From Secundilactobacillus hailunensis (GTDB taxonomy: Bacteria; Bacillota; Bacilli; Lactobacillales; Lactobacillaceae): 64,000 bases of DNA. The position numbers and the translations under genes are program-made. Under the pieces are notes generated by a model. The model was not told where the DNA came from and searched no databases. It saw only the letters and a program-made list of their open reading frames with translations. Shown here in pieces: positions 1 to 64,000 of the stretch. The DNA is taken from positions 1 to 64,000 of the forward strand of contig NZ_BJDO01000003.1 in NCBI RefSeq assembly GCF_005405185.1. Reading direction: 5' to 3'. Within the stretch, counting starts at the first letter, position 1. Each line of letters begins with the position of its first letter.

Positions 1-65
1 CGTATTTTTTTGGAACGCGTCTGGTTCAAACCATTGTCCAAAAAACTGCCAACTAAAAAAGCACC

Positions 66-83
66 TAGACCAATTGAGGTCTA
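66..83. other. Short perfect hairpin in the left-edge non-coding stretch
   Basis: TAGACC (66-71) and GGTCTA (78-83) form a perfect 6-bp inverted repeat with a 6-nt loop. No U-tract follows on either strand. Bases 1-126 otherwise show no ORF with a ribosome-binding site, so I see nothing else here. Confidence 0.35.
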
Positions 84-126
84 AGTACTCCTATAAATCT
101 AAATCAACTCTACTTGACGAAGCGCC

Positions 127-175
127 AAAAAAAGAAGCAGCCAGAGACCGCGGTTCTCTTGGCTGCTTCTTTTTT
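127..175 (-). terminator. Rho-independent terminator of yceD-rpmF
   Basis: A long GC-rich stem (AAGAAGCAGCCA paired with TGGCTGCTTCTT) is flanked by A and T runs, so it can work in both directions. It lies just downstream of the rpmF stop on the minus strand. Confidence 0.9.
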
Positions 176-181
176 AATTAA

Positions 182-361
182 TTAGTTGTTAGTCTTAACA
201 ACCTGACGACCATCATAGAAGCCGCAGTTAGGGCAAACAACGTGTGACATACGTAATTCACCACAGTTTGGGCAAGCACTCAAATTAGGTACTTGCAACT
301 TAATGTTTCCTCGACGCATACGTTTCTTCGTCTTAGAAGTTTTACGTGCTGGTACAGCCAA
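182..361 (-). CDS. rpmF: 50S ribosomal protein L32
   Basis: A 59-residue basic protein of the large ribosomal subunit. It begins [17 protein letters not shown], the classic L32 N-terminus, and carries a CPNC...CPNC zinc ribbon in its C-terminal half, so it is the zinc-binding (C+) form. The start is the TTG at 361, placed 8 nt after AAGGAGG. A GTG nine bases upstream at 370 would add residues not found in L32 and would sit too close to the SD. It is transcribed with the upstream DUF177 gene from a consensus promoter, the usual yceD-rpmF pair. Confidence 0.97.
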
Positions 362-414
362 TGGAAACACCTCCTTATTTTAAAATTATCCACTAGTGAA
401 AGATTTTTAAAGCC

Positions 415-978
415 TTACTTTTCATCGCCTTTCGACGACTCATCAAAGAAGTTTTTCAACTTAGCAAGACGTGGATCAACAGTTTGAGAATCTGATTCAT
501 CGGCCTCTTTGTCGCCCTCAACCGTTACCTGCCAGCCGTGGCCTTCTGGTAACTGATCAGCTGACTGTTCAGCCTTCGTCAGTACTTGCATCGGAATCTG
601 CAATAACAGATTGTCAGCAATTGCTTTATCAACATCGATCTCGTCATCTGCGACCACCAAAACTACGTCGGTCTTTTCGTACCGGTCTACGGCTGCCTGT
701 GAGGCAACGTAAAACTCAGTAACGTCAAACGCCATTGGTAGTTCAACGGGTGCTAATGAACGGGTTGATGGGACTGTCATAGTGGTCTTAACGTGCGCAT
801 AAAACAACGCATCGCCACCATCTTCGACACTCACCATCCCATTGATGTGAACTGGGGTTACGTCAAGCACTTCATCCGGATATCTTTCCATCAGATCTGC
901 TTTTAAATCCAGGACCTCATCGAATTTAAGTGGTTCATGCCGGTACTCTTTTTGTAACTCGGATAACGACAATTTCAA
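415..978 (-). CDS. yceD: YceD/DUF177 family protein (rRNA accumulation)
   Basis: A 187-residue acidic protein of the DUF177 family, nearly always encoded just before rpmF. E. coli YceD and its plant homologue are linked to 23S rRNA accumulation, and the same role is inferred here. The start is TTG at 978, 8 nt after AGGAGG. There are no signal peptide or membrane segments, and the C-terminal third is rich in Asp, Glu and Lys. It is the first gene of a two-gene operon behind a near-perfect sigma-A promoter. Confidence 0.9.
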   Translation of the reverse strand: MKLSLSELQKEYRHEPLKFDEVLDLKADLMERYPDEVLDVTPVHINGMVSVEDGGDALFYAHVKTTMTVPSTRSLAPVELPMAFDVTEFYVASQAAVDRYEKTDVVLVVADDEIDVDKAIADNLLLQIPMQVLTKAEQSADQLPEGHGWQVTVEGDKEADESDSQTVDPRLAKLKNFFDESSKGDEK

Positions 979-1006
979 TTCAGTATCCTCCTAACGCAAC
1001 TTTATT

Positions 1007-1035
1007 ATTATAACTATGGCTTGTGGGGATGTCAA
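1007..1035 (-). promoter_or_regulatory. Consensus sigma-A promoter for yceD-rpmF
   Basis: On the minus strand TTGACA (1030-1035) and TATAAT (1007-1012) are both perfect and separated by exactly 17 nt. The strength fits a ribosomal protein operon. Confidence 0.92.
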
Positions 1036-1069
1036 GGGAATTTACATGACACGTGGTAAACAATTTCAA

Positions 1070-2206
1070 TTAAACAATGACGGCGTGCCGCAGTCGGTCT
1101 TGATCAATACCACTCACCATCTGGCGCAGCAAACCAGCCTGGTAATCAAGCCGGTATGGGCCATTGATCCAATCATCGGACACACGGGAAATTAACGGTA
1201 GCTCTAACCGTTTTTTCAGCCGGCTGAGGTGTTGTTGCCCAATGCTGTTAAAACCCAGCACACGCGCATATCTGACCTCAGTCGGCAACTCCACCCGGTT
1301 GACCTGCAGCAAAATATACACGCAGAGCCGCTGCAACCGCGCATAGGTAAATCGTTTCGTTTTAGCATCACGCAAAAACTGTTCAAAGCTTGAACTGGTC
1401 AGTGCGGCTTGCTTCAATCGATACTCAATTCCTTCGCTCATTTGATAGATCTCATGGAGGTCAGCCAACGATGTAGAAAGGATCTGGTACCTCAAGTACG
1501 GCCAATAATCGTCCCAGGTCACCTGCTGGTCCTCCCGTAATGCTGTGGCCGTTGCAGGCGGCACCATTTGGTCAACGGCTGTTTGCTGGCCATTTTTTAT
1601 CGCTTGGCGAATAGCAGCACCACTGGCAATCGTCGCATTAGTATCAATGGCGGTCTCCTGATGAGCACTGCCCTGCCTTTTAATGGGTAGGATCTCCAGT
1701 GGCTGTTTTAATTGCTGTATAGCTGCTACATAACTGAATCCCAGGATATCGTTAGACGCCCGAAGATCCAGCCCCGTTTGCGACTGGAGATAGTCATTAA
1801 ACAGCGTGGGATACGTTTCATCAAACTGTTTAAAATGACTAGCAGCATGGGCTGGCTGATTAGCGACCAGCTTAGCAAAATTAAGTTGCGGATGTTCAGC
1901 GCCAAACGCCAAGCTGGTACAGCCTAATTGCGATAGTAACAACACGGCACCCTTCGCAAATAAATCAGCAGGCTGCACGGCAAATTGAAAGGGCAGCTCA
2001 ACCACGAGATCAACGCCCGCAGACAGTGCCAGTTTTGTCCGCTGCCACTTATCCAATAACGCCGGTTCGCCACGCTGCATCCAGTTACCGCTCATCACAA
2101 CCACGGTCACGTCAGCGTCAGCTCGTTTCTGGGCCTGATCAAGCTGGTAAGCGTGGCCGTTATGAAACGGATTATATTCCGCCACGATTCCTAATATCTT
2201 TGCGAT
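1070..2206 (-). CDS. tmcAL: tRNA(Met) cytidine acetate ligase
   Basis: This HIGH-superfamily nucleotidyltransferase (YlbM/TmcAL) activates acetate with ATP and acetylates the wobble cytidine of elongator tRNA-Met. The N-terminus carries GIVAEYNPFHNGH with the HxGH-type motif, followed by a GNWMQRGEPA segment. The family normally starts 7-8 residues before AEYNPFH. In this frame no ATG, GTG or TTG exists there, and the first standard codon (GTG at 2185) would remove the first strand of the nucleotide-binding fold. An ATC at 2206 lies 7 nt after the strong SD GAGGGGG and gives MAKILGIVAEYNPFHNGH, matching the family. I therefore place the start at ATC (378 aa), and GTG at 2185 is the conservative alternative. 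It follows the methyltransferase gene by 31 nt. Confidence 0.85.
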   Translation of the reverse strand: MAKILGIVAEYNPFHNGHAYQLDQAQKRADADVTVVVMSGNWMQRGEPALLDKWQRTKLALSAGVDLVVELPFQFAVQPADLFAKGAVLLLSQLGCTSLAFGAEHPQLNFAKLVANQPAHAASHFKQFDETYPTLFNDYLQSQTGLDLRASNDILGFSYVAAIQQLKQPLEILPIKRQGSAHQETAIDTNATIASGAAIRQAIKNGQQTAVDQMVPPATATALREDQQVTWDDYWPYLRYQILSTSLADLHEIYQMSEGIEYRLKQAALTSSSFEQFLRDAKTKRFTYARLQRLCVYILLQVNRVELPTEVRYARVLGFNSIGQQHLSRLKKRLELPLISRVSDDWINGPYRLDYQAGLLRQMVSGIDQDRLRHAVIV

Positions 2207-2237
2207 ACTGCCGCCCCCTCAAGCTCAGACGATAGTC

Positions 2238-2972
2238 TTACTTGGTGCAAACAAAAAACCACCGCGTCGTATCGGCCTGCACACTGGTCTGACCAAAATC
2301 AGCACTCACTTCAACCTGCTTAAAACCGGCAGCCTTCAGCAACCGTTGATAAACGGCTAGTTCGTAGGTCCGTTCATGGTGCAGTTCAGCGACTTCATCG
2401 TAGGCAGCCTTAGTTTCATTATAGGTAAAGAAAGTCAGATCATGGTCCACTGAATGGGGCTCGTCACCCGCTTCACTGGACCACATGAACGCCCGATTCG
2501 TATCGCGGAAATTATACATGTAACCCGGATAAACGGTATCGGTTTGATACGGCGAGATCACGTCAAACAAAAATTGCCCATCATCGTCTAGATGACGTGC
2601 AACTTGTTCAAATGTTGTGGCCAGCGCTTTTTCATCAGGAAGATAGCATAATGAATCAGCAAAGCAGGTCACGGTGTGATAGATATCTAAGTCACTCAGA
2701 TCCAGCATATTACCTTCAATTAACGGTAACGTCACCTCAGCCTCACGGGCATGCTGATCAGCCAGACTGAGCATTTCGTCTGACAGGTCAAAACCAGATA
2801 CGTTATAGCCGTCTTTTGCTAGCAGTACGGCTAACCGGCCAGCACCGCAGGCCAATTCCAGTAACGGCTGCTGTTTATCTAAAACTCGCCGTTCAACAAA
2901 TGATTGCCATTCAAGGTACAACTCGCTGTCAAACAGCTCATCGTATAGCTTGGCAAAGGTCTGATAGATCAT
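2238..2972 (-). CDS. yqeM: Class I SAM-dependent methyltransferase (YqeM-like)
   Basis: A 244-residue Rossmann-fold methyltransferase. The SAM-binding loop reads LELACGAGRLAVLLA, followed by the acidic residue in GFDLSDEM. The substrate is unknown. Its place after rsfS-yqeK-nadD is the conserved position of B. subtilis yqeM and suggests a link to ribosome or tRNA work. The start ATG at 2972 overlaps the rsfS stop in an ATGA, so the genes are translationally coupled. An ATG four codons upstream lies inside rsfS and lacks an SD. Confidence 0.88.
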   Translation of the reverse strand: MIYQTFAKLYDELFDSELYLEWQSFVERRVLDKQQPLLELACGAGRLAVLLAKDGYNVSGFDLSDEMLSLADQHAREAEVTLPLIEGNMLDLSDLDIYHTVTCFADSLCYLPDEKALATTFEQVARHLDDDGQFLFDVISPYQTDTVYPGYMYNFRDTNRAFMWSSEAGDEPHSVDHDLTFFTYNETKAAYDEVAELHHERTYELAVYQRLLKAAGFKQVEVSADFGQTSVQADTTRWFFVCTK

Positions 2973-3325
2973 GCTTCGACCCAATCATCAACGTTAACTA
3001 GCGGTGCTTCTGACCATAATTTTTCCAAATTATAATGGGCCCGTTCATCCTTTTGGAACACGTGCACCATTACGTCACCCAGGTCGATCAAGACCCAGCG
3101 AGCAGCGTTACGGCCTTCGATCCGTTTAACTTCAATCCCAGCTTTTTCACAAGCTTCCTGAACATTATCAGTAATCGCTTGAACTTGACGACCAGAAGTC
3201 GCGTCAGTGATCATGAAGTAATCCGTGATCAGACTCACATGCTGCATATCTAAGGCCACAATATCTTCCGCCCGCTTATCTGAAGCGGCTTTAACAACAA
3301 CTTCCAAAATATCTTTACTGTTCAT
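2969..3325 (-). CDS. rsfS: Ribosomal silencing factor RsfS
   Basis: A 118-residue Iojap/YbeB protein that binds L14 on the 50S subunit and blocks subunit joining when nutrients run low. The family pattern is visible in the first 50 residues (KAASDKRAEDIVALD) and in the WVLIDLGDVMVHVF strand. It is full length and overlaps the downstream methyltransferase by 4 nt. Confidence 0.95.
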   Translation of the reverse strand: MNSKDILEVVVKAASDKRAEDIVALDMQHVSLITDYFMITDATSGRQVQAITDNVQEACEKAGIEVKRIEGRNAARWVLIDLGDVMVHVFQKDERAHYNLEKLWSEAPLVNVDDWVEA

Positions 3326-3338
3326 TAAAAATCCTCCG

Positions 3339-3950
3339 TTAATCTTTCAGTCCGCTTTGGGGAACCCAAGCGTTGTAAGTATCAATCGTTTTCGGATAAA
3401 TCCGTTGATTATTTTCTAACAGGTACATTAAGGTATGCTTGGTCTGATAAGCGACTGCTAATTCAAGGCTTTGTGACGTCAGCAAACGCGCCTGCTCAAC
3501 GCCATCGAAGTCGCGGGCCGGCTCAATATAATCCGCCATGTAAATAATCTGCGCTAACGTCGTCATATACCGGTTACCAGTGGTATGGTAACGCACCGCA
3601 TCCAAAATTTCTTCATCATAGATGCCCAGCTCACTCTTGATCAACTCAGCACCGACCAAACCGTGCCAGATGGCGTTGTTCCAATTAACCAAATCTGGAT
3701 CCAGCTGATAGTGATGAATGGCCTCAATAAAGTCTTCATCCGGCCGCTGCTTGGCATAATCGTGAACTAAACCAGCAATCGATGCCTTTTCAACGTTCAC
3801 ACCGTATTGTTTCGCTAACTTGACCGCGGTGTGCTCAACGCGCTGAACGTGGGCAAACCGCGCCGGCTTTAACTGTTTTTCAATCTTAGCCAGTAGCTGG
3901 TCACGACTATCAGCTGTGTACCGACCCGTATACGTTACTTCTTTACTCAT
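3339..3950 (-). CDS. yqeK: HD-domain hydrolase YqeK (symmetrical Ap4A hydrolase)
   Basis: A 203-residue HD-superfamily phosphohydrolase. The metal ligands are visible in HVQRVEHT, the LVHDYAK HD pair and IWHGLVG. Characterised YqeK proteins split diadenosine tetraphosphate into two ADP. The reading frame overlaps the nadD 3' end by 8 nt, the standard arrangement, and RsfS follows after a 13-nt gap. Confidence 0.93.
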   Translation of the reverse strand: MSKEVTYTGRYTADSRDQLLAKIEKQLKPARFAHVQRVEHTAVKLAKQYGVNVEKASIAGLVHDYAKQRPDEDFIEAIHHYQLDPDLVNWNNAIWHGLVGAELIKSELGIYDEEILDAVRYHTTGNRYMTTLAQIIYMADYIEPARDFDGVEQARLLTSQSLELAVAYQTKHTLMYLLENNQRIYPKTIDTYNAWVPQSGLKD

Positions 3951-4575
3951 GATATAACTGTCGCTCCTTAATGTACTTTGCGACTGAATCCTTTACAAAG
4001 TACCTGATAGATTGTCCCTGTCTGATCCGGCTGCGGATCATGGATGAACTAATATCAATTAAAGGAATATCAACCCACAGGATTGGGTATTTAGATGTCA
4101 CCGGGTAGTTGCCGCGTCGCACACCAACAAACTGCACCAGTTTGACTAGATCGTCAATCCGGTGCCATTTTGGCAAATAATCGACCATGTCACCGCCAAT
4201 AATAAAGTAGTATTCATTTTCAGGATGTTTGCGTTTCAATTCCAGCATCGTATCGTACGTGTAACTGATACCGCCACGCTGGACCTCCGCTAGTTCGATG
4301 CCAAAATTAGGGTTGTCGGCAATACTAGCCGATACCATTTTGACCCGGTCAGCAGCATCAATCGCTACTTTCCGGTCAACGTGCGGCGGATTTGCGTCCG
4401 GCATAAACAGCACCCGATCAAGTCCCAACTGCGTCATGACTTGGTCGGCCATGATCAAATGACCCACGTGCGGCGGATTGAACGTCCCTCCCAAAATACC
4501 AATGCGTTTCTTACTGACAGAAGCGGCTAATTGTTGAACAACCTTAGTCGCCGTTTGCTCGACTACCTTAACCAT
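3943..4575 (-). CDS. nadD: Nicotinate-nucleotide adenylyltransferase
   Basis: NadD (210 aa) joins nicotinic acid mononucleotide and ATP to make deamido-NAD. The nucleotidyltransferase motif GGTFNPPHVGH lies near residue 29 and the late ISSSMIRSRIRQG motif near 175, both diagnostic. About 20 extra N-terminal residues precede the Rossmann strand, which is common in lactobacilli. It sits between yhbY and yqeK in the yqe operon. Confidence 0.96.
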   Translation of the reverse strand: MVKVVEQTATKVVQQLAASVSKKRIGILGGTFNPPHVGHLIMADQVMTQLGLDRVLFMPDANPPHVDRKVAIDAADRVKMVSASIADNPNFGIELAEVQRGGISYTYDTMLELKRKHPENEYYFIIGGDMVDYLPKWHRIDDLVKLVQFVGVRRGNYPVTSKYPILWVDIPLIDISSSMIRSRIRQGQSIRYFVKDSVAKYIKERQLYHE

Positions 4576-4608
4576 CGTGATTTCCCCTTACTTCAAACTT
4601 CAAAATGA

Positions 4609-4923
4609 TTACGCTAATTTTTTAACTTGTAATGAAAGATCCTGATACTTCTCTTCTGATGCTGGTTGGAACAAGACTAGTACCCGGCCAATCGTTTGAA
4701 CCACTTGGATCCGCGTGTTGTTTTCAATATAAGCTTGGACCTCTTCAACCGTTTCGTCAGCACTCTGCTGCAAGTTAATCTTGATGAGTTCCCGCTTTTG
4801 CAGGGCACCGTCTAACTGGGCCAGCCAAGTTTGGTTAAGCCCGTTCTTACCAACGGAAAAGATTGGGTTTAAATGGTGTGCCTGCGCACGCAAAAACCGT
4901 TTTTGTTTACCTTTTAAATTCAA
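4609..4923 (-). CDS. yhbY: CRM-domain RNA-binding protein YhbY (YqeI)
   Basis: A 104-residue single CRM-domain protein that binds pre-50S particles. The LKGKQKRFLRAQAHHLNPIF start and the GKNGL loop of the GxxG RNA-binding motif are clear. It lies 12 nt downstream of yqeH, as in B. subtilis. Confidence 0.94.
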   Translation of the reverse strand: MNLKGKQKRFLRAQAHHLNPIFSVGKNGLNQTWLAQLDGALQKRELIKINLQQSADETVEEVQAYIENNTRIQVVQTIGRVLVLFQPASEEKYQDLSLQVKKLA

Positions 4924-4935
4924 ATTGATTTCTCC

Positions 4936-6075
4936 TTATATCATTGCTCGACGAACCACAACACCCACGCCTTCAGGAGCGTAGCCAGCAACCACCGTCC
5001 CAGCCGGAACGGTGATCCAGCCTAAGCCTTCAAAGACTAGATCGCTTTTATCAGTGATCTTAAATTCGTGTCTTACCAGTGGTGGCAGGTCATTATCGGG
5101 ACTTTCTGGCGGCGTCAGAAGATCACCGACGTGCTTGTCATAAAAGTTATCGGCATTTTCTAACTTAGTCCGGTGCAGCGGTAACGTATTTTCAACGTAC
5201 ACGGTAAAGCCGTGCTTAGGACCAGAAACGTAATCAAACCGCGCAACCCCTGCTAAAAAGACCGTCTGCTGAGCGTTTAACTGATAAACTTTCGGCTTGA
5301 TCTGCTTTTGCGGTGTCACGATTTTAAGTTCTTTACCCGATAAATAATGGGCCATTTGTGACGGATGGATGATTCCTGGTGTATCTACTAATACGTGGTC
5401 GTCACCCAGTGGAATTTCAATCTTATCCAAGGTCGTTCCGGGGAACCGTGACGTGGTGATCACGTCCTTGGCACCGGTGCTGCGACGGATAATTTGATTG
5501 ATCAAAGTTGATTTCCCTACATTAGTAACACCCACGATGTAAACATCCCGGTTACCGCGGTGCTTATCAACCTTTTCTAAAAATTGATCCACCGATTGAT
5601 TAGTTTTAGCCGATAATAGGGAAACATCGATGGGGCGAATCCCCTGTTCATTGGCACGTTGCCGTAACCAGTCGCGTAACTTCGACCGGCGTAATGAACT
5701 TGGCAATAGATCTTCTTTGTTACCCACTAACATGACCGGATTATCACCGACAAACCGGTGCAGGCCAGGAATGATCGAACCGTTAAAGTCAAAGATATCG
5801 ACCACGTAAACGATCAAAGCGTTAGCATCACGAATCTGGGTCAATAACCGCAGAAAATCGTCGTCTGTCAGACCAACTGGCACAATTTCATTGTAGTGCC
5901 GTAATCGAAAACAACGCTGACAGTATAGTTCACCGGTTTCAAGCCCCTTATCCAGCGCCGATTTTGGTGTATAGCCCGGACGATTCTTTTCCGTTGTCTG
6001 AATCTGGGCGCCGCAACCGATACAATAAACGGTTTCGCCATCAACTAATACTTCATCTTTATTTGTTTCGCTCAT
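4936..6075 (-). CDS. yqeH: Ribosome biogenesis GTPase YqeH
   Basis: A circularly permuted GTPase (379 aa) needed for 30S assembly. A treble-clef zinc motif (CIGCG ... CQRCF) comes first. The G motifs then follow in permuted order: GNKEDLLP (G4), SAK (G5), GVTNVGKST (G1 P-loop), DTPG (G3). A C-terminal RNA-binding region follows. It overlaps yqeG by 17 nt. aroE, which separates these two genes in B. subtilis, is absent. Confidence 0.96.
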   Translation of the reverse strand: MSETNKDEVLVDGETVYCIGCGAQIQTTEKNRPGYTPKSALDKGLETGELYCQRCFRLRHYNEIVPVGLTDDDFLRLLTQIRDANALIVYVVDIFDFNGSIIPGLHRFVGDNPVMLVGNKEDLLPSSLRRSKLRDWLRQRANEQGIRPIDVSLLSAKTNQSVDQFLEKVDKHRGNRDVYIVGVTNVGKSTLINQIIRRSTGAKDVITTSRFPGTTLDKIEIPLGDDHVLVDTPGIIHPSQMAHYLSGKELKIVTPQKQIKPKVYQLNAQQTVFLAGVARFDYVSGPKHGFTVYVENTLPLHRTKLENADNFYDKHVGDLLTPPESPDNDLPPLVRHEFKITDKSDLVFEGLGWITVPAGTVVAGYAPEGVGVVVRRAMI

Positions 6076-6601
6076 GAATTAAGTCCTTTCGAAACTTGAG
6101 TTCTGGATGCTTTTTAAGCATTGCGTGCATCACAAATCGTTCAAAGAAACGATTGATTTTCGTATTCCACGCATCACTTTCAATAATTGGTCTCACCAAA
6201 ATGCTTGGAATCCCGCTAAAATTAGCAGCAGCCACGTCTGTGAGTAATTGATCGCCAACCATGACAACTTCATTTTTACTAACGTGATATTGACGCATTG
6301 CCCGCCGAATACCACCAGAAAACGGTTTGAGCGCACGGGAAATGAAGGGTAACTGTAAAGCAGCCACCGCTTTTTTAACTCGGCGATGGGAATTGTTCGA
6401 CACAACCACCAACTGGATATCTTCACGTTCAAGTGACGTCATCCAGTCTCTTAGCTCTTCAGTCCCATAAGGATTATTCCAGGCAATGAGGGTGTTATCA
6501 AGATCCGTCAAAACGACTCTGATTCCTAAGTGTTTCAATTCCTTAGGGTTAATATCATAAGTCGCGTTAATCATCCAAGTTGGTGTAAATTGTGATAACA
6601 T
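6059..6601 (-). CDS. yqeG: YqeG-family HAD-IIIA phosphatase
   Basis: A 180-residue HAD phosphatase of the family that includes mitochondrial PTPMT1-like phosphatidylglycerophosphate phosphatases. Motif I is LTDLDNTL (DxDxT), motif II VVSNN, and motifs III/IV are K at ALKPFSG and GDQLLTDV. It is the first gene of the yqe operon. Phosphatidylglycerophosphate phosphatase activity is plausible but not proven for this bacterial branch. Confidence 0.9.
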   Translation of the reverse strand: MLSQFTPTWMINATYDINPKELKHLGIRVVLTDLDNTLIAWNNPYGTEELRDWMTSLEREDIQLVVVSNNSHRRVKKAVAALQLPFISRALKPFSGGIRRAMRQYHVSKNEVVMVGDQLLTDVAAANFSGIPSILVRPIIESDAWNTKINRFFERFVMHAMLKKHPELKFRKDLIHERNK

Positions 6602-6632
6602 TACAGACTCCTTTATCCTACACTGAAAGTTT

Positions 6633-6638
6633 ATTATA
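6633..6638 (-). promoter_or_regulatory. Candidate -10 box of the yqeG operon
   Basis: A perfect TATAAT on the minus strand lies about 30 nt upstream of the yqeG start codon. No good -35 is visible 16-18 nt upstream, so confidence is limited. Confidence 0.5.
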
Positions 6639-6690
6639 CGAGATTTTCACCCATATTACTACGATTATGGCGTATCTCTAATGAATAAAC

Positions 6691-6727
6691 AAAAACGAGG
6701 TTGGAAGTCTTCATCCAGCCTCGTTTA
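6691..6727 (-). terminator. Terminator after rplT
   Basis: The stem AAACGAGGCTGGA / TCCAACCTCGTTT ends in a T run on the minus strand, 9 nt past the rplT stop. It ends the infC-rpmI-rplT operon. Confidence 0.9.
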
Positions 6728-6735
6728 GGTTTAAA

Positions 6736-7089
6736 TTATAATGCCTTTTTTGCTTCGTCAGCTAATGCCTTGAAAGCATCAGCATCGTTAACAGCTAAGT
6801 CAGCTAGCATTTTACGGTTAACTTCGACGTTGGCTTGCTTTAAGCCAAACATCATCTTGCTGTAGCTTAAACCGTTGATCCGGGCTGCTGCATTGATCCG
6901 AGCAATCCAAAGACGACGGAAATTACGCTTGTTGGCCTTCCGGTCACGGAAAGCGTATTGGCGACCCTTCATGACTTGATCCTTAGCAACCTTAAACAAA
7001 CGGTGCTTTGAACCACGGTAGCCCTTAGCTAATTTAAGAATCTTTTTGTGACGTGCGCGTGTTACTGTTCCACCTTTTACTCGTGGCAT
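6736..7089 (-). CDS. rplT: 50S ribosomal protein L20
   Basis: A 117-residue highly basic L20 that opens [24 protein letters not shown]-like and keeps the conserved [13 protein letters not shown] stretch. L20 is an early 50S assembly protein and, in Firmicutes, the repressor that binds the infC leader RNA. It is third in infC-rpmI-rplT. Confidence 0.98.
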
Positions 7090-7160
7090 ATTGAATTCCT
7101 CCTAATACTTACGGTTATCATCGTTATAAAACGATTAAATTGTGTTCCCTCTTATCAAAA

Positions 7161-7358
7161 TTACTTTTGCAGTAATTGACGGTAAGTTTTCTTAATCGTG
7201 TTAGATTTCATCATTGAAGTCCCACGTAATTGACGACGTTGCTTCTTAGTCTTACCGTGGAAACGGTGACTCGTATAAGCATTCGCACTCTTAATGCCGC
7301 CCTTGGCAGTAACTTTAAAACGCTTGGCGCTGGCGCGGTTTGTCTTCATCTTTGGCAT
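7161..7358 (-). CDS. rpmI: 50S ribosomal protein L35
   Basis: A 65-residue basic protein that starts [15 protein letters not shown] and contains the conserved [16 protein letters not shown] segment. It sits between infC and rplT, the invariant order. Confidence 0.98.
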
Positions 7359-7388
7359 AATCGAAAATCCTCCTCAAATACTAAACAA

Positions 7389-7904
7389 CTAGTCTTCTTT
7401 TTTTGGTGCAAGCATCAAAAACATGCTCCGTCCGTCCATCTTTGGGCGTTGTTCAACAGAAGCAACATCGCTTGTTTCTTCAGCCATCCGGTTAAGAACT
7501 TGACGGCCAATATCCTTATGGGTAATAGCCCGACCCTTAAACCGAATTGAAACCCGAACTTTTTCACCCTTACCCAAGAACTTTTTAGCGTTCTTAAGCT
7601 TGGTATTGAAATCGTTCGTATCAATTGATGGACTTAAGCGAACTTCCTTAACGCTAACGACCTTTTGCTTCTTGCGGGCTTCACGTGCTTTCTTTTGCAT
7701 CTCGAAACGGTACTTCCCGTAATCCATGATCCGGGCAACCGGTGGCTTTGCTTTCGCTGCCACTAAAACAAGATCCAAATCTGCATCTTCAGCCAGTTGA
7801 AGCGCATCACGCTTACTCTTAATGCCCAGTTGTTCGCCATCATTACCGATCAACCGTACTTCACGAGCGCGGATTCCTTCGTTAACCATCATATCGTTTG
7901 CTAT
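7389..7904 (-). CDS. infC: Translation initiation factor IF-3
   Basis: IF-3 (171 aa from ATA) keeps fMet-tRNA selection accurate and splits 70S ribosomes. The N-domain begins [18 protein letters not shown]. The linker and C-domain include [17 protein letters not shown] and [11 protein letters not shown]. The SD GGAGGTGA runs directly into an ATG at 7910, leaving no usable spacing. The in-frame ATA at 7904 lies 6 nt after it. IF-3 genes often use near-cognate start codons (AUU in E. coli and B. subtilis) so that IF-3 represses its own synthesis, and ATA fits that logic. ATG at 7910 is the alternative start. Confidence 0.95.
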
Positions 7905-7920
7905 GGTCATTCACCTCCGA

Positions 7921-8100
7921 GTGAGTTTAAAAAACAATCAAATATAAGTCTTGCCCAAATAAATAACGGGCACGCAATTGCGCACCCGTTAAATACCCAA
8001 ACCCTTTCAGGTCCGGTTTATTTACGTATCAGCCAGGCAGCGTGAGCCACGAGGCGAGAAGCGGGTGCTTCTACTTACATTTTTTCAACTCCACTAATAT
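7921..8100 (-). promoter_or_regulatory. L20 leader, autoregulatory 5' UTR of infC-rpmI-rplT
   Basis: The minus-strand transcript holds the hairpin AGAAGC-ACCC-GCTTCT (8057-8072). A second 10-bp hairpin (7966-7989) begins ACGGGT, so its GGGT can pair with the ACCC loop and form a pseudoknot. The second stem relies on G-U pairs that exist only in the minus-strand RNA. This matches the Firmicutes L20 leader, in which L20 binding stops transcription before infC. Confidence 0.88.
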
Positions 8101-8153
8101 ACCATGACAGGCAATATTAGTCAAATCACTTGACTTTAAGCTCACGAATAACA

Positions 8154-8181
8154 AGTATATCCCTATTAATTCATGTGTCAA
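8154..8181 (-). promoter_or_regulatory. Sigma-A promoter of infC-rpmI-rplT
   Basis: On the minus strand TTGACA (8176-8181) and TATACT (8154-8159) are 16 nt apart. The promoter lies between the thrS stop and the L20 leader. Confidence 0.88.
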
Positions 8182-8198
8182 GCCACTTTTTTAAATTA

Positions 8199-10142
8199 TT
8201 AGCCTTTGTAATTACTGTAATGGGCAATGTCATCCAAAACTTCGTCTCTGAACTTGTCAGCGCTCATGGTCTCACTGTTTTGTTCACCGTACTTACGAAC
8301 ACTAACAGCTTGGTCAGCCATTTCTTGATCACCAACAACTAAGGTGTATGGAATCTTGTGCGTTTGGGCATCACGAATCAAGTAGTTCATCTTTTCACCA
8401 CGGTGGTCAACTTCGGCACGAACACCAGCAGCCAGCAATTTCTTGCTGAGACTTTCAGCATATTTACCATGCTTGTTGTCACTCACTGGGATGATCTTAA
8501 CTTGCTTAGGTGCTAACCAAGTTGGGAAGGCACCCTTATAGATTTCAGTTAAGTAAGCAATGAAGCGTTCCATCGTCCCAACAATCCCACGGTGAATCAT
8601 AACTGGACGGTGGTCTTCACCATCAGCACCAACGTACTTCAGGTCGAAGCGTTCTGGCAGCATGAAGTCCAATTGAATGGTTGACATGGTTTCATCATTA
8701 CCCAAAGCCGTCTTAGTTTGGATATCCAGCTTAGGACCATAGAAGGCAGCTTCACCTTCAGCTTCGTAGTAGTCCAGGCCAAGGTCATCCATGGCACCCT
8801 TCAGCATGGTTTGGCTACGGTTCCACATTTCGTCATCATCGAAGTACTTTTCAGTGTTCTCAGGGTCACGGTATGAAAGTCGGAAGCTGTAATCATTGAT
8901 GTTGAAGTCCTTGTAAACGTCCATGATTAAACGCAGGATCTTCTTGAATTCGTCTTGGACTTGATCCAAGGCAACGAAGGTGTGGCCATCGTTCAAGGTC
9001 ATTTCACGAACCCGTTGCAAACCGGATAAGGCACCAGACTTTTCGTAACGATGCATCATCCCAAGTTCAGCAATCCGTAGTGGTAATTCACGGTATGAAC
9101 GGATGTGGTGGTTGTAAATTTGAATATGGCTTGGGCAGTTCATAGGACGCAGTTCAAGCATTTCGCCATCACCCATGTCCATTGGTGGGAACATATCTTC
9201 ACGATAATGTGCCCAGTGACCAGAAGTCTTGTACAGATCAAGGTTAGCAAGCACTGGAGTGTAAACGTGCTTGTAGCCATCGGCAACTTCCTTATCGATA
9301 ATGTAACGTTCGATAGTCCGACGAATGGTAGCACCGTTTGGCATCCAGTATGGTAAGCCGGCACCGACTTTAGGATCAACGAAGAACAGGTCCAGATCGT
9401 TACCAATAACACGGTGGTCATGTTCACGAGCTTCTTGACGGGCTTGTAGATCAGCATCAAGATCAGCTTGCTTGTAGAATGCGGTCCCGTAGATCCGTTG
9501 GAGCATTGGGTTGGATGACTTACCTTCAAAGTAAGCACCGGCAACGGATAATAGACGGAAGAACTTGATGTCGCCAGTATTGTCGAAACTAACACCGCTA
9601 GCTAAGACGGAAACACCATCGATTTCGTAAAATGGAAATTCAGTCTTGTCACTGTCTTCAACCAGCTTAGCTTCGTATGAAGTGCCTTCGAGTTTCTTCA
9701 AGGCATCTGCCTTGCTCAAGACCACGTGCTTGATAGCTAATTTTTGATTAATGAAAGCTTGGACTTTGTCAGTAACGGCAGGTAATGAATCAACACTGAC
9801 CTGACCATCCTGCTTATCAGTATCCACGTAAAAGCCGTCTGCATCGCCGACTTCTGAACCAAACTGAATCTCAGGGAAGGTTTCCTTCAAAGCAACCTTA
9901 GTGAGCAAGGCAACGGATTGACGTAAAACTGCCAAACCATCTGCGCTGTCCTTCGTCACGATTTCAATCTTGCCATCGCGCTTCAAAGGAGCGTTTAAAT
10001 CGATCAATTGGCCATCTAACTTACCGGCAACCGCCTTTTTAGCTAAACTGATAGCGATTGACTGTGCCACATCTTTAGTGGTTGCATCGGCATCAAACTG
10101 TCGTTGCTTGCCATCTGGGAACTGTAACGTAATATCTGCCAT
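8199..10142 (-). CDS. thrS: Threonine--tRNA ligase
   Basis: A full-length ThrRS (647 aa) with the N-terminal TGS domain ([11 protein letters not shown] near 50), the editing domain, and a class II core. Zinc ligands are visible in NCPSHIQ (Cys), [10 protein letters not shown] (motif 2, His) and [14 protein letters not shown] (motif 3, His). A C-terminal anticodon-binding domain ends the protein. The start ATG lies 9 nt after AAGGAG. A T-box leader precedes it, so it is induced when tRNA-Thr is uncharged. Confidence 0.98.
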
Positions 10143-10199
10143 TCTACTCTTCTCCTTTTATCTACTTGCTTCAAATGTTGAAAACCACCGAACCCGTGA

Positions 10200-10440
10200 A
10201 ACTAAAAAATCCCGGTATGCACATTACTGTACATACCGGGACGTCTCTACGCGGTTCCACCCGAAATTCATCTGATCCATACTGCGAACCAAACCTTCAT
10301 TCAGTGATAACGGGACAGCCGATGCGGTATTTCCACCGCACATTCGAGAAAGTGGTAACTTAGAATCGCTCACAAAGCACTTCCAGAAGTGGTGCTTCTC
10401 TCTTGGAGAGTTCAGCTAAATCTTGTCTTTCAAACATTTA
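10200..10440 (-). promoter_or_regulatory. T-box leader of thrS
   Basis: The minus strand carries the canonical antiterminator bulge sequence GGGTGGAACCGCG (10249-10263 region). It is followed by a strong terminator stem (CCCGGTATG ... CATACCGGG) and a T run at 10204-10243. Stem-rich RNA upstream holds an ACC codon (10354-10356) in GTTACCACT that could be the Thr specifier, but I have not proven its register. Confidence 0.93.
10204..10243 (-). terminator. T-box attenuator of thrS
   Basis: The stem CCCGGTATG / CATACCGGG with TTTTTT after it on the minus strand is the terminator alternative to the T-box antiterminator. Confidence 0.88.
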
Positions 10441-10469
10441 AAATTTCTTTGAATTTGCTTACAATTCAC

Positions 10470-10498
10470 ATTAAACCACTTTGAAAAATAAGTGTCAA
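10470..10498 (-). promoter_or_regulatory. Sigma-A promoter of thrS
   Basis: TTGACA (10493-10498) and TTTAAT (10470-10475) on the minus strand are 17 nt apart. The -35 lies only 2 nt past the dnaI stop codon, and no dnaI terminator is visible between them. Confidence 0.88.
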
Positions 10499-10500
10499 CT

Positions 10501-11427
10501 CTATTTTTGCCGACGGTTTTCACCAATCATTTCAATTTCCTGCGATAAGAAGCGAATGCGTTCCATCAGCCGTTTGGCTTTTAAAGGCTCCACGTCACCC
10601 TTTTGCGTCTCAGCGAGGTGTTCTGTTTCTAACTGTTTCATTGAAAAATTCGATGAAAAGAAAGTTGGTAATTCGTTTTGCATCCGGTATTCCAAAATGA
10701 CCCCTAAAATATCGTCACGGACCCAAGCGGACATCGCGTCAGCGCCAATATCATCGATCATCAGAATCTGCGCCTGCTTAACATCATCCAACCGGCCAGC
10801 AACCTGATTGCTGGCAATAGCATTCTTCATTTCAACCGCAAAACTGGGGAAATGCACCAGCGTGGTCTTGATGCCCATATCGGCCAGCTGATTAGCTATG
10901 GCCCCCAGCAAATAAGTTTTACCGACCCCAAAACTGCCGTACAGATAAAGTCCCTGATGGAAGTGTTTTTGATCCTTCGAATAAGCTTCAATAAAGGCCA
11001 CCGCTGCCTGTAAGGCCTGCGTCCGGTCCGCATCGTTAATGAAATCATCAAACGTGGCGTTTTTGACCAGCTTAGGCATCATGATGGCATTAACTCGACG
11101 CTTCAAAGCCGCCTGCTTTAACTTGTCTTTTTGCTCATCCGTGGGTTGATAAGAAACTTCAACCAGGTGGTCACTTAAGACTAATTTGGGTTCATAACCG
11201 GGCGCAAACGTGGTCTCTCCCGCAGCCAGCTTATTGCGCTCGTTAACGTATTCATAAAGCTTAGCTGACGAGCGGTCGATCTGTTCCGCATTCAACTGAT
11301 CAGCATGCTGCTTTAAAAACGCCTGCACGTCAGCATCCTGATATACGGTATTCATCAATTTCTGGTAATTAGCATTGAGCTGGTGTTGATCCATGTAACG
11401 TTTCATCGACTCACTAATATTTTCCAC
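10501..11427 (-). CDS. dnaI: Primosomal protein DnaI (helicase loader)
   Basis: A 308-residue AAA+ ATPase that loads the replicative helicase DnaC. The N-terminal helicase-binding region is followed by Walker A GSFGVGKTYL near 170 and Walker B ILMIDDIGAD near 230, with a sensor region SSNFS. It follows dnaB directly. The final codons run to 2 nt from the thrS promoter. Confidence 0.95.
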   Translation of the reverse strand: MENISESMKRYMDQHQLNANYQKLMNTVYQDADVQAFLKQHADQLNAEQIDRSSAKLYEYVNERNKLAAGETTFAPGYEPKLVLSDHLVEVSYQPTDEQKDKLKQAALKRRVNAIMMPKLVKNATFDDFINDADRTQALQAAVAFIEAYSKDQKHFHQGLYLYGSFGVGKTYLLGAIANQLADMGIKTTLVHFPSFAVEMKNAIASNQVAGRLDDVKQAQILMIDDIGADAMSAWVRDDILGVILEYRMQNELPTFFSSNFSMKQLETEHLAETQKGDVEPLKAKRLMERIRFLSQEIEMIGENRRQK

Positions 11428-11429
11428 TG

Positions 11430-12809
11430 CTAGTCACCTCCATTTCGCAGTTTTTTGAGTTTATCCAGCTGCGCGTTAAATTGTTCTTTGTCAGACTGGG
11501 TCAACGGCTTTTTAGTGGTTGGCTGATAGTCGTTCTTGGCCCAATCCGGCAAGGTTTCTTTGATATTTTTCTGATTGTTTCGACGCCGGCCGGTTTTCGG
11601 TTTATCCCGGTCCGCCTTGAACTTGCGGATACTAGCGAGCGCATCCTCTGGTGTCTTAACACCGTCTTGTGCCCAGCGGTTAGCAATCGTATCCGTCAGT
11701 CGCTGCGTAATCGTAGCGTTATTTAAATCAATCAGCACTTCGTAAATTAAAATGTTGATTACCGGGCTAGAAAAAATTTGCTTGCTGGCAATTTGTTCAA
11801 CGATCCGCTGTTCACCACTGGCAACGTAGCCGCCCTGCTGTTGCCTAATCTGCGCTAAAAAGGCCATCGGTTCGTACTGCTTAGCAGCGGCGATCAAGGC
11901 TGTCTCCTCTTGGCTTTCACTCGCCTTTTTAGCAGTGACCGTCTTTTGCGGTGCCACTACCGGCGTCGTTTCGCTCTGATAGGCTGCTGCAACCGTTCGC
12001 TTGAACTGCGTTGCATCCAGTTTATTGGTCGCTAAATTAGTGGCATCACCAATATAGCGCGCCATCTCAGTTTCATCGATGCCGTACAGCAGGTGTTCAT
12101 TGATAATCAGCTGGCGGTACTGCTGCAGATCGCTTAAATCAATGTAAGATCGTTTAAGCAGCTCAGCTAATAACCCAAAATCAAAGTCGGGCGCAGTGGG
12201 CTGTTCAGGTTCAACAGCCGTTTGACCCTGATCAAAAGCCGCCTTAGTGGCTTCAATCAGCTTCGGTGGTGTGGCAATCAGTCGATGATCTAACGAAAAA
12301 ACGTCTAAAAACGATTTCGAGATCTCATGCCACTTATCCCGTTTCAGCTGACGTGGCAAAAAAGCCTGCCGCAGACGTTCAAATTGCCGTTCACCGACGA
12401 CTTCTAATAGCAGCAGGCTTAACAGATCATCCTTGAAAAACATCTCACCGCTAACCGGTTGCTGCAGTTCGTAGATCAACTCCGGCATGCGGTCTGGCTG
12501 ATTTTCGTACGTGCGTAACAGACTGGCAGCTTCTAGCCGCTGACGGGCCGATTCAAGGGCCGACATGCTGATATTTAGCAGTGCCAAGAGGTCCGTATGG
12601 GTGACCTCGACTTTTAAATCAGCCGTCAAAGCGACCTGGCGCCACATCACGGTTGCCAGGCTATAGGCTGACACGCCTAAAATTGGCTGATAGAGGAGGT
12701 CTAACACTCGCCGGCGTTCATCTTGAAGCCGTGTCGTGGCCACAATGGCAACCGTTGTTTTTGGCATGAGTGGTTGTTTTGACTCCACCATGATTATGCC
12801 CCGTTTCAT
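11430..12809 (-). CDS. dnaB: Replication initiation and membrane attachment protein DnaB
   Basis: A Firmicutes-type DnaB (459 aa), which acts with DnaD and DnaI in helicase loading at oriC and at stalled forks. Both DnaB/DnaD-like regions are present: an N-terminal winged helix with [19 protein letters not shown] and a C-terminal YxxxIxxxW-like segment ending [10 protein letters not shown]. The ORF starts ATG at 12809 and overlaps the nrdR stop (ATGA). ATG at 12791 with a GGGG upstream is an equally possible start, giving 453 aa. The C-terminus is basic and disordered. Confidence 0.92.
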
Positions 12810-13312
12810 TTCGACTTGTCTGATTTATCGGATTTATCAGAAGAAGCTCCTTTTTGCTTATCCTTTTTCATCACATCTTTGAGTTCTTCTAGGAAGACAC
12901 TCATATCCTTGAACTGACGGTAAACACTCGCAAAACGGATGTAGGAAATCTCATCGATATCTGCTAGCCGTTTCATGACGTATTCACCGATCAATTGACT
13001 GGAAACTTCATTTTCACCCAGCGCACGGACTTCGTTTTCAACTTCGTCCACCAGCTTAGTCATAACATCCATGCCCACTGGCCGTTTTTCCGCTGAGCGA
13101 ATAATGCCCCGTAAGATCTTCTCACGATTAAATTCTTCACGGGTCCCATTTTTTTTAATCACTAATAATGGTGTGGCTTCGATGCGTTCAAAGGTCGTGA
13201 AGCGAAAGCCGCAGTTTTCGCATTCACGGCGCCGTCTGATCACTCGACCTTCATCCGTTGGCCGAGAATCAACGACCCGTGACCCATTATGGTGACAGTG
13301 TGGACAGTGCAT
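12806..13312 (-). CDS. nrdR: Transcriptional repressor NrdR
   Basis: A 168-residue repressor of ribonucleotide reductase genes. The N-terminal zinc ribbon [18 protein letters not shown] ... [15 protein letters not shown] is intact and is followed by the ATP-cone ([17 protein letters not shown]). The last residues are a triplicated SDK tail from an imperfect 9-nt repeat, beyond the usual length of about 150 aa. Its place between coaE and dnaB is conserved. Confidence 0.96.
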
Positions 13313-13323
13313 AGTCTCACCCC

Positions 13324-14805
13324 TTATTCTTTATCCTTCAATTTAGTTTTTTTAGTTTCAATTAATGAGCCGAAACCGGCTTCATTCAGCCATCTTACCA
13401 CTTGCGCTTTCGTTTTATCAACCGCGTGGCTGTTATCGATCACCACATCGGCCCGATTGACCTTTTCAGCCAATGGTAACTGCGAGTTGATCCGTGCCAA
13501 AGCGTCTTTTTTAGACAATTGGTTCCGTGCCATCAAGCGCTTCAACTGCAGCTGTTCTGGAATGGTAACGACCATGATCTCGTTGACGCCAGAAGCGCCG
13601 TGCGCCTCAAATAGCGTGGGGGCGTCATACACGACCAGCGGTACTTTGCGCCGGCGATAGCCCTGTAATTTACGGACAACTGCCGTCTTGATCAATGGCC
13701 CCATAATTTCATTCAACTGGATCAAAGCTTTCGGCTGACTAAACACCAGAGTGCCTAGTGCATGCCGGTCTAACGTGCCATCTGGTTGGATCATCTGCCA
13801 GCCAAAGGTACTTTGAATGGCTTTTAGCCCCTTAGTCCCCGGTTCAACCACCTTACGAGAAACGAGATCCGCGTCAATGATCGGTACCCCGTATTCCTTG
13901 AAGAGGTCGCTAACGGCTGATTTACCCGTTGCAATCCCGCCAGTCAGGCCAAGAACCATCGTCTCACTAGGATGTTCACGTAATACCTGACAGTCTGGAC
14001 AAAAATGAGTACCCCGTTGAGCCACCTTGATTTTTTCAATCGGGGTGCCGCAACGAAAACACGGTTCACCTTTACGCCCATAGACCTTTAAATGATTTTG
14101 AAATTCACCGGCTTCACCATAGGCGGTTGAAAACGAGTGTACAGTCGTTCCGTGACCAGCGATTGCCCGGTCAATTTCCGCGATGATATTTTGCCGTAGC
14201 TGCCGAATTTGAAATTCAGGGATCGTGTTAGCCGGCTGTTCCGGATAAATGCGGCTTAACCACAGCGTTTCATCTACGTAAATGTTGCCTAGACCAGCAA
14301 TGTTACTTTGATCCAGTAAGAAGGGCTTAATCGCCTTTTTGCTTTTACCAAAAATCTGCTTCATGTAGTCCACTGTCAACGTTTCTGCCGTTGGCTCCGG
14401 CCCCATTTTCTTTAGACCAGGGACTAATTGTGTCTCCTCACCCGTCTTTAACAGGTGCATCCGGCCGAATTTACGGGTATCGGTGTACCGCAGATCACGG
14501 TCATCATCAAGATGGAACACCACGTGAGTATGCTTCGTGATGGGGTTGCCAGCCGGCTGCACATCATATTTACCTTCCATTCGCAAATGTGACACCATGG
14601 TCAGTTCATCATTGAAGCGAAATAAGAGATACTTTCCCCGCCGGTCGATGCGTTCAATCGTTTTGCCAGCGAGCAGTTTTTTAAATCGATCAGCCTCAGG
14701 TGAGACCATTTTTTCATAATAGACATCCACGGTCGAAATTTTAGCGTGGCCCACTAGTCGTGTTAACCCCCGTCGAACCGTTTCAACCTCTGGTAATTCT
14801 GGCAT
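13324..14805 (-). CDS. mutM-coaE: Fused formamidopyrimidine-DNA glycosylase / dephospho-CoA kinase
   Basis: One uninterrupted frame of 493 aa encodes two enzymes. Residues 1 to about 282 are MutM, which removes oxidised purines. They include catalytic Pro1 in MPELPEVE, the helix-two-turn-helix ([12 protein letters not shown]) and a complete zinc finger (CFRCG ... CPDC). Residues 283-493 are CoaE, which phosphorylates dephospho-CoA, with the P-loop [11 protein letters not shown] and the [15 protein letters not shown] lid segment. The junction is [12 protein letters not shown]. The ATG at 13959 is the expected free-standing coaE start, and it has only a weak SD. TAG and TGA stops occur at the junction but one base out of frame. 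The MutM start at 14805 is set by AAGGAAG 8 nt upstream. It is either a true fusion or a one-base indel that removed the mutM stop. Confidence 0.92.
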
Positions 14806-14826
14806 CCAAGACACTTCCTTGTTTGA

Positions 14827-17487
14827 TTACTTGGCTTCATACCAAGTATTGCCGTAATGGGATTCCACTTTTAATGGAATTTCCAGTTTGACAGCTGAAT
14901 CCATGATACTTGGGACTAATTTTTCCAGTGTGGGGATCTCCTCGGCAGGTGCTTCAAAGATCAGCTCATCGTGGACTTGCAGCAGCATGGTCGCCTGCAA
15001 GTCTTTAATCGCATCTTCCATGTTGATCATGGCAATTTTAATGATATCGGCCGCACTGCCTTGAATTGGTGTGTTCATGGCAGTCCGTTCAGCAAATGAC
15101 CGCTGGTTGAAGTTCCGCGCGTTGATATCCGGCAGATAACGACGGCGATGGGCAATCGTTTCAACGTAACCCTTGTCCTTAGCGGAAGCCACGATATTGG
15201 TCATGTATTTTTTAACGCCGGGATACTCTTCAAAATAAGTATCGATGAATTGGCGCGCCTGTTTCCGGGTGATCCCGATATTTTGCGAAAGGCCAAAATC
15301 ACTGATTCCGTATACGATTCCAAAGTTCACGGCCTTGGCCTGACGCCGCATATTCGGATCAATTTCGGCATCCGGTCCTAAATGAAAAATGCGCCGAGCA
15401 GTAGACGCGTGAATATCTTCGCCCTCTCTAAAGGCTTCCTGGAGGTTAGCGTCATGGGTAATATGTGCTAATACCCGCAGTTCAATTTGTGAATAGTCCG
15501 ACGAAAAGATCTGCCAGCCCTTGTGACTAGGGATAAACGCCTGACGAATACGCCGGCCTTCTTCGGTGCGAATCGGAATGTTTTGCAAGTTAGGATCCAC
15601 GGAAGATAGCCGCCCGGTTTGCGTTAACGTCTGCAAGTAACGGGTGTGGACCTTCTGATCGGTACTGTGAACTACTTTTAGTAATCCTTCGACGTAGGTC
15701 GACTGAATTTTAGAGATTTGCCGATACTTCAAAATATTTTCAACGATGGGTGCTTCAGCAGCCAGTTTTTCCAGTACATCCACGGAAGTTGAGTAACCGG
15801 TCTTGGTCTTTTTAATCGGTGTTAAGCCTAATTTTTCAAATAAAATGTGCTGTAGTTGCTTGGGCGAGCCAATGTTAAATTCTTCGCCAGCCTCTTGAAA
15901 AATGGTCTGCTGAGTCTGCGCTAGCAGTTCAGTAAACTCACTTTGCATGGCTGTCAACCGGTCAGTATCAACCATGATCCCCGCAATTTCCATGTGTGCT
16001 AGGACATAGGCCATCGGTAATTCTAGCTTGCGGTACAGCTCGCTTTGCTCATTATCTTCCAGCTGTTTAAAGAGTGACTTCTTCAACGCTTCAATCGTGA
16101 TCCCCTTGCGCGTTAAATGCTCAAAGAAGATTTGGTCATCATCTGGGATAGCACGTTTAGCACCCTTCCCATAGACTTCCTCATCCGATTGAATCTGATG
16201 GTAGCCATGCTGAAATGCTAAGCGGCCAAGGTCATTGCTGTTTTCGTTAGTATCCAGCAGATACGACGCTAATAAAAGGTCAAAATCAACGTGGGCTAAA
16301 TGGATTCCCAGCCGGTTTAAGCCAACGTAAGTTCGTTTGACGTCGAAAACGTCCTTTTGAACTTTGTCGCCACTTAATAGAGCCTTCAATGGCGCCTGTT
16401 TTAACAGGTCGACATCACGACTCACAAACCACTTGTCGCCTTCACCGATCACAAAGCCCGCAAAAGTTGACGTATGGTAATTAGCTTCAGGCATTTCCAG
16501 GTAAAACGACATGTGGTCGTTAAACTGGTCCAGGTCGTTTAAATGATCAGCGGTCAGCACCGTAAACTTGACGGGCTTTAATCCCAAAACATCTTCATCA
16601 CCAGAGTCTGCGTTCATTTTATTTAAAAATGACTGGAAGTTCATTTCCTGATAGAACTCAACCAGCGCATCACGCTGATCACCCTTGTAAGTCAGGTCAC
16701 TGAGCTTAATTTCAAGCGGTGCATCCCGCCGAATGGTCGCCAGGTCGCGAGATTGAAAAGCGGAATCCTTATCTTCAATCAGGTGTTCCTTCATTTTTTT
16801 AGCCGTGATTTTATCAATGTTATCGTAGACGCCATCAATGGTATCGTACTTCTTGATCAAAGAAACCGCCGTCTTAGGGCCGACACCGGTAACCCCGGGA
16901 TAGTTGTCGGAAGTATCTCCTTGCAGTCCCTTGATTTCAATAATCTGGTTAGGGTGCACGCCTAATTTTTCTTCCACGTGTTCTGGAGTATAGGTTTCAA
17001 CTTCAGTAACCCCTTTTTTAGACACTGCAACACTGGTTTTATCAGAGGTCAACTGAGTCAGATCACGATCTCCAGTGAAAATGGTCGTTTCATAACCAGC
17101 TTCTTCGGCCTGCTTTGCCATGGTTCCGATAATGTCATCGGCTTCGTAATTTTTTAATTCGTAAGATTTAATGCCGCGAGCGGTCAATAATTGACGGATC
17201 ACTGGCATCTGCTCTAAAAGTTCTGGCGGGGTCTTAGAACGACCACCCTTATAATCGGCATATTTTTTGGTCCGAAAAGTCACTTTCCCCGCATCAAACG
17301 CTACCAATGCTTCAGTGGGCTTAACTTGTTCCAGCATAATATCGAGCATCCGGTTAAAGCCAAAAATCGCATTGGTATGCAAACCGTCTGCGTTCGTGAA
17401 ACTATTCAATGACGTGTACAGCGCAAAGAAAGCTCGAAAAGCCACACTGTTGCCATCGATAAGTAATAATCGTTTTGATTCAGTCAT
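14827..17487 (-). CDS. polA: DNA polymerase I
   Basis: An 886-residue PolA with an N-terminal 5'-nuclease (LLLIDGNSVAFRAFFA; TGDRDLTQL; GVTGVGPKTA), a degenerate middle domain and a family A polymerase. The polymerase shows SDYSQIELRVLAH (motif A), RRQAKAVNFGIVYG (O-helix) and LQVHDELIFE (motif C). The 3'-5' exonuclease DxE motif is replaced by YLEMPEA, so proofreading is lost, as in other Bacilli. The start at 17487 lies 6 nt after GGAGG. It leads the polA-mutM-coaE-nrdR-dnaB-dnaI operon. Confidence 0.97.
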   Translation of the reverse strand: MTESKRLLLIDGNSVAFRAFFALYTSLNSFTNADGLHTNAIFGFNRMLDIMLEQVKPTEALVAFDAGKVTFRTKKYADYKGGRSKTPPELLEQMPVIRQLLTARGIKSYELKNYEADDIIGTMAKQAEEAGYETTIFTGDRDLTQLTSDKTSVAVSKKGVTEVETYTPEHVEEKLGVHPNQIIEIKGLQGDTSDNYPGVTGVGPKTAVSLIKKYDTIDGVYDNIDKITAKKMKEHLIEDKDSAFQSRDLATIRRDAPLEIKLSDLTYKGDQRDALVEFYQEMNFQSFLNKMNADSGDEDVLGLKPVKFTVLTADHLNDLDQFNDHMSFYLEMPEANYHTSTFAGFVIGEGDKWFVSRDVDLLKQAPLKALLSGDKVQKDVFDVKRTYVGLNRLGIHLAHVDFDLLLASYLLDTNENSNDLGRLAFQHGYHQIQSDEEVYGKGAKRAIPDDDQIFFEHLTRKGITIEALKKSLFKQLEDNEQSELYRKLELPMAYVLAHMEIAGIMVDTDRLTAMQSEFTELLAQTQQTIFQEAGEEFNIGSPKQLQHILFEKLGLTPIKKTKTGYSTSVDVLEKLAAEAPIVENILKYRQISKIQSTYVEGLLKVVHSTDQKVHTRYLQTLTQTGRLSSVDPNLQNIPIRTEEGRRIRQAFIPSHKGWQIFSSDYSQIELRVLAHITHDANLQEAFREGEDIHASTARRIFHLGPDAEIDPNMRRQAKAVNFGIVYGISDFGLSQNIGITRKQARQFIDTYFEEYPGVKKYMTNIVASAKDKGYVETIAHRRRYLPDINARNFNQRSFAERTAMNTPIQGSAADIIKIAMINMEDAIKDLQATMLLQVHDELIFEAPAEEIPTLEKLVPSIMDSAVKLEIPLKVESHYGNTWYEAK

Positions 17488-17595
17488 CGTTAGCCTCCGC
17501 AATTTGTCATAACTCTAGTTTACCAGAGAATTTAAGCAATTAAAAATCAGTTCAGCGGTAAATTAACCTGCTGTTATTCTAGTCTTCCAAATTAG

Positions 17596-17631
17596 CAAAA
17601 AAAGTAGCGCACAATGTACGCTACTTTTTTG
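17596..17631 (-). terminator. Terminator after the BI-1 family gene
   Basis: AAAAAAGTAGCG ... CGCTACTTTTTT forms a symmetrical stem with A and T tails. It separates the BI-1 gene from polA and can act in both directions. Confidence 0.88.
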
Positions 17632-17653
17632 AATGGTTCATATTTTATTCAAA

Positions 17654-18358
17654 TTAATCCCGGTCACCCATGCCGCCAAAGATCTGCAGTAACAGAATGA
17701 ACAAGTTAACAAAGTCCAAGTAAAGCTGCATGGCACCAATGATTGCCAGTCCAGTAGACGTGGTGGTGCTGCCATCACTTTGTAAGTAGATTCGCTTCAT
17801 CTTTTGACTATCTGAAGCGGTCAACGCTGTGAAAATCACTACCCCAATAATGGAGAAGACAAATGCGATCAAAGAACTCTTCAGCAAAATATTGATTAGG
17901 AAGGCAACAATCAGTGCAATCAGAGCTGCGCTTGCCTGAGCACCAACTCGAGACAAGTCGCGCTTAGTTGCGACACCATAAACTGCCATTGCAATGAAGA
18001 TCGTCGCACTAGAAACGAACGCACTGGCAATCGTTGTGCCGGTGTAGACTAACGCGTACATCGACAAAATACCACCGGTCAATAACGCGTAAACCATTAA
18101 TAACACAAAACTAACGGCTGGCCGTTTCATTGCTTGACCGCTAACTAGGAATGGAAAGACAAACCAAACAATGATTGGCACGATTCGGTATGAACCGGTA
18201 AAGAGCGACATCAAGGATGGCGTGGTGGTGACGTAAAGTGCAGCCACTGCTGACAGCAGCACAGCTACCGCCATCCACCCATACATCTTGGTTAAAAATT
18301 TGTTCAAACCAACATCCGCATTGACCACACGCCGCGGCTGTTCATCGAAATTGTTCAT
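17654..18358 (-). CDS. Bax inhibitor-1/YccA family membrane protein
   Basis: A 234-residue protein with about seven hydrophobic helices and the BI-1 signature region near the C-terminus (LYLDFVNLFILLLQIFG). Bacterial BI-1 proteins are pH-sensitive cation or calcium leak channels, and the physiological role in lactobacilli is unclear. The start is ATG at 18358, 7 nt after GGAGG, not the TTG one codon earlier. It appears monocistronic, flanked by its own promoter region and terminator. Confidence 0.9.
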   Translation of the reverse strand: MNNFDEQPRRVVNADVGLNKFLTKMYGWMAVAVLLSAVAALYVTTTPSLMSLFTGSYRIVPIIVWFVFPFLVSGQAMKRPAVSFVLLMVYALLTGGILSMYALVYTGTTIASAFVSSATIFIAMAVYGVATKRDLSRVGAQASAALIALIVAFLINILLKSSLIAFVFSIIGVVIFTALTASDSQKMKRIYLQSDGSTTTSTGLAIIGAMQLYLDFVNLFILLLQIFGGMGDRD

Positions 18359-18476
18359 CAAGGTTCCTCCTTCTATTATTCTTATTAACGATACATTCTA
18401 ACAATCTTAGAATAAAAAGCAATGAAAAACGATTGTCTGGGTTAGAAATAGATTATCCTTTAGAAAATATTAAGCT

Positions 18477-19808
18477 TTAATTATTCTTTAAAGACAGGTG
18501 ACTCAATAATTCTTCATAAGCCCGTTCGTACTTCTGGACATCGCCGGCACCCATAAAGACGACAACGGCATCATGGTAATCAAGCAGTGGTGACATATTA
18601 TCCAATTTCAGGATTTCGCCGCCCTTATTGATCTTTTTAGCCAGATCTTCGCTGGAAACTTTACCGTTGGATTCCCGGGCTGAACTGAAGATATCAGTCA
18701 AATAAACTTGATCAGCATTATTCAACGCCTTAGCAAAATCGTCCATCAACGCAATTACCCGGCTAAAGGTATGGGGCTGGAAGACCGCAATGACTTTCTT
18801 GTCAGGATACTTTTGACGTGCTGCATCTAAGGTTGCTCGAATCTCTGAAGGATGGTGGGCATAATCATCAATAATGGTCATGTCAGCAACTTTACGTTCA
18901 GCAAACCGACGCTTAACACCCTTAAAGCTTAAAATTTCATCTTTGATAGCGTCCAGGTCAACTTCTTCAAAGTAAGCCACCGCGATAACTGCCAAGGTAT
19001 TCAAAACGTTATGTTCACCAAACAGCGGAACGTGATAGTTGCCTAAGAATTCATCGTGATAGTAAACGTCAAACTGTGAACCCTTAGTGGTCCGCTTAAT
19101 ATTGCGAGCCTGAAAATCATCTTTGTCACCAGTACCGTAATAGTAAATCGGCACATCTGACTTCAGCCGACGCAGATTTTCATCGTCGCCCCAGGCAAAG
19201 ATACCCTTGGTCACTTGGTTAGCAAACGTCTGGAAAGCACTGAACACATCGTTGATATCCTTGTAATAATCAGGGTGATCAAAGTCAATGTTGGTCATAA
19301 TGGCATAGTCGGGCTTAGCGGCTAAGAAATGACGCCGATACTCGTCAGCTTCGTAAACGAAGAAACGGGCATTAGGTGTCCCCTTGCCAGTCCCATCACC
19401 GATCAGGTAACTGGTTGGTGCAATTCCGGACAACACGTGTGAAAGTAAACCAGTCGTACTGGTCTTACCATGAGCGCCGGCAACCCCAATACTGGTATAG
19501 CCTTCGATTAACTTACCCAGGAATTCATGGTACCGGTAGACCGGTAGACCCATGTCCCGTGCTTTTTTGATTTCTGGATGATCATCCGTGAAGGAATTCC
19601 CAGCAATGACCGTTAAGCCCTCGTGAATATTCGCTTTGTCGAATGGGTAAACCGGAATTTTCGCCTGTTCCAGTCCGCGTTGCGTAAACGTGTACTGGGT
19701 AATATCTGATCCGGCTACCTTATAACCTTTGTCGTGTAAGATGAGCGCTAATGAGCTCATCCCTGATCCTTTGATTCCAACAAAATAATACGTGGTTGTG
19801 TTGTCCAT
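18477..19808 (-). CDS. murC: UDP-N-acetylmuramate--L-alanine ligase
   Basis: MurC (443 aa) adds L-Ala to UDP-MurNAc in peptidoglycan synthesis. Visible motifs are the N-terminal [11 protein letters not shown] dinucleotide-like loop, the ATP-binding [12 protein letters not shown], and [12 protein letters not shown] in the C-terminal domain. The start is ATG at 19808, 6 nt after AGAGG. It follows sftA as in B. subtilis, with a 146-nt gap that holds nothing I recognise. Confidence 0.97.
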
Positions 19809-19957
19809 CAAAATCCTCTTTTCATCGTTTCAATGATTAATTTAGGCCGACTATTGCTGGTTAATCAGCCATCATTGGTCCATATCAATATTTTAGCAGA
19901 GCGAACACATCTTGAACAGTGCATTTTATGCAATGTAACATGAGTGGCTTTCACTCT

Positions 19958-22552
19958 TTAATCGGTTCTTGGCGCACGCATTTCAGCCAGCTGTTTTTCA
20001 GTGAGAAAAACATCGCGAGGCTTTGAGCCGTTTTGTGCCGAAATATACTGCTTGTCTTCCAAGGTATCAATTAAGTTGGCCGAACGGTTGTAACCAATGG
20101 AAAAGACCCGTTGCAGCTTAGAAGTCGAGACCGTTTTTTCCTGAACAATATAGTCCAAAACTTCCGGCAGCAATTCATCTTGGCTCTCAGCAACCTGCTG
20201 TTTTGCCAGCAGGCCGTCGGGATCAAACGCATAGTGCGGTTTGCCTTGTGTCCGGACAAAGTCAGTGACGCGGTCAACTTCTTTATCAACGTAGGTGCCT
20301 TGCAGCCGAACCGGTTGGGAAGCACCGTTGCCAAGAAAGAGCATATCGCCCTTCCCTAGCAGACGTTCAGCACCGGACGTATCAATAATGGTCCGTGAAT
20401 CAACTTGCGATGATACCATAAAGGCCACCCGTGTTGGAATATTGTTCTTGATAGTGCCGGTGACAATATCCACGCTTGGCCGTTGCGTGGCAATCAGCAA
20501 GTGAATCCCCGCTGCCCGCGCTTTTTGCGTGATCCGCACGATGTAGTCTTGAACCTCACTAGAAGCCATCATCATCAAATCAGCTAATTCATCAATGACG
20601 ATCACGATGTATGGCAGCTTTTGTGCATCATTATCCGTTAGTTCGGCACGCTCATTATATTGTTCAATATTACGAACGCCAGCCGCTGCTAAGCGGTCAT
20701 AGCGGTCATCCATTTCTTTAACTGCCCATTTAAGTGCCGCTGCTGCTGCCTTGGAATCAGAGATCACTGGTGACAGTAAATGCGGTAACCCATCGTAAGG
20801 CGCTAATTCAACCGCCTTTGGGTCGATCAGCAGTAACCGCAGTTGAGCCGGCGTTGCTTTGTACAGTAACGAGATCAGCAGACTGTTGATAAAGACTGAT
20901 TTCCCAGACCCTGTCGCACCAGCAATCAGACCATGCGGCATCCTGCGCAGATCGTAGACTCTAGGCTGTCCAAATAAGTCAACCCCAAGGGCCACTGTCA
21001 ACGGTGATTTGCTGTCTTTAAAGGCTTTTGAACCCAACACTTCTGACAGCATGACCGGGCGCGTTTTCGGGTTAGGAATTTCAATTCCAACGGTAGTCTT
21101 ACCAGGAATCGGTGCTTCAATCCGAATATCTTTCGCCGCTAAAGCAAGTTTCAGATCATCCGTTAAATTCGTAATTTTATTAACTTTCACACCCAGTGCT
21201 AAATGAACCTGGAACTGAGTCACAGTTGGTCCCACTGTCCAGTCCACCACGTGTGCATCTACGTGAAAAGCCTGCAGCGTTTCATCAAGAACTTCGCCTT
21301 GATGTTCGATCCATTCGTCTAACGCGCTTTCATCCGCCACTACGGGTTTAGTTAATAACGACGTTGAGGGGAATTGATACCCCCGCTCATCTGAATTGAC
21401 CTCGCTCACCGGTTTGGCCGTTGGCTTATCGTGAAATAATGCCAGTTTATTCATTTGCGAACTGGTATTTTCCTCTTGTAAAATATCGCCTAAAGAATGG
21501 CCTAAGCCATGTTCAGGCTGTGATTCTGGTTTCGACTGTGTTTTTTTTGGTGCTGGTGTTTTCGTTACTGATTCTTTCGCTGTTGGTGCTTTCGGTTCCA
21601 CTGGCTTAGGCTCTAGCTGCTTATCAGCCGTCTGCACTGGTGTCGTCGATTGAGGATCAGAAACCGTCTGTTCCGGCTTTAATTCGGTAACCGGTTTAGC
21701 TGCCAAAGCTGACGCATTAGCCGCTTCAATCTGTGGTTGATTCGGCTGCGGCTGAACGACTTCTTGACCATCTGCAGAACTGGCTGGCTGATCTGAAACC
21801 TCATCATTATTTTTGTGAGTTGCAGTATCAGTTACCGTTGAAGCTGCTGAATCAGTGGCTGGTTGCGCTGGTTGTTCTGTATCAACTGGCTCATCAGACA
21901 CTGTTTCATCAGCTAACTGGTCATTTGGGATTTCAGTCTCTGATTGTTCATCATTAGGCTGAACCGGTTCTTGATCATGGGTATGATGCTCTTCCGGTGT
22001 CTGCTCAGGCACTTCTGATTGCTCAGTGGTAGTGACTGACGGCGTAACAGAATTATCAATATCGTGTGTTGATTGTGGTTGAGCTTGTTCTACATCCTGG
22101 TTTAACGGCTCACTGCCATCGTCAAACAGGATCACGTCACTATCCTCTTTTTGAAAATAGCGTTTAATGATGGCCCCGTAATCAATTTTTGGTTGTCGTT
22201 TCACACTTCGATGAAGCTGTTTGGGAATTTTAGTCGGCCGAAACGGTGTCGAATTACGCCTTTCATCTGGGTCTTGAGACTGCCTTTTAGACTGTCGTGG
22301 CACTTCGCGTACTGGCTGCGTTTCGCGCTGTCTTCGTTCTTCACGCTGGCGCTGTTCTTCTTGTTGACGGCGTTCTTCGTGCTGCAGTAATTCTTGCCGC
22401 TGCGCCTCAGTTCGCCGCAGAATTGCCGGTTCCTCAGACGTTTCGTGTGACTGCTTACCAGGATCTTTAAATTGCAGTGAAGCGGGTTCTTGAGCCGACT
22501 TTTCTGGTCGGCGATATCTCCGGTAAAAAGCTGGTCCATCATAGTGATTCAT
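19958..22552 (-). CDS. sftA: Soluble FtsK/SpoIIIE-type DNA translocase (SftA-like)
   Basis: An 864-residue DNA translocase. The first 390 residues are low complexity, first Arg/Glu/Gln-rich and then Pro/Thr/Glu/Gln-rich, with no membrane segment. Alpha and beta motor domains follow with Walker A GATGSGKSVFINSLL near 546 and Walker B IVIVIDELADLMM near 640. The end is a gamma winged helix (RVFSIGYNRSANLIDTLE) that reads KOPS/SRS-like sites. Absence of N-terminal helices plus the ytpR-murC context identify it as the cytoplasmic SftA rather than the septal SpoIIIE. SftA clears DNA from the closing septum. Confidence 0.94.
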   Translation of the reverse strand: MNHYDGPAFYRRYRRPEKSAQEPASLQFKDPGKQSHETSEEPAILRRTEAQRQELLQHEERRQQEEQRQREERRQRETQPVREVPRQSKRQSQDPDERRNSTPFRPTKIPKQLHRSVKRQPKIDYGAIIKRYFQKEDSDVILFDDGSEPLNQDVEQAQPQSTHDIDNSVTPSVTTTEQSEVPEQTPEEHHTHDQEPVQPNDEQSETEIPNDQLADETVSDEPVDTEQPAQPATDSAASTVTDTATHKNNDEVSDQPASSADGQEVVQPQPNQPQIEAANASALAAKPVTELKPEQTVSDPQSTTPVQTADKQLEPKPVEPKAPTAKESVTKTPAPKKTQSKPESQPEHGLGHSLGDILQEENTSSQMNKLALFHDKPTAKPVSEVNSDERGYQFPSTSLLTKPVVADESALDEWIEHQGEVLDETLQAFHVDAHVVDWTVGPTVTQFQVHLALGVKVNKITNLTDDLKLALAAKDIRIEAPIPGKTTVGIEIPNPKTRPVMLSEVLGSKAFKDSKSPLTVALGVDLFGQPRVYDLRRMPHGLIAGATGSGKSVFINSLLISLLYKATPAQLRLLLIDPKAVELAPYDGLPHLLSPVISDSKAAAAALKWAVKEMDDRYDRLAAAGVRNIEQYNERAELTDNDAQKLPYIVIVIDELADLMMMASSEVQDYIVRITQKARAAGIHLLIATQRPSVDIVTGTIKNNIPTRVAFMVSSQVDSRTIIDTSGAERLLGKGDMLFLGNGASQPVRLQGTYVDKEVDRVTDFVRTQGKPHYAFDPDGLLAKQQVAESQDELLPEVLDYIVQEKTVSTSKLQRVFSIGYNRSANLIDTLEDKQYISAQNGSKPRDVFLTEKQLAEMRAPRTD

Positions 22553-22602
22553 ATTTAGTCATCCATTCAATATTCAAGTTAGTTAGCTTATCAATTCAGG
22601 GC

Positions 22603-22629
22603 AAAATAAAAAGGAGCCAAGGCCCCTTT
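22603..22629 (-). terminator. Terminator between ytpR and sftA
   Basis: AAAGGGGCC / GGCTCCTTT with a following T-rich run on the minus strand, just past the ytpR stop. sftA is therefore probably transcribed on its own. Confidence 0.7.
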
Positions 22630-22641
22630 CGCGTCGTTCAT

Positions 22642-23277
22642 CTAACTGAATAAAGTCTGTGCCTTGTTAAAGTCAAATGGCGTTCCAACTTCGTAATCAT
22701 CAGGTAAAATCAACGCGCCCGGCCGATCGGGTGCCCCAGGAATCTTTAATTCTCTTCCTGATGAAATCATACCATCACTTTCAACGCCACGCAATTTACC
22801 AGGCCAAATAATCTCGCCATTTGGCATCATTGCACCAACTTCAGCAACCACCACTTTGATATCGGCTTGCATGTTCGGTGAACCGGACACGATTTGCAAT
22901 GTCTGACCGTCCTGAACACGGGTTTTAGTCACCAATAAATGATCAGATTTAGGATGCGGTTCAGCTGATTCGACATAACCGACAATGAATCTGGCGTCTA
23001 AATCGGCCTTTAATTCCGGTTTAAACCCAGCATCAGCCAGTGCCTTGTTCAGCGTGGCAACCTGCTTAGCTGATAAAAACACCTGACCATTCTGATCGAT
23101 CGGTCCTAAGATAGCTGACACGTGAGCCACGTTATAGCCCAAGGTAGTATCAGTTTTGGGATCAAAAATTCGGGTAAAATCACCCTTAGTGACAACGGAT
23201 TGTTCTTCGGCATCTGGTGCAACGTAGATAATCATTACGTCACCCAGTGCTTTTTGATTATAACTAGAAATTAACAT
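22642..23277 (-). CDS. ytpR: YtpR-family tRNA-binding-domain protein
   Basis: A 211-residue protein. Residues 1-90 are a DUF4479-like domain and residues 95-205 an OB-fold EMAP/Trbp111 tRNA-binding domain (FIVGYVESAEPHPKSDHLLVTK ... QIVSGSPNM, as in the PheT N-terminus). It binds tRNA in a structure-specific way, and no enzymatic role is known. The start is ATG at 23277, 6 nt after AAAGGA. An upstream ATG lies inside that SD. It follows the thioredoxin gene as in B. subtilis ytpP-ytpQ-ytpR. Confidence 0.92.
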   Translation of the reverse strand: MLISSYNQKALGDVMIIYVAPDAEEQSVVTKGDFTRIFDPKTDTTLGYNVAHVSAILGPIDQNGQVFLSAKQVATLNKALADAGFKPELKADLDARFIVGYVESAEPHPKSDHLLVTKTRVQDGQTLQIVSGSPNMQADIKVVVAEVGAMMPNGEIIWPGKLRGVESDGMISSGRELKIPGAPDRPGALILPDDYEVGTPFDFNKAQTLFS

Positions 23278-23304
23278 GGAGCATCCTTTCAAAAGCAGGA
23301 GAAC

Positions 23305-23622
23305 TTACAGTGCGTTAATAAAGTCTTCTACTTGCTGTTTTGTTTTACGGTCTTTGTTAACGAAGCGGCCGATTTCTTCACCATTATTATACGCAATAAA
23401 GCTAGGAATGCCTAACACATTTAAGTCAACTGCCAGATCAATGTTTTCATCACGGTCAACGGCCAAGAACTTAAAGTCCGGATATTCAGCTTCAATTGCC
23501 GGCATTGCGGGCTTGATAAAGGCGCAATCAGGGCACCAGGTAGCTGAGAAGAACAGCATATATCTGCCGTCCTTAATTTTTTCAGATAGTTGGTCTTTCG
23601 TCATTTGAGGTAATTTTTCCAT
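23305..23622 (-). CDS. ytpP: Thioredoxin-like protein (YtpP family)
   Basis: A 105-residue thioredoxin fold with the redox motif ATWCPDC near residue 31 and the cis-Pro segment LGIPSF. It is cytoplasmic with no signal peptide. The CPDC active site and context with ytpR point to YtpP rather than the main thioredoxin TrxA (WCGPC). The natural substrate is unknown. Confidence 0.93.
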   Translation of the reverse strand: MEKLPQMTKDQLSEKIKDGRYMLFFSATWCPDCAFIKPAMPAIEAEYPDFKFLAVDRDENIDLAVDLNVLGIPSFIAYNNGEEIGRFVNKDRKTKQQVEDFINAL

Positions 23623-23754
23623 TGTGTATTCTCCTTGCTTACTTTTAATTAGTAAATTGATTATACATCATTTCCCAAAAAAAGACATTAATGTGGTATC
23701 AAAACGTAATTTGAGCTACCATAATACTAAACAACAGCGCAGGAGGAAACGCCT

Positions 23755-24081
23755 ATGGAACTCAATGTCAAAGATTATCAGCAACTCAGTCTGCTATCCC
23801 TGTTAAGCATCTTATTTGGCTTTTTAATGGGAAGAACTGTGTTTACCCGTCAGTATCTGACACCGGATGCCATTCTAAGTCAGGTCAAACAGGCCTTTCG
23901 CAAAGAATCGACGATCGAGGGCGCTTGGATCGATGAGCATCCGCACAAGCACGCGCAGTTTGCGATTCACACCATGGTTTATAGCGGCGGTCTTTCCCGT
24001 CTGGAAGATAACAAGCTCGTTTCTTACGAGTTCATTGCGGATGCTAAGACTGGCAGTATTTTAAAAATGCAGCGCCTTTAA
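23755..24081 (+). CDS. Small membrane-anchored PepSY-like protein
   Basis: A 108-residue protein with one N-terminal hydrophobic helix (LLSLLSILFGFLMG) and an extracytoplasmic domain of about 75 residues. That domain resembles a PepSY unit (a YEFIADAKTGSILKMQ-type C-terminal strand). The start has AGGAGG 8 nt upstream. Its function is unknown, and PepSY units elsewhere inhibit proteases or bind cell-wall ligands. The assignment is by eye and weak. Confidence 0.75.
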   Translation: MELNVKDYQQLSLLSLLSILFGFLMGRTVFTRQYLTPDAILSQVKQAFRKESTIEGAWIDEHPHKHAQFAIHTMVYSGGLSRLEDNKLVSYEFIADAKTGSILKMQRL

Positions 24082-24138
24082 TTGACCTGCACATCATCAA
24101 CAAACTAACTGAGCTGTTGACCTCATCTAATCATTAAA

Positions 24139-24176
24139 TGATGCCCCACTGTAAATTTACAGTGCGGGCATTTTTT
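24139..24176 (+). terminator. Terminator after the PepSY-like gene
   Basis: GCCC-CACTGTAAA / TTTACAGTG-CGGGC, followed by ATTTTTT on the plus strand. It sits between two converging genes. Confidence 0.88.
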
Positions 24177-24179
24177 CAC

Positions 24180-24815
24180 TTAAAAATGAGCAACCAACTT
24201 ATAAATGGGCCCCTTAGCACTAAACTTCTCTTCATATTCGGTCTGCACATTACCGACGTTACCGTCACTGTTATGCAGATCGAGCCAAACTTCTTCAAAG
24301 GTCATGCCAAAGTTGTTGAAGCTCATCAACGAATATTCAAATAAACCGCGGTTATCCGTTTTAAACTGAATTCGACCCTCTTTTTTAAGCACTTTTTGAT
24401 AGTGAACTAAAAAGTTGGGTGCGGTCAGGCGACGCTTAGTATGCCGCTTTTTAGGCCAAGGATCTGAAAAGTTCAAGTACAATTTATCGACTTCGCCTTC
24501 AGCAAACAAGGTGTCGATATTGGCACCATCCGTTTCGACCAGCTGCACGTTCGTCAGCCCGCTTTCAACTAATTTACGCAGTGCAGTGGCGATTACCGAT
24601 TCCTGAATTTCAATTCCCAAAAAGTTGATTTCTGGGTTTTGACGAGCCATTTCGATAATAAATTGTCCCTTACCGATTCCAATTTCAACCTGAATGGGTT
24701 GCTGGCTTGGAAAACGTTCCTGCCAGTGACCCAGCTGTGATGCCGGATCCGTTACGATCAAATCTGCGTGATCCTTAATGTAGGGTGCTGCCCACGGTTT
24801 CTTACGTACCCGCAT
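24180..24815 (-). CDS. trmB: tRNA (guanine46-N7)-methyltransferase
   Basis: TrmB (211 aa) makes m7G46 in tRNA. The SAM loop EIGIGKGQFI, the LYLNFSDPWPKKRHTKRRL motif and the TDNRGLFEYS region are all diagnostic. The start MRVRKKPWA is standard for the family. Confidence 0.97.
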   Translation of the reverse strand: MRVRKKPWAAPYIKDHADLIVTDPASQLGHWQERFPSQQPIQVEIGIGKGQFIIEMARQNPEINFLGIEIQESVIATALRKLVESGLTNVQLVETDGANIDTLFAEGEVDKLYLNFSDPWPKKRHTKRRLTAPNFLVHYQKVLKKEGRIQFKTDNRGLFEYSLMSFNNFGMTFEEVWLDLHNSDGNVGNVQTEYEEKFSAKGPIYKLVAHF

Positions 24816-24838
24816 GATATTCCTCCGATTTCCAAGAT

Positions 24839-24872
24839 AAAACGGCGAACTTAAGTCAAGCTCGCCGTTTAA
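24839..24872 (-). terminator. Probable terminator after ecsB
   Basis: AACGGCGA ... TCGCCGTT forms an 8-bp stem with a short T-rich tail on the minus strand, between ecsB and trmB. Confidence 0.6.
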
Positions 24873-24929
24873 GATTACTGTTTATTTTAGGCAAACAAGC
24901 CAGTTCAGTCAACTGGTTTTTGCGTTTCA

Positions 24930-26141
24930 CTACTTTTTCCGTTTCAATCGCAGCGGCAGATAGTACTGCACCATCAAAACCACTTCCGCTAATTCAATCA
25001 CTAATGTAATCAGCCCCATTTGCCAACTTGGGTTAGCGATGATGACCATGACCAAGAATAAAATGGCCGTTAATCCCGTTAAGGCAAACATTAACCGTCT
25101 GAAGCTGTTCACCCGCTGAGATTCGGCAATCGGATACAGATGGGTAAACACGATATCGTCAAACTGCCAGTAAAACGGGATCAGCTGGAAACCAATCAGG
25201 TACAAGAACAGTGCTGCTAAAGCAATCGGTAGCCAAGTCCCACGCACGAAGTACAACAGGATCATGCCCAAAATCGTGAGCCGTAAATAAAGGCCACTAA
25301 ATTCACCGCTACGCACAATACCGTGGCTGTAGAGGTAGAGATAGGTGTTTTTCGGCGTGGCTTTGACGCTATTTAACAGCCAGTCCAAATAACGGCGACG
25401 CTTAGCCACCCCTTTGAGCATGGGCACGTTAGTAAAGAGGTTAAAGAACCGGTAAACGCCTAACATACGGTTATTTTCTAAGCCAATAGCGTGCCACCAG
25501 TCAAACGGTACCGCATTGAAGCGACGATCGGCGACGCGCAACCCAACTGCCAAAATTAACGCCAACAGCAGTCCAATCAGTGGCATGCCATAAACGCTGA
25601 CTAGCAAAATAATCAGTGGAGCTAACCACTTGAACCAGAAGGATTGCTTTAGCCAGCTAGTCTTAACTTGAAAACGGCTAACAATGGCTAAACTAAACAA
25701 ACTATCCTTTAGCAACAATTGCGCGACCGCTATCATGGCCAGATCAACGACTGGCATCCCATCAGTCACCTGAATGAAAGGTAATAGAACAAACATCCCA
25801 AACAGTTCATAAATAAAAGCTAACCCCTCACTATACAACCGGGCACCCTTCAAATACTGGCGAATATCGGCTTCTCGCGGTAACAAGAAGACCACATCGG
25901 CGTCTTGAAACAGCGTGGCAAACCGGCCCATTTGAAGAACCAATAATAAAACGACCACAATCACGGGCTTGGCCCACCACAAATTAGGCTGCAGTTCCTT
26001 TAACCCATTGGAATAGGCTAACCCAAGACCGCCGATAAAAATCAGCAGCGCAAACACAAAGTGGTCGTTGAAGACCAGTCGCAGGTACTTAAACATTTCT
26101 TTTAAATGACTGGCTAAACGTTTTCGATATAAATTATTCAT
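24930..26141 (-). CDS. ecsB: EcsB-family ABC transporter permease
   Basis: A 403-residue polytopic protein with about nine hydrophobic helices, typical of EcsB. The motif FLLPREADIRQYLKGAR between early helices is characteristic of the family. It pairs with EcsA, whose gene overlaps it by 8 nt. In B. subtilis and staphylococci Ecs affects intramembrane protease RasP activity, secretion and export of linear peptides. The substrate here is unknown. Confidence 0.93.
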   Translation of the reverse strand: MNNLYRKRLASHLKEMFKYLRLVFNDHFVFALLIFIGGLGLAYSNGLKELQPNLWWAKPVIVVVLLLVLQMGRFATLFQDADVVFLLPREADIRQYLKGARLYSEGLAFIYELFGMFVLLPFIQVTDGMPVVDLAMIAVAQLLLKDSLFSLAIVSRFQVKTSWLKQSFWFKWLAPLIILLVSVYGMPLIGLLLALILAVGLRVADRRFNAVPFDWWHAIGLENNRMLGVYRFFNLFTNVPMLKGVAKRRRYLDWLLNSVKATPKNTYLYLYSHGIVRSGEFSGLYLRLTILGMILLYFVRGTWLPIALAALFLYLIGFQLIPFYWQFDDIVFTHLYPIAESQRVNSFRRLMFALTGLTAILFLVMVIIANPSWQMGLITLVIELAEVVLMVQYYLPLRLKRKK

Positions 26142-26871
26142 GCTGATCAGCCCTCGTCATTGACATGTAGATGTCATCTAAGGATTCTCCTGCATCTGGC
26201 AGTGCCTTGCGCAATTCTGGCAGCGTGCCTTCCGTCTTGACCGTACCATCGTGCAGCAACACGAAGCGGTCACAGTATTTTTCAGCGGTGTCTAGCACGT
26301 GTGTCGACATCAGCACACTGGCACCCCTTTGTTTTTGCTCATCGATCAAGTCCAGCAGATCATGCACCGCCAGCGGATCCAATCCTAAGAAGGGTTCGTC
26401 AATGATGAATAATGGCGCCTCCGTAATGAAGGCACACACGATCATGACCTTTTGCTTCATCCCCTTAGAAAAGTTGGCTGGAAACCAGTCCAACTTATTA
26501 TCTAAGCGAAAAATACTGAGCAAATGATTGGCTTTCTTCCAAGCCTCATCTCGGTCTAAGCTATACGCCATCATGGTCATTTCCAGATGTTCTTTTAGGG
26601 TCAGTTCCTGATAAAGGATCGGGGTTTCTGGAATATAGGCAATCTGTTTTTTATACCCATTTTTGTCTTGATTTAAAGTAATACCGTTAATTTTGATTTC
26701 ACCTTTAAAAGGTGTCAATAGTCCGATAATGTGGTTAATGGTGGTCGATTTACCAGCCCCATTCAGTCCAATTAGACCCACCAGTTCACCATTTTGAACG
26801 TCAAATGTCACTTCTTTTAAAACTGGTATTTGCGAATAGCCACCAACGAGATTCGTCACCTGAAGCGTCAT
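26134..26871 (-). CDS. ecsA: EcsA ABC transporter ATP-binding protein
   Basis: A 245-residue ATPase with Walker A GLNGAGKSTT near 38, the variant signature FSKGMKQKV, Walker B LFIIDEPFLG and the His switch STHVLD. The start is ATG at 26871, 6 nt after GAGGG. It is divergent from hit, the conserved ecs-hit layout. Confidence 0.95.
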   Translation of the reverse strand: MTLQVTNLVGGYSQIPVLKEVTFDVQNGELVGLIGLNGAGKSTTINHIIGLLTPFKGEIKINGITLNQDKNGYKKQIAYIPETPILYQELTLKEHLEMTMMAYSLDRDEAWKKANHLLSIFRLDNKLDWFPANFSKGMKQKVMIVCAFITEAPLFIIDEPFLGLDPLAVHDLLDLIDEQKQRGASVLMSTHVLDTAEKYCDRFVLLHDGTVKTEGTLPELRKALPDAGESLDDIYMSMTRADQHE

Positions 26872-26999
26872 AAACATCCCTCATTTCTCTGTTATTTTTA
26901 GTCAATTAGTTTCATTATATCATACGCAACGGTGTATAGAATTTGGGAATAATGCGGTATACTTAACGTAGTTTTATGATTTTTAAAGGAGGAACTGAA

Positions 27000-27437
27000 A
27001 TGATTCATAAATATGATGATGATTGTATTTTCTGTAAGATTATTAAGGGTGATGTCCCTAGTTACACCGTCTACGAAGATGACGATGTCAAAGCCTTTTT
27101 GGATATTTCACAAGGTACACCGGGTCACACCTTAGTGGTGCCAAAGACCCACGTGCCAGATATTTACGCCTATGATGCCGACTTAGCTGCCACCGTCTTT
27201 AGCAAGATTCCGCTAATTGCCAGAGCCATTAAAGCCTCTAACCCAGAGATCAAGGGTCTAAACATTTTAAACAATAACGGTAAGGTCGCCTATCAGTCCG
27301 TCTTTCACTCTCACATTCACCTGATTCCCCGTTACACCGATCACGATGATTTTGGAATGACCTTTAAGGATAACTCCAGCAAGTATGACGAAAAAGCTTA
27401 TACCGATATTCAAAATTCAATCAAATCACAATTTTAA
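27000..27437 (+). CDS. hit: HIT-family nucleotide-binding protein
   Basis: A 145-residue histidine-triad hydrolase or transferase acting on nucleoside phosphoramidates or dinucleotides. The start CIFCKIIKGDVPSYTVYEDD and the triad HSHIHLIPR are intact. AGGAGG lies 7 nt before ATG at 27000. Its position next to ecsAB and before prsA is conserved in Bacilli. Confidence 0.96.
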   Translation: MIHKYDDDCIFCKIIKGDVPSYTVYEDDDVKAFLDISQGTPGHTLVVPKTHVPDIYAYDADLAATVFSKIPLIARAIKASNPEIKGLNILNNNGKVAYQSVFHSHIHLIPRYTDHDDFGMTFKDNSSKYDEKAYTDIQNSIKSQF

Positions 27438-27452
27438 GGCTGAGGTGAAACT

Positions 27453-27779
27453 ATGAAACGATTTTTAACCAGTGCCCTGCTCACGGCTGGGGCCTCGTTA
27501 GCGGTTCATCTTTACCGCAAACAGCAGTCCCCAAAGGCGTTCGTCCAAGAAACCGTTGATCATGTGCAAGCCCGCAAAGCAGCCTTAACCAAGGTGAATC
27601 AGCAAGCTACTGACGTTAAGACCCGCTTGGCCGACTTTCAGGATGAACTTAAAAAAGCGCAGCCAGCCATTAACGGCATTGAAGCCGCCGTTGGTCAATT
27701 TCAATTTAAGATTCAGCCCCACGTGGACGAGATCAATGGCCGTCTATCAAAATTAGGGGAACCTAAATCGAATGAATAG
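27453..27779 (+). CDS. YtxH/YhaH-like small membrane-associated protein
   Basis: A 108-residue protein with a short hydrophobic N-terminus (LTSALLTAGASLAVHLY) and then a charged, probably coiled-coil tail. It matches the position of B. subtilis yhaH between hit and prsA. Function unknown. It starts 16 nt after the hit stop, with GAGGTG upstream, so it is probably co-transcribed. Confidence 0.75.
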   Translation: MKRFLTSALLTAGASLAVHLYRKQQSPKAFVQETVDHVQARKAALTKVNQQATDVKTRLADFQDELKKAQPAINGIEAAVGQFQFKIQPHVDEINGRLSKLGEPKSNE

Positions 27780-27810
27780 AAGTATTCAATTTTTATTAAG
27801 TTCCCTTTAC

Positions 27811-27831
27811 AACTGAAAATTGTTTTCAGTT
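27811..27831. promoter_or_regulatory. Perfect inverted repeat in the prsA promoter region
   Basis: AACTGAAAA - TTG - TTTTCAGTT, two 9-bp arms with a 3-nt spacer. A TATATT at 27837-27842 would place the -35 (TGAAAA, 27814-27819) inside this repeat. It could be an operator or an early transcript hairpin. Confidence 0.6.
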
Positions 27832-27901
27832 TATGTTATATTAAGTAAGATGTCCCATTGGGATGATACTAATCTAGAAAGAAATGGATGTGTTTTCGAA
27901 T

Positions 27902-28792
27902 ATGAAAAAATGGCTCATTGCGCTTGCAGGTGTCATGTTAAGTTTGACTCTTGCTGCATGTGGTAGCAAAACAGTTGCCACCACTTCAGGTGGTAAAATT
28001 ACGGAAGACCAATTTTACAGCAGCCTGAAAAATACTTCTAGCGGTAAGCAAGTCTTACAGCAGATGATTTTGAACAAGGTTCTTGACAAACAGTTCGGCA
28101 GCAAAGTTAAGGATTCGGCCGTAACTACACAATACAACGATTACAAGAAGCAGTACGGTTCATCATTCAACAGTGTTCTTTCTCAAAGCGGTATGACGGC
28201 TTCTCAATTGAAACAGCAGATCCGCAGCAACTTACTTTTGAAGGAAGCTGTTAAGGCTGACACCAAGGTAACTGATGCACAGCTTAAGCAGCAGTTCAAG
28301 GGTTATCAACCAAAGGTCACGGTTTCTCACATCTTAGTTTCTAAGAAGTCCACCGCTGACACTGTTATTAAACAGTTGAAGTCTGGTAAGAGCTTCGCAT
28401 CATTAGCTAAGAAGTATTCCACTGACAGTGCGACTAAGAACAAGGGTGGTAAGTTAGCACCATTCGATAACACTGATACACAACTGGACGGTACCTTTAA
28501 GAAGGCTGCCTTCAAGCTAAAGACTAACCAGTACACCACTACGCCAGTTAAGACTTCTTATGGCTATCACGTCATCAAGATGGACAATAACCCTGGCAAG
28601 GGGACTTACAAGCAACATGAATCTGAACTAAAGAATCAGATCTATGACAAGCGGATGAATGACAGTGCTACTTTGAAGAGCGTCGTTTCTAAGGTGCTTA
28701 AGAAGGGTAATGTTTCAATCAAGGATAGTCAATTACAAAACGTCCTTGCTGACTACTTGACTTCAAGCAGTTCATCAAAGGTTTCTAAGTAA
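27902..28792 (+). CDS. prsA: Foldase lipoprotein PrsA (peptidyl-prolyl isomerase)
   Basis: A 296-residue lipoprotein with signal peptide and lipobox LTLAAC near residue 20. It has an N-terminal SurA-like chaperone region and a parvulin PPIase domain ([11 protein letters not shown] ... [17 protein letters not shown] ... YGYHVIKM), then a C-terminal chaperone arm. It helps exported proteins fold outside the membrane. MKKW at 27902 is the natural signal-peptide start. An ATG at 27884 would add six residues and has poor SD spacing. Confidence 0.96.
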
Positions 28793-28806
28793 TAATAAGC
28801 TAAATA

Positions 28807-28839
28807 AAAAGGTCGATCACATTGTGGTCGGCCTTTTGT
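28807..28839 (+). terminator. Terminator after prsA
   Basis: AAAGGTCGATCACA / TGTGGTCGGCCTTTT with a T run lies 14 nt past the prsA stop. It separates prsA from the converging yhaM gene. Confidence 0.9.
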
Positions 28840-28844
28840 TTAGC

Positions 28845-29831
28845 TTATTTTTGATCATCTTGACTACTAGTACTGCCAGTCTCTGGTGCATTTGGCCGAT
28901 AAAACGAACGGCCATCCATGGCAAACAGCCGTTCACCAAATTCACCGGGAGTCGTATTTTCAACGGCATTCGTCATCATCCTAATCGAAGCATCCAGTTC
29001 ATCTAATTGATGCAGGACTTCTGCTTCTAACAAACGGGGCCGCACTGGTGACCCATATTCCATCAGACCGTGATGGGCCAAGATCATGTGCCGCAGCAGC
29101 ACCACGTTTTCATTATGCACATCAAACTTAAGTTCATTGCAGGCCGACACGATCTCGCCGTCCACAATACTAATATGCCCTAAAAGGTTCCCCTCCACCG
29201 TGTACTGCGTGGAAACAGGACCGGATAATTCAATCACTTTCCCAAGATCATGTAAAATGGCACCCGCGTAAAGTAACGGGGCATTAATGGTTGGGTACTG
29301 CTTCACCACGCTATGGGCCAACCGCAGAATCGATAGCGTGTGAAAGGCTAAACCACCCTCAAACGCATGGTGATTATGTTTGGCCGCCGGATAGGTGAAA
29401 AAAGCGTCCCGGTGTTTAGCAATGAGGAAGCGAACGATTCGGTTCCAGACCTGATTAGTGATCTCAAAGACCACTTGATTCAGCTCATCTTCCATTTCAC
29501 TGGCCTTCATCGGCGCGTGAACCACGAATTCACTGGGATCTTGCGGTTCGTCAGCATTGGCAAGCCGCAAAGCGTTGATCTTAACCTGTGGCGAGCCCTG
29601 ATACATTTCCCGTTTACCGGTTAAATGTACCACTCGGCCAGCTTTAAACCGTTCAATATCAGCGGCACTGGCATCCCAAAACTTACCGGTGATCTCGCCA
29701 GACTGATCTTCAAAGGTCAGATCAAGGTACTGCTTGCCATTTTTGGCAACGCGGACGTTGACGTTCTTTAAAAGTGCCATCAGATTCATCTGTTCACCCA
29801 CTGCATGAGCCATTAATTGTTTTTCTGCCAT
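28845..29831 (-). CDS. yhaM: 3'-5' exoribonuclease YhaM
   Basis: A 328-residue RNase with an N-terminal OB-fold (residues 15-100) and an HD domain (HHAFEGGLAFHTLSILRLA; GAILHDLGKV; LRHMILAHHG). It trims short single-stranded overhangs on RNA and DNA. It is the last gene of the yhaO-yhaN-yhaM cluster, with a 37-nt gap after yhaN. The last residues are a Ser/Asp tail. Confidence 0.95.
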   Translation of the reverse strand: MAEKQLMAHAVGEQMNLMALLKNVNVRVAKNGKQYLDLTFEDQSGEITGKFWDASAADIERFKAGRVVHLTGKREMYQGSPQVKINALRLANADEPQDPSEFVVHAPMKASEMEDELNQVVFEITNQVWNRIVRFLIAKHRDAFFTYPAAKHNHHAFEGGLAFHTLSILRLAHSVVKQYPTINAPLLYAGAILHDLGKVIELSGPVSTQYTVEGNLLGHISIVDGEIVSACNELKFDVHNENVVLLRHMILAHHGLMEYGSPVRPRLLEAEVLHQLDELDASIRMMTNAVENTTPGEFGERLFAMDGRSFYRPNAPETGSTSSQDDQK

Positions 29832-29868
29832 GGTTAATCCCCCTCGTTTAAGCTAAGTTTACCGTTTT

Positions 29869-32520
29869 TCAAACCGACTTTCCAGCCAGCTGATAGACCT
29901 CATGTTCGTCAACCAGGGCTAAATTATCGTGATTAGCCGTTAAATAGATGATTTGACTGGTCTGGGCTAACTGTTTGAGCATTTTTAGTGCCGCCTGGGT
30001 CCGCGGACGGTCAAAGTTCACGAAAGCATCGTCAATAATAATCGGCATGGCGATCACATCCGCCATAACTTTAGTAAACGCGAATCGTAATGCAACGTAC
30101 AACTGTTCAGCAGTTCCACTGGACAATTCCCCTACGTCAAAGGTTAAATCATCTTCGCGGATCACCTGCACGGTGGCATCCGTAAAATTGATCTGCCGGT
30201 AGCGGTTATCCGTTAACGCTTGGAAATACTGTTCCGCCACCTTGATAATTTTCGGCTGCCGGCCCTGTGACGCATTGATTAACGTCTGATCGATCCAGTT
30301 TATCAGCAACTTTTTGGTCAGCCAATCATCCGTTAGCTCGTTGATCTCAGTCTGTAAATCCGCTTGGTGCTGCAACAACGTCTGATACTTATCACTGGAA
30401 GCTAGCTGCTGCAACTGATAATGCTGCTGGCTGGATTGGGTCAGTAATTCTGACTGTCGCTGCTGTTTTTCTAGGTACTGCGTGTGAATTTTCTGGCTGG
30501 TTTGTTCCAGAACAGTCTGTGAGGCAGCCGCATCTAGAATTTGGCGATCAGCCTGAGATAATTGCGCATTTAATAGCTTCAACCGCTCATTTTGCTGGGC
30601 GGTTGCCTGATCCTGCTGATAACGTGCTTCAAACGCCGTAAACGTGGTTAACCCATACTGATTTAATAGTTGGGTCAGCGCAGTTTGCTGCGCTTCTAAC
30701 TGCTGTTTAAGCTGGTCTTGCCGTTGCGTACTGGTCGTCAGCGCTTCATTAGCCCAGTGCAGGCGCTGGCCTTCATCGCGCCTAGCTGACAAGAACTGAC
30801 TGAGCTGCTGCAGTTGCTGGTCATTGCTACCCGCTAGATCAATCACGTCACCCGCAAACTGCCACTGTGACAAGAAGGATTGAATTCTTTGACTCGTCTG
30901 ATTACGTTGTTCCTGAAGAGATTTTTGCTGAATTTTCGCCGCCTGATAGCGACTGATGTCAGTTTGCAGGTCCAGCCACCGCTCGGGTGCAAAACCCTGC
31001 AAATGATGTTCCGCGCCAAACTGGGTAACCTGCGCATCCGCGTCGATCAGCTGCTGATCTAGGCTGGCTAACTGCTGACGGTCCTCATCTAGCTGCGACG
31101 ACAGTAACGCCAGCTGTGAGTCAATGGCCGACTGCTGATTGCCAGAGATGATCGGTTTAAAGATTCCATAGGCTGCAATGCCGATTCCAAGAATGCCACC
31201 AATGGTTTTCAACACACCGCTGAGGACAAATAAGGCAACTAGCACAACGCCAACGCCGCCAACCAACCATTTTAAGTTCATCCCCGAAGAGGTATCCGCA
31301 TCCGCTTGCTGCTGTAATTGTCCAAACGTTTTTTGGTGAGCTTGCCACTGATTCGCCCGGGAGTCCCGTTCAATACTCAAATGCTGCTGCTGATCAAATG
31401 AGGCTTCAATTTGCTGCTGCTCACTGGATGTTAAAGGCTTTAAATTAGTTAATGTCGCCCCATACTGCTGATTCAAGGCTGTAAGTTGCTGATCTAATTG
31501 CGCTAACTGCGTCTCAGTTTGATGTTGCCGCTGCTGCGATTGCTGCATAGCAGGCAGTTGCCCCGCCAACTGGTCGATAGTTTGCTGATGCGCCGTGTAA
31601 AATTGCTGGGCATCACTGGCAGCTTGGGTCGCTGTTTGCTGTTTAACCGTTTCCGTCTGCGTTGCCAAATCGGACTTCAGCTGTTTGACCGTGGTCGTTA
31701 ACCGGGTCGCCTTTTGCCAATCAGCCGTACTGATCGGTGTTTTGGCTGATACCGGTGTGTCATTTTTAAATTGCTGATACTGCGGGTACAGTAATATCAA
31801 GCGCTGATATTGATCTTGCTGATGCGTTAACTGCGTAAGCTTTTTTTGAACTGCTGTTAAGTCGCTGGATGTCTGCTGAGCATCAGTCTGCAGCGTCTGG
31901 TACTGCTGAAACTGTGCTTTAGCGGTGGTGATTTTAGCCGTCAGATCATCATATTCATGAAGTAAGCGAACCAATGGCTGAACCCGGCCTCGTGGTTTGT
32001 AGATATCGCCCGCAGTCGCCGTGAGTTTTTGGGTCAAGCCGATCCAGTTCTCACTGCCGATCGCCCCAATGCGCTGAATCCGTTTCACGAGATCAAAGCG
32101 AGTCAAATTAAAGACCGCCTGCAATTCCCGTTCACCAAAGCAAAAGATTTGGTAGAATAATTCCTTATTTAAGGGCTGTAGTAATTGGGATAAGTCATCT
32201 TTGGTCAACGGCATATCAGTTGTCAGATCACGAAAGGTCACTTTACCGCCGTGCGTGCCACCCACCCGTTTAAGCCAGTACTTGGTCTGGCCATGGGTAA
32301 AATACAGTTCGCCACCGTATTGCGACCCAGCTTTTGGCCGGTACATAGCATAGCGGTGCTTAGCGGTTTCAAAACCAAACAGCAGACTGGTGATGAAGGC
32401 CACCAGAGTGGATTTACCCGCTTCATTTTCACCATACAAGAGTGTGAATTGATCAGGCAATTCGATGGTTGTATCGTGAAATTTGCCGAATCCATAGATT
32501 TTAATTGTTGTGATCTGCAT
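29869..32520 (-). CDS. yhaN: SMC-like ATPase YhaN with a membrane hairpin
   Basis: An 883-residue Rad50/SbcC-like ATPase. Walker A (GENEAGKST near 32) and the C-terminal ABC signature (VGELSSGTAEQLYVALRF) and Walker B (PIIIDDAFVNFD) flank two long Gln-rich coiled coils. At the apex, where SbcC has a CxxC zinc hook, it has two hydrophobic helices (about residues 418-460). The complex may therefore be tethered to the membrane. It pairs with the nuclease YhaO. The start is ATG at 32520, 9 nt after GGAGG, overlapping the yhaO 3' end by 20 nt. Confidence 0.92.
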   Translation of the reverse strand: MQITTIKIYGFGKFHDTTIELPDQFTLLYGENEAGKSTLVAFITSLLFGFETAKHRYAMYRPKAGSQYGGELYFTHGQTKYWLKRVGGTHGGKVTFRDLTTDMPLTKDDLSQLLQPLNKELFYQIFCFGERELQAVFNLTRFDLVKRIQRIGAIGSENWIGLTQKLTATAGDIYKPRGRVQPLVRLLHEYDDLTAKITTAKAQFQQYQTLQTDAQQTSSDLTAVQKKLTQLTHQQDQYQRLILLYPQYQQFKNDTPVSAKTPISTADWQKATRLTTTVKQLKSDLATQTETVKQQTATQAASDAQQFYTAHQQTIDQLAGQLPAMQQSQQRQHQTETQLAQLDQQLTALNQQYGATLTNLKPLTSSEQQQIEASFDQQQHLSIERDSRANQWQAHQKTFGQLQQQADADTSSGMNLKWLVGGVGVVLVALFVLSGVLKTIGGILGIGIAAYGIFKPIISGNQQSAIDSQLALLSSQLDEDRQQLASLDQQLIDADAQVTQFGAEHHLQGFAPERWLDLQTDISRYQAAKIQQKSLQEQRNQTSQRIQSFLSQWQFAGDVIDLAGSNDQQLQQLSQFLSARRDEGQRLHWANEALTTSTQRQDQLKQQLEAQQTALTQLLNQYGLTTFTAFEARYQQDQATAQQNERLKLLNAQLSQADRQILDAAASQTVLEQTSQKIHTQYLEKQQRQSELLTQSSQQHYQLQQLASSDKYQTLLQHQADLQTEINELTDDWLTKKLLINWIDQTLINASQGRQPKIIKVAEQYFQALTDNRYRQINFTDATVQVIREDDLTFDVGELSSGTAEQLYVALRFAFTKVMADVIAMPIIIDDAFVNFDRPRTQAALKMLKQLAQTSQIIYLTANHDNLALVDEHEVYQLAGKSV

Positions 32521-33730
32521 CGTCGTCATCCTCCAAACGCGATTGCGCTAATAGTTCGTTCTTAGCCCGGTCAGTTAATCTGACAGTGGTTTTAGGATCG
32601 CGTAAATGATCCGCGATAAACGAATACTGCATTAATTTACCGGCTGTCATTTCCACGTTATCGGTCGTAAAAACCGTTGCTTGCGCCCGTTGCCAGAAAG
32701 CAGCATCTAATTTGGCGTACTGCACCGGCTGATCAGTTGGCGCCACGGTCACTTCATAGACCCAGGCGTGAGTTTGTTGATAAGTCCTTTTTTGAGTCTG
32801 ATCAAGCCGTTCCAGCCAAGTGCCATCGTTTAATCGGCTCAGCAAACTGGCCGAGAGTTTTTCGATCCCGGCCAGTTTCAGTTCAACCAATTCAAACACG
32901 TCTGGTTGGGCCGCCTTAAGGGCTGCTTGCACAGCCTCGATTAACTTAACGTCCGTGGTTGTCTCATCTACCGTTAACGATAGCGACGACCAACGCAGTG
33001 AATCTGCCGGAACAAATTGATGGCTTAACTGCTGGCCTTGGCTGCTGACCAACTGATAGCCATGTTGACCTGATTCAAGTTTATGACGCCCCTGAAGCGT
33101 GCCAGCGTAAATTATCGGTGGCTGTTCGGACAGCACACTGGGCTTATGAATATGCCCCAAAGCCCAGTAATCGTAATGGGTCGCAGCTAATTCACTGACT
33201 GTAAATGGCGCATAGTGATTGACCGCGCCCTGCTTAACAGCACCGTGCAGCATACCGATCTGAAAATCAACTGGACCACGGTCCGGAAACTGCGGCACCA
33301 CGTCTTCTTCCAGCCAACGGTCAGCGTAGCTAAACCCACTGATGGCCACTCGGGTATGGTCGTGCGTGGTGAGCATCTCAGTCGTCACGTCACTGCCAAA
33401 GACACGGACCCCTTCAGGTAAAGATAGCTGCTGATCATCCGTCAAATAATCATGGTTGCCAAATGAAACCAGCACTGCAATCTTGGCATCTACTAATCGC
33501 TGCAGCTGTTCGTTTAAGAAGACTTGAGCCTGAACACTCTGAGTCTCGCGGTCGAATAAATCCCCTACCAGCAAAACGAAGTCGACTTGTTGGTTGATGG
33601 CGTTTGTGACCATTTTTTCAGTCGCCTTGAACGGTGCCTCGTGAATCCGTTGCCAGAGGGTTTTAGGCAAACGCTGCAACCCTTCAAACGGGCTATCTAA
33701 ATGTAAATCTGCTGCATGAATAAACTTCAC
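32501..33730 (-). CDS. yhaO: YhaO-family DNA-repair metallophosphoesterase
   Basis: A 409-residue Mre11/SbcD-like calcineurin phosphoesterase. Metal motifs are HAADLHLDSPF, LVGDLFDRET, GNHDYL, MLHGAV and GHIHKP. It is the presumed nuclease partner of YhaN. The start is GTG at 33730 with AGGAG 9 nt upstream. That SD touches the T-tract of the ylbF-family terminator. Confidence 0.94.
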   Translation of the reverse strand: MKFIHAADLHLDSPFEGLQRLPKTLWQRIHEAPFKATEKMVTNAINQQVDFVLLVGDLFDRETQSVQAQVFLNEQLQRLVDAKIAVLVSFGNHDYLTDDQQLSLPEGVRVFGSDVTTEMLTTHDHTRVAISGFSYADRWLEEDVVPQFPDRGPVDFQIGMLHGAVKQGAVNHYAPFTVSELAATHYDYWALGHIHKPSVLSEQPPIIYAGTLQGRHKLESGQHGYQLVSSQGQQLSHQFVPADSLRWSSLSLTVDETTTDVKLIEAVQAALKAAQPDVFELVELKLAGIEKLSASLLSRLNDGTWLERLDQTQKRTYQQTHAWVYEVTVAPTDQPVQYAKLDAAFWQRAQATVFTTDNVEMTAGKLMQYSFIADHLRDPKTTVRLTDRAKNELLAQSRLEDDDDADHNN

Positions 33731-33742
33731 TAATTGTCACTC

Positions 33743-33778
33743 CTAAAAAACGCCGAAGAAAATTCTTCGACGTTTTTG
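33743..33778 (-). terminator. Terminator between the YlbF-family gene and yhaO
   Basis: AACGTCGAAGAA / TTCTTCGGCGTT is followed by TTTTTT on the minus strand. The T run is adjacent to the yhaO SD, so it either ends the upstream unit or attenuates entry into yhaO-yhaN-yhaM. Confidence 0.88.
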
Positions 33779-33807
33779 ATCTATTTAATCACTGATAAGA
33801 TTCTGTT

Positions 33808-34149
33808 TTAGCTTTGATACAGGTCTTGAATCGGTTTTGTAATATCGTTATTCAGTCTTGCCAGCAGTTGATTGACGTCCTTTTCTTTTTCCATCAAATC
33901 TTTGATAACGTCCTTAGCACCAACTTTGGTTGCCATATCCTGAGCCTGCTTCATTTCGTCTTGATCAGGCTGTTGACCCTGCATCTGTTTTTGCTGCAGT
34001 TTCAATTGTAATTCCTGAAATTTCTTGAATAGATCATAGGCTTCAGAATCAGCCTTCATTATGTTATAAGCACTTTGTAACGCCGTAAATTCATCGGAAC
34101 TAGCTAGCTCCTCACGTAATTCACCAGCGGTTTTTTCAATGTCTGCCAT
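33808..34149 (-). CDS. YlbF/YmcA-family regulator (YheA-like)
   Basis: A 113-residue all-helical protein of the DUF964/Com_YlbF family (AYNIMKADSEAYDLFKKFQELQ). The family includes YlbF and YmcA, subunits of the RNase Y specificity complex in B. subtilis. This copy is most like YheA by context with yhaMNO. The start at 34149 lies 9 nt after AGGAGG. An upstream ATG 14 codons earlier has no SD. Confidence 0.9.
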   Translation of the reverse strand: MADIEKTAGELREELASSDEFTALQSAYNIMKADSEAYDLFKKFQELQLKLQQKQMQGQQPDQDEMKQAQDMATKVGAKDVIKDLMEKEKDVNQLLARLNNDITKPIQDLYQS

Positions 34150-34257
34150 AAAAAATATCCTCCTGTCTTCAATACTTTCATATTGTATCATGAATTGAAA
34201 GTGGGCGAAAGCTGGGGAATGAAAGCTCTTTAATCTTACCTAGACTAAACGTGTTTC

Positions 34258-34289
34258 GTCAGGCAGCGACCTGCATATAAGCGCCTGAC
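34258..34289. other. Hairpin after the PBP gene without a T-tract
   Basis: GTCAGGC (34258-34264) and GCCTGAC (34283-34289) form a perfect 7-bp stem with an 18-nt loop just past the PBP stop. Neither strand has a T run, so it is not a typical intrinsic terminator. Confidence 0.45.
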
Positions 34290-34299
34290 TACACACTCT

Positions 34300-36417
34300 C
34301 TACCCAAACGTATTTTGCCACCACTTTTTAACGGTATTCGCAGCGTTATTAGCACCTTGCTGAATTTGGTCACCCACGCTGCCAGCGCCCTGCTGCACGT
34401 TGTCCCACAAATTATTATTAGACTTCGACGCTTTCGCCAAAGTTGAGGCATCCTGCGTATTAAATTGGGTTTGTTTCGTATACGGCAAGATTTCTTCCAT
34501 TTCCGTCTTGAACAATGGGCCAACACCCGTCCCACTCAAGTTTTCCAAATGGTGACTGCTATTAGTATTGTCAAAACCTTCCCAGGTCGTTAAGACAACA
34601 TCCGGAGTGTAACCCACGATCCATTTATCACGGGTCGCATCACCATCACCCGTGGCATCGGCTTCAGTACTCCCAGTCTTACCGGCAACGGAGTACCCGT
34701 ACGGTTTAGCGTCAACACCAGTCCCACTGTTGAAGACACCCAGCATCATACTGGTCATTTGCTTGGCAACCTTTGGCGACATGACGTTATGCGTTGTCAC
34801 CTTCGGATTATTAACGACCACGTTGCCCGAAGCATCCACGATTTTACGAATGTAGTGAGTATCCGTCCGCGTGCCACTATTAGCAAACGCCGTGTAGGCC
34901 CCCGCTAATTCCTGCGGTGAGACCCCTTTGCTCAAACCACCCAATGCCAAAGCCAAGTTCTTATCCGACTTGGTAACAGGTATCCCAAACTTTTTGACTG
35001 AATCATAGCCTTTATTAACGCCAATTTTATTCAACAGCCAAACTGCGGGTGCATTAACACTATTAGCTAGTGCTTCGTACATTGGAATCTTACCGGAATA
35101 AACGTTATTGTAATTTTTCGGCGTGTAGTGGTTAGTGCCATACGACGTCTTTTTATCTTGCAGTTGAGAATCATAGAAATAACCGTTCTCAAGTGCTGGC
35201 GTATAGACCGCTAATGGTTTAATGGTCGATCCTGGCTGCCGCTTAATTTGGGTTGCCCGGTTATAACCTCGGAACACATGCTTGCCACGGCCACCGACCA
35301 CGGCCATCACACCGCCGTTATTCGGATTAACCGCCACTGAAGCTGCCTGAACTTTAGTCCCATCAGCAGCATTTTGCGGGAACAAGTAACTGTTCTTGAA
35401 GTTTTCCTGCAACCGTGACTGGTAATTTTGATCCAAATACGTGTAAATTTTATACCCATGATTCATAATGTCTGATTCCGTTAACCCGTACTTAGAAATA
35501 GCTTCGTCGATCACAGCGTCAAAGTAGTAGGGATAACGGTAGGAATCCTTATACTGATACGTGTCTGCGGTGGTTAGTGGTGTTTGCTGGTACGCGGTTG
35601 CCTGTGATTTAGTAATATCACCCGTTTCAGCCATTAAGCCCAAGACAACGTTACGACGGTCCTTAGAGGCTTGCGGATGATCGATAGGGTTATACCCGCT
35701 TGGTGAGGTCAGCATCCCGGCTAATACCGCTGACTGCGGCACGGACAAATTAGCTGCATCTGTTCCGAAATACTTCTGTGCCGCATCCTGAACACCCCAG
35801 ACACCATTGCCAAAGTAGGCATTATTTAGATACATGGACAAGATATCCTGCTTTGAATACACGTTTTCAACTTCAATGGCCAGAAAAATTTCCTTTAATT
35901 TACGGGTCATGGTCTGCTGCTGCGTCAAAAAGGCGTTTTTAACTAACTGCTGTGTGAGCGTACTACCACCGCCGCTAATATAATCACGGTGAAGCAGCTT
36001 GTTTTTAGCCAGCAAGAAAAAAGCCCGGGCAATCCCTTTGACTGAAAAACCGTGTTCATGATAAAAATTACGGTCTTCAGTTGAAATGACCGCCTTAGGT
36101 ACGTTTGGCGAGATCTTAGACAGCGGCACATACGTCCCCTTCTGCGCATACAGTGAACCAGCCCGGTGATTGCTTTTATCGTAAATATAAGTTGTTTTTT
36201 CCAGCTGGGCCTTTAAATCACCAACGTTGGCCGTTTTGGCCTGAAACGTTAAGGTGGCGCTCACGACAAAGATCAGCGCTAAAATGGCAACAATGATCCA
36301 GCGGGTCAGCTGATAACGATGCCAAAACTTACCAAAATGGCTTTTAAACCGTTGATAATACGGCGACATCATCGCTTTGAACCCTTGATTTGATTGATTT
36401 CCCCGATTATTATTCAT
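34300..36417 (-). CDS. Class A penicillin-binding protein (PBP1A/2A type)
   Basis: A 705-residue bifunctional peptidoglycan synthase. A cytoplasmic Asn/Gln-rich start precedes one TM helix (about 40-62). The GT51 domain follows, with ISTEDRNFYHEHGF and GGGSTLTQQLVKN. The transpeptidase domain has the nucleophile motif PGSTIKP, SVN and KTGST. The C-terminus is an Asn/Gln-rich tail. It is transcribed alone on the minus strand between the YlbF-family gene and argR. Confidence 0.94.
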   Translation of the reverse strand: MNNNRGNQSNQGFKAMMSPYYQRFKSHFGKFWHRYQLTRWIIVAILALIFVVSATLTFQAKTANVGDLKAQLEKTTYIYDKSNHRAGSLYAQKGTYVPLSKISPNVPKAVISTEDRNFYHEHGFSVKGIARAFFLLAKNKLLHRDYISGGGSTLTQQLVKNAFLTQQQTMTRKLKEIFLAIEVENVYSKQDILSMYLNNAYFGNGVWGVQDAAQKYFGTDAANLSVPQSAVLAGMLTSPSGYNPIDHPQASKDRRNVVLGLMAETGDITKSQATAYQQTPLTTADTYQYKDSYRYPYYFDAVIDEAISKYGLTESDIMNHGYKIYTYLDQNYQSRLQENFKNSYLFPQNAADGTKVQAASVAVNPNNGGVMAVVGGRGKHVFRGYNRATQIKRQPGSTIKPLAVYTPALENGYFYDSQLQDKKTSYGTNHYTPKNYNNVYSGKIPMYEALANSVNAPAVWLLNKIGVNKGYDSVKKFGIPVTKSDKNLALALGGLSKGVSPQELAGAYTAFANSGTRTDTHYIRKIVDASGNVVVNNPKVTTHNVMSPKVAKQMTSMMLGVFNSGTGVDAKPYGYSVAGKTGSTEADATGDGDATRDKWIVGYTPDVVLTTWEGFDNTNSSHHLENLSGTGVGPLFKTEMEEILPYTKQTQFNTQDASTLAKASKSNNNLWDNVQQGAGSVGDQIQQGANNAANTVKKWWQNTFG

Positions 36418-36512
36418 TCGTTTCCCTCAATAAGTAAAAGATTTGCTTCATTAATTCTATCATATTATATAAATGCAGCTAAATTACAACTCAAATTTTA
36501 ACAGTCCTTAAA

Positions 36513-36542
36513 CAAAAAACACGCCAATGTTGGCGTGTTTTG
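36513..36542 (-). terminator. Terminator after argR
   Basis: AACACGCCAA / TTGGCGTGTT followed by TTTTT on the minus strand, just past the argR stop. Confidence 0.88.
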
Positions 36543-36556
36543 TACCCAGTAAGCTA

Positions 36557-37024
36557 TTAATGAACAATATCTGGGTTCATATTTTCAGCAATTTCATCAT
36601 TTAACTGCTGAGCAACTTCAGCATTTGGACTAATGACTAAAATCGTATCATGCCCTGCTAACGTCCCCACAACTTCAGGTAACTTTAAATCATCTAAAAT
36701 TGCGGCTAGCAGATTGCCATTACTGGGTAACGTTTTGATCACGTTCATAAATTCGATGCGTGTCAAACCGATGACCACTTCATTAATGGTTTCGCGCAGG
36801 TGTTCTTCTTCAGATTTATTGCCGGGTTTAAAAATCGTGTAACGCAAGTGTCCATGGCCATCTTGGGCTTTGACAACCTGCATCTCGCGAATATCACGTG
36901 AGATCGTTGCTTGCGTCGCCTTAATCCCAATTTCATTTAGATGACGCATTAGGTCTTCTTGTGTACCGATCGGATACTGATTGATCAACTGTTCAATCCG
37001 TGATTGACGAATACTTTTTTTCAT
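36557..37024 (-). CDS. argR: Arginine repressor ArgR/AhrC family
   Basis: A 155-residue regulator. The N-terminal winged helix carries QEDLMRHLNEIGIKATQATISRDIREM (SR motif in the recognition helix), and the C-terminal domain GTLAGHDTILVIS binds arginine and forms hexamers. The start MKKSIRQSRI at 37024 has AGGGGG upstream. The longer ORF start adds a hydrophobic stretch absent from the family. It sits next to argS, a frequent lactobacillus pairing. Confidence 0.94.
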   Translation of the reverse strand: MKKSIRQSRIEQLINQYPIGTQEDLMRHLNEIGIKATQATISRDIREMQVVKAQDGHGHLRYTIFKPGNKSEEEHLRETINEVVIGLTRIEFMNVIKTLPSNGNLLAAILDDLKLPEVVGTLAGHDTILVISPNAEVAQQLNDEIAENMNPDIVH

Positions 37025-37332
37025 CCTAATGCAGCCCCCTTCAACTGAACTAAATACTGTAATTATTATAACAAAATGAAAAACGAAAAGAAAGCAAGAT
37101 TTTAAATAAGTATTCAATGTTAGTATAATTTAGAATATAAATTAATCAGTTGGAAGTTAAAATTCGGTTTACCGCCCCCAATCTGTCTTCATAGTAACTA
37201 ATATAAATGCAGGAATACTTGGATTGCCGCTCAATCTATAATAACATCAACCTAATACGTTTCTAATGTTATCACACCAAAAAAGATGCGGCCGGAAATT
37301 TTTCCAGTCGCATTATCAGATATTAGATTAAA
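37025..37332. other. argR-argS intergenic region
   Basis: This AT-rich stretch of about 308 nt holds the argR -10 box (TATAAT, minus strand, 37065-37070). It also has an ARG-box-like element on the plus strand (TAAATAAGTATTCA, 37103-37116) and the argS terminator at its right end. I see no gene in it. Confidence 0.5.
37278..37316 (-). terminator. Terminator after argS
   Basis: ATGCGACTGGAAA / TTTCCGGCCGCAT followed by CTTTTTT on the minus strand. Confidence 0.88.
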
Positions 37333-39024
37333 TTACATTTCGTCCGGAGCTTCAACGCCTAATAGCCGAAGCGCTTCTTTCAAAACAGTTGAAACACTCT
37401 TAACTAACGCCAAACGAGCAGGCTTTTCTGCGTCGTCAGCCAAGATTTTGGAGTGCGCGTAGTACTTGTTGAATGCCTTAGCCAACCGAATGGCGTATTT
37501 AGCAACGTCTGAAGGTTCGAATTCCTTTAGAGCTTCCACAATAACATCAGGGAAGTCGGCCAACGCCTTCACGGTTTCCCAAGCTTCTGGGTCAGAGATC
37601 TTAGCGTCACTGGTTGGGACGGTCACATCGCTTGCCTTACGCAAGATACTTTCGGCACGAGCATGCGCATATTGAACGTAAGGACCGGTTTCACCCTCAA
37701 ACTTCAGCTGTTCTGCCAGGTTAAAGTCAATACTGTTCATCCGTTCGTTCTTCAGATCACCGAAGATGATGGCGCCAACACCGACCTGCTTAGCTACCTG
37801 ATCCTTGTTAGGCAGATCAGGGTTCTTTTCCGCAATCTGCTTTTGCGCCATTTCAATGGCATCATCAAGCACGGCATCCAGTAAAATGATCCGGCCAGAA
37901 CGCGTTGACAGCTTCTTACCGTTAACGGTGATCAGACCAAATGGAATGTGGTGCAGGTTCTTAGCGGATGGCAAGCCCATTTCAGTTAAAACGGCCTTTA
38001 ACTGCTTGAAGTAGTACATTTGTTCAGAACCAACCACGTAAAGGTTCATGGCTGGATGATAGGTATTTTCACGATAAACCGCGGTCGCAATATCTCTGGT
38101 GATGTAGAGTGAGGCCCCATCACTCTTTAAAATCAATGCAGGGTTCAAATTATACTTTTCCAGGTCAACCACTTGGGCGCCTTGGGATTCTTTCAGCAGA
38201 CCCTTTTGCTTTAAGTCGTCAATAACTGCCTGCATCTTGTCATTGTAGAAGGCTTCACCATTATAGGTATCAAATTTAACACCCAACTTGTCGTAGATGG
38301 TCTTGAAGGCCTTTAAAGATTCATCACGGAACCATGACCAGAGGTGACGCGCTTGTTCATCGCCATCTTCGAGCTTCTTGAACCATTCCCGAGCTTCATC
38401 ATCCAATTCAGGATGTGCCACGTCTTCTTTATGGAACTTCACGTAGTACTTAACCAGGTTAGTGATTGGGTCTTTCTTAACGTCGGCTTCGTTCCCCCAC
38501 TTCAAATAAGCAGTGATCAGCTTACCAAATTGAGTTCCCCAGTCGCCTAAGTGATTATCCTTGATTGGGTTGTAGCCGTTTTTCCGTAAAATTTCAGCAA
38601 TTGAATTACCAATAACCGTTGAACGTAGGTGACCCATGGAAATTGGCTTGGCAATGTTAGGTGATGACATATCAATCGGCACGTTACCGTTATTACCGGA
38701 CTGGTTTTGACCATAGTCTGCACCGGCCGTCAAAACTTCGCCTAGAATTTGAGCGCTAAAAGCAGCCTTATCCAAGAAGAAGTTCAGGTAAGGACCAGCA
38801 ACTTCCACTTTTTCAAATTTACTGGTATCGATTTTTTCAACTAGGTCGCTAGCAATTTGCTGTGGCGCCTTCTTAAAGGTCTTAGCTAAGGTAAAGGCTG
38901 GAAAAGCGTAATCCCCTTTGCTGGTATCCTTGGGCCGTTCAATTTTTTGATAAATATCTGCTGCTGAAAGTACGTCCGTTAATGCTGGTGCTAACGTATC
39001 AGCAACTACTTGTTTGTAATCCAT
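37333..39024 (-). CDS. argS: Arginine--tRNA ligase
   Basis: ArgRS (563 aa). The class I HIGH-like motif is SSPNIAKPISMGHLRSTVIG, and the C-terminal DALR domain holds the YAHARAESIL segment. The KMSKS loop is degenerate (VNGKKLSTRSG), as is usual for Firmicutes ArgRS. It is preceded by a T-box leader, so expression follows tRNA-Arg charging. Confidence 0.97.
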   Translation of the reverse strand: MDYKQVVADTLAPALTDVLSAADIYQKIERPKDTSKGDYAFPAFTLAKTFKKAPQQIASDLVEKIDTSKFEKVEVAGPYLNFFLDKAAFSAQILGEVLTAGADYGQNQSGNNGNVPIDMSSPNIAKPISMGHLRSTVIGNSIAEILRKNGYNPIKDNHLGDWGTQFGKLITAYLKWGNEADVKKDPITNLVKYYVKFHKEDVAHPELDDEAREWFKKLEDGDEQARHLWSWFRDESLKAFKTIYDKLGVKFDTYNGEAFYNDKMQAVIDDLKQKGLLKESQGAQVVDLEKYNLNPALILKSDGASLYITRDIATAVYRENTYHPAMNLYVVGSEQMYYFKQLKAVLTEMGLPSAKNLHHIPFGLITVNGKKLSTRSGRIILLDAVLDDAIEMAQKQIAEKNPDLPNKDQVAKQVGVGAIIFGDLKNERMNSIDFNLAEQLKFEGETGPYVQYAHARAESILRKASDVTVPTSDAKISDPEAWETVKALADFPDVIVEALKEFEPSDVAKYAIRLAKAFNKYYAHSKILADDAEKPARLALVKSVSTVLKEALRLLGVEAPDEM

Positions 39025-39084
39025 AATATTAACTCCTCACGTAATAAATTTTGACTGCGATTAAACTACTGGCGATATCAGGGC

Positions 39085-39310
39085 AATAAAAAAAGTCCCC
39101 CTCCTACACTGAAACATGTAAGAGACGAGACTACCCGCGGTACCACTCTTGTTGATATTACTATCCACTCAACTTATAACAATATCATTCTAAAAAGCGC
39201 GCTTCATCAGCGTGATCATTCGGCTCCCATCATTCCGAACTCGCTATTCATCACTAACTGATTACTCTTCTTTTATTATCGAACTGGGCTACCGTGGTAA
39301 CCTCACTTGT
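39085..39310 (-). promoter_or_regulatory. T-box leader of argS
   Basis: On the minus strand AGAGTGGTACCGCGGGT (39134-39149) is the canonical T-box antiterminator sequence. A terminator stem with a seven-T run follows at about 39090-39135. Upstream RNA to about 39310 is rich in paired segments, as expected for stem I. I could not place the Arg specifier codon with certainty. Confidence 0.93.
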
Positions 39311-39313
39311 TGC

Positions 39314-39342
39314 ATTCTATAACATCTCGATGTAAAGCACAA
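39314..39342 (-). promoter_or_regulatory. Promoter of argS
   Basis: TTGTGC (39337-39342) and TAGAAT (39314-39319) on the minus strand are separated by 17 nt, just upstream of the T-box RNA. Confidence 0.7.
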
Positions 39343-39374
39343 GAACAATAATGATTTTTTGTCCTTATCAGATT

Positions 39375-39388
39375 TAGAAAGCGCTTTA
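39375..39388. promoter_or_regulatory. Candidate cre (CcpA) site
   Basis: TAGAAAGCGCTTTA resembles the catabolite-response core (GAAAGCGCTTTC) with two outer mismatches. It lies about 110 nt upstream of the permease and 35 nt upstream of the divergent argS promoter. Confidence 0.4.
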
Positions 39389-39494
39389 TTAAGTCGATTC
39401 TCATTTGCCAGCTCATTTTATTAAAATTTGATGTATAATAGGATATTATATTCATGTATTAATATTTTATTCATTTCATGAAAGGAGTTTAGGA

Positions 39495-40925
39495 ATGAAT
39501 CATAACAAGAAAACTTCCACGCTCTTCCTTCGTAAAGACATCAAAACTGATCTTTACAAGAAGACTGGGCTGGAAAAGTCGCTCACAGCTTTTAGTCTGA
39601 TCACAATGGGTGTCGGCGCAATCGTGGGTGCTGGGATCTTTATTACTCCCGGAATCATCGCCGCCAAGTATGCTGGGCCCGGTGCGTTTTTGTCGTTCGT
39701 TGTGGCCGCGATTGTTTGTTCATTGGCTGCACTCTGCTACTCGGAATTTTCATCAACCATTCCACTAGCTGGTAGCGCATATACATACATATACGCTGTT
39801 TTCGGGGAATTTATTGCCTGGATTTTAGGCTGGGCACTAGTCTCAGAGTATTTATTCTCCGTTTCAGCGGTTGCAGCAAGCTGGTCGTCGTACTTTCAAA
39901 ACATTTTAGCTGGCTTTAACTGGTACCTGCCAGAAGCGTTCCGTGCAGCATACGGCACCGCTGGTATGCCCCACGCCATCTTTGATCTGCCTGCTTTTAT
40001 CATTATCATGTTAATTTCATTCCTATTAGTCGGCGGTGTGCGTGAATCAGCGCAGATCAACGCCATCATGGTTATTCTTAAAATTATCGTGATCATCCTG
40101 TTCATCGTTGTCGGAGTCTTCTACATCCGACCTGAAAACTATCATCCCTTCTTGCCATTCGGCATGAAAGGCGTGGTTTCAGGGGCGGCCGTCGCGTTTT
40201 ACGCCTACATCGGGTTCGATGCGGTCTCTACCGCGGCTGAGGAAGTCAAGAATCCGCAAAAAAACGTCCCACTTGGGATCATTGGCTCCCTATTGATTGC
40301 CACGGTACTTTATATCGCTTTGTCACTGGTCCTTGTGGGAATGGTCAAGTATACGCACTTAAACGTGGCTGACCCTGTCGCTTACGCGTTACACTTCATC
40401 CATCAAAACTGGGTCTCCGGCATCGTTTCCTTAGGGGCCGTAATTGGGATGACCACCGTGCTCATGGTGTTCTTATATGGCGGTACGCGACTGGTCTTCG
40501 CCATTAGCCGTGATGGTCTGCTACCACGAGTCTTCAGTCGTTTAAGCACTAAAACTCACGTGCCAGTGACCAACACTTGGTTATTTGGTATTCTGGGCAG
40601 TTTCTTCGCCTGCGTGATCCCAATTGATAAGATCACTGAACTGGTCAACATCGGAACGCTGTTTGCCTTTGCGATGGTCTCGATTGGAATCGTCTTTCTC
40701 CGGCGAAATCCCGAATTTAAAGAACTTGATTCAGCCTTTAAAGTACCATTCTATCCCGTTTTACCAATCATTTCGTTTATCCTTTGCCTGTTCTTAATGT
40801 TCGAATTGAAAGCCTTCACTTGGATTGCTTTCTTCGTTTGGTTGGTAATCGGCTTAGTCTTCTACTTCAGTTACGGTTACCGTCACAGTGTCGTGCGGAA
40901 TCGCTATCATGCAGAAAATAAATAA
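39495..40925 (+). CDS. APC-family amino acid permease
   Basis: A 476-residue transporter with about 12 helices. TM1 carries the APC signature GVGAIVGAGIFITPG, and the AYIGFDAVSTAAEEVKNPQKNVPLGI segment is typical of the cationic amino-acid transporter branch (YfnA-like). The substrate cannot be read from the sequence, though the argR/argS neighbourhood suggests a basic amino acid. AAAGGAG lies upstream of the start, and it is monocistronic with its own terminator. Confidence 0.92.
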   Translation: MNHNKKTSTLFLRKDIKTDLYKKTGLEKSLTAFSLITMGVGAIVGAGIFITPGIIAAKYAGPGAFLSFVVAAIVCSLAALCYSEFSSTIPLAGSAYTYIYAVFGEFIAWILGWALVSEYLFSVSAVAASWSSYFQNILAGFNWYLPEAFRAAYGTAGMPHAIFDLPAFIIIMLISFLLVGGVRESAQINAIMVILKIIVIILFIVVGVFYIRPENYHPFLPFGMKGVVSGAAVAFYAYIGFDAVSTAAEEVKNPQKNVPLGIIGSLLIATVLYIALSLVLVGMVKYTHLNVADPVAYALHFIHQNWVSGIVSLGAVIGMTTVLMVFLYGGTRLVFAISRDGLLPRVFSRLSTKTHVPVTNTWLFGILGSFFACVIPIDKITELVNIGTLFAFAMVSIGIVFLRRNPEFKELDSAFKVPFYPVLPIISFILCLFLMFELKAFTWIAFFVWLVIGLVFYFSYGYRHSVVRNRYHAENK

Positions 40926-40934
40926 CGATTAAAT

Positions 40935-40967
40935 AAAGGACGTGGAAATTTAATTTCCGCGTCCTTT
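40935..40967 (+). terminator. Terminator after the permease
   Basis: AAGGACGTGGAAAT / ATTTCCGCGTCCTT plus T run on the plus strand. It faces the converging folT gene and may serve both. Confidence 0.9.
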
Positions 40968-41000
40968 TTATTATGGCATCTTTAACAATTATCCAAACGC

Positions 41001-41516
41001 TTAGCGGTTCGTTAAACGCTCGATTGGTAACACTTTAAACACAATCGTTATTACAACCGTATAAATCACAAAGGAAAGCAGTTCTTGCGGTATTCGCGTT
41101 GCAAACAAAACGTTCCAGGTCATCCCATACATGATGTGAAGCCAGAGACTATTCAAGAATAGGTTCCAACCGATCGTCACGATAAATGAAGCTAAGGTAA
41201 TTCGCCACAGTTTAACTGGCTTTTGATAAAACAGTTTGCCAAAGGTGTATCCAGTAAGTGCGGCGGTAATCAGAAAACCAAAGAAAAAGCTAAACTTCGG
41301 AAACAGCAGCATCCCGATTAAATTGGCCATGGCGGTGGCACTAGCCGTTAATTTTGGCGGAAATAATCGCGCCATAATGGCAGTCACAATAAATGAAAAC
41401 GTGATTTTAGTGATTAAAAATTGAATCGATAACAGACTGCCCAAAACAACCTGCATTGCAATCAATACGCTCATCACCGCAACAGTGTACGCTGAATTAA
41501 TTCTAACCTCTTTCAA
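41001..41516 (-). CDS. folT: ECF transporter S component, folate type
   Basis: A 171-residue hydrophobic protein with about six helices. It resembles the folate-specific S component that docks on the shared EcfAAT module: LPIERL near the end, GFLITAALTGYTFGKLFY, and RIPQELLSFVIY. The first codon is TTG at 41516, with a GAGG about 10 nt upstream. The exact start is uncertain because a second GAGG lies inside the first codons. No tetrahydrofolate riboswitch is visible upstream. Confidence 0.85.
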   Translation of the reverse strand: MKEVRINSAYTVAVMSVLIAMQVVLGSLLSIQFLITKITFSFIVTAIMARLFPPKLTASATAMANLIGMLLFPKFSFFFGFLITAALTGYTFGKLFYQKPVKLWRITLASFIVTIGWNLFLNSLWLHIMYGMTWNVLFATRIPQELLSFVIYTVVITIVFKVLPIERLTNR

Positions 41517-41621
41517 CCCTAATCAACCTCTTCCCTCTTCTATAATAGTCCATTTCCGAACGGTTACACTTATTATTTAACAATAGTTCGGCTAAATTGC
41601 CAACCTTTTTTAAAAATTGGC

Positions 41622-41646
41622 ACAAAAAAAGCGGTTTGCACCGCTA
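41622..41646 (-). terminator. Terminator of the heme/iron ABC operon
   Basis: A perfect stem AGCGGT-GCAA-ACCGCT followed by seven T on the minus strand, right after the ATPase stop. Confidence 0.92.
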
Positions 41647-42408
41647 TTAGGCCGCGAGTTGAATCACATAAGGGCCATACTTTTCGATCTTAACAATTTT
41701 AATTGGTACTTCAAACGCCTGACTAAGCAACTGCTCGTCTAACATCGTCGCCGGTGTACCAGCTTTAAGCAATTTACCCTGCTTGATCAGCCACAGTTGG
41801 TCGCTGACCTTCAACGCCTGGTTGATATCATGCAAGACCATAATGATCGTCATCTTTTTTTTAACGTTTAATTCCTGAATCAGCGCCATTAAATCATGGG
41901 CATACCGGATATCAAGGTAAGTTGTTGGTTCGTCTAAAAAAAGGTACTGCGGTTCTTGCGCCAAGGCTGCTGCCAACCAGACCCGCTGCTGCTGGCCACC
42001 TGAAAGTGACGTCAGCGGCTGATCCATGGCATCCGCGAGATCAACTGCTTGTAAAAACGGCCGGACCTCTTCATCCGAAATAGTGGCTAATAGCGAATGG
42101 AATGGTAACCGCCCCGTTTTAACCACTTCTTTAACGGTCATTTCGTCATACAGCTGATGCTGCTGGCTGACGACCGCAATTTTAGCCGCCCGTTTTCGCG
42201 GTGATAAGGCGCTGATTGGCTGACCATCTAATTCAACCGTGCCCGAATCTGGTGAAAGCCGTCCCAGAAGTAGTTTTAATAACGTAGACTTGCCCGCACC
42301 ATTTTGACCAATAATCGACAGAATTTGGCCAGTTGGAACCGTCGCCGTAAAATCAGAAATGGTTTTTTTTGAATTCGAATAGCTGTAATTAACCTGCTTT
42401 AATTCCAT
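41647..42408 (-). CDS. Heme/iron-chelate ABC transporter ATPase
   Basis: A 253-residue FecE/HmuV-type ATPase with Walker A GQNGAGKSTLL near 33, signature LSGGQQQRVWLA, Walker B YLFLDEPTTYLD and His switch VLHDINQA. It overlaps the permease gene by 20 nt and is the last gene of the NEAT heme locus. Substrate specificity is inferred from the surface-protein neighbours. Confidence 0.92.
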   Translation of the reverse strand: MELKQVNYSYSNSKKTISDFTATVPTGQILSIIGQNGAGKSTLLKLLLGRLSPDSGTVELDGQPISALSPRKRAAKIAVVSQQHQLYDEMTVKEVVKTGRLPFHSLLATISDEEVRPFLQAVDLADAMDQPLTSLSGGQQQRVWLAAALAQEPQYLFLDEPTTYLDIRYAHDLMALIQELNVKKKMTIIMVLHDINQALKVSDQLWLIKQGKLLKAGTPATMLDEQLLSQAFEVPIKIVKIEKYGPYVIQLAA

Positions 42409-43351
42409 GAGCTCCCCCTCTTTGAACCAACACGATTAAGAACGGGCCGCCAAGTACCGCCATTATCGTTGCTGCTGAGATCTCACTGGGCAGCACAACG
42501 AGCCGGCCAATCGTATCCACCACTAATAGCAGCCAGGCACCGCTTAACATCGAAAATGGCAAAATGGTCTGGTAATCATGGCCGACAAAATACCGTGCCA
42601 CGTTAGGGACAATAATCCCAATAAAGGCTATCGTCCCCACAACTGAGGTCACGTCAGCTGATAAGTACACGACCAAGGCTAATAACCCCAGCCGTATGGC
42701 AGTCACTGGAATACCAATTGAAGACAGCTGCTCATCAGGCAGCTTTAAATCATTAGCCCAAGGTGCCATCAATAAGGCCACCACTAAACCGAGTATTCCG
42801 GTAATTAGTAAGGTGGTTACTGCTGACCAAGTAATACCGTTAAAACTTAGTGAGCTGCTAACGTCAATATTCTTGGTGAATAGCTGTGTCAACGCCATAA
42901 ACGTGAAGTTTAAAGCCACCCCCACAATAATTAATTGGTAGGGCTGGCGCATCGTTTTCCGATTGGCTAATAACGCAAAGGCTAACAAGCCACCAATTAA
43001 AGCCAGCAACTGCTTTTGAAAACCGAACACCGGCAGCACCATGCCACCTACTAGCATTAGAAACTCACCAGCACTGGTGACACCCAAAATAGTTGGGTCG
43101 GCTAACCGGTTACGAAAGACGGCTTGACTAATGGCCCCTGCCGTTGCCAGCATTCCGCCGGCAACCATAGCCGCTAAAATTCGTGGCAGTCGAAAAGTCA
43201 TGATAGTTGCCAATATTGCCGGCCGCTGTCCCATCAATGCCTGCCACAGCTGAGGTAACGAATAAAACTGAGTGCCTAACATGAGTGCCAAAATGATAGT
43301 GATGACCATGGCACCACAGACAATGGCATAGGCTAAACGTTCTTTTAACAT
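42389..43351 (-). CDS. Heme/iron ABC transporter permease (FecCD family)
   Basis: A 320-residue BtuC/FecCD-type permease with about nine to ten helices. Family segments are FRLPRILAAMVAGGMLATAGAISQAVFRNRLADPTILG and VVGTIAFIGIIVPNVAR, quoted here only as landmarks. The start is ATG at 43351, one base after the SBP stop (TAAGATG), so the genes are coupled. Confidence 0.93.
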   Translation of the reverse strand: MLKERLAYAIVCGAMVITIILALMLGTQFYSLPQLWQALMGQRPAILATIMTFRLPRILAAMVAGGMLATAGAISQAVFRNRLADPTILGVTSAGEFLMLVGGMVLPVFGFQKQLLALIGGLLAFALLANRKTMRQPYQLIIVGVALNFTFMALTQLFTKNIDVSSSLSFNGITWSAVTTLLITGILGLVVALLMAPWANDLKLPDEQLSSIGIPVTAIRLGLLALVVYLSADVTSVVGTIAFIGIIVPNVARYFVGHDYQTILPFSMLSGAWLLLVVDTIGRLVVLPSEISAATIMAVLGGPFLIVLVQRGGAHGIKAG

Positions 43352-43352
43352 C

Positions 43353-44240
43353 TTAACGACTCCCTGGATATAACCATTGCGACACTTCACCTAGTGCTTT
43401 AGCAGCATGCATATTCGCCGTCGCGTCAAAGTCGGGTTCCTGCAAGTCATAGACCCGTTTTGACTGCACTGCTGGTGTCTGGTGCCAAAACGATTGCGAT
43501 TTAAATTCACTGTTAAACTGAGCTGTTACCATTTCAGGCATCGCGTGTTCCAGTCGTAGAATCACCTGAGGATGGGCTTTTTGAATTGCTTCATCGCTGG
43601 GCTGAATGTATTCTTGATCCTTCGATGGAAAGACGTTTTGACCACCAGCAAGTGTCACCAGATTGCCAACATAAGCGTGGTTCGTCGCAATCATGTAACC
43701 TGCGCCAGGTAATCCCATGAGTACCAGCACGCGTGGTCTTTGACGCCCCTTTGCCCGCTGCTTAGCCGTCGTAATCGCCTGATTGATTTCATGATTAGCG
43801 CTACGAGCTTCTTTTTGCCGGTCATATTGGTGCCCCATTTTAGTCACGACTTGCTGCAAGTCACTGACGCTTTGGAGCTTTAAAAAGTAGGGCTTGATGT
43901 GCTGCTGTTTAAAGGATTTGCCAAATTGATCTTTCAGCGTAGTCACGCTATACACCGCCGTTGGCTTGACGGAAGCAATCTTTTCTGCACTGGGATTCAT
44001 GGGACTGCCTACCTTAGTCACATTTCGATACCTTGCTGGCATTTTATTAGCTGTGTTAGGAACCCCCACCAAGGGTAATTTCAGCCTATCTGCAATCTGG
44101 ACGACTGCATACGTCGTCGCCACGATCCGTTCTTGATGGCGTTTTTTAAATGTTTGCTGGCTGGCAAATAAACCGCCTAATATGCCTACGATCAGTAACC
44201 CGATCAAAACGATCAAAGCCGTTCGCCTAGGTGATTTCAA
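43353..44240 (-). CDS. Heme/iron ABC substrate-binding protein (IsdE-like)
   Basis: A 295-residue cluster A-III substrate-binding protein (PeripBP2 fold) with VVQIADRLKLPLVGVP, KPTAVYSV and LVTLAGGQNVF segments, closest in pattern to IsdE. It starts at a TTG 7 nt after GGGGGG. The N-terminus has a hydrophobic helix (ALIVLIGLLIVGILGGLFA) with no lipobox cysteine, so it seems membrane-tethered rather than lipidated. That is unusual for Gram-positive binding proteins. Confidence 0.88.
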   Translation of the reverse strand: MKSPRRTALIVLIGLLIVGILGGLFASQQTFKKRHQERIVATTYAVVQIADRLKLPLVGVPNTANKMPARYRNVTKVGSPMNPSAEKIASVKPTAVYSVTTLKDQFGKSFKQQHIKPYFLKLQSVSDLQQVVTKMGHQYDRQKEARSANHEINQAITTAKQRAKGRQRPRVLVLMGLPGAGYMIATNHAYVGNLVTLAGGQNVFPSKDQEYIQPSDEAIQKAHPQVILRLEHAMPEMVTAQFNSEFKSQSFWHQTPAVQSKRVYDLQEPDFDATANMHAAKALGEVSQWLYPGSR

Positions 44241-44253
44241 GTTCGCACCCCCC

Positions 44254-45090
44254 TTATTCTCGCTTCTTCATCACGATCAAACTGCCACTCACAACAACGG
44301 CGATGATCACAACGACTCCCACAATTAGCAGTGGCAGCCGTGAAGTTGCCTGACTGTGATCTTTTTTAGTCGTGGCCGCTTTCTTGGGACTAGCTGACGG
44401 CTGTTTAGCTGCAGTAGCCTTAGCTGACTGACTTGAAGCCGATGATGAATTACTGGTTGTCTTCGGGTTTGAAGCCGCCTTTTTGCCATCTTGTTTATGA
44501 TGACCTAGCTGCTTAACCGCCCCGTTCTTAGCTTGGCTTTGCTTTGGTTGGTTATTTGTTGCTGCCTGCTGGTTCTTATTCTTATTGGTCGCAGTCGTAC
44601 CCGTCACTTTTGCTGTAGCGGCAGTGACAGCCGCTTTACCTTTTAAACTCGGTAACCCCTTAGTACTAAACTTAAATGAAATTAAATGCTTAGCTTTATA
44701 CACCTTAGGGACATTAATCGATAATTTGGCATTGATTCGCTGCTTCAGATTTTTGGTCGTGAATGAATAGTATAGGTTGGAGTTACCTGCATGGTCCCTT
44801 ACTCGACGGACGTTTTGCGGTGCTCCGCCGTTAACTGATAACACTGTCACCGGATAAGCCGACAACTTTTTAGCCGTTCTGATCCGCATGGTCACTACGT
44901 ACTTATGATGTGACACCTTAACCTGAGCTGGTTTCACAAAATAGCCACTCGCCATTGACGTTTGATTCGTATGGTATTTTAACGCCTGATAGTTGATTGA
45001 CTTAGCTTGGGCAGTTGTACTGCCCGCTGAAAATAGTAGACCTAAAGTGAGAAAGGCTATCAGCCCCATCACCCATTTGAGATGCTTCAT
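44254..45090 (-). CDS. Membrane-anchored single-NEAT heme-binding protein
   Basis: A 278-residue surface protein with a signal peptide (about residues 1-30), one NEAT domain (about 32-145; TSMASGYF, VSHHKYVVTMRI, NLYYSFTT, INVPKVYKAKH), a long Lys/Ser/Ala/Gln-rich spacer, a C-terminal TM helix and a KKRE tail. There is no LPxTG (it reads SRLPLL), so it stays in the membrane, like streptococcal Shp. It probably hands heme from wall proteins to the binding protein encoded next. The start MKHLKWVM is at 45090. Confidence 0.87.
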   Translation of the reverse strand: MKHLKWVMGLIAFLTLGLLFSAGSTTAQAKSINYQALKYHTNQTSMASGYFVKPAQVKVSHHKYVVTMRIRTAKKLSAYPVTVLSVNGGAPQNVRRVRDHAGNSNLYYSFTTKNLKQRINAKLSINVPKVYKAKHLISFKFSTKGLPSLKGKAAVTAATAKVTGTTATNKNKNQQAATNNQPKQSQAKNGAVKQLGHHKQDGKKAASNPKTTSNSSSASSQSAKATAAKQPSASPKKAATTKKDHSQATSRLPLLIVGVVVIIAVVVSGSLIVMKKRE

Positions 45091-45185
45091 GATCTTATCC
45101 CTCTTTCGATTAAATAAATCGCATTTCATATTAAAACCACAAAAACTACTTCGCTTGAAAAAGTTTAAATAGCTTTTGGTTCAGC

Positions 45186-46724
45186 TTATTGAACTGATTT
45201 TTTTCTAATAATTGCTGTTAACGTCACTAGAACCACGCTAATGATACCAACCACTGCTACCATGCCGTTCTGCACGTCACTAGTCTGTGGTAATCTGCCG
45301 GATGATCGTTCCACAACGTGGGCTTTAGCCTTTGGATTAGAACCCTTACCTGGAACGGCATTGGCGCCAGCAGCATCCGTCTTGGCTGCGTTGGTTGTAT
45401 CAGTCCCACCACCAGCAGCAGGAGCACCCGTAAACTGATAGTAGATATCAAAGTCAGAACTAATACCTGCCATTGGCACTGACACGTGAATCGTGCCTTT
45501 AATGGGCGCCTTAGTTAAGTCAGCAAGTGTTGGCACGGTGAAACTAAAACTGGCAGTATACATTTTATCCGTCGATCCATAGGTAACGTTAGAGACTTTG
45601 TGACCCATCACTGTCAGCGGTACAAACCCCTTAGCTGACATGCCGGAATTCTTACCATATTGCACGTGCATGGTGACCTGATAAGACCCGTTGGCTAACT
45701 TTTTAACATCCGCTTTATGCGTATAGAATCTGTTGGCTTCAGAAATTGATTTGTCGTTAGCTTGGAGGACTTTGTAACTCATTTTGCTAACTTTATCATT
45801 GGTTGTTGGAGTAGAGTCTGATGGTGCGGAAGAACTATCGGTACTAGGAGTTGAAGAATCATCAGCATCATCTTTATTAGTTTTATCGGTTCCACCAGCG
45901 CTAGTAAACTGATAATAGACATCAAAATCAGAACTTATTTTCATCGTTGGCACTGATACATGAATCGTACCTTTAACGGGTGCTTTGGTTAGTGCATCTC
46001 GTGTCGGAGCAGTGAAACTAAAACTAGCGGTATACATTTTATCTGTCGATCCATAAGTAACGTTAGAAACCTTTCGGCCATTCACTGTCAGTGGCACAAA
46101 ACCTTTAGCTGACATACCAGAGTTCTTACCATATTGTACGTGCATAGTGACCTGATAAGATCCATCACTTAGTTTTTTAACATCTGCTTTTCGAGTATAG
46201 AACTGATTGGCCGCAGAAGTTGATTTGTCGTTGGCTTGAAGAACTTTGTAACTTATTTGGCTAACTCCTTTATTATCATTGGTTGTTGGAGTAGATCCTG
46301 ATGATGCAGAAGAATTATCAGTACCAGAAGTAGTTGCATCGGTTATATCTGTTCCACCGGCAGTAGAAGCGTTAGTAAAGTTATAGTAGACATCAAAATC
46401 AGAATTCATACCCATCGTTGGCACTGATACATGAATCGTACCTTTAACGGGTGCTTGAGTTAGTGCATCTGTTGGCACAGTGAAACTAAAACTAGCAGTA
46501 TATGATTTATTTGTTGAACCGTAGTTAACGTTAGAAACTTTTTGGCCATCCACTGTCAATGGCACAAAACCTTTAGCTGACATACCGGAATTCTTATCAT
46601 ATTGCACGTGCATAGTGACCTGACAAGATCCATCAGATAACTCTTCAACATCTGCTTCATGGGTATAGAACCGATTGGCCATGGAAATTGATTTGTCGTC
46701 GGCTTGAAGGACCGTATAACTCAT
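45186..46724 (-). CDS. C-terminal part of the multi-NEAT protein (three NEAT repeats, LPQTS anchor)
   Basis: 512 codons from an internal ATG. Three NEAT repeats (about residues 1-125, 158-288, 312-430) are joined by Thr/Ser/Asp linkers. Each has an (S)xxANxFYT element, VTMHVQY, YTASFSF and SDFD(V/I)YY. The sorting signal is LPQTSD near residue 477 followed by a TM helix and RKKSVQ. There is no signal peptide and no clear SD before the ATG, so as a separate protein it would stay in the cytoplasm. It is best read as the tail of the interrupted gene. Confidence 0.75.
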   Translation of the reverse strand: MSYTVLQADDKSISMANRFYTHEADVEELSDGSCQVTMHVQYDKNSGMSAKGFVPLTVDGQKVSNVNYGSTNKSYTASFSFTVPTDALTQAPVKGTIHVSVPTMGMNSDFDVYYNFTNASTAGGTDITDATTSGTDNSSASSGSTPTTNDNKGVSQISYKVLQANDKSTSAANQFYTRKADVKKLSDGSYQVTMHVQYGKNSGMSAKGFVPLTVNGRKVSNVTYGSTDKMYTASFSFTAPTRDALTKAPVKGTIHVSVPTMKISSDFDVYYQFTSAGGTDKTNKDDADDSSTPSTDSSSAPSDSTPTTNDKVSKMSYKVLQANDKSISEANRFYTHKADVKKLANGSYQVTMHVQYGKNSGMSAKGFVPLTVMGHKVSNVTYGSTDKMYTASFSFTVPTLADLTKAPIKGTIHVSVPMAGISSDFDIYYQFTGAPAAGGGTDTTNAAKTDAAGANAVPGKGSNPKAKAHVVERSSGRLPQTSDVQNGMVAVVGIISVVLVTLTAIIRKKSVQ

Positions 46725-46800
46725 TTTATTAACTTGATCTGTATTCGGAATAGGTTTTGCTGATAATAAACTGCTAACACTTGAAGACGAAGAACTACTT

Positions 46801-46920
46801 GATGATGACGATGAGAAAATACTCGATCATGAAGAGCTGCTCGACAATGCAGAACTATTTGATGATGAAGATGAGAAAATGCTCGATGATGAAGAGCTGC
46901 TCGACAATGCAGAACTACTT
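46801..46920 (-). repeat. Two tandem 60-bp repeats coding the Ser-rich stalk
   Basis: Copies at 46801-46860 and 46861-46920 differ at four positions, and a partial third copy begins at 46921. One difference (46828 C versus 46888 G) turns a Ser codon into TGA in the first copy. Because 60 is a multiple of three, loss of that copy would restore the frame. Confidence 0.92.
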
Positions 46921-47456
46921 GATGATGACGATGAACTGCCAGTGTTTGAAAATACAGAACTGCTTGATGATGAAGAACCATCTGTATTGGTAGTTGAAGA
47001 GCTCGAACTACCAGAACCCTTGACAGCCGTTACCTTTGACCAATCAAACTGTTCATATGCAGACTGATTCATATCCATGTGAAACAGCGCAACTACGATG
47101 TGGTAATCGACTAAGACTTTCGGAGTTTCATCAGGCATCGTAAACGTTAAATTAGACCCATCTAAAACAGAACTTTGACCAACAGAGGCACTCTTTAAAT
47201 CGGCTTGCCCAGCCGAAGTTATCGGCACTGATACCTTGTAGGTCCCATTATTTACAACAACGTTCGCTGTGTCCCCTAGAAAGGCCCCAGCTGCACTAGT
47301 GCCCCCCGTATCTTTATTAATCGCTTTCGCTGGTACGGTATACGACCCATCCGCCAGTGCGTCCGCTTTAACCTGACCTAGAGCGCTTACACTTACTAGT
47401 GCAAAAATGAGCAATAATGTGTATCTGAACATCTTTTTAACCCAATTTTTCTTCAT
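46827..47456 (-). CDS. N-terminal part of the multi-NEAT protein (signal peptide, NEAT-like, Ser-rich)
   Basis: 209 codons to the premature TGA. The signal peptide ends near VSALGQVKA. A NEAT-like domain follows (DGSYTVPAKAINKDTGG, NNGTYKVSVPI, VDYHIVVALFHMDMNQSAY), then a tail that is almost all serine. If the stop is real, this would be secreted as a free soluble NEAT protein rather than a wall-bound one. Confidence 0.75.
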   Translation of the reverse strand: MKKNWVKKMFRYTLLLIFALVSVSALGQVKADALADGSYTVPAKAINKDTGGTSAAGAFLGDTANVVVNNGTYKVSVPITSAGQADLKSASVGQSSVLDGSNLTFTMPDETPKVLVDYHIVVALFHMDMNQSAYEQFDWSKVTAVKGSGSSSSSTTNTDGSSSSSSSVFSNTGSSSSSSSSSALSSSSSSSSIFSSSSSNSSALSSSSS

Positions 47457-47459
47457 CAA

Positions 47460-47811
47460 TAATTCCTCCCACGCGAGAATAATCTATATTATGGCAAAAC
47501 CGTCTACTCACTTTAACCTTCAAAATCGAACTATAAAGTTCAACAGCTAAAAGCTACAATACTGTTCCACGTTGAAAAGTATAACTCAAAACCATTAAAA
47601 TATAAATTGAAATATTCCAAATAAGTATATTTATTTAAAACTATTAGTATCGTAAAATAATTATTGATTGCTCAATAGCTTTATAGTTATGAGTTTCACT
47701 TTAGCAACGCGGCATTGAATCCCCCCAGAAATTTACGAATTACACCTCCCTTAATGATCTCCAGCTTCAATCATTCAATTTCACACGCTAAAACAGCGCG
47801 TAAGAGTTACA
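47460..47811. other. AT-rich region upstream of the heme locus
   Basis: About 350 nt with no credible ORF. Near the NEAT gene is the imperfect palindrome ATAATCTATATTAT, and further out GAACT-ATAA-AGTTC. Either could be an iron- or heme-responsive operator, but neither matches the Fur consensus well. No clear -35/-10 pair stands out. Confidence 0.4.
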
Positions 47812-47836
47812 AAAAAAGCCCACCGAAGTGAACTTT
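47812..47836 (-). terminator. Terminator after the orphan gene
   Basis: GTTCAC-TTCG-GTGGGC, a UUCG-capped stem using G-U pairs, is followed by seven T on the minus strand. Confidence 0.8.
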
Positions 47837-47840
47837 AGAC

Positions 47841-48233
47841 CTAGCCTAATTTAAATGGTGTAGAAATTGACACATTAATCGCCTGATGGCCATTAGCCAC
47901 ACATGTTTGAGCAACGTGACTAAGCAAGTGATGCGATTGAATATAGGTTCTAAACTCTGACAATTTTGGCACTTGCAACTGCAGACGGTTAGCCGATTGA
48001 TCAACTTCAATTCGGTCAAGCTGGCAATCTTGATTGAGCCGTAGAATCACGGTTTCGACAATTCCTAACACAAACTGACTGTTCGTCAGGTAGTTAACGT
48101 TGGCAGTTTCAAGGTTGAATTTCATTGATCCCGTCGTTAAATCCTTCTGTTCATCATCCATCGTGGCACGATATGTAACCACAATATCGCGTGAAGTTAC
48201 TTTGTTGCGAATCTTCAACGTATAAGCAATCAA
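47841..48233 (-). CDS. Unrecognised 130-residue protein
   Basis: I do not recognise this family. The protein is soluble, with no signal peptide or TM helix and a mix of beta-like segments (YTLKIRNKVTSRDIVVTYRA; MKFNLETANVNYLT). The start is set by AGGAG followed 8 nt later by TTG at 48233. The longer frame begins at a GTG (48254) that lies before the SD. It has its own terminator and lies between the antiporter and the heme locus, on the same strand as both. Coding is supported by SD, terminator and ordinary composition. Confidence 0.65.
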   Translation of the reverse strand: MIAYTLKIRNKVTSRDIVVTYRATMDDEQKDLTTGSMKFNLETANVNYLTNSQFVLGIVETVILRLNQDCQLDRIEVDQSANRLQLQVPKLSEFRTYIQSHHLLSHVAQTCVANGHQAINVSISTPFKLG

Positions 48234-48369
48234 AAGATCATCTCCTGTCAACACTATCTGACGGACTAACCATTAATCGAACTATCGTTATTATACTAAC
48301 TACCTAATATTCCTACTATATCTTATAAACATAATGTTACTAATTTCACACAATAAATTCAACCTTTAT

Positions 48370-50358
48370 TTATCGATATGATTCGCTATTTTGAATATAC
48401 GTAATTTCGTCAAAGGAAATCCGCTGCTGCAATTTTTCTGCGAGATCCGCGGAAATATCGCCCTTAGCAATTGCTCGCTGAATCAGTTCGTATTCTGCAT
48501 GAAAGGCACGCATAAACAGCTGATAAACCATATTGGGGTCAACATCGCCGCCACGAATTCGACGGTGACGAGTTCGATAGAAGCGCCGGACAAGGTTTGT
48601 TTCAACCCCGTTTTCTCCACTATTACGTTTAAGATAGTCCATCACTGCTTCAAAGCCAGCTGCTTCGATTGGCAGAATATCTTCACCGTGTTTTTCAAAC
48701 GCCTCACGCCAATAAACTTCTTCCAACGCCACCGGTGCGGTCAAAAAGGCTTCCTGCGCGCGATGCAGATCCTTGTAGAGTGTCCCAATGTGAAGACTGA
48801 ACCGAATTCGCAACCAAACGTTTTTCCAGACTTTTTCATCAGCGGAAAAATGGTTTAACTCCAAGAATTTATTATAGTAGGTCATTTCATCTTCCGTGAT
48901 CCGACCGTTCTCATACATTTCCCGAATCTTTTGGCTTTCAACCTTGTGCGCTTGTTTCATAATCTGCCGTTCGATCCGTAAATTCGGTGTCGCATCCAAG
49001 ATCAAGGCCTGCTGCAATGAATCAATGACGATCTGAGCTTCAGCCGGATACTCCTTTTCCGCAACTAGATCACTGATACCGGCTTGAATCATCCGTCGAA
49101 CCCACTTATACCGTGGCTGCGTTGATTCCTGACTCGGCAGTAATAGCGGAACAAAAATGGTTGGTAGCAACAAACTGGTTAAGATCACGACTGCGGCCAG
49201 AAAAATCAACGGTCCTCGTAACAAAAACGCATGCCCATTGACCATCGTTGGAATTGAAAAGGCCAAGGACAACGTAATCGTCCCGTTAGCACCACTTAAC
49301 GCCATAACCAAACTATCACGCCAGATATGATCACTCTTTGTTCGGCGCTTGAGTAAAAACCGGGTCCATAACAGACGAATAATACCCTTTAACGCATACA
49401 AGAAAAGACCCAGTAATAATAATTTAGGAATCGTGATCTGCGTATTGGTATGCACGTCCAAAGCGCGAATAACGTCTGGCAGCGAAAGCCCTAAAAGCAC
49501 GAACACCGTTCCAGACAAGACGCCACTAACAATTTCCCAGACATTGCTGGTCACCAGCTGCATTCGCGATGACGTCAGCCGTAGCTTATCCCGTTCAGAA
49601 CCCTGTACCAGTCCAGCAGCCACAACTGCTAGAATACCAGACAAGGCCAGCTTTTCAGCTAATAAATACACCAAAAACGGCGTTAATAGTTGAATCAGCA
49701 CCATAATCAGTGGCGTGTCATCGTTGTGCCGAATGAGAAATAGTCGTGTGCTGACGACCATTACACCAATAAAGGCCCCAAATAGCAGCCCACCAAGGAA
49801 TTCCCAGACAAACATCCCCACGGCCGTGCTAATTGAAAACTTGCCTGACATATAAGCCGCTAAGGCCATATCGAAAATAACGATCCCAGCGGCATCATTA
49901 AACAGCGATTCATGCTGCAAAGTGGCCGCCTGTTCTTCCGCAATCGGGTTTGCCTCAAAAATCGAGTTCACCGCAGATGCATCGGTAGGCGCCACAATCG
50001 CAACTAACGCAAAACTTAAGCTCAATGGCAAAATTACATAAAGCGCATGAATGCTTATCCCGACAACGAGCACCGTGACCACTACCAGTCCAACAGCCAA
50101 CGATAAGATATTAGTAATCGAGCGTCCGATCCAAAACCGAGAACTGTTCTGCGCTTCATTGAATAGCATTGGTGCAATAATCGCAAACGCAAACGTTGAT
50201 GGGTCTAGATGAAATCCCCTATAGGCTGGCAGTAATGCCAGCAGTAGCCCTAATATAATCAGAAAAAATGGCAACGGAATGGCTGTCAGGTGCCGCGATA
50301 AAATATTAGCGAGCACCACCACAGCTAGAATAATAATGAGTAAAAGTACTTGATCCAT
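48370..50358 (-). CDS. CPA1-family Na+(K+)/H+ antiporter
   Basis: A 662-residue NhaP/CPA1 antiporter. About 12 helices span residues 1-410, with the APTDASAV and ESLFNDAAGIVIFD ion-binding motifs of CPA1 proteins. A cytoplasmic helical tail of about 240 residues is likely regulatory. It helps control internal pH and sodium in acid-producing bacteria. It follows map with a 77-nt gap. Confidence 0.93.
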   Translation of the reverse strand: MDQVLLLIIILAVVVLANILSRHLTAIPLPFFLIILGLLLALLPAYRGFHLDPSTFAFAIIAPMLFNEAQNSSRFWIGRSITNILSLAVGLVVVTVLVVGISIHALYVILPLSLSFALVAIVAPTDASAVNSIFEANPIAEEQAATLQHESLFNDAAGIVIFDMALAAYMSGKFSISTAVGMFVWEFLGGLLFGAFIGVMVVSTRLFLIRHNDDTPLIMVLIQLLTPFLVYLLAEKLALSGILAVVAAGLVQGSERDKLRLTSSRMQLVTSNVWEIVSGVLSGTVFVLLGLSLPDVIRALDVHTNTQITIPKLLLLGLFLYALKGIIRLLWTRFLLKRRTKSDHIWRDSLVMALSGANGTITLSLAFSIPTMVNGHAFLLRGPLIFLAAVVILTSLLLPTIFVPLLLPSQESTQPRYKWVRRMIQAGISDLVAEKEYPAEAQIVIDSLQQALILDATPNLRIERQIMKQAHKVESQKIREMYENGRITEDEMTYYNKFLELNHFSADEKVWKNVWLRIRFSLHIGTLYKDLHRAQEAFLTAPVALEEVYWREAFEKHGEDILPIEAAGFEAVMDYLKRNSGENGVETNLVRRFYRTRHRRIRGGDVDPNMVYQLFMRAFHAEYELIQRAIAKGDISADLAEKLQQRISFDEITYIQNSESYR

Positions 50359-50435
50359 AATTACCCCTCACCCCCACTTATGAAACCAGTATAACGGTGT
50401 TAAGGGCATTTGCCACAGATTTTGTTTGGCTTTAT

Positions 50436-51227
50436 CTATAAGTATTTAGCATCTCTAATTGGATCTTGAGAAGTTAAGATCTTGGGGCCATCTTTAGTAA
50501 TGACCAAAGTGTGCTCAAACTGCGCCGATGGTTTCCCGTCGGCTGTCACGTAGTACTCCCATGAATGATCAGCCGTTTCCATTGAGCGAATCTCACGGGT
50601 CCCCAAATTGACCATGGGCTCAATGGTAATAGTCATGCCTTCACGCAGGCGCAAGCCCTTTCCAGCCGTTCCGTATGCTGGCACGTCCGGCTGCTCATGC
50701 ATCGTCGGCTGGATACCATGGCCGATCAGTTCGCGGACATCGCCCATTTTATTTTCAGTCTCTACATATTGCTGAATGGCCGCACCAACATCACCTAACC
50801 GGTTACCGATCACAGCCTGATCAATACCGCGATATAGCCCCTCTCTGGTAACATCAAGTAAACGTTGGCTTTCTACTGAGATGTCACCAACCGCATAGCT
50901 GCGGCAGGCATCGCTTAAGAATCCGTTCAAATTCACAACGAGGTCCACTGCCACGACGTCACCGGACTTTAAGATCAGCGCCTTTCTAGGCGTGGCATGG
51001 GCCACCTCATCGTTGACGTTCACACAGGTAGCGTACTTATAACCTTCAAATCCCTTTTCTTCAGCGGTCGCACCATGTTCTTCAATGTAGGTATTGGCAA
51101 ATTTCTCGATCTCCCAAGTTGAGATGCCCGGCTTAATGACTGTCTTGAGACCGTTTAATACCCCTGCTAATACCGCACCGGAGGCACGCATCTGTGAAAT
51201 TTCACGGGTTGATTTTAACGTAATCAT
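50436..51227 (-). CDS. map: Type I methionine aminopeptidase
   Basis: MetAP (263 aa) removes the initiator Met. Metal ligands are visible as the Asp pair (VAVDLVVNLNGFLSDACRSY), His in GHGIQPTMHE, Glu in ITIEPMV and Glu in AQFEHTLVIT. It is a Bacilli type I form without an N-terminal extension. It is not beside rpsM/infA, so this may be a second, non-ribosomal-cluster copy. Confidence 0.94.
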   Translation of the reverse strand: MITLKSTREISQMRASGAVLAGVLNGLKTVIKPGISTWEIEKFANTYIEEHGATAEEKGFEGYKYATCVNVNDEVAHATPRKALILKSGDVVAVDLVVNLNGFLSDACRSYAVGDISVESQRLLDVTREGLYRGIDQAVIGNRLGDVGAAIQQYVETENKMGDVRELIGHGIQPTMHEQPDVPAYGTAGKGLRLREGMTITIEPMVNLGTREIRSMETADHSWEYYVTADGKPSAQFEHTLVITKDGPKILTSQDPIRDAKYL

Positions 51228-51257
51228 GGATAATTCTCCCTTATTAATTAATTTAAT

Positions 51258-51806
51258 TCATTTAAAGAAATCTTTGATTCGGGTTAGTCCTTCAGCGATT
51301 TCTTCATCCGTCGGCAAACTATTATACTCCAACAGATAGTTAAAAACGCTATTAACAACGCCACTCACCACGGCCAGTTCAAACGGCGACGCTGACTCAC
51401 CCAGCATCTGACTCGTTGCCTTCTTAACCTGATCGGTAATTTGCTGGGTCAAATCAAAATCATTGAGGTGAATGGTCCGTAAAGCTAAAATTGGTCGCCG
51501 ATAGTTTTTAATTAAAGCCGTCAACCCAGGTCTTAAACGGTCAACGATCTGAATAACCGTCAGCTCCTGCTGAATTAGTTGAATGCGAAGCTGCGCAATG
51601 TCACCAAACCCTGCCACGACTTTTTGACTCAGCTTTTCTGCCAGATCGTACTTATCTAAATAGTGAGTATAAAAAGTTTGCCGGTTGATCATCGCACGTC
51701 GAGCTAGCCCGCTCACCGTGACCCTTTCGAACCCTTCAGTCAGGACTAGATCCACAAAAGCATCTTGAATAGCACGCTTAGTTTTCAATACTCTTAAGTC
51801 TGTCAT
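51258..51806 (-). CDS. TetR/AcrR-family regulator
   Basis: A 182-residue regulator with an N-terminal helix-turn-helix (FERVTVSGLARRAMINRQTFYTHYLDKYDL) and an all-helical ligand-binding part of the TetR_C type. GGAGG lies 6 nt upstream. It is divergent from the acyltransferase/GT8 operon across a 190-nt region rich in inverted repeats, so it probably controls that operon and itself. Confidence 0.9.
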   Translation of the reverse strand: MTDLRVLKTKRAIQDAFVDLVLTEGFERVTVSGLARRAMINRQTFYTHYLDKYDLAEKLSQKVVAGFGDIAQLRIQLIQQELTVIQIVDRLRPGLTALIKNYRRPILALRTIHLNDFDLTQQITDQVKKATSQMLGESASPFELAVVSGVVNSVFNYLLEYNSLPTDEEIAEGLTRIKDFFK

Positions 51807-51830
51807 GATATTCCTCCACTTCTAATTTAT

Positions 51831-51964
51831 CATCATTTCCCTTTAATGTGTATAGTTAAACGACAAATCAGTTATAGAATGTAACATAAACCACAGGTCG
51901 TCACAAATTGACAATTGTATGGTACAAAGCCGTTATCTATACTCGATGTAAGGGAAAAATGATG
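51831..51964. repeat. Long imperfect inverted repeat between the TetR gene and the acyltransferase operon
   Basis: The minus strand of 51831-51855 and the plus strand of 51937-51964 both read CTATAC, then AAGGGAAA, then TGATG with small gaps. Each copy contains the likely -10 of its own gene, giving two mirror-image promoter/leader regions around about 80 nt. Confidence 0.65.
51915..51943 (+). promoter_or_regulatory. Promoter of the acyltransferase/GT8 operon with an operator-like palindrome
   Basis: TTGTAT (51915-51920) and TATACT (51938-51943) are 17 nt apart. The -35 lies in the perfect palindrome TTGTA-TGG-TACAA (51915-51927), a plausible TetR-family binding site. Confidence 0.7.
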
Positions 51965-51996
51965 TGAGCACTCACTTTTGAAAGGAGATGATCAAA

Positions 51997-52764
51997 GTGC
52001 ATTTCAAAATGGGACAAACCATCTACTACACTAATACTACGGAAGATATTGTCGCAACTCGACAGCAAGATTTTCAATTATCAGCGGATTATCACTGGCA
52101 AACATCGCCAGTCGCCACGAAAATGCGGTATTTTTTCCAATTTATTATTCAATTATTCGCCCGTGTTTACTGCCGCTGGGCGCTGCATATTCGCTACGTC
52201 AATCGTCAACTGCTGAGAGATAACCCTAACGGCTGCTATTTATATGCTAATCATACCCAACAAACGGGCGACGCTTTCAGTCCATTTTGCGTCACCGCCC
52301 ATCCTGCTATTATTATTTCACCTTCAAATTTAGGGATTCCCATTGTTGGTCGCCTGCTTTCAGCCGCTGGCGGTTTGCCGATTCCATCCACGCCACGTTG
52401 CTTGAAGCCATTTTTACAAGCAGTTTATCACCGGCTTGACGCCGGCGAAACCGTTGTAATCTATCCGGAATCCCACCTGTGGCCCTATGCCACTCAGATT
52501 CGACCATTAGCACCAGCTAGTTTTCACTATCCGGCTAGCCACCCTGCCCCAGTCTACACTATGACAACAACGTATCAGCACTCTAGGTGGCACCGCCGTC
52601 CCAAAATTACGGTTTATCTCGACGGCCCCTTTCAACCGGATACTTCGCTGTCCCTGAAAGACCGTCAAAAAAGACTCCAGCAGCAGGTCAGTTCTCAGCT
52701 GCACAAGCGTAGCCAGAACAGCACTTACCAATATGTTACCTACCAGAGGAGGTCACAACCTTGA
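51997..52764 (+). CDS. Divergent PlsC-like acyltransferase (first gene of glycolipid-type operon)
   Basis: A 255-residue protein resembling lysophospholipid/1-acylglycerol-3-phosphate acyltransferases. Motif I is YANHTQQTGD, with five rather than four residues between His and Asp. Motif III is IYPESHLWPY, and an RPLAPASFHYP segment follows that is shared with the fourth gene of the operon. One weak hydrophobic stretch lies near residue 40. The start is GTG at 51997, 9 nt after AGGAG. The ATG at 51988 touches the SD. It overlaps the next gene by 4 nt (TTGA). Confidence 0.85.
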   Translation: MHFKMGQTIYYTNTTEDIVATRQQDFQLSADYHWQTSPVATKMRYFFQFIIQLFARVYCRWALHIRYVNRQLLRDNPNGCYLYANHTQQTGDAFSPFCVTAHPAIIISPSNLGIPIVGRLLSAAGGLPIPSTPRCLKPFLQAVYHRLDAGETVVIYPESHLWPYATQIRPLAPASFHYPASHPAPVYTMTTTYQHSRWHRRPKITVYLDGPFQPDTSLSLKDRQKRLQQQVSSQLHKRSQNSTYQYVTYQRRSQP

Positions 52765-53582
52765 ATGTCTTATACTGTGGGGACCAGCAAATGGAAGATG
52801 GCGTATTGATATCAACGCTTTCCTTGCTTGATAACATTTCTGAACCGTTACACATCTACCTGTTAACTGCAACCATTAAGACGCCAAAACGAGATTATGA
52901 ACCATTTACAATCAAAAAGACGCGGTCACTGAACGCATTAGTCCAATCCTATGATCAGCGAAACAGCGTCACTAGGATCGATATTACTGACCAATTTGCT
53001 CAGCAGCCGCCGCTTGCAAATATGAATACTTTATTCACCCCTAATTGTATGCTGCGCTTATACGCCGATGATATCGCAGCCTTACCCGACCGCATTCTTT
53101 ACCTTGATGCAGATGTGGTCTGTCGCCGCGACTGTTCAGCCTTTTATCATCAGCCAATTAAGAACATCGAATTAGTTGGGGTTTTAGATCACTACGGCAA
53201 ATGGTTCTTCCGTCAGCCACTGAAAAAATTTAGTTACTTGAATTCTGGGGTCTTACTGTTGAACTTAAAGGTCATTCGCAATAACGGGCTGTTTGCTGAT
53301 GCCCGCAGGCTCTGCCAGGTTCACCGCATGTTTATGCCCGATCAAACCGCGATTAATAAACTGGCGGCTGAAAAGCAAATTGCCCCCACCCGTTTTAACG
53401 AACAGAAAAAGTTAAAATCCAATACCGTTTTTCAGCATTTTACGACCAGCTTTCGTTTTTTCCCCTGGGTCCATACCCAGACGGTCAAGCCTTGGCAGAT
53501 CGACCGGATGCACACCGTTTTAAAATTACACGCATATGATGATCTGCTGAAACAATACCAGCAGGTTAAGAAAACACTTTAG
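52761..53582 (+). CDS. GT8-family glycosyltransferase, first copy
   Basis: A 273-residue GT-A fold enzyme of family 8 (retaining; galactosyl or glucosyl transferases). The DxD motif is LYLDADVVCRRD near 113, with LNSGVLLLNL and MPDQTAINKLA as further GT8 marks. The start is TTG at 52761, 8 nt after GAGGAGG and overlapping the previous stop. It has no TM helix. It probably glycosylates a lipid or teichoic-type acceptor made with the neighbouring acyltransferases. Confidence 0.9.
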   Translation: MNVLYCGDQQMEDGVLISTLSLLDNISEPLHIYLLTATIKTPKRDYEPFTIKKTRSLNALVQSYDQRNSVTRIDITDQFAQQPPLANMNTLFTPNCMLRLYADDIAALPDRILYLDADVVCRRDCSAFYHQPIKNIELVGVLDHYGKWFFRQPLKKFSYLNSGVLLLNLKVIRNNGLFADARRLCQVHRMFMPDQTAINKLAAEKQIAPTRFNEQKKLKSNTVFQHFTTSFRFFPWVHTQTVKPWQIDRMHTVLKLHAYDDLLKQYQQVKKTL

Positions 53583-53593
53583 GAGAGATACTC

Positions 53594-54538
53594 ATGAAAA
53601 TTCCAATTTTTTACGCCATTAATGACCAATACGCATCACTATTAAGTGTCAGTCTGCAGTCTTTAGCTGACCATGCCAGTCCCAAGAACCAGTACCAGAT
53701 CACCGTTTTGTACCAAACGCTTTCTGCTGAGAATCAGCAAAAACTATCATCCGTTGCTACTGACAACGTTCACATTCACTTTTCAGCCCTTGACGATCAA
53801 TTTTCAAAATTATTTGAAAAAGACCATAACCTGTTACTGGCAGATATCCGAACGTTAACCATTTATTACCGATTATTCATTGCGGCTATGTTTCCCAACT
53901 ATCAAAAAGCCATCTATCTCGATGCCGACACACTGGTCATGCAAGATATTGCCGGGCTGTATCAGATTGATTTAGGCCAGCACGCGATTGGTGCTGTCAC
54001 TGATCAATTACTCGCCATTGACCCCGATTTATCCGCTTATCCCGCACAAGTTGTCGGCGTGAATGCCGCAAACTATGTTAATTCCGGCGTACTTTTGTTA
54101 GATCTAGCCAAACTGCGCCAACAAAAATTCTCGCAACGTTTCTTAGCACTGCTGCAGCAATATCACTTTAAACTGATCGCTGCTGATCAAGATTACCTGA
54201 ATGCCATGGCTAAGGATAAGATCACTTTCTTACCGGTAAAATGGAACGATCAGACAACGGTACCCTTTGATGAAAATGGGGATGTTGGTTTAGTCCATTA
54301 CAATCTCTTCCGCAAGCCGTGGCACTATCTGGATGTTCCCTGCCATCAGACCTTCTGGAAAACGGCGGACCGCACCCCCTATGCTCAAGATCTGCACGAC
54401 ACACTGGCACAATATGATGACAAGGATACCTCGGCGGATGATGTGAAACACCAAAGCCTTGTAAATACTGCCAACCAGTTGTTTAAAGAAAAGGTGACGT
54501 TGAAAACGGTTCTTAGTCAGGGGGCGGCTTCATTGTGA
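53594..54538 (+). CDS. GT8-family glycosyltransferase, second copy
   Basis: A 314-residue GT8 enzyme. Marks are the N-terminal PIFYAINDQYASLLSVSLQSL, DxD in IYLDADTLVMQD near 116, VNSGVLLLDL, AADQDYLNAM and the C-terminal HYNLFRKPWH. It is similar in layout to the preceding GT8 but clearly divergent, so the two probably add different sugars or linkages. The stop overlaps the next gene's GTG (GTGA). Confidence 0.91.
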   Translation: MKIPIFYAINDQYASLLSVSLQSLADHASPKNQYQITVLYQTLSAENQQKLSSVATDNVHIHFSALDDQFSKLFEKDHNLLLADIRTLTIYYRLFIAAMFPNYQKAIYLDADTLVMQDIAGLYQIDLGQHAIGAVTDQLLAIDPDLSAYPAQVVGVNAANYVNSGVLLLDLAKLRQQKFSQRFLALLQQYHFKLIAADQDYLNAMAKDKITFLPVKWNDQTTVPFDENGDVGLVHYNLFRKPWHYLDVPCHQTFWKTADRTPYAQDLHDTLAQYDDKDTSADDVKHQSLVNTANQLFKEKVTLKTVLSQGAASL

Positions 54539-55413
54539 GCAATGACGAACAGGTAGTGGTTAATAATATCATTCAAGCTGTTAACGACGGCGCCTTTCAC
54601 CGTAAAGTTGAGGTCTCTGACCCAACACTGTCACCGACAGACGCTCAGGCAGTTCTCACGCAATATTTAAACCGGCGTCACTCACCCTCATTTGCGGTTA
54701 AATCATGGCTGGCTGGGCAAATTATACTCGCAGCGGTGCATCATGTGAACCGTAAAACGACCGTCTCCGGACTGGAAAAGATTAATCAGATTAAGACTGG
54801 CGCCATTGTCACCAGTAACCATTTCCACCCAATGGAAAACACGGCTATTCGATATGCTCTGCGCCAAGCGGGATTCAAGAAAATGGCCATTGTCAGTCAA
54901 GTCACTAACTTTCAAATGACCGGGTTCCTCGGTTTTATGATGAACTATGCCAATACGTTGCCTATCAGCACCAATCTGCATTATTTAGGTCAAGAATTTC
55001 CCCAGCTGATTCAAGAAAAATTGGCTGCTGGCGTACCCATTTTAATCTATCCCGAACAGGAAATGTGGTGGCGCTACCGTAAACCCAGACCGTTCATGTC
55101 AGGCACTTATCACTACGCTGCCAAATTCAACGTACCGGTGATCTCTTGTTTTACCGAAATGCAGTTAACTGATCAGCCAGCCGTCAACGGTGTGACCCCC
55201 GTCACCTATCACGTGCATGTGCTTGACCCGATTTACCCAGATACGACGCTCAATGAACACGCCAGCTGTGAACAGATGCGCCAGCAAGATCAGCGACAAA
55301 AAAAGGCCGCCTACGAGGCAGCCTATCATGAACCATTAACCTATCAATTTGAACGTGACGATATCGTGGGCTGGGACTATGGTAATACCACCTTGGCCAC
55401 CGACTTGCCCTGA
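54535..55413 (+). CDS. Divergent PlsC-like acyltransferase, last gene of the operon
   Basis: A 292-residue acyltransferase. Motif I is SNHFHPMEN, with Glu in the place of the catalytic-dyad Asp. Motif III is IYPEQEMWWRYRKPRP, followed by SGTYHYAAKFNVPVI. It shares the YPE-x-x-W and RP...HY pattern with the first gene, so the two look paralogous. The start is GTG with AGGGGG upstream. Its last 37 nt overlap the 3' end of sbcC on the other strand. Confidence 0.87.
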   Translation: MSNDEQVVVNNIIQAVNDGAFHRKVEVSDPTLSPTDAQAVLTQYLNRRHSPSFAVKSWLAGQIILAAVHHVNRKTTVSGLEKINQIKTGAIVTSNHFHPMENTAIRYALRQAGFKKMAIVSQVTNFQMTGFLGFMMNYANTLPISTNLHYLGQEFPQLIQEKLAAGVPILIYPEQEMWWRYRKPRPFMSGTYHYAAKFNVPVISCFTEMQLTDQPAVNGVTPVTYHVHVLDPIYPDTTLNEHASCEQMRQQDQRQKKAAYEAAYHEPLTYQFERDDIVGWDYGNTTLATDLP

Positions 55414-58400
55414 CCCATTGGCTGAACTTGAATCTGATACGAAATCGTTTCTTGCAGTAAGGTCACATGACTGATAATACCAATCATCCGATTACTGGAT
55501 TCGACGTTTTCCAACGCCTTCATCGCCGTTGATAGCGATTCTTGATCCAGTGATCCAAAACCTTCATCAATAAATAGCGCATCGATACTAATGCCACCGG
55601 ATTCATTTTGAATGGATTCGCCAAGTGCCAGTGCCAAACTTAAAGCAGCGATGAAGCTTTCACCGCCAGACAGCGTGTGCACACTGCGAACTTGCCCGAC
55701 ATTATCATCGTAAACATCGATTTCAAGTCCGGTATTTTTTTGATAAGCACCCGCTTCTAGATGAAGCTGCATTGAATAACGTCCAGAACTCAGCTGGTTT
55801 AAATGCTGGTTGGCAATCGTCAGGATTTCAGCCAGTTGAGCTCTTAATACATACCGTTCCAAGCCGAGTTTATTATCACCGCCACCTGCAACGGTCTCGA
55901 CTAAGAGCTGAAGCTCATTCAGTTCATCCAATTGGGCTGCAACTTGCTGAGTTGCAGCCTTTAATTGTGCCAAAATATCACCGTTTACGGTAACTTGCTT
56001 TTGACTTTCATCAGCTTGTTTTTGAGCCGTTTGCAGCTGCTCATTACAGTCAGCTAACTTCTGTCGGTTCTCGGTTACATCAACCAGCTGCTTATCACCA
56101 ACTAACTGCTGATATGCTGCCACATCCGCTTTGGCAGTCGTTAGCGCTTGCTGATGATCCTGAATGGCCTTCTTAAGGATGGGTATCTGATCCAGTTGGC
56201 CGATCAATTCAACAAACTGAGCCATTTTATTCGAACCTAAATGCACTTTAACTGTCTTTTCTAAAGCATTGGTAACCTGAGTTAACTTCTCTTCAGTTTT
56301 CTTTAACGTTGCTTCTGTGTTCTGTAAATTAGCTTGCGTCGTCGCCACTTGTTCCTTACTGTGTTGCAAAGCCTGATCATTCTGCTGTACTTGTTGCTGG
56401 TGCTTGGTCACTTGCTGCTGTTGCTGCGTCATATAATTATCAAGAGCGGTCAAATCGGCAAATTCAGCTGGCAGCTGTTTTTGAGCTGTTTCCAGTTTAG
56501 TCTGGGTGGTTTGCAGGGCTAATTTAGCCGATTGAACCCTTCCCTTTAGCGTTTGAATCGTCTGTTGCTGGTCTTCGATTGCTGCGGTCTGCATTTGTCG
56601 TTCAGCAATTGCCTGATCAACTTTAGCCAACTGCTGGGTGACATCGCTCAGCTGCTGTTCAGTTTCAGTTGCCTGTTGCGTAATCTTTGAAAGCATGACT
56701 GCCACCGTCAGACTAGCCTCAACTTTAAGCTCATCTCGGAGCTGCTGTTCTTGTTGGTTAACGGCTTGTCGCAGCGTCTCTAGTGCTTGCTGTTGATTGG
56801 TTAAGTCAGCAGTGGCTTTTGTACGTTGATCTTTTAACTGCTGCAGGGCCTGTTCAGCCACTTTGATCGTTTCATTGTCAACTGGTTTCGTTGCGGTCAC
56901 CGCGTGAGGTGCCGGATGAGAGACACTGCCACAAACTGGGCATGGTGTTCCCGGTTTCAACTGACTGGCCAACACAGCAATTTGTCCCGCCAGCCACTGA
57001 TTTCTTAACATCTCATATTCAGTATTGGCAGTGGCCGTCTTTTGATTTAGGTCAGTGACTGTTGACTGGAGAGCTGCAACTGTTTTTTCCTGCTTAGTTA
57101 ATTGGGCTTGCTGGTCAAACAAATCACTGACCCGTTTCTTCGTGCTTGCCTGATCAACTTTTAGCGCCGTTAGCCGAGCACTGGTTTTCAGCAGATCCGC
57201 TTGCTGTCCAATTTGGTCGTTCAACTGTTTGAGTTCAGCTTGCTGAGTAACTTCAGTCGCCTGAGTTTTTGACAGCTCAGCAGCCAGCTTCAAATGATTG
57301 CGATCATCTTGATCCAGCTGCTGATTCAACTGGCGTACTTGTTCATAGAGTGGCCGTTGCTTTGAAAGAACCGCAATTTCAGACTGAATTTTAGTCATTT
57401 TCTGAGTGATTTTTGTTAATTGCCCCCGTTGTGCTTCAAACTGTTGAGAGGTTGTCGTTTGGGTTTTTAAGTCATTAGTTAAAGTAACTTTTTGCCGTTT
57501 CAATTGTTGTTGCTGTGTGGCTAACTCCTGTTGCTGTCCATAATCATGCTGCTGTTCGTTCACCCAATTCAGCGTATCTAGTTGCTGCTGTTGCTGGTCA
57601 ATTTGTGGCTGATCCGCTTGCAGTCTTTTTTCTTCTTGGTGTTTAACGTTTAATTTCTCAATGTTTTGGTTCATTTTTTGATCAGTCTCAATTTGATTAT
57701 TCAGCTGATTAACTTTTTTTTGCGTGGCCGTTAATGCTTGCTTAGTAGCCGTTAAATTCGTCTGATCCTGCTGATACTGACCTTCAAGCTGTTCGAGACC
57801 ATGTTCGCCATCAGTAGTCGTCCAGCGTACCCGTTTCAGCCCGCTATCAATCACCGACCGCGCTGATTTGATCTGCTCTCGCTGGGTATTCAGCTGCTGT
57901 TTTAAGACCGTTGCCCAGCGCTGAAACAGCTGGGTCCCAAATACTTTTCTGAGGATGGCTTCTTTGGCACTGGAATCCGATACCAAAAAACGTCTAAATT
58001 CACCCTGTGGGAGTAAGACAATTTGCACAAACTGCTTGCGGCTGATCTGCAAAATATCGGTCAGTTTAAGATTGATTTCCTGCATCCGGGTAATTTCATC
58101 GGTTTTCACACCCGCTTTAAAAATCATCAGTTTACCGCTGCTGGGATATTCACGAGTACCCGTCCCACGCTTTTTAGCTAAAGTTTGTTTGGACTGACGT
58201 GTAACCTCGTACTCTAGCCCTTTATGTTCAAACCTCAACGTCACCGTAGTGGGCTCATCGGTTTCCGCAAAATCCGAGCGTAACGCTGAAGGATCACGGT
58301 CATCACTGGCACTTTCACCGTATAACGCAAAGGTCATCGCATCAAAGAGCGTGGTTTTACCACTGCCCGTGGGTCCAGCAATCAAAAAGATTGAAGCATC

Positions 58401-58475
58401 GTCCAATTGAGTAAAATCAATGGTTTGCTTAGCGTACGGTCCAAAATTAGTCATTTTCAGTTGCAATGGTTTCAT
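55377..58475 (-). CDS. sbcC: Exonuclease subunit SbcC
   Basis: A 1032-residue Rad50-like SMC protein with Walker A GPTGSGKTTLFDA near 35, long coiled coils rich in Gln/Leu, the zinc hook CPVC (GTPCPVCGSVSHPAPHA near 515), signature LSGGESFIAALSLALALGE and Walker B ALFIDEGFGSLD. It acts with SbcD on hairpins and protein-blocked DNA ends. It overlaps sbcD by 4 nt. Confidence 0.96.
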   Translation of the reverse strand: MKPLQLKMTNFGPYAKQTIDFTQLDDASIFLIAGPTGSGKTTLFDAMTFALYGESASDDRDPSALRSDFAETDEPTTVTLRFEHKGLEYEVTRQSKQTLAKKRGTGTREYPSSGKLMIFKAGVKTDEITRMQEINLKLTDILQISRKQFVQIVLLPQGEFRRFLVSDSSAKEAILRKVFGTQLFQRWATVLKQQLNTQREQIKSARSVIDSGLKRVRWTTTDGEHGLEQLEGQYQQDQTNLTATKQALTATQKKVNQLNNQIETDQKMNQNIEKLNVKHQEEKRLQADQPQIDQQQQQLDTLNWVNEQQHDYGQQQELATQQQQLKRQKVTLTNDLKTQTTTSQQFEAQRGQLTKITQKMTKIQSEIAVLSKQRPLYEQVRQLNQQLDQDDRNHLKLAAELSKTQATEVTQQAELKQLNDQIGQQADLLKTSARLTALKVDQASTKKRVSDLFDQQAQLTKQEKTVAALQSTVTDLNQKTATANTEYEMLRNQWLAGQIAVLASQLKPGTPCPVCGSVSHPAPHAVTATKPVDNETIKVAEQALQQLKDQRTKATADLTNQQQALETLRQAVNQQEQQLRDELKVEASLTVAVMLSKITQQATETEQQLSDVTQQLAKVDQAIAERQMQTAAIEDQQQTIQTLKGRVQSAKLALQTTQTKLETAQKQLPAEFADLTALDNYMTQQQQQVTKHQQQVQQNDQALQHSKEQVATTQANLQNTEATLKKTEEKLTQVTNALEKTVKVHLGSNKMAQFVELIGQLDQIPILKKAIQDHQQALTTAKADVAAYQQLVGDKQLVDVTENRQKLADCNEQLQTAQKQADESQKQVTVNGDILAQLKAATQQVAAQLDELNELQLLVETVAGGGDNKLGLERYVLRAQLAEILTIANQHLNQLSSGRYSMQLHLEAGAYQKNTGLEIDVYDDNVGQVRSVHTLSGGESFIAALSLALALGESIQNESGGISIDALFIDEGFGSLDQESLSTAMKALENVESSNRMIGIISHVTLLQETISYQIQVQPMGQGKSVAKVVLP

Positions 58476-59614
58476 GCTTGCTCCCCACTTTCATTTGCCC
58501 GTTTGAGTGCTGCCTTCGCCCATTTTTCCTGTTGCGGGGTCAGACGCTCTTTTGCCACCTGCTCGTAAAAATCCCCTAATAGGTCCATTGGCGATTTTTG
58601 TCGAATCTGCTGACTAGTTTCACCATGGTAGCGAACTTGCGGGTCAAACCCATCTGCCCGCCCTAAAGTAACGATTCGTGGAAAGATTTCCCGTAAGCGT
58701 GCCATGACGTTGGGAATCGGCTGCTTATCGGTCAGCGTGATGCCAACGTAATCTTCGTGATTGACGGTAATATCATCAGCCGTAGCCATTAGCTCTTCAA
58801 AACTACTGGTGATCTGTCGCACGTCATGAATCGGCGTAATCGATTTGAACGTGACCTTGACGGGTGTCTGGTCGGTATCCACGATCCAAACGCCCTTTTT
58901 CTGGCTGGCTTCTGATAAGGAAAACTTAACTGGCGAGCCACTGTAACGGGCATTGGGCAGCTGCAACGCATCTTTTCCGTGTAAATGTCCTAAAGCAACG
59001 TAGTCAAAATCCGCTAATAGATCCGTTGGCACCGCGGCCAAACCTCCAACGGTTAAATTGGTTTCCGAGTCAGTAGTTGAACTGCCGGCTACAAAGAAAT
59101 GTGCTACTAATAGGTGCTTCTTAGAAGAATCAAAGTGGGTTTCCATTTCCGTAACAACTCGTTCAAACGCTTGATCCAAATGCTGAATAGTATCATCGTT
59201 AAAGTATTGCTGAGCCGCAAAGGGTTCAAAATAGGGACAGAGGAAAAGTTGCGTATCAGGTAATTCAATCGGGGTAAACGCTTGGCTAAGATCAGTATGC
59301 AGGTATAGATTAGTCGCCTTAAACCACGGCGTACCCGTTGCCAACCGTGTCGCACTATCATGATTACCAGAAATGGCGTAGATGGGTAAGTGGTCCGTCA
59401 GGTTCAGTTGCTGCAACATCTGATTGACCATTGCCACTGATGCTTCGCGGGGTAATCGTCGGTCGTAGACATCGCCCGCAATAATCAGGCCATCAACTTG
59501 TTCTTGTTTAGCGATCTGTTCGATCTGGTCAAAGGCGTTTTGCTGCTCATCGGTCAGATCAAAACCATGAAGCCGGCGACCAATGTGCCAATCCGCTGTA
59601 TGTAGCAATTTCAC
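58472..59614 (-). CDS. sbcD: Exonuclease subunit SbcD
   Basis: A 380-residue Mre11-type nuclease with LHTADWHIGRRL, IAGDVYDRRLP, ISGNHDS, LVAHFFV and LGHLHGKD metal motifs and a C-terminal capping domain. The start is GTG with GGAG upstream. It forms a second Mre11/Rad50-like pair in this window beside YhaO/YhaN. Confidence 0.96.
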   Translation of the reverse strand: MKLLHTADWHIGRRLHGFDLTDEQQNAFDQIEQIAKQEQVDGLIIAGDVYDRRLPREASVAMVNQMLQQLNLTDHLPIYAISGNHDSATRLATGTPWFKATNLYLHTDLSQAFTPIELPDTQLFLCPYFEPFAAQQYFNDDTIQHLDQAFERVVTEMETHFDSSKKHLLVAHFFVAGSSTTDSETNLTVGGLAAVPTDLLADFDYVALGHLHGKDALQLPNARYSGSPVKFSLSEASQKKGVWIVDTDQTPVKVTFKSITPIHDVRQITSSFEELMATADDITVNHEDYVGITLTDKQPIPNVMARLREIFPRIVTLGRADGFDPQVRYHGETSQQIRQKSPMDLLGDFYEQVAKERLTPQQEKWAKAALKRANESGEQA

Positions 59615-59772
59615 TCTTATCGCTCTCCGTTCGTATTCGATACCTTTTATTTTAGCAAATTAACAGTCGCTGGAAAAGCTAATACGCGAACATATTTTCG
59701 ATTTATTTGTCCCACTTGCCAAACTCACCAAAATAGCCTAATCTGCAGGTAACTTATAAAGGAGCTGATGAT

Positions 59773-60267
59773 ATGCTGCAGACAACTTACGCGTCACCGT
59801 TAGGCCAATTGATCCTGTTGGCGGATACTTCGCACTTATTGGGTGTCTGGTATTCTGACCAGGCTCATTTAGGCGCTCATTACCCACTTGCATCGATCAA
59901 ACATGGCAGTTCAACTGTGCTGAAACAAACTGCCCAGTGGTTAACCGCTTATTTTAATGGTCAAAAGCCATCCATTAAGCAACTCCCATTAGCACCAGAG
60001 GCCACACCCTTCCGCCAGCAGGTCTATCGTGTTTTGACAACGATTCCCTATGGCCAAACCATGACTTATCAGCAAATTGTTGAGCGACTGTCTGAATTAA
60101 ACGGTCAGCCAACTGGATCAGCTCGGGCAGTTGGTGGCGCCGTGGGCCACAATCCAATTTCAATTATTATCCCCTGTCACCGGGTTATCGGTACCAACGG
60201 CAACTTAACTGGTTATGCTGGGGGCCTAGCACGTAAAAAAGCGCTGTTAGCGCTGGAGCAGGCCTAA
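59773..60267 (+). CDS. ogt: Methylated-DNA--protein-cysteine methyltransferase
   Basis: A 164-residue suicide repair enzyme that removes O6-alkyl groups from guanine. The active-site motif IIPCHRVIG is intact, as are the helix-turn-helix region TPFRQQVYRVLTTIPYGQTMTYQQI and the YAGGLARKKALL end. AAGGAG precedes the ATG by 7 nt. Confidence 0.96.
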   Translation: MLQTTYASPLGQLILLADTSHLLGVWYSDQAHLGAHYPLASIKHGSSTVLKQTAQWLTAYFNGQKPSIKQLPLAPEATPFRQQVYRVLTTIPYGQTMTYQQIVERLSELNGQPTGSARAVGGAVGHNPISIIIPCHRVIGTNGNLTGYAGGLARKKALLALEQA

Positions 60268-60335
60268 ATCGGGTTAATTGTAATACCCAATTTTACCTGC
60301 AAAATGCTTGATAGCAACTTTTAGGAGGAATCTGA

Positions 60336-60911
60336 ATGATCCAAAAAATTGCGGTTTACTGTGGTGCATCCGCAGGAAATCTACCGGTCTACCAGCAAAC
60401 GGCTGCTGAACTTGGCCGTTACCTGGCTAAGCATCAGCTGGAATTAGTCTATGGTGGTGGCAGTGTCGGCTTAATGGGCGTACTGGCAACTGCCGTGATT
60501 GATGCCGGCGGTAAAGTACACGGCGTCATGCCGCAAAACCTCGTTGACCGTGGTGCTGCAGCTCACAATCTCACCGATCTGACGGTGGTTGACAATATGG
60601 CGCTGCGTAAACAGCGAATGTTAGCCATGGCCGATGGCTGTATTGCCCTGCCCGGTGGTCCAGGAACGTTAGAGGAAATCGTTGAAGCCTATTCTTGGGC
60701 GCGAATCGGCGATAACCCTAACCCCTGTGTTTTTTATAACGTCAATCACTATTACGATCCGTTAAAGACCTTTTTTGATCAAATGGTTCAGCAAGGCTTT
60801 CTCACTGCTGAACATCGCAGTAAGGTGTTGTTCGTCGATCGGCTCACTGAGATTTTTAACTTCATGGCCCATTACACCCCCCCAACCGTTAGAACCAACT
60901 ATCATCACTAA
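60336..60911 (+). CDS. LOG-family (TIGR00730) nucleotide phosphoribohydrolase
   Basis: A 191-residue Rossmann-fold protein of the lysine-decarboxylase-like LOG family. It has the diagnostic PGGPGTLEE (PGGxGTxxE) motif near 107, YGGGSVGLMG, and MALRKQRML. Relatives hydrolyse nucleoside 5'-monophosphates, including cytokinin ribotides. The bacterial role is probably purine nucleotide salvage. AGGAGG lies 7-8 nt upstream. Confidence 0.93.
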   Translation: MIQKIAVYCGASAGNLPVYQQTAAELGRYLAKHQLELVYGGGSVGLMGVLATAVIDAGGKVHGVMPQNLVDRGAAAHNLTDLTVVDNMALRKQRMLAMADGCIALPGGPGTLEEIVEAYSWARIGDNPNPCVFYNVNHYYDPLKTFFDQMVQQGFLTAEHRSKVLFVDRLTEIFNFMAHYTPPTVRTNYHH

Positions 60912-60916
60912 AAAAC

Positions 60917-60951
60917 AAAGCCCTGCCATATCTGTTGGCAGGACTTTTTAG
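60917..60951 (+). terminator. Terminator after the LOG-family gene
   Basis: AAGTCCTGCCA-type stem (CCTGCCA / TGGCAGG) followed by ACTTTTT on the plus strand. Confidence 0.82.
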
Positions 60952-61020
60952 TGTTCAATTAACTGGATTCTAGTTATAATCATACTCAAAAAGTAATCAT
61001 TAAGAAGGGAGCTGTCTATC

Positions 61021-61509
61021 ATGCTTGCTGATGTGCACTACTCCACGCAAGTACATACGGACGTTTTTCAGGGACTCATTGTATTGGATAAGCAGGCGCA
61101 GCGCCATTTTTGGGCAACCTGCTCACAGTTGGTTTGTCTAGTCATTTTATTAGCGTCAACAATTGGCATGATGAGTATACCGCCACTTTCATCAATGAAC
61201 TATACGACGGTTAGTCTACAAGCAATTTGGGCTTCGCCAGTTGAGCGCTTATTTATATTCTTAATTATAGGGTCATTTGGCATCTCCTGGATCTTTTGGC
61301 TTCGCGACCTTAAATATCAAACCCTAGCTTCAAAATACGATCAGCTATATCGGGAACACTTAGCCATGATCAAAGCTTCAGCACCCCTAACGGAACTGAA
61401 TGCCCATTACCGCTATCTGATGTCGCTGGCAAGCCACTTTACACTGACCAGTAATGTGATTTTACTGGCATACGCGGCAGCCATTATTATTTATCATCTA
61501 CAACCCTGA
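61021..61509 (+). CDS. Small integral membrane protein, function unknown
   Basis: A 162-residue protein with three hydrophobic segments (about 38-60, 80-96 and 140-160) and a charged loop between the second and third. I do not recognise a family. AAGGGAG lies upstream of the ATG, and a TATAAT sits about 40 nt before it, so it probably has its own promoter. Confidence 0.7.
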   Translation: MLADVHYSTQVHTDVFQGLIVLDKQAQRHFWATCSQLVCLVILLASTIGMMSIPPLSSMNYTTVSLQAIWASPVERLFIFLIIGSFGISWIFWLRDLKYQTLASKYDQLYREHLAMIKASAPLTELNAHYRYLMSLASHFTLTSNVILLAYAAAIIIYHLQP

Positions 61510-61618
61510 ACCACACTGCTTTTTAGAATTCAAAAATGGGATAGCCAAACCAAATACTTGACCTTGTCTCATTTTTTTGGCATACTCACCGTGAATTTAA
61601 TCTTTGGAGGTGGGTAAG

Positions 61619-62419
61619 ATGCAAGTGAAACATGATATTGTTTATGATGAAAATCGCCATTTAACGCTGGATGCTTACCACGATGGGACCAAGCCATTTT
61701 TAGGACTCATTATTGATATCCACGGTGGGGGCTGGTTCCGTGGTGATAAGGGCAAAGATGCAGATTGGGCATCCCGTTTAGCTGACCTTGGTTATATGGT
61801 ACTCGTACCCAATTATCGCATGACTCCTGACGTTTATTACCCTGAACCGCTAGCTGATATGGCATCATTAATGGAGTGGATCTCGCGCAGTGAATACAAC
61901 CAGATGCCAATTGGTGTGGTCGGCTCTTCTGCAGGGGGCAACATGGCGGTTGAAATGGCCATTCGCTACGGGATTCCGGCAGTTTCGCTTTCCGGTATTT
62001 TAGACATTGATGACTGGCTGGCCAACCACAAAGACGTGGTGCCTGCTGAAGGCGACACCAGTGGTTTTAACCAGCAAGCCAGTTCAACAATTAATCAAAA
62101 TGGTGCTAACGACGCCTTTTACAAGTGGTTTGTAATGAACTACTTTAACCAACGGACAGACGAATTAACCGCCGCAACCCCCGTTCACCGGGTAACCAGT
62201 GAGACTGGTCCAATGTATCTAGCTAATTCTTTAAATGAATTTGTGCCGACCAGCGGGATTTTATCAATGGCTGATGCTTTGACGGACGTTGGTGTCCCCT
62301 TTGAATTGAATATGGTGCCCGGTACGCGTCACGCTAAGGGTTATTTAGATGATGTTTACGATGAAACCGTCGACTTTTTGAGGCACCATGTCTTAGTTAA
62401 ACACGTTGATGCCGTTTAA
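61619..62419 (+). CDS. Alpha/beta hydrolase, carboxylesterase-like (HSL type)
   Basis: A 266-residue esterase. The oxyanion motif HGGGW lies near 36 and the nucleophile elbow GSSAGGN near 105. The catalytic His is probably in PGTRHAKGY near 240. It resembles lactobacillus carboxylesterases of the hormone-sensitive lipase class. The start ATG at 61619 is 8 nt after GGAGG. It is cytoplasmic. The substrate is unknown, most likely short-chain esters. Confidence 0.9.
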   Translation: MQVKHDIVYDENRHLTLDAYHDGTKPFLGLIIDIHGGGWFRGDKGKDADWASRLADLGYMVLVPNYRMTPDVYYPEPLADMASLMEWISRSEYNQMPIGVVGSSAGGNMAVEMAIRYGIPAVSLSGILDIDDWLANHKDVVPAEGDTSGFNQQASSTINQNGANDAFYKWFVMNYFNQRTDELTAATPVHRVTSETGPMYLANSLNEFVPTSGILSMADALTDVGVPFELNMVPGTRHAKGYLDDVYDETVDFLRHHVLVKHVDAV

Positions 62420-62432
62420 ATATAGTTCAGAG

Positions 62433-62477
62433 AAAAGTAGCGTTGGTAACTTGAATGAGTTTACCAACGCTACTTTT
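62433..62477. terminator. Bidirectional terminator between the esterase and glutathione peroxidase genes
   Basis: AAAAGTAGCGTTGGTAAC / GTTTACCAACGCTACTTTT, a long stem with A and T flanks that serves both converging genes. Confidence 0.92.
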
Positions 62478-62479
62478 AT

Positions 62480-62950
62480 TTAATCTTTTAGCGCTTTCAC
62501 AATTGCTGGTTCAACTTTTTCTGGTTTAGTCACCGGCGCATACCGACTGATCAGCTGTCCGTCACGACCAATCAGAAACTTCGTAAAGTTCCACTTGATC
62601 CGACCATGACCGGCAGTATCTTTCAAGTAGGTAAACAATGGATCTTCGCCATCACCGTTGACTTGGACCTGCTTGGTCATTGGGAACGTCACGCCATAGT
62701 GTAGTTGACAATACGCCTCGGTTGCTTCATCTGAATCCAGTTCCTGGTGAAATTGGTTTGATGGCAGCCCTAATACTTCAAATCCCTGTTCATGATACTG
62801 CTGATAGAGCTTTTCAATGCCTTCTAGCTGCGGTGCCAGACCGCACTTACTAGCGGTGTTCACGATCAGCAAAACTTTACCGGCATAGTCGGCAAAATTG
62901 ATTGCTTGACCACTCATTTCAGTTTCTTGAAAATCATATATTGTACTCAT
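62480..62950 (-). CDS. Glutathione peroxidase family protein
   Basis: A 156-residue thiol peroxidase. The catalytic Cys is in NTASKCGLAPQL near 36, the Gln in PSNQF, and the Trp in KWNFTKFLI. It uses cysteine, not selenocysteine, and such bacterial forms usually take electrons from thioredoxin. The start is ATG at 62950, 7 nt after AGGAGG. The longer frame start has no SD. Confidence 0.94.
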   Translation of the reverse strand: MSTIYDFQETEMSGQAINFADYAGKVLLIVNTASKCGLAPQLEGIEKLYQQYHEQGFEVLGLPSNQFHQELDSDEATEAYCQLHYGVTFPMTKQVQVNGDGEDPLFTYLKDTAGHGRIKWNFTKFLIGRDGQLISRYAPVTKPEKVEPAIVKALKD

Positions 62951-63030
62951 ACTTCTTCCTCCTCTTAAAAGCATTGTGCACAATCAATATAACGCTTTTA
63001 AGCGACACTAACAAGCTATTGCAACGATTA

Positions 63031-63076
63031 AAATAACCCGTCAAACAGTCCAGTTAACTGTTTGACGGGTTATTTA
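63031..63076 (-). terminator. Terminator after the PAS-domain gene
   Basis: AAATAACCCGTCAAACAG / CTGTTTGACGGGTTATTT, a perfect long stem, lies 20 nt past the stop on the minus strand. Confidence 0.92.
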
Positions 63077-63095
63077 ATGACTTATTTAAGCTTAA

Positions 63096-63992
63096 TTAGC
63101 TTTCTGACGCCCCAGATGTCGCATCAGTATCCGCTGACTCTGATTCTGGTTTCGGAGCAGCTGCAGGCTTCTTAGCCGGTGTCGAATCATCATCAGATGT
63201 GTAACCGGTTTCTGATGAAGTTTCCTCAGAAGCACCAGTTAAAGCATCTGCATCGATGGGTTCTTCCGCAGCTGCAGGCTTTACAGCTTCAGTTGATTCA
63301 GAAGCCCCACTGGTTGTATCAGTTGCTGGTTTTTCTTCAACTGATTTAGAAGCTGAAGCCCCACTCGTAGCATCCGCTGCAGGCTTTTCTTCAACTGACT
63401 TAGAAGCTGAAGCCCCACTCGTAGCATCGGCCTTGGTCGGATCGGAATGCTTAGAAGCACTGGTAACGGCATCCAAACCAGTAATTGGTGACATTGGAAC
63501 AGCGTCCGGATCCTTAACCAACTTTTGACCCGTAGCAGCCAAGTAATACTTCAAGATCGGCATAATATCGATCACTAATTCGTTGACTCCACGGTAACGC
63601 CGGTTTTCATCGCGCATTGCCCGGTAGTAATGCATCACATGCTGATTAGGTCCCGTTTGAGCTGGCATTGAAACGACGTCGCTTTCACCGGTCCGTAATG
63701 CATAAAGCACCTGCTTAACGTGTTCAACCACTCGAGCTGGGTGAACAGCACTTAACGGATCACCTGCTTGATCAGGGGTTCTTGGTGCCAGCATATGTGC
63801 TGCATCGGTCTTCTTGTTGTAGTAAATGAACTGGTTATTGTCATCGGCAAAGGTCAATTCACCCGCCATGGAATTCAGGAAGTAATTGAGCTGATCGACG
63901 GTCAAGAGTCCACGGTCAAGTTTGACGTAATCGCCACCGCTAGCAGCATGGGTCTTTTCAGCAGCCTTTTCAACCCATTCCGGATCAGTCAT
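63096..63992 (-). CDS. PAS-domain protein with a TSGAS-repeat tail (may be partial at the window edge)
   Basis: 298 codons from an ATG 8 nt inside the window edge. Upstream sequence is missing, so a longer N-terminus is possible. Residues about 30-150 form a PAS_10-like domain (VDQLNYFLNSMAGELTFADDNNQFIYYNK; RTPDQAGDPLSAVHPARVV; RGVNELVIDI), related to DUF438-type PAS proteins. The final 110 residues are acidic low complexity with repeated DATSGAS(A/E)S units. The PAS part suggests redox or small-ligand sensing. The tail has no known function. Confidence 0.8.
   Translation of the reverse strand: MTDPEWVEKAAEKTHAASGGDYVKLDRGLLTVDQLNYFLNSMAGELTFADDNNQFIYYNKKTDAAHMLAPRTPDQAGDPLSAVHPARVVEHVKQVLYALRTGESDVVSMPAQTGPNQHVMHYYRAMRDENRRYRGVNELVIDIMPILKYYLAATGQKLVKDPDAVPMSPITGLDAVTSASKHSDPTKADATSGASASKSVEEKPAADATSGASASKSVEEKPATDTTSGASESTEAVKPAAAEEPIDADALTGASEETSSETGYTSDDDSTPAKKPAAAPKPESESADTDATSGASES
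63301..63430 (-). repeat. 54-bp tandem repeat in the tail of the PAS-domain gene
   Basis: A 54-bp (18-codon) unit coding DATSGASASKSVEEKPA recurs with a 54-nt period (for example 63339 and 63393) for about 2.5 copies. Shorter DATSGAS/DALTGAS echoes lie on either side. Confidence 0.88.
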
Positions 63993-64000
63993 ATCAACGT

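What the first reader, a model, noticed from the sequence alone, without database searches (positions are those of the whole stretch)
51997..55413. Uncharacterised four-gene operon: acyltransferase, GT8, GT8, acyltransferase
All four genes overlap or nearly touch and share one promoter beside a divergent TetR regulator. Two paralogous acyltransferases bracketing two GT8 sugar transferases suggest sequential acylation and glycosylation of one product, for example an acylated glycolipid, lipoteichoic anchor variant or glycosylated polyol lipid. I know of no described pathway with exactly this set. It is my best candidate for a new system in this window.
Basis: inference. Interest (0 to 1): 0.65.

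Follow-up and report, generated by a model that had tools for sequence, protein, structure and literature searches.

The report
Likely four-gene glycolipid operon
Four neighbouring bacterial genes, two that look able to attach fatty acids and two that look able to attach sugars, were found together or not at all in the sampled lactobacilli and recur in gut bacteria, and most likely build an extra sugar-bearing membrane lipid that has not been identified.

Summary
The operon is real: TetR (51258-51806, -), then P1 (acyltransferase fold, 51997-52764), Ga and Gb (GT8, 52761-53582, 53594-54538) and P2 (acyltransferase, 54535-55413). Among 151 genomes of the family each of the four genes was found in 41, the same 41, even where one gene lies elsewhere. 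Of 80 loci fetched by P1, 59 hold all four in seven arrangements, 10 are cut by contig ends, 11 lack one or more nearby. In 11 of 12 loci of one arrangement ACP and phosphopantetheinyl-transferase genes lie beside the set; in the twelfth they are under 2 kb away. Orthologues of the four surround horA on beer-spoilage plasmids, where print reports high transcription of such genes in beer (PMC3765258). Best reading: one four-enzyme pathway for an accessory acylated glycolipid, made at the inner membrane face from acyl-ACP and UDP-sugars. The lipid itself is unknown; decoration of the lipoteichoic acid anchor is the main rival. Two relatives without the operon keep a TetR remnant at the site, which suggests loss.

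The parts
51258..51806 (-). TetR-family regulator, divergent from the operon
   Evidence: TetR_N 27.9 bits, cut-off 24; nearest NCBIfam DhaS 46.7 bits, far below its cut-off of 129; orthologue 55% identical at the same place in Secundilactobacillus folii
51855..51866 (+). GTTAAACGACAA, possible half-site; in S. folii the same letters begin a perfect 15-bp inverted repeat
   Evidence: one exact match in the window; with one mismatch allowed 2 matches, 0.49 expected, so weak on its own
51964..51975 (.). palindrome GTGAG-CA-CTCAC just before the ribosome-binding site, candidate TetR operator
   Evidence: once in the window, 0.04 expected; among 138 loci only in copies of this locus and of the S. 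folii locus, there with centre TG
51983..51987 (+). AGGAG ribosome-binding site for P1
   Evidence: sequence
51997..52764 (+). P1, acyltransferase-fold protein with invariant NHTxxxxD (HX5D) and YPE-x-H motifs
   Evidence: 82 of 82 sequences; PlsC 5kym_A Z 17.1, rmsd 3.7, 190 aligned
52761..53582 (+). Ga, GT8 glycosyltransferase, DXD motif intact
   Evidence: 71 of 71 sequences; LgtC 1g9r E 2.6e-7
53594..54538 (+). Gb, GT8 glycosyltransferase, DXD motif intact
   Evidence: 65 of 65 sequences; WbbM 6u4b E 5.4e-29, LgtC E 2.8e-25
54535..55413 (+). P2, acyltransferase (PF01553) with HX4[D/E] and YPE motifs; its 3' end overlaps the end of the opposing gene (55377-58475) by 37 bp
   Evidence: 70 sequences; PlsC 5kym_A Z 15.6, rmsd 4.2, 195 aligned

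Best explanation
The operon encodes one four-enzyme pathway for an accessory acylated glycolipid. Ga and Gb each transfer a hexose, with retention (alpha linkage), from UDP-Gal or UDP-Glc at the inner face of the cytoplasmic membrane. P1 and P2, two LPLAT-fold enzymes, each place a fatty acyl chain from acyl-ACP on a hydroxyl of the same molecule. TetR represses the operon through the GTGAG-NN-CTCAC palindrome and releases it under membrane stress. Shown here: gene anatomy, conserved catalytic motifs, GT8 membership, acyltransferase folds, co-occurrence of all four genes in one family, acyl-ACP genes beside the set in one group of loci. Inferred: donor sugars, order of steps, acceptor, that the product is a glycolipid, and the regulation.
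For: Each of P1, P2, Ga, Gb is in 41 of 151 family genomes and the four sets of handles are identical (equality scripted). In G042 both Ga copies lie over 400 kb from P1 and in G116 Gb is on another contig, so the tie is not only linkage. 59 of 80 P1 loci hold all four in seven arrangements. P1: N88 H89 T90 D95 Y159 P160 E161 H163 invariant in 82 of 82; P2: H and D/E in 70 of 70; DXD in 71 of 71 Ga and 65 of 65 Gb. Folds: PlsC first, then glycerol-3-phosphate acyltransferases, PatA and LpxM. In the 12 loci of the convergent arrangement ACP and phosphopantetheinyl-transferase matches lie beside the set in 11 and 1.6-1.9 kb away in L011, and 11 have an acyl ligase match (one representative of each was family-scanned). 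In 8 loci a gene like L060's 1470-aa protein (two BcrAD_BadFG stretches and DUF2229, the make-up of plasmalogen synthase) follows P2 (PMC12838417, passages). The genome has another PF01553 protein of 78.5 bits elsewhere. No 19-residue stretch over hydropathy 1.35 in the four window proteins. Print: four of five genes around horA, called phospholipid or cell-wall genes, each have over 3-fold higher transcription in beer than horA (PMC3765258, passages); that these are our four is my inference from the plasmid's gene table.
Against: No product, substrate or activity has been measured. P1 fails the Pfam cut-off and has HX5D in place of HX4D. PF01553 and GT8 include enzymes with other acceptors. 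No flippase belongs to the conserved set. 11 of 80 loci lack one or more of the genes nearby, and only one of those genomes (L062 = G116) was searched for the rest. Co-occurrence was counted in one family only and without correction for kinship. The major L. johnsonii glycolipids of PMC5328823 carry no acyl group on a sugar, so the product may be minor or induced. TetR operator and ligand are untested.
Confidence: 0.65

Rival explanations
1. The enzymes do not build a lipid from the start but decorate the ready diacylglycerol glycolipid or lipoteichoic acid anchor: the GT8s add alpha-galactose, the acyltransferases add fatty acid to a sugar hydroxyl, as PatA does on phosphatidylinositol mannosides (PatA function recalled).
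For: PMC5328823 (passages) cites Gal-alpha1-6-Gal-alpha1-6-Gal-alpha1-2-Glc-diglyceride in L. johnsonii and L. intestinalis, and a form with fatty acid on glucose O-6 in L. casei and L. plantarum. L. johnsonii ATCC 33200 carries two tandem Gb genes (L075). Gb resembles the alpha-galactosyltransferase LgtC. PatA and LpxM are among the matching folds. P1 is in 47 of 61 genomes of the genus of L. johnsonii (genus named through).
Against: The acceptor would have to exist in Lachnospiraceae, Ruminococcus and uncultured Bacilli too. The anchor enzymes presumed for L. gasseri are GT4 (PMC8401598, passages). The L. johnsonii strains of PMC5328823 lacked the tetraglycosyl form. All four genes go together in 41 of 41 genomes, more than decoration would need.
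Confidence: 0.25
2. Two separate jobs in one stress operon: the acyltransferases remodel phospholipids, the GT8s glycosylate a wall polymer.
For: Print on horA plasmids describes the neighbouring genes as phospholipid or cell-wall genes (PMC3765258, passages). Each family alone is common.
Against: Same 41 of 151 genomes for all four, also when one gene is unlinked.
Confidence: 0.07
3. A glycan or secondary metabolite that is not a lipid, with short acyl groups.
For: ACP and phosphopantetheinyl transferase near the set in 12 of 12 loci of one arrangement, ligase in 11, would also suit an unusual acyl group.
Against: The matching folds are enzymes of long-chain lipid making; a plasmalogen-synthase-like gene follows in 8 loci.
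Confidence: 0.03

Closest known systems
horA region of beer-spoilage plasmids (Pediococcus claussenii pPECL-8, Secundilactobacillus paracollinoides pL11994-7)
   Same: orthologues of all four genes, 41-50% identical to the window's
   Different: there Ga is separated from P1-Gb-P2 by the HorA exporter on the other strand and no TetR is annotated beside them; in the window the four are one operon with TetR, and no HorA match was found among chosen ORFs between 45000 and 63000 (the rest of the genome was not searched for HorA)
Roseburia sp. 831b plasmid operon
   Same: same four genes, same order, 42-53% identical
   Different: other flanking genes, no TetR annotated in the stretch shown
Lipoteichoic acid anchor pathway of lactobacilli
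   Same: glycolipid with alpha-hexoses (print)
   Different: anchor enzymes presumed in L. gasseri are GT4 (PMC8401598, passages); here both are GT8
PatA and LpxM
   Same: related fold; they acylate a sugar of a glycolipid (recalled)
   Different: 6-13% identity over the aligned part
Rouxiella glucoselipid operon glcABC
   Same: uses a PlsC/LPLAT-family acyltransferase to make an acylated sugar lipid (PMC12299268, passages)
   Different: no GT8; GNAT and HAD-phosphatase partners

Membership tests
LPLAT/PlsC family PF01553 (P2) | score over Pfam cut-off of 23 bits | tested here: met
   36.4 bits
LPLAT/PlsC family PF01553 (P2) | HX4D/E motif (motif recalled) | tested here: met
   70 of 70; D in 50, E in 20 including the window
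LPLAT/PlsC family PF01553 (P1) | score over Pfam cut-off of 23 bits | tested here: not met
   18.3 bits, 19.9 in the genome search
LPLAT/PlsC family PF01553 (P1) | HX4D motif (motif recalled) | tested here: not met
   HX5D in 82 of 82
LPLAT fold (P1) | PlsC-like structure | tested here: met
   AF2 mean pLDDT 92.5; 5kym_A Z 17.1, rmsd 3.7, 190 aligned
Housekeeping PlsC, TIGR00530 | score over 102.95 bits | tested here: not met
   P2 22.9 bits; P1 no match listed at E 0.1
GT8 (PF01501) | score over 24.3 bits | tested here: met
   Ga 51.7, Gb 140.8
GT8 (PF01501) | DXD metal motif (recalled) | tested here: met
   D116/D118 in 71 of 71 Ga; D110/D112 in 65 of 65 Gb
LgtC-type alpha-galactosyltransferase | UDP-Gal as donor, alpha linkage | not testable with these tools
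   sequence similarity only
horA region | HorA gene beside the lipid genes | tested here: not met
   no HorA match among chosen window ORFs 45000-63000
Lipoteichoic acid anchor pathway | GT4 glycosyltransferases | tested here: not met
   both transferases match GT8; no GT4 family listed

The most novel reading that the evidence does not exclude
The module makes a membrane lipid class not yet described: a diglycosyl lipid assembled sugar first and then acylated twice from acyl-ACP, independent of diacylglycerol glycolipids. On beer-spoilage plasmids HorA is its flippase, so the horA region protects cells partly by remodelling the membrane with this lipid rather than only by pumping out hop acids.
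Probability: 0.15. Interest if true: 0.85.

Novelty: new variant of a known kind. Interest (0 to 1): 0.62.

Why it matters
A four-gene set found whole or not at all in 151 sampled genomes of one family (17 of 40 genera have it), in 47 of 61 sampled genomes of Lactobacillus in the strict sense by its P1 gene, and in gut Clostridia points to a widespread but unassigned membrane lipid in host-associated and food bacteria. It gives a direct genetic handle on bacterial glycolipids, and a testable reason why the horA plasmids carry lipid genes.

Tried and rejected
Gb as an optional step: five loci hold P1-Ga-P2 without Gb nearby (L023, L031, L062, L073, L082), which first suggested so; but L062 (Ligilactobacillus araffinosus, identical to L094 from G116) has Gb on another contig, so this was dropped. 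The genomes of the other ten partial loci were not searched for the missing genes.

Recent foreign gain as the reason for the patchy presence: operon GC 46.0% against 45.3% for the window, the same site in S. folii and remnants of the TetR end in L110 and L111 speak for older presence and loss. The remnants show TetR, not the whole operon; how many losses there were was not tested with a tree. A remnant of the P2 end in L108 is only three residues beyond the overlap with the opposing gene and is weak; the other four of seven junctions show no clear remnant.

Homologues of P1 and P2 in the PDB by sequence: none with E below 0.09; the fold search found them. No paper on the function of this set was seen in the listings of searches, of which I opened passages of eight papers; subscription papers, among them the original horA-region papers and Iwamori 2011, were not read.

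Distribution: the scan of 398 genomes of the phylum found only the window's genome, that of 198 genomes of the order found 13, all in the family; frequencies in Clostridia were not obtained.

The plasmalogen-synthase reading of the neighbour rests on domain make-up and length of one representative; no comparison with a proven sequence was made.
Full report
Where it is. The window lies in a genome of 2.7 Mb (G000). A genome of the same genus, G152, is identical in the fetched stretches to Secundilactobacillus folii (L112 and L119 against L005, 100%), so the window is Secundilactobacillus. The operon lies between a M24 peptidase gene and a large gene that I name sbcC from its sequence (no call).

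Anatomy. TetR 51258-51806 (-); P1 51997-52764; Ga 52761-53582; Gb 53594-54538; P2 54535-55413. Overlaps of 4 bp, a gap of 11 bp and an overlap of 4 bp suggest translational coupling. In the 33 loci with the same order the median distances between longest ORFs are -4, 5 and 3 bp. No window protein has a likely transmembrane span (best 19-residue hydropathy 1.34; the usual threshold near 1.6 is recalled), so they should work at the inner membrane face.

What the enzymes are. Both GT8s pass the Pfam cut-off and keep the DXD motif in 71 of 71 Ga and 65 of 65 Gb. Gb is similar to LgtC and to the GT8 part of WbbM (E 2.8e-25 and 5.4e-29), Ga more weakly to LgtC (E 2.6e-7). That GT8 enzymes retain the sugar's configuration and that LgtC uses UDP-Gal is recalled. 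P2 passes PF01553 and has HX4D/E in 70 of 70. P1 does not pass (18.3 against 23 bits) and has the histidine and the aspartate five residues apart, invariant in 82 of 82. AlphaFold2 models of both have mean pLDDT 92.5. Their best solved match is PlsC of Thermotoga maritima (P1 Z 17.1, rmsd 3.7, 190 aligned; P2 Z 15.6, rmsd 4.2, 195 aligned), followed by glycerol-3-phosphate acyltransferases, a complex I assembly entry (7zkq), PatA and LpxM. P1 is therefore an LPLAT-fold protein with a variant motif, not a filed member of PF01553. The genome has another PF01553 protein of 78.5 bits elsewhere, so phospholipid synthesis need not depend on P1 or P2.

Co-occurrence. Four searches over 151 genomes of the family found P1, P2, Ga and Gb each in 41, with identical sets of handles, in 17 of 40 genera; the other 110 had none of the four at the thresholds used (with 1e-20, 1e-40, 1e-50, 1e-50; equality scripted). 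Without allowing for kinship, chance identity of two such sets is about 6e-38; kinship makes this too strong. In G042 both Ga copies are more than 400 kb from P1 (P1 at C1:492831, Ga at C1:53972 and C1:1239453), in G116 Gb is on another contig, and in G013 and G080 Ga is on the other strand nearby. Over the loci, orthologues stand apart from other matches in score (lowest own against highest other: P1 253.5 and 78.5 bits, Ga 267.6 and 59.6, Gb 164.6 and 55.5, P2 102.5 and 84.5, the last close).

Range and arrangements. Of these 80, 59 hold all four genes, 10 are cut by a contig end, and 11 lack one or more nearby: five without Gb, one without Ga, one without P2, three with P1 and one GT8 only, and L058 with divergent matches. 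The 59 show P1-Ga-Gb-P2 (33), P1 facing P2-Gb-Ga (12), Ga-Gb-P2-P1 (9), two with doubled Gb, and three single cases. Kept content in changed order is what selection for a joint function gives. The titles name Lactobacillaceae, Lachnospiraceae, Oscillospiraceae, Ruminococcus, other Clostridia, uncultured Bacilli and, once each, Bacillales and Saccharibacteria. P1 is in 13 of 198 genomes of the order, all in the family, in 1 of 398 of the phylum, the window's own, and in 47 of 61 genomes (41 of 49 good ones) of the genus that holds L. johnsonii ATCC 33200 (the locus from G741 is 100% identical to L075).

Neighbours. In the 12 loci of the convergent arrangement tblastn finds an acyl carrier protein and a 4'-phosphopantetheinyl transferase: in 11 within about 460 bp of Ga, in L011 1.6-1.9 kb away on the other strand with a short transferase match. 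11 of the 12 have an AMP-binding ligase match; L043, without one, is a contig of 5.9 kb. One representative of each was identified by family search. This points to acyl-ACP as donor. In 8 loci, seven labelled as clostridial groups and one Bacillota, a gene 59-73% identical to L060's, or L060's own, follows P2 by 9-136 bp; the L060 protein (1470 aa) has two BcrAD_BadFG stretches and DUF2229. PMC12838417 (passages) describes single-gene plasmalogen synthases of 4.2-4.9 kb with two activation and two reduction domains. The likeness suggests that the operon's product, or the membrane it joins, is a glycerolipid. In 5 loci a gene like the PAQR/haemolysin-III gene of L050 lies just before Ga.

Regulation. 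Full-length TetR of the window's type is about 200 bp from the set in the window, S. folii (55% identical) and Secundilactobacillus malefermentans (L051, 37%); a partial match lies at a like distance in L032, and other matches are weak or further off. Another TetR group precedes P1 within 31 bp on the same strand in five loci and is found as a weaker match on the far side of the set in four. The palindrome GTGAG-NN-CTCAC occurs once in the window (0.04 expected), just before the ribosome-binding site, and at the same place in S. folii with another centre; among 138 loci it is found only in copies of these two sites. It was not seen in the aligned stretch of L051. In S. folii a perfect 15-bp inverted repeat begins with GTTAAACGACAA, which the window has once exactly, between the two genes.

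History. 5 of 15 genomes of the genus have Gb. In G152 the set is at the same site; in G156, G157, G159, G139, G155, G115 and G153 M24 and sbcC are neighbours without it. Two of the seven junctions read keep the end of TetR: LTRIKAFIK-stop (L110) and LLRVKEFIK-stop (L111) against LTRIKDFFK-stop in the window. This suggests that the locus was there before and was lost at least once. The beer-plasmid form is 99.7-99.9% identical in DNA to L002 in three genomes given three genus codes (G083, G103, G154), a sign of recent spread; G154 is only 91% complete with 8% contamination.

Link to hop resistance. On pPECL-8 (33,246 bp, as in the paper) and pL11994-7 orthologues of the four genes surround HorA: Ga, HorA on the other strand, P1, Gb, P2. 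PMC3765258 (passages) states that five genes keep the same order around horA, that four of them are phospholipid or cell-wall genes, and that each has more than 3-fold higher transcription in beer than horA; it does not name them in those passages, and I equate them by position. PMC6533708 (passages) lists two glycosyltransferases and two acyltransferases among plasmid genes of beer spoilers. PMC4814128 (passages) reports that horA itself did not track spoilage ability significantly in 20 P. damnosus strains, a point against a large role of this region there. The present finding adds that the four are a unit with a chromosomal form far beyond breweries.

Product. Known lactobacillus glycolipids (PMC5328823, passages) are Gal-alpha1-2-Glc-alpha-diglyceride and longer forms, in L. 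johnsonii and L. intestinalis with extra alpha1-6 galactoses, in L. casei and L. plantarum with a fatty acid on glucose. L. johnsonii ATCC 33200 has two Gb genes. This fits decoration by GT8s, but the link rests on one species, and the strains of that paper lacked the longest form. I hold assembly of an accessory acylated glycolipid as most likely and decoration of the anchor as the main rival.

Verdict. New variant of a known kind: known enzyme families in a combination that goes together as a unit.

Noticed in passing
L002 3424-5175, L004 8866-10617; L028 1-795: HorA lies within the plasmid form of the gene set; Loigolactobacillus iwatensis has a 74% identical HorA piece (238 residues) at the edge of the locus, about 7 kb before P1.
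   Followed up: partly
L032, L033, L034, L042, L054, L056, L060, L079: A plasmalogen-synthase-like gene follows P2; the window's genome has a DUF2229 gene on contig C37.
   Followed up: partly
L021, L048, L050, L065, L076: PAQR/haemolysin-III-like gene just before Ga.
   Followed up: no
L010: A contig labelled Saccharibacteria carries the convergent set with ACP, transferase and ligase; misbinning is possible.
   Followed up: no
window 50436-51227: All 15 genus genomes searched hold two matches to this M24 peptidase gene.
   Followed up: no
window 51831-51843 and 51950-51964: Inverted copies of CATCATTT and TTTCCCTT flank the TetR/P1 intergenic region.
   Followed up: no
G037 C1:31855-32712 and G070 C38:20029-20883: Second P2 copies away from the operon in two genomes of the L. 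johnsonii genus.
   Followed up: no
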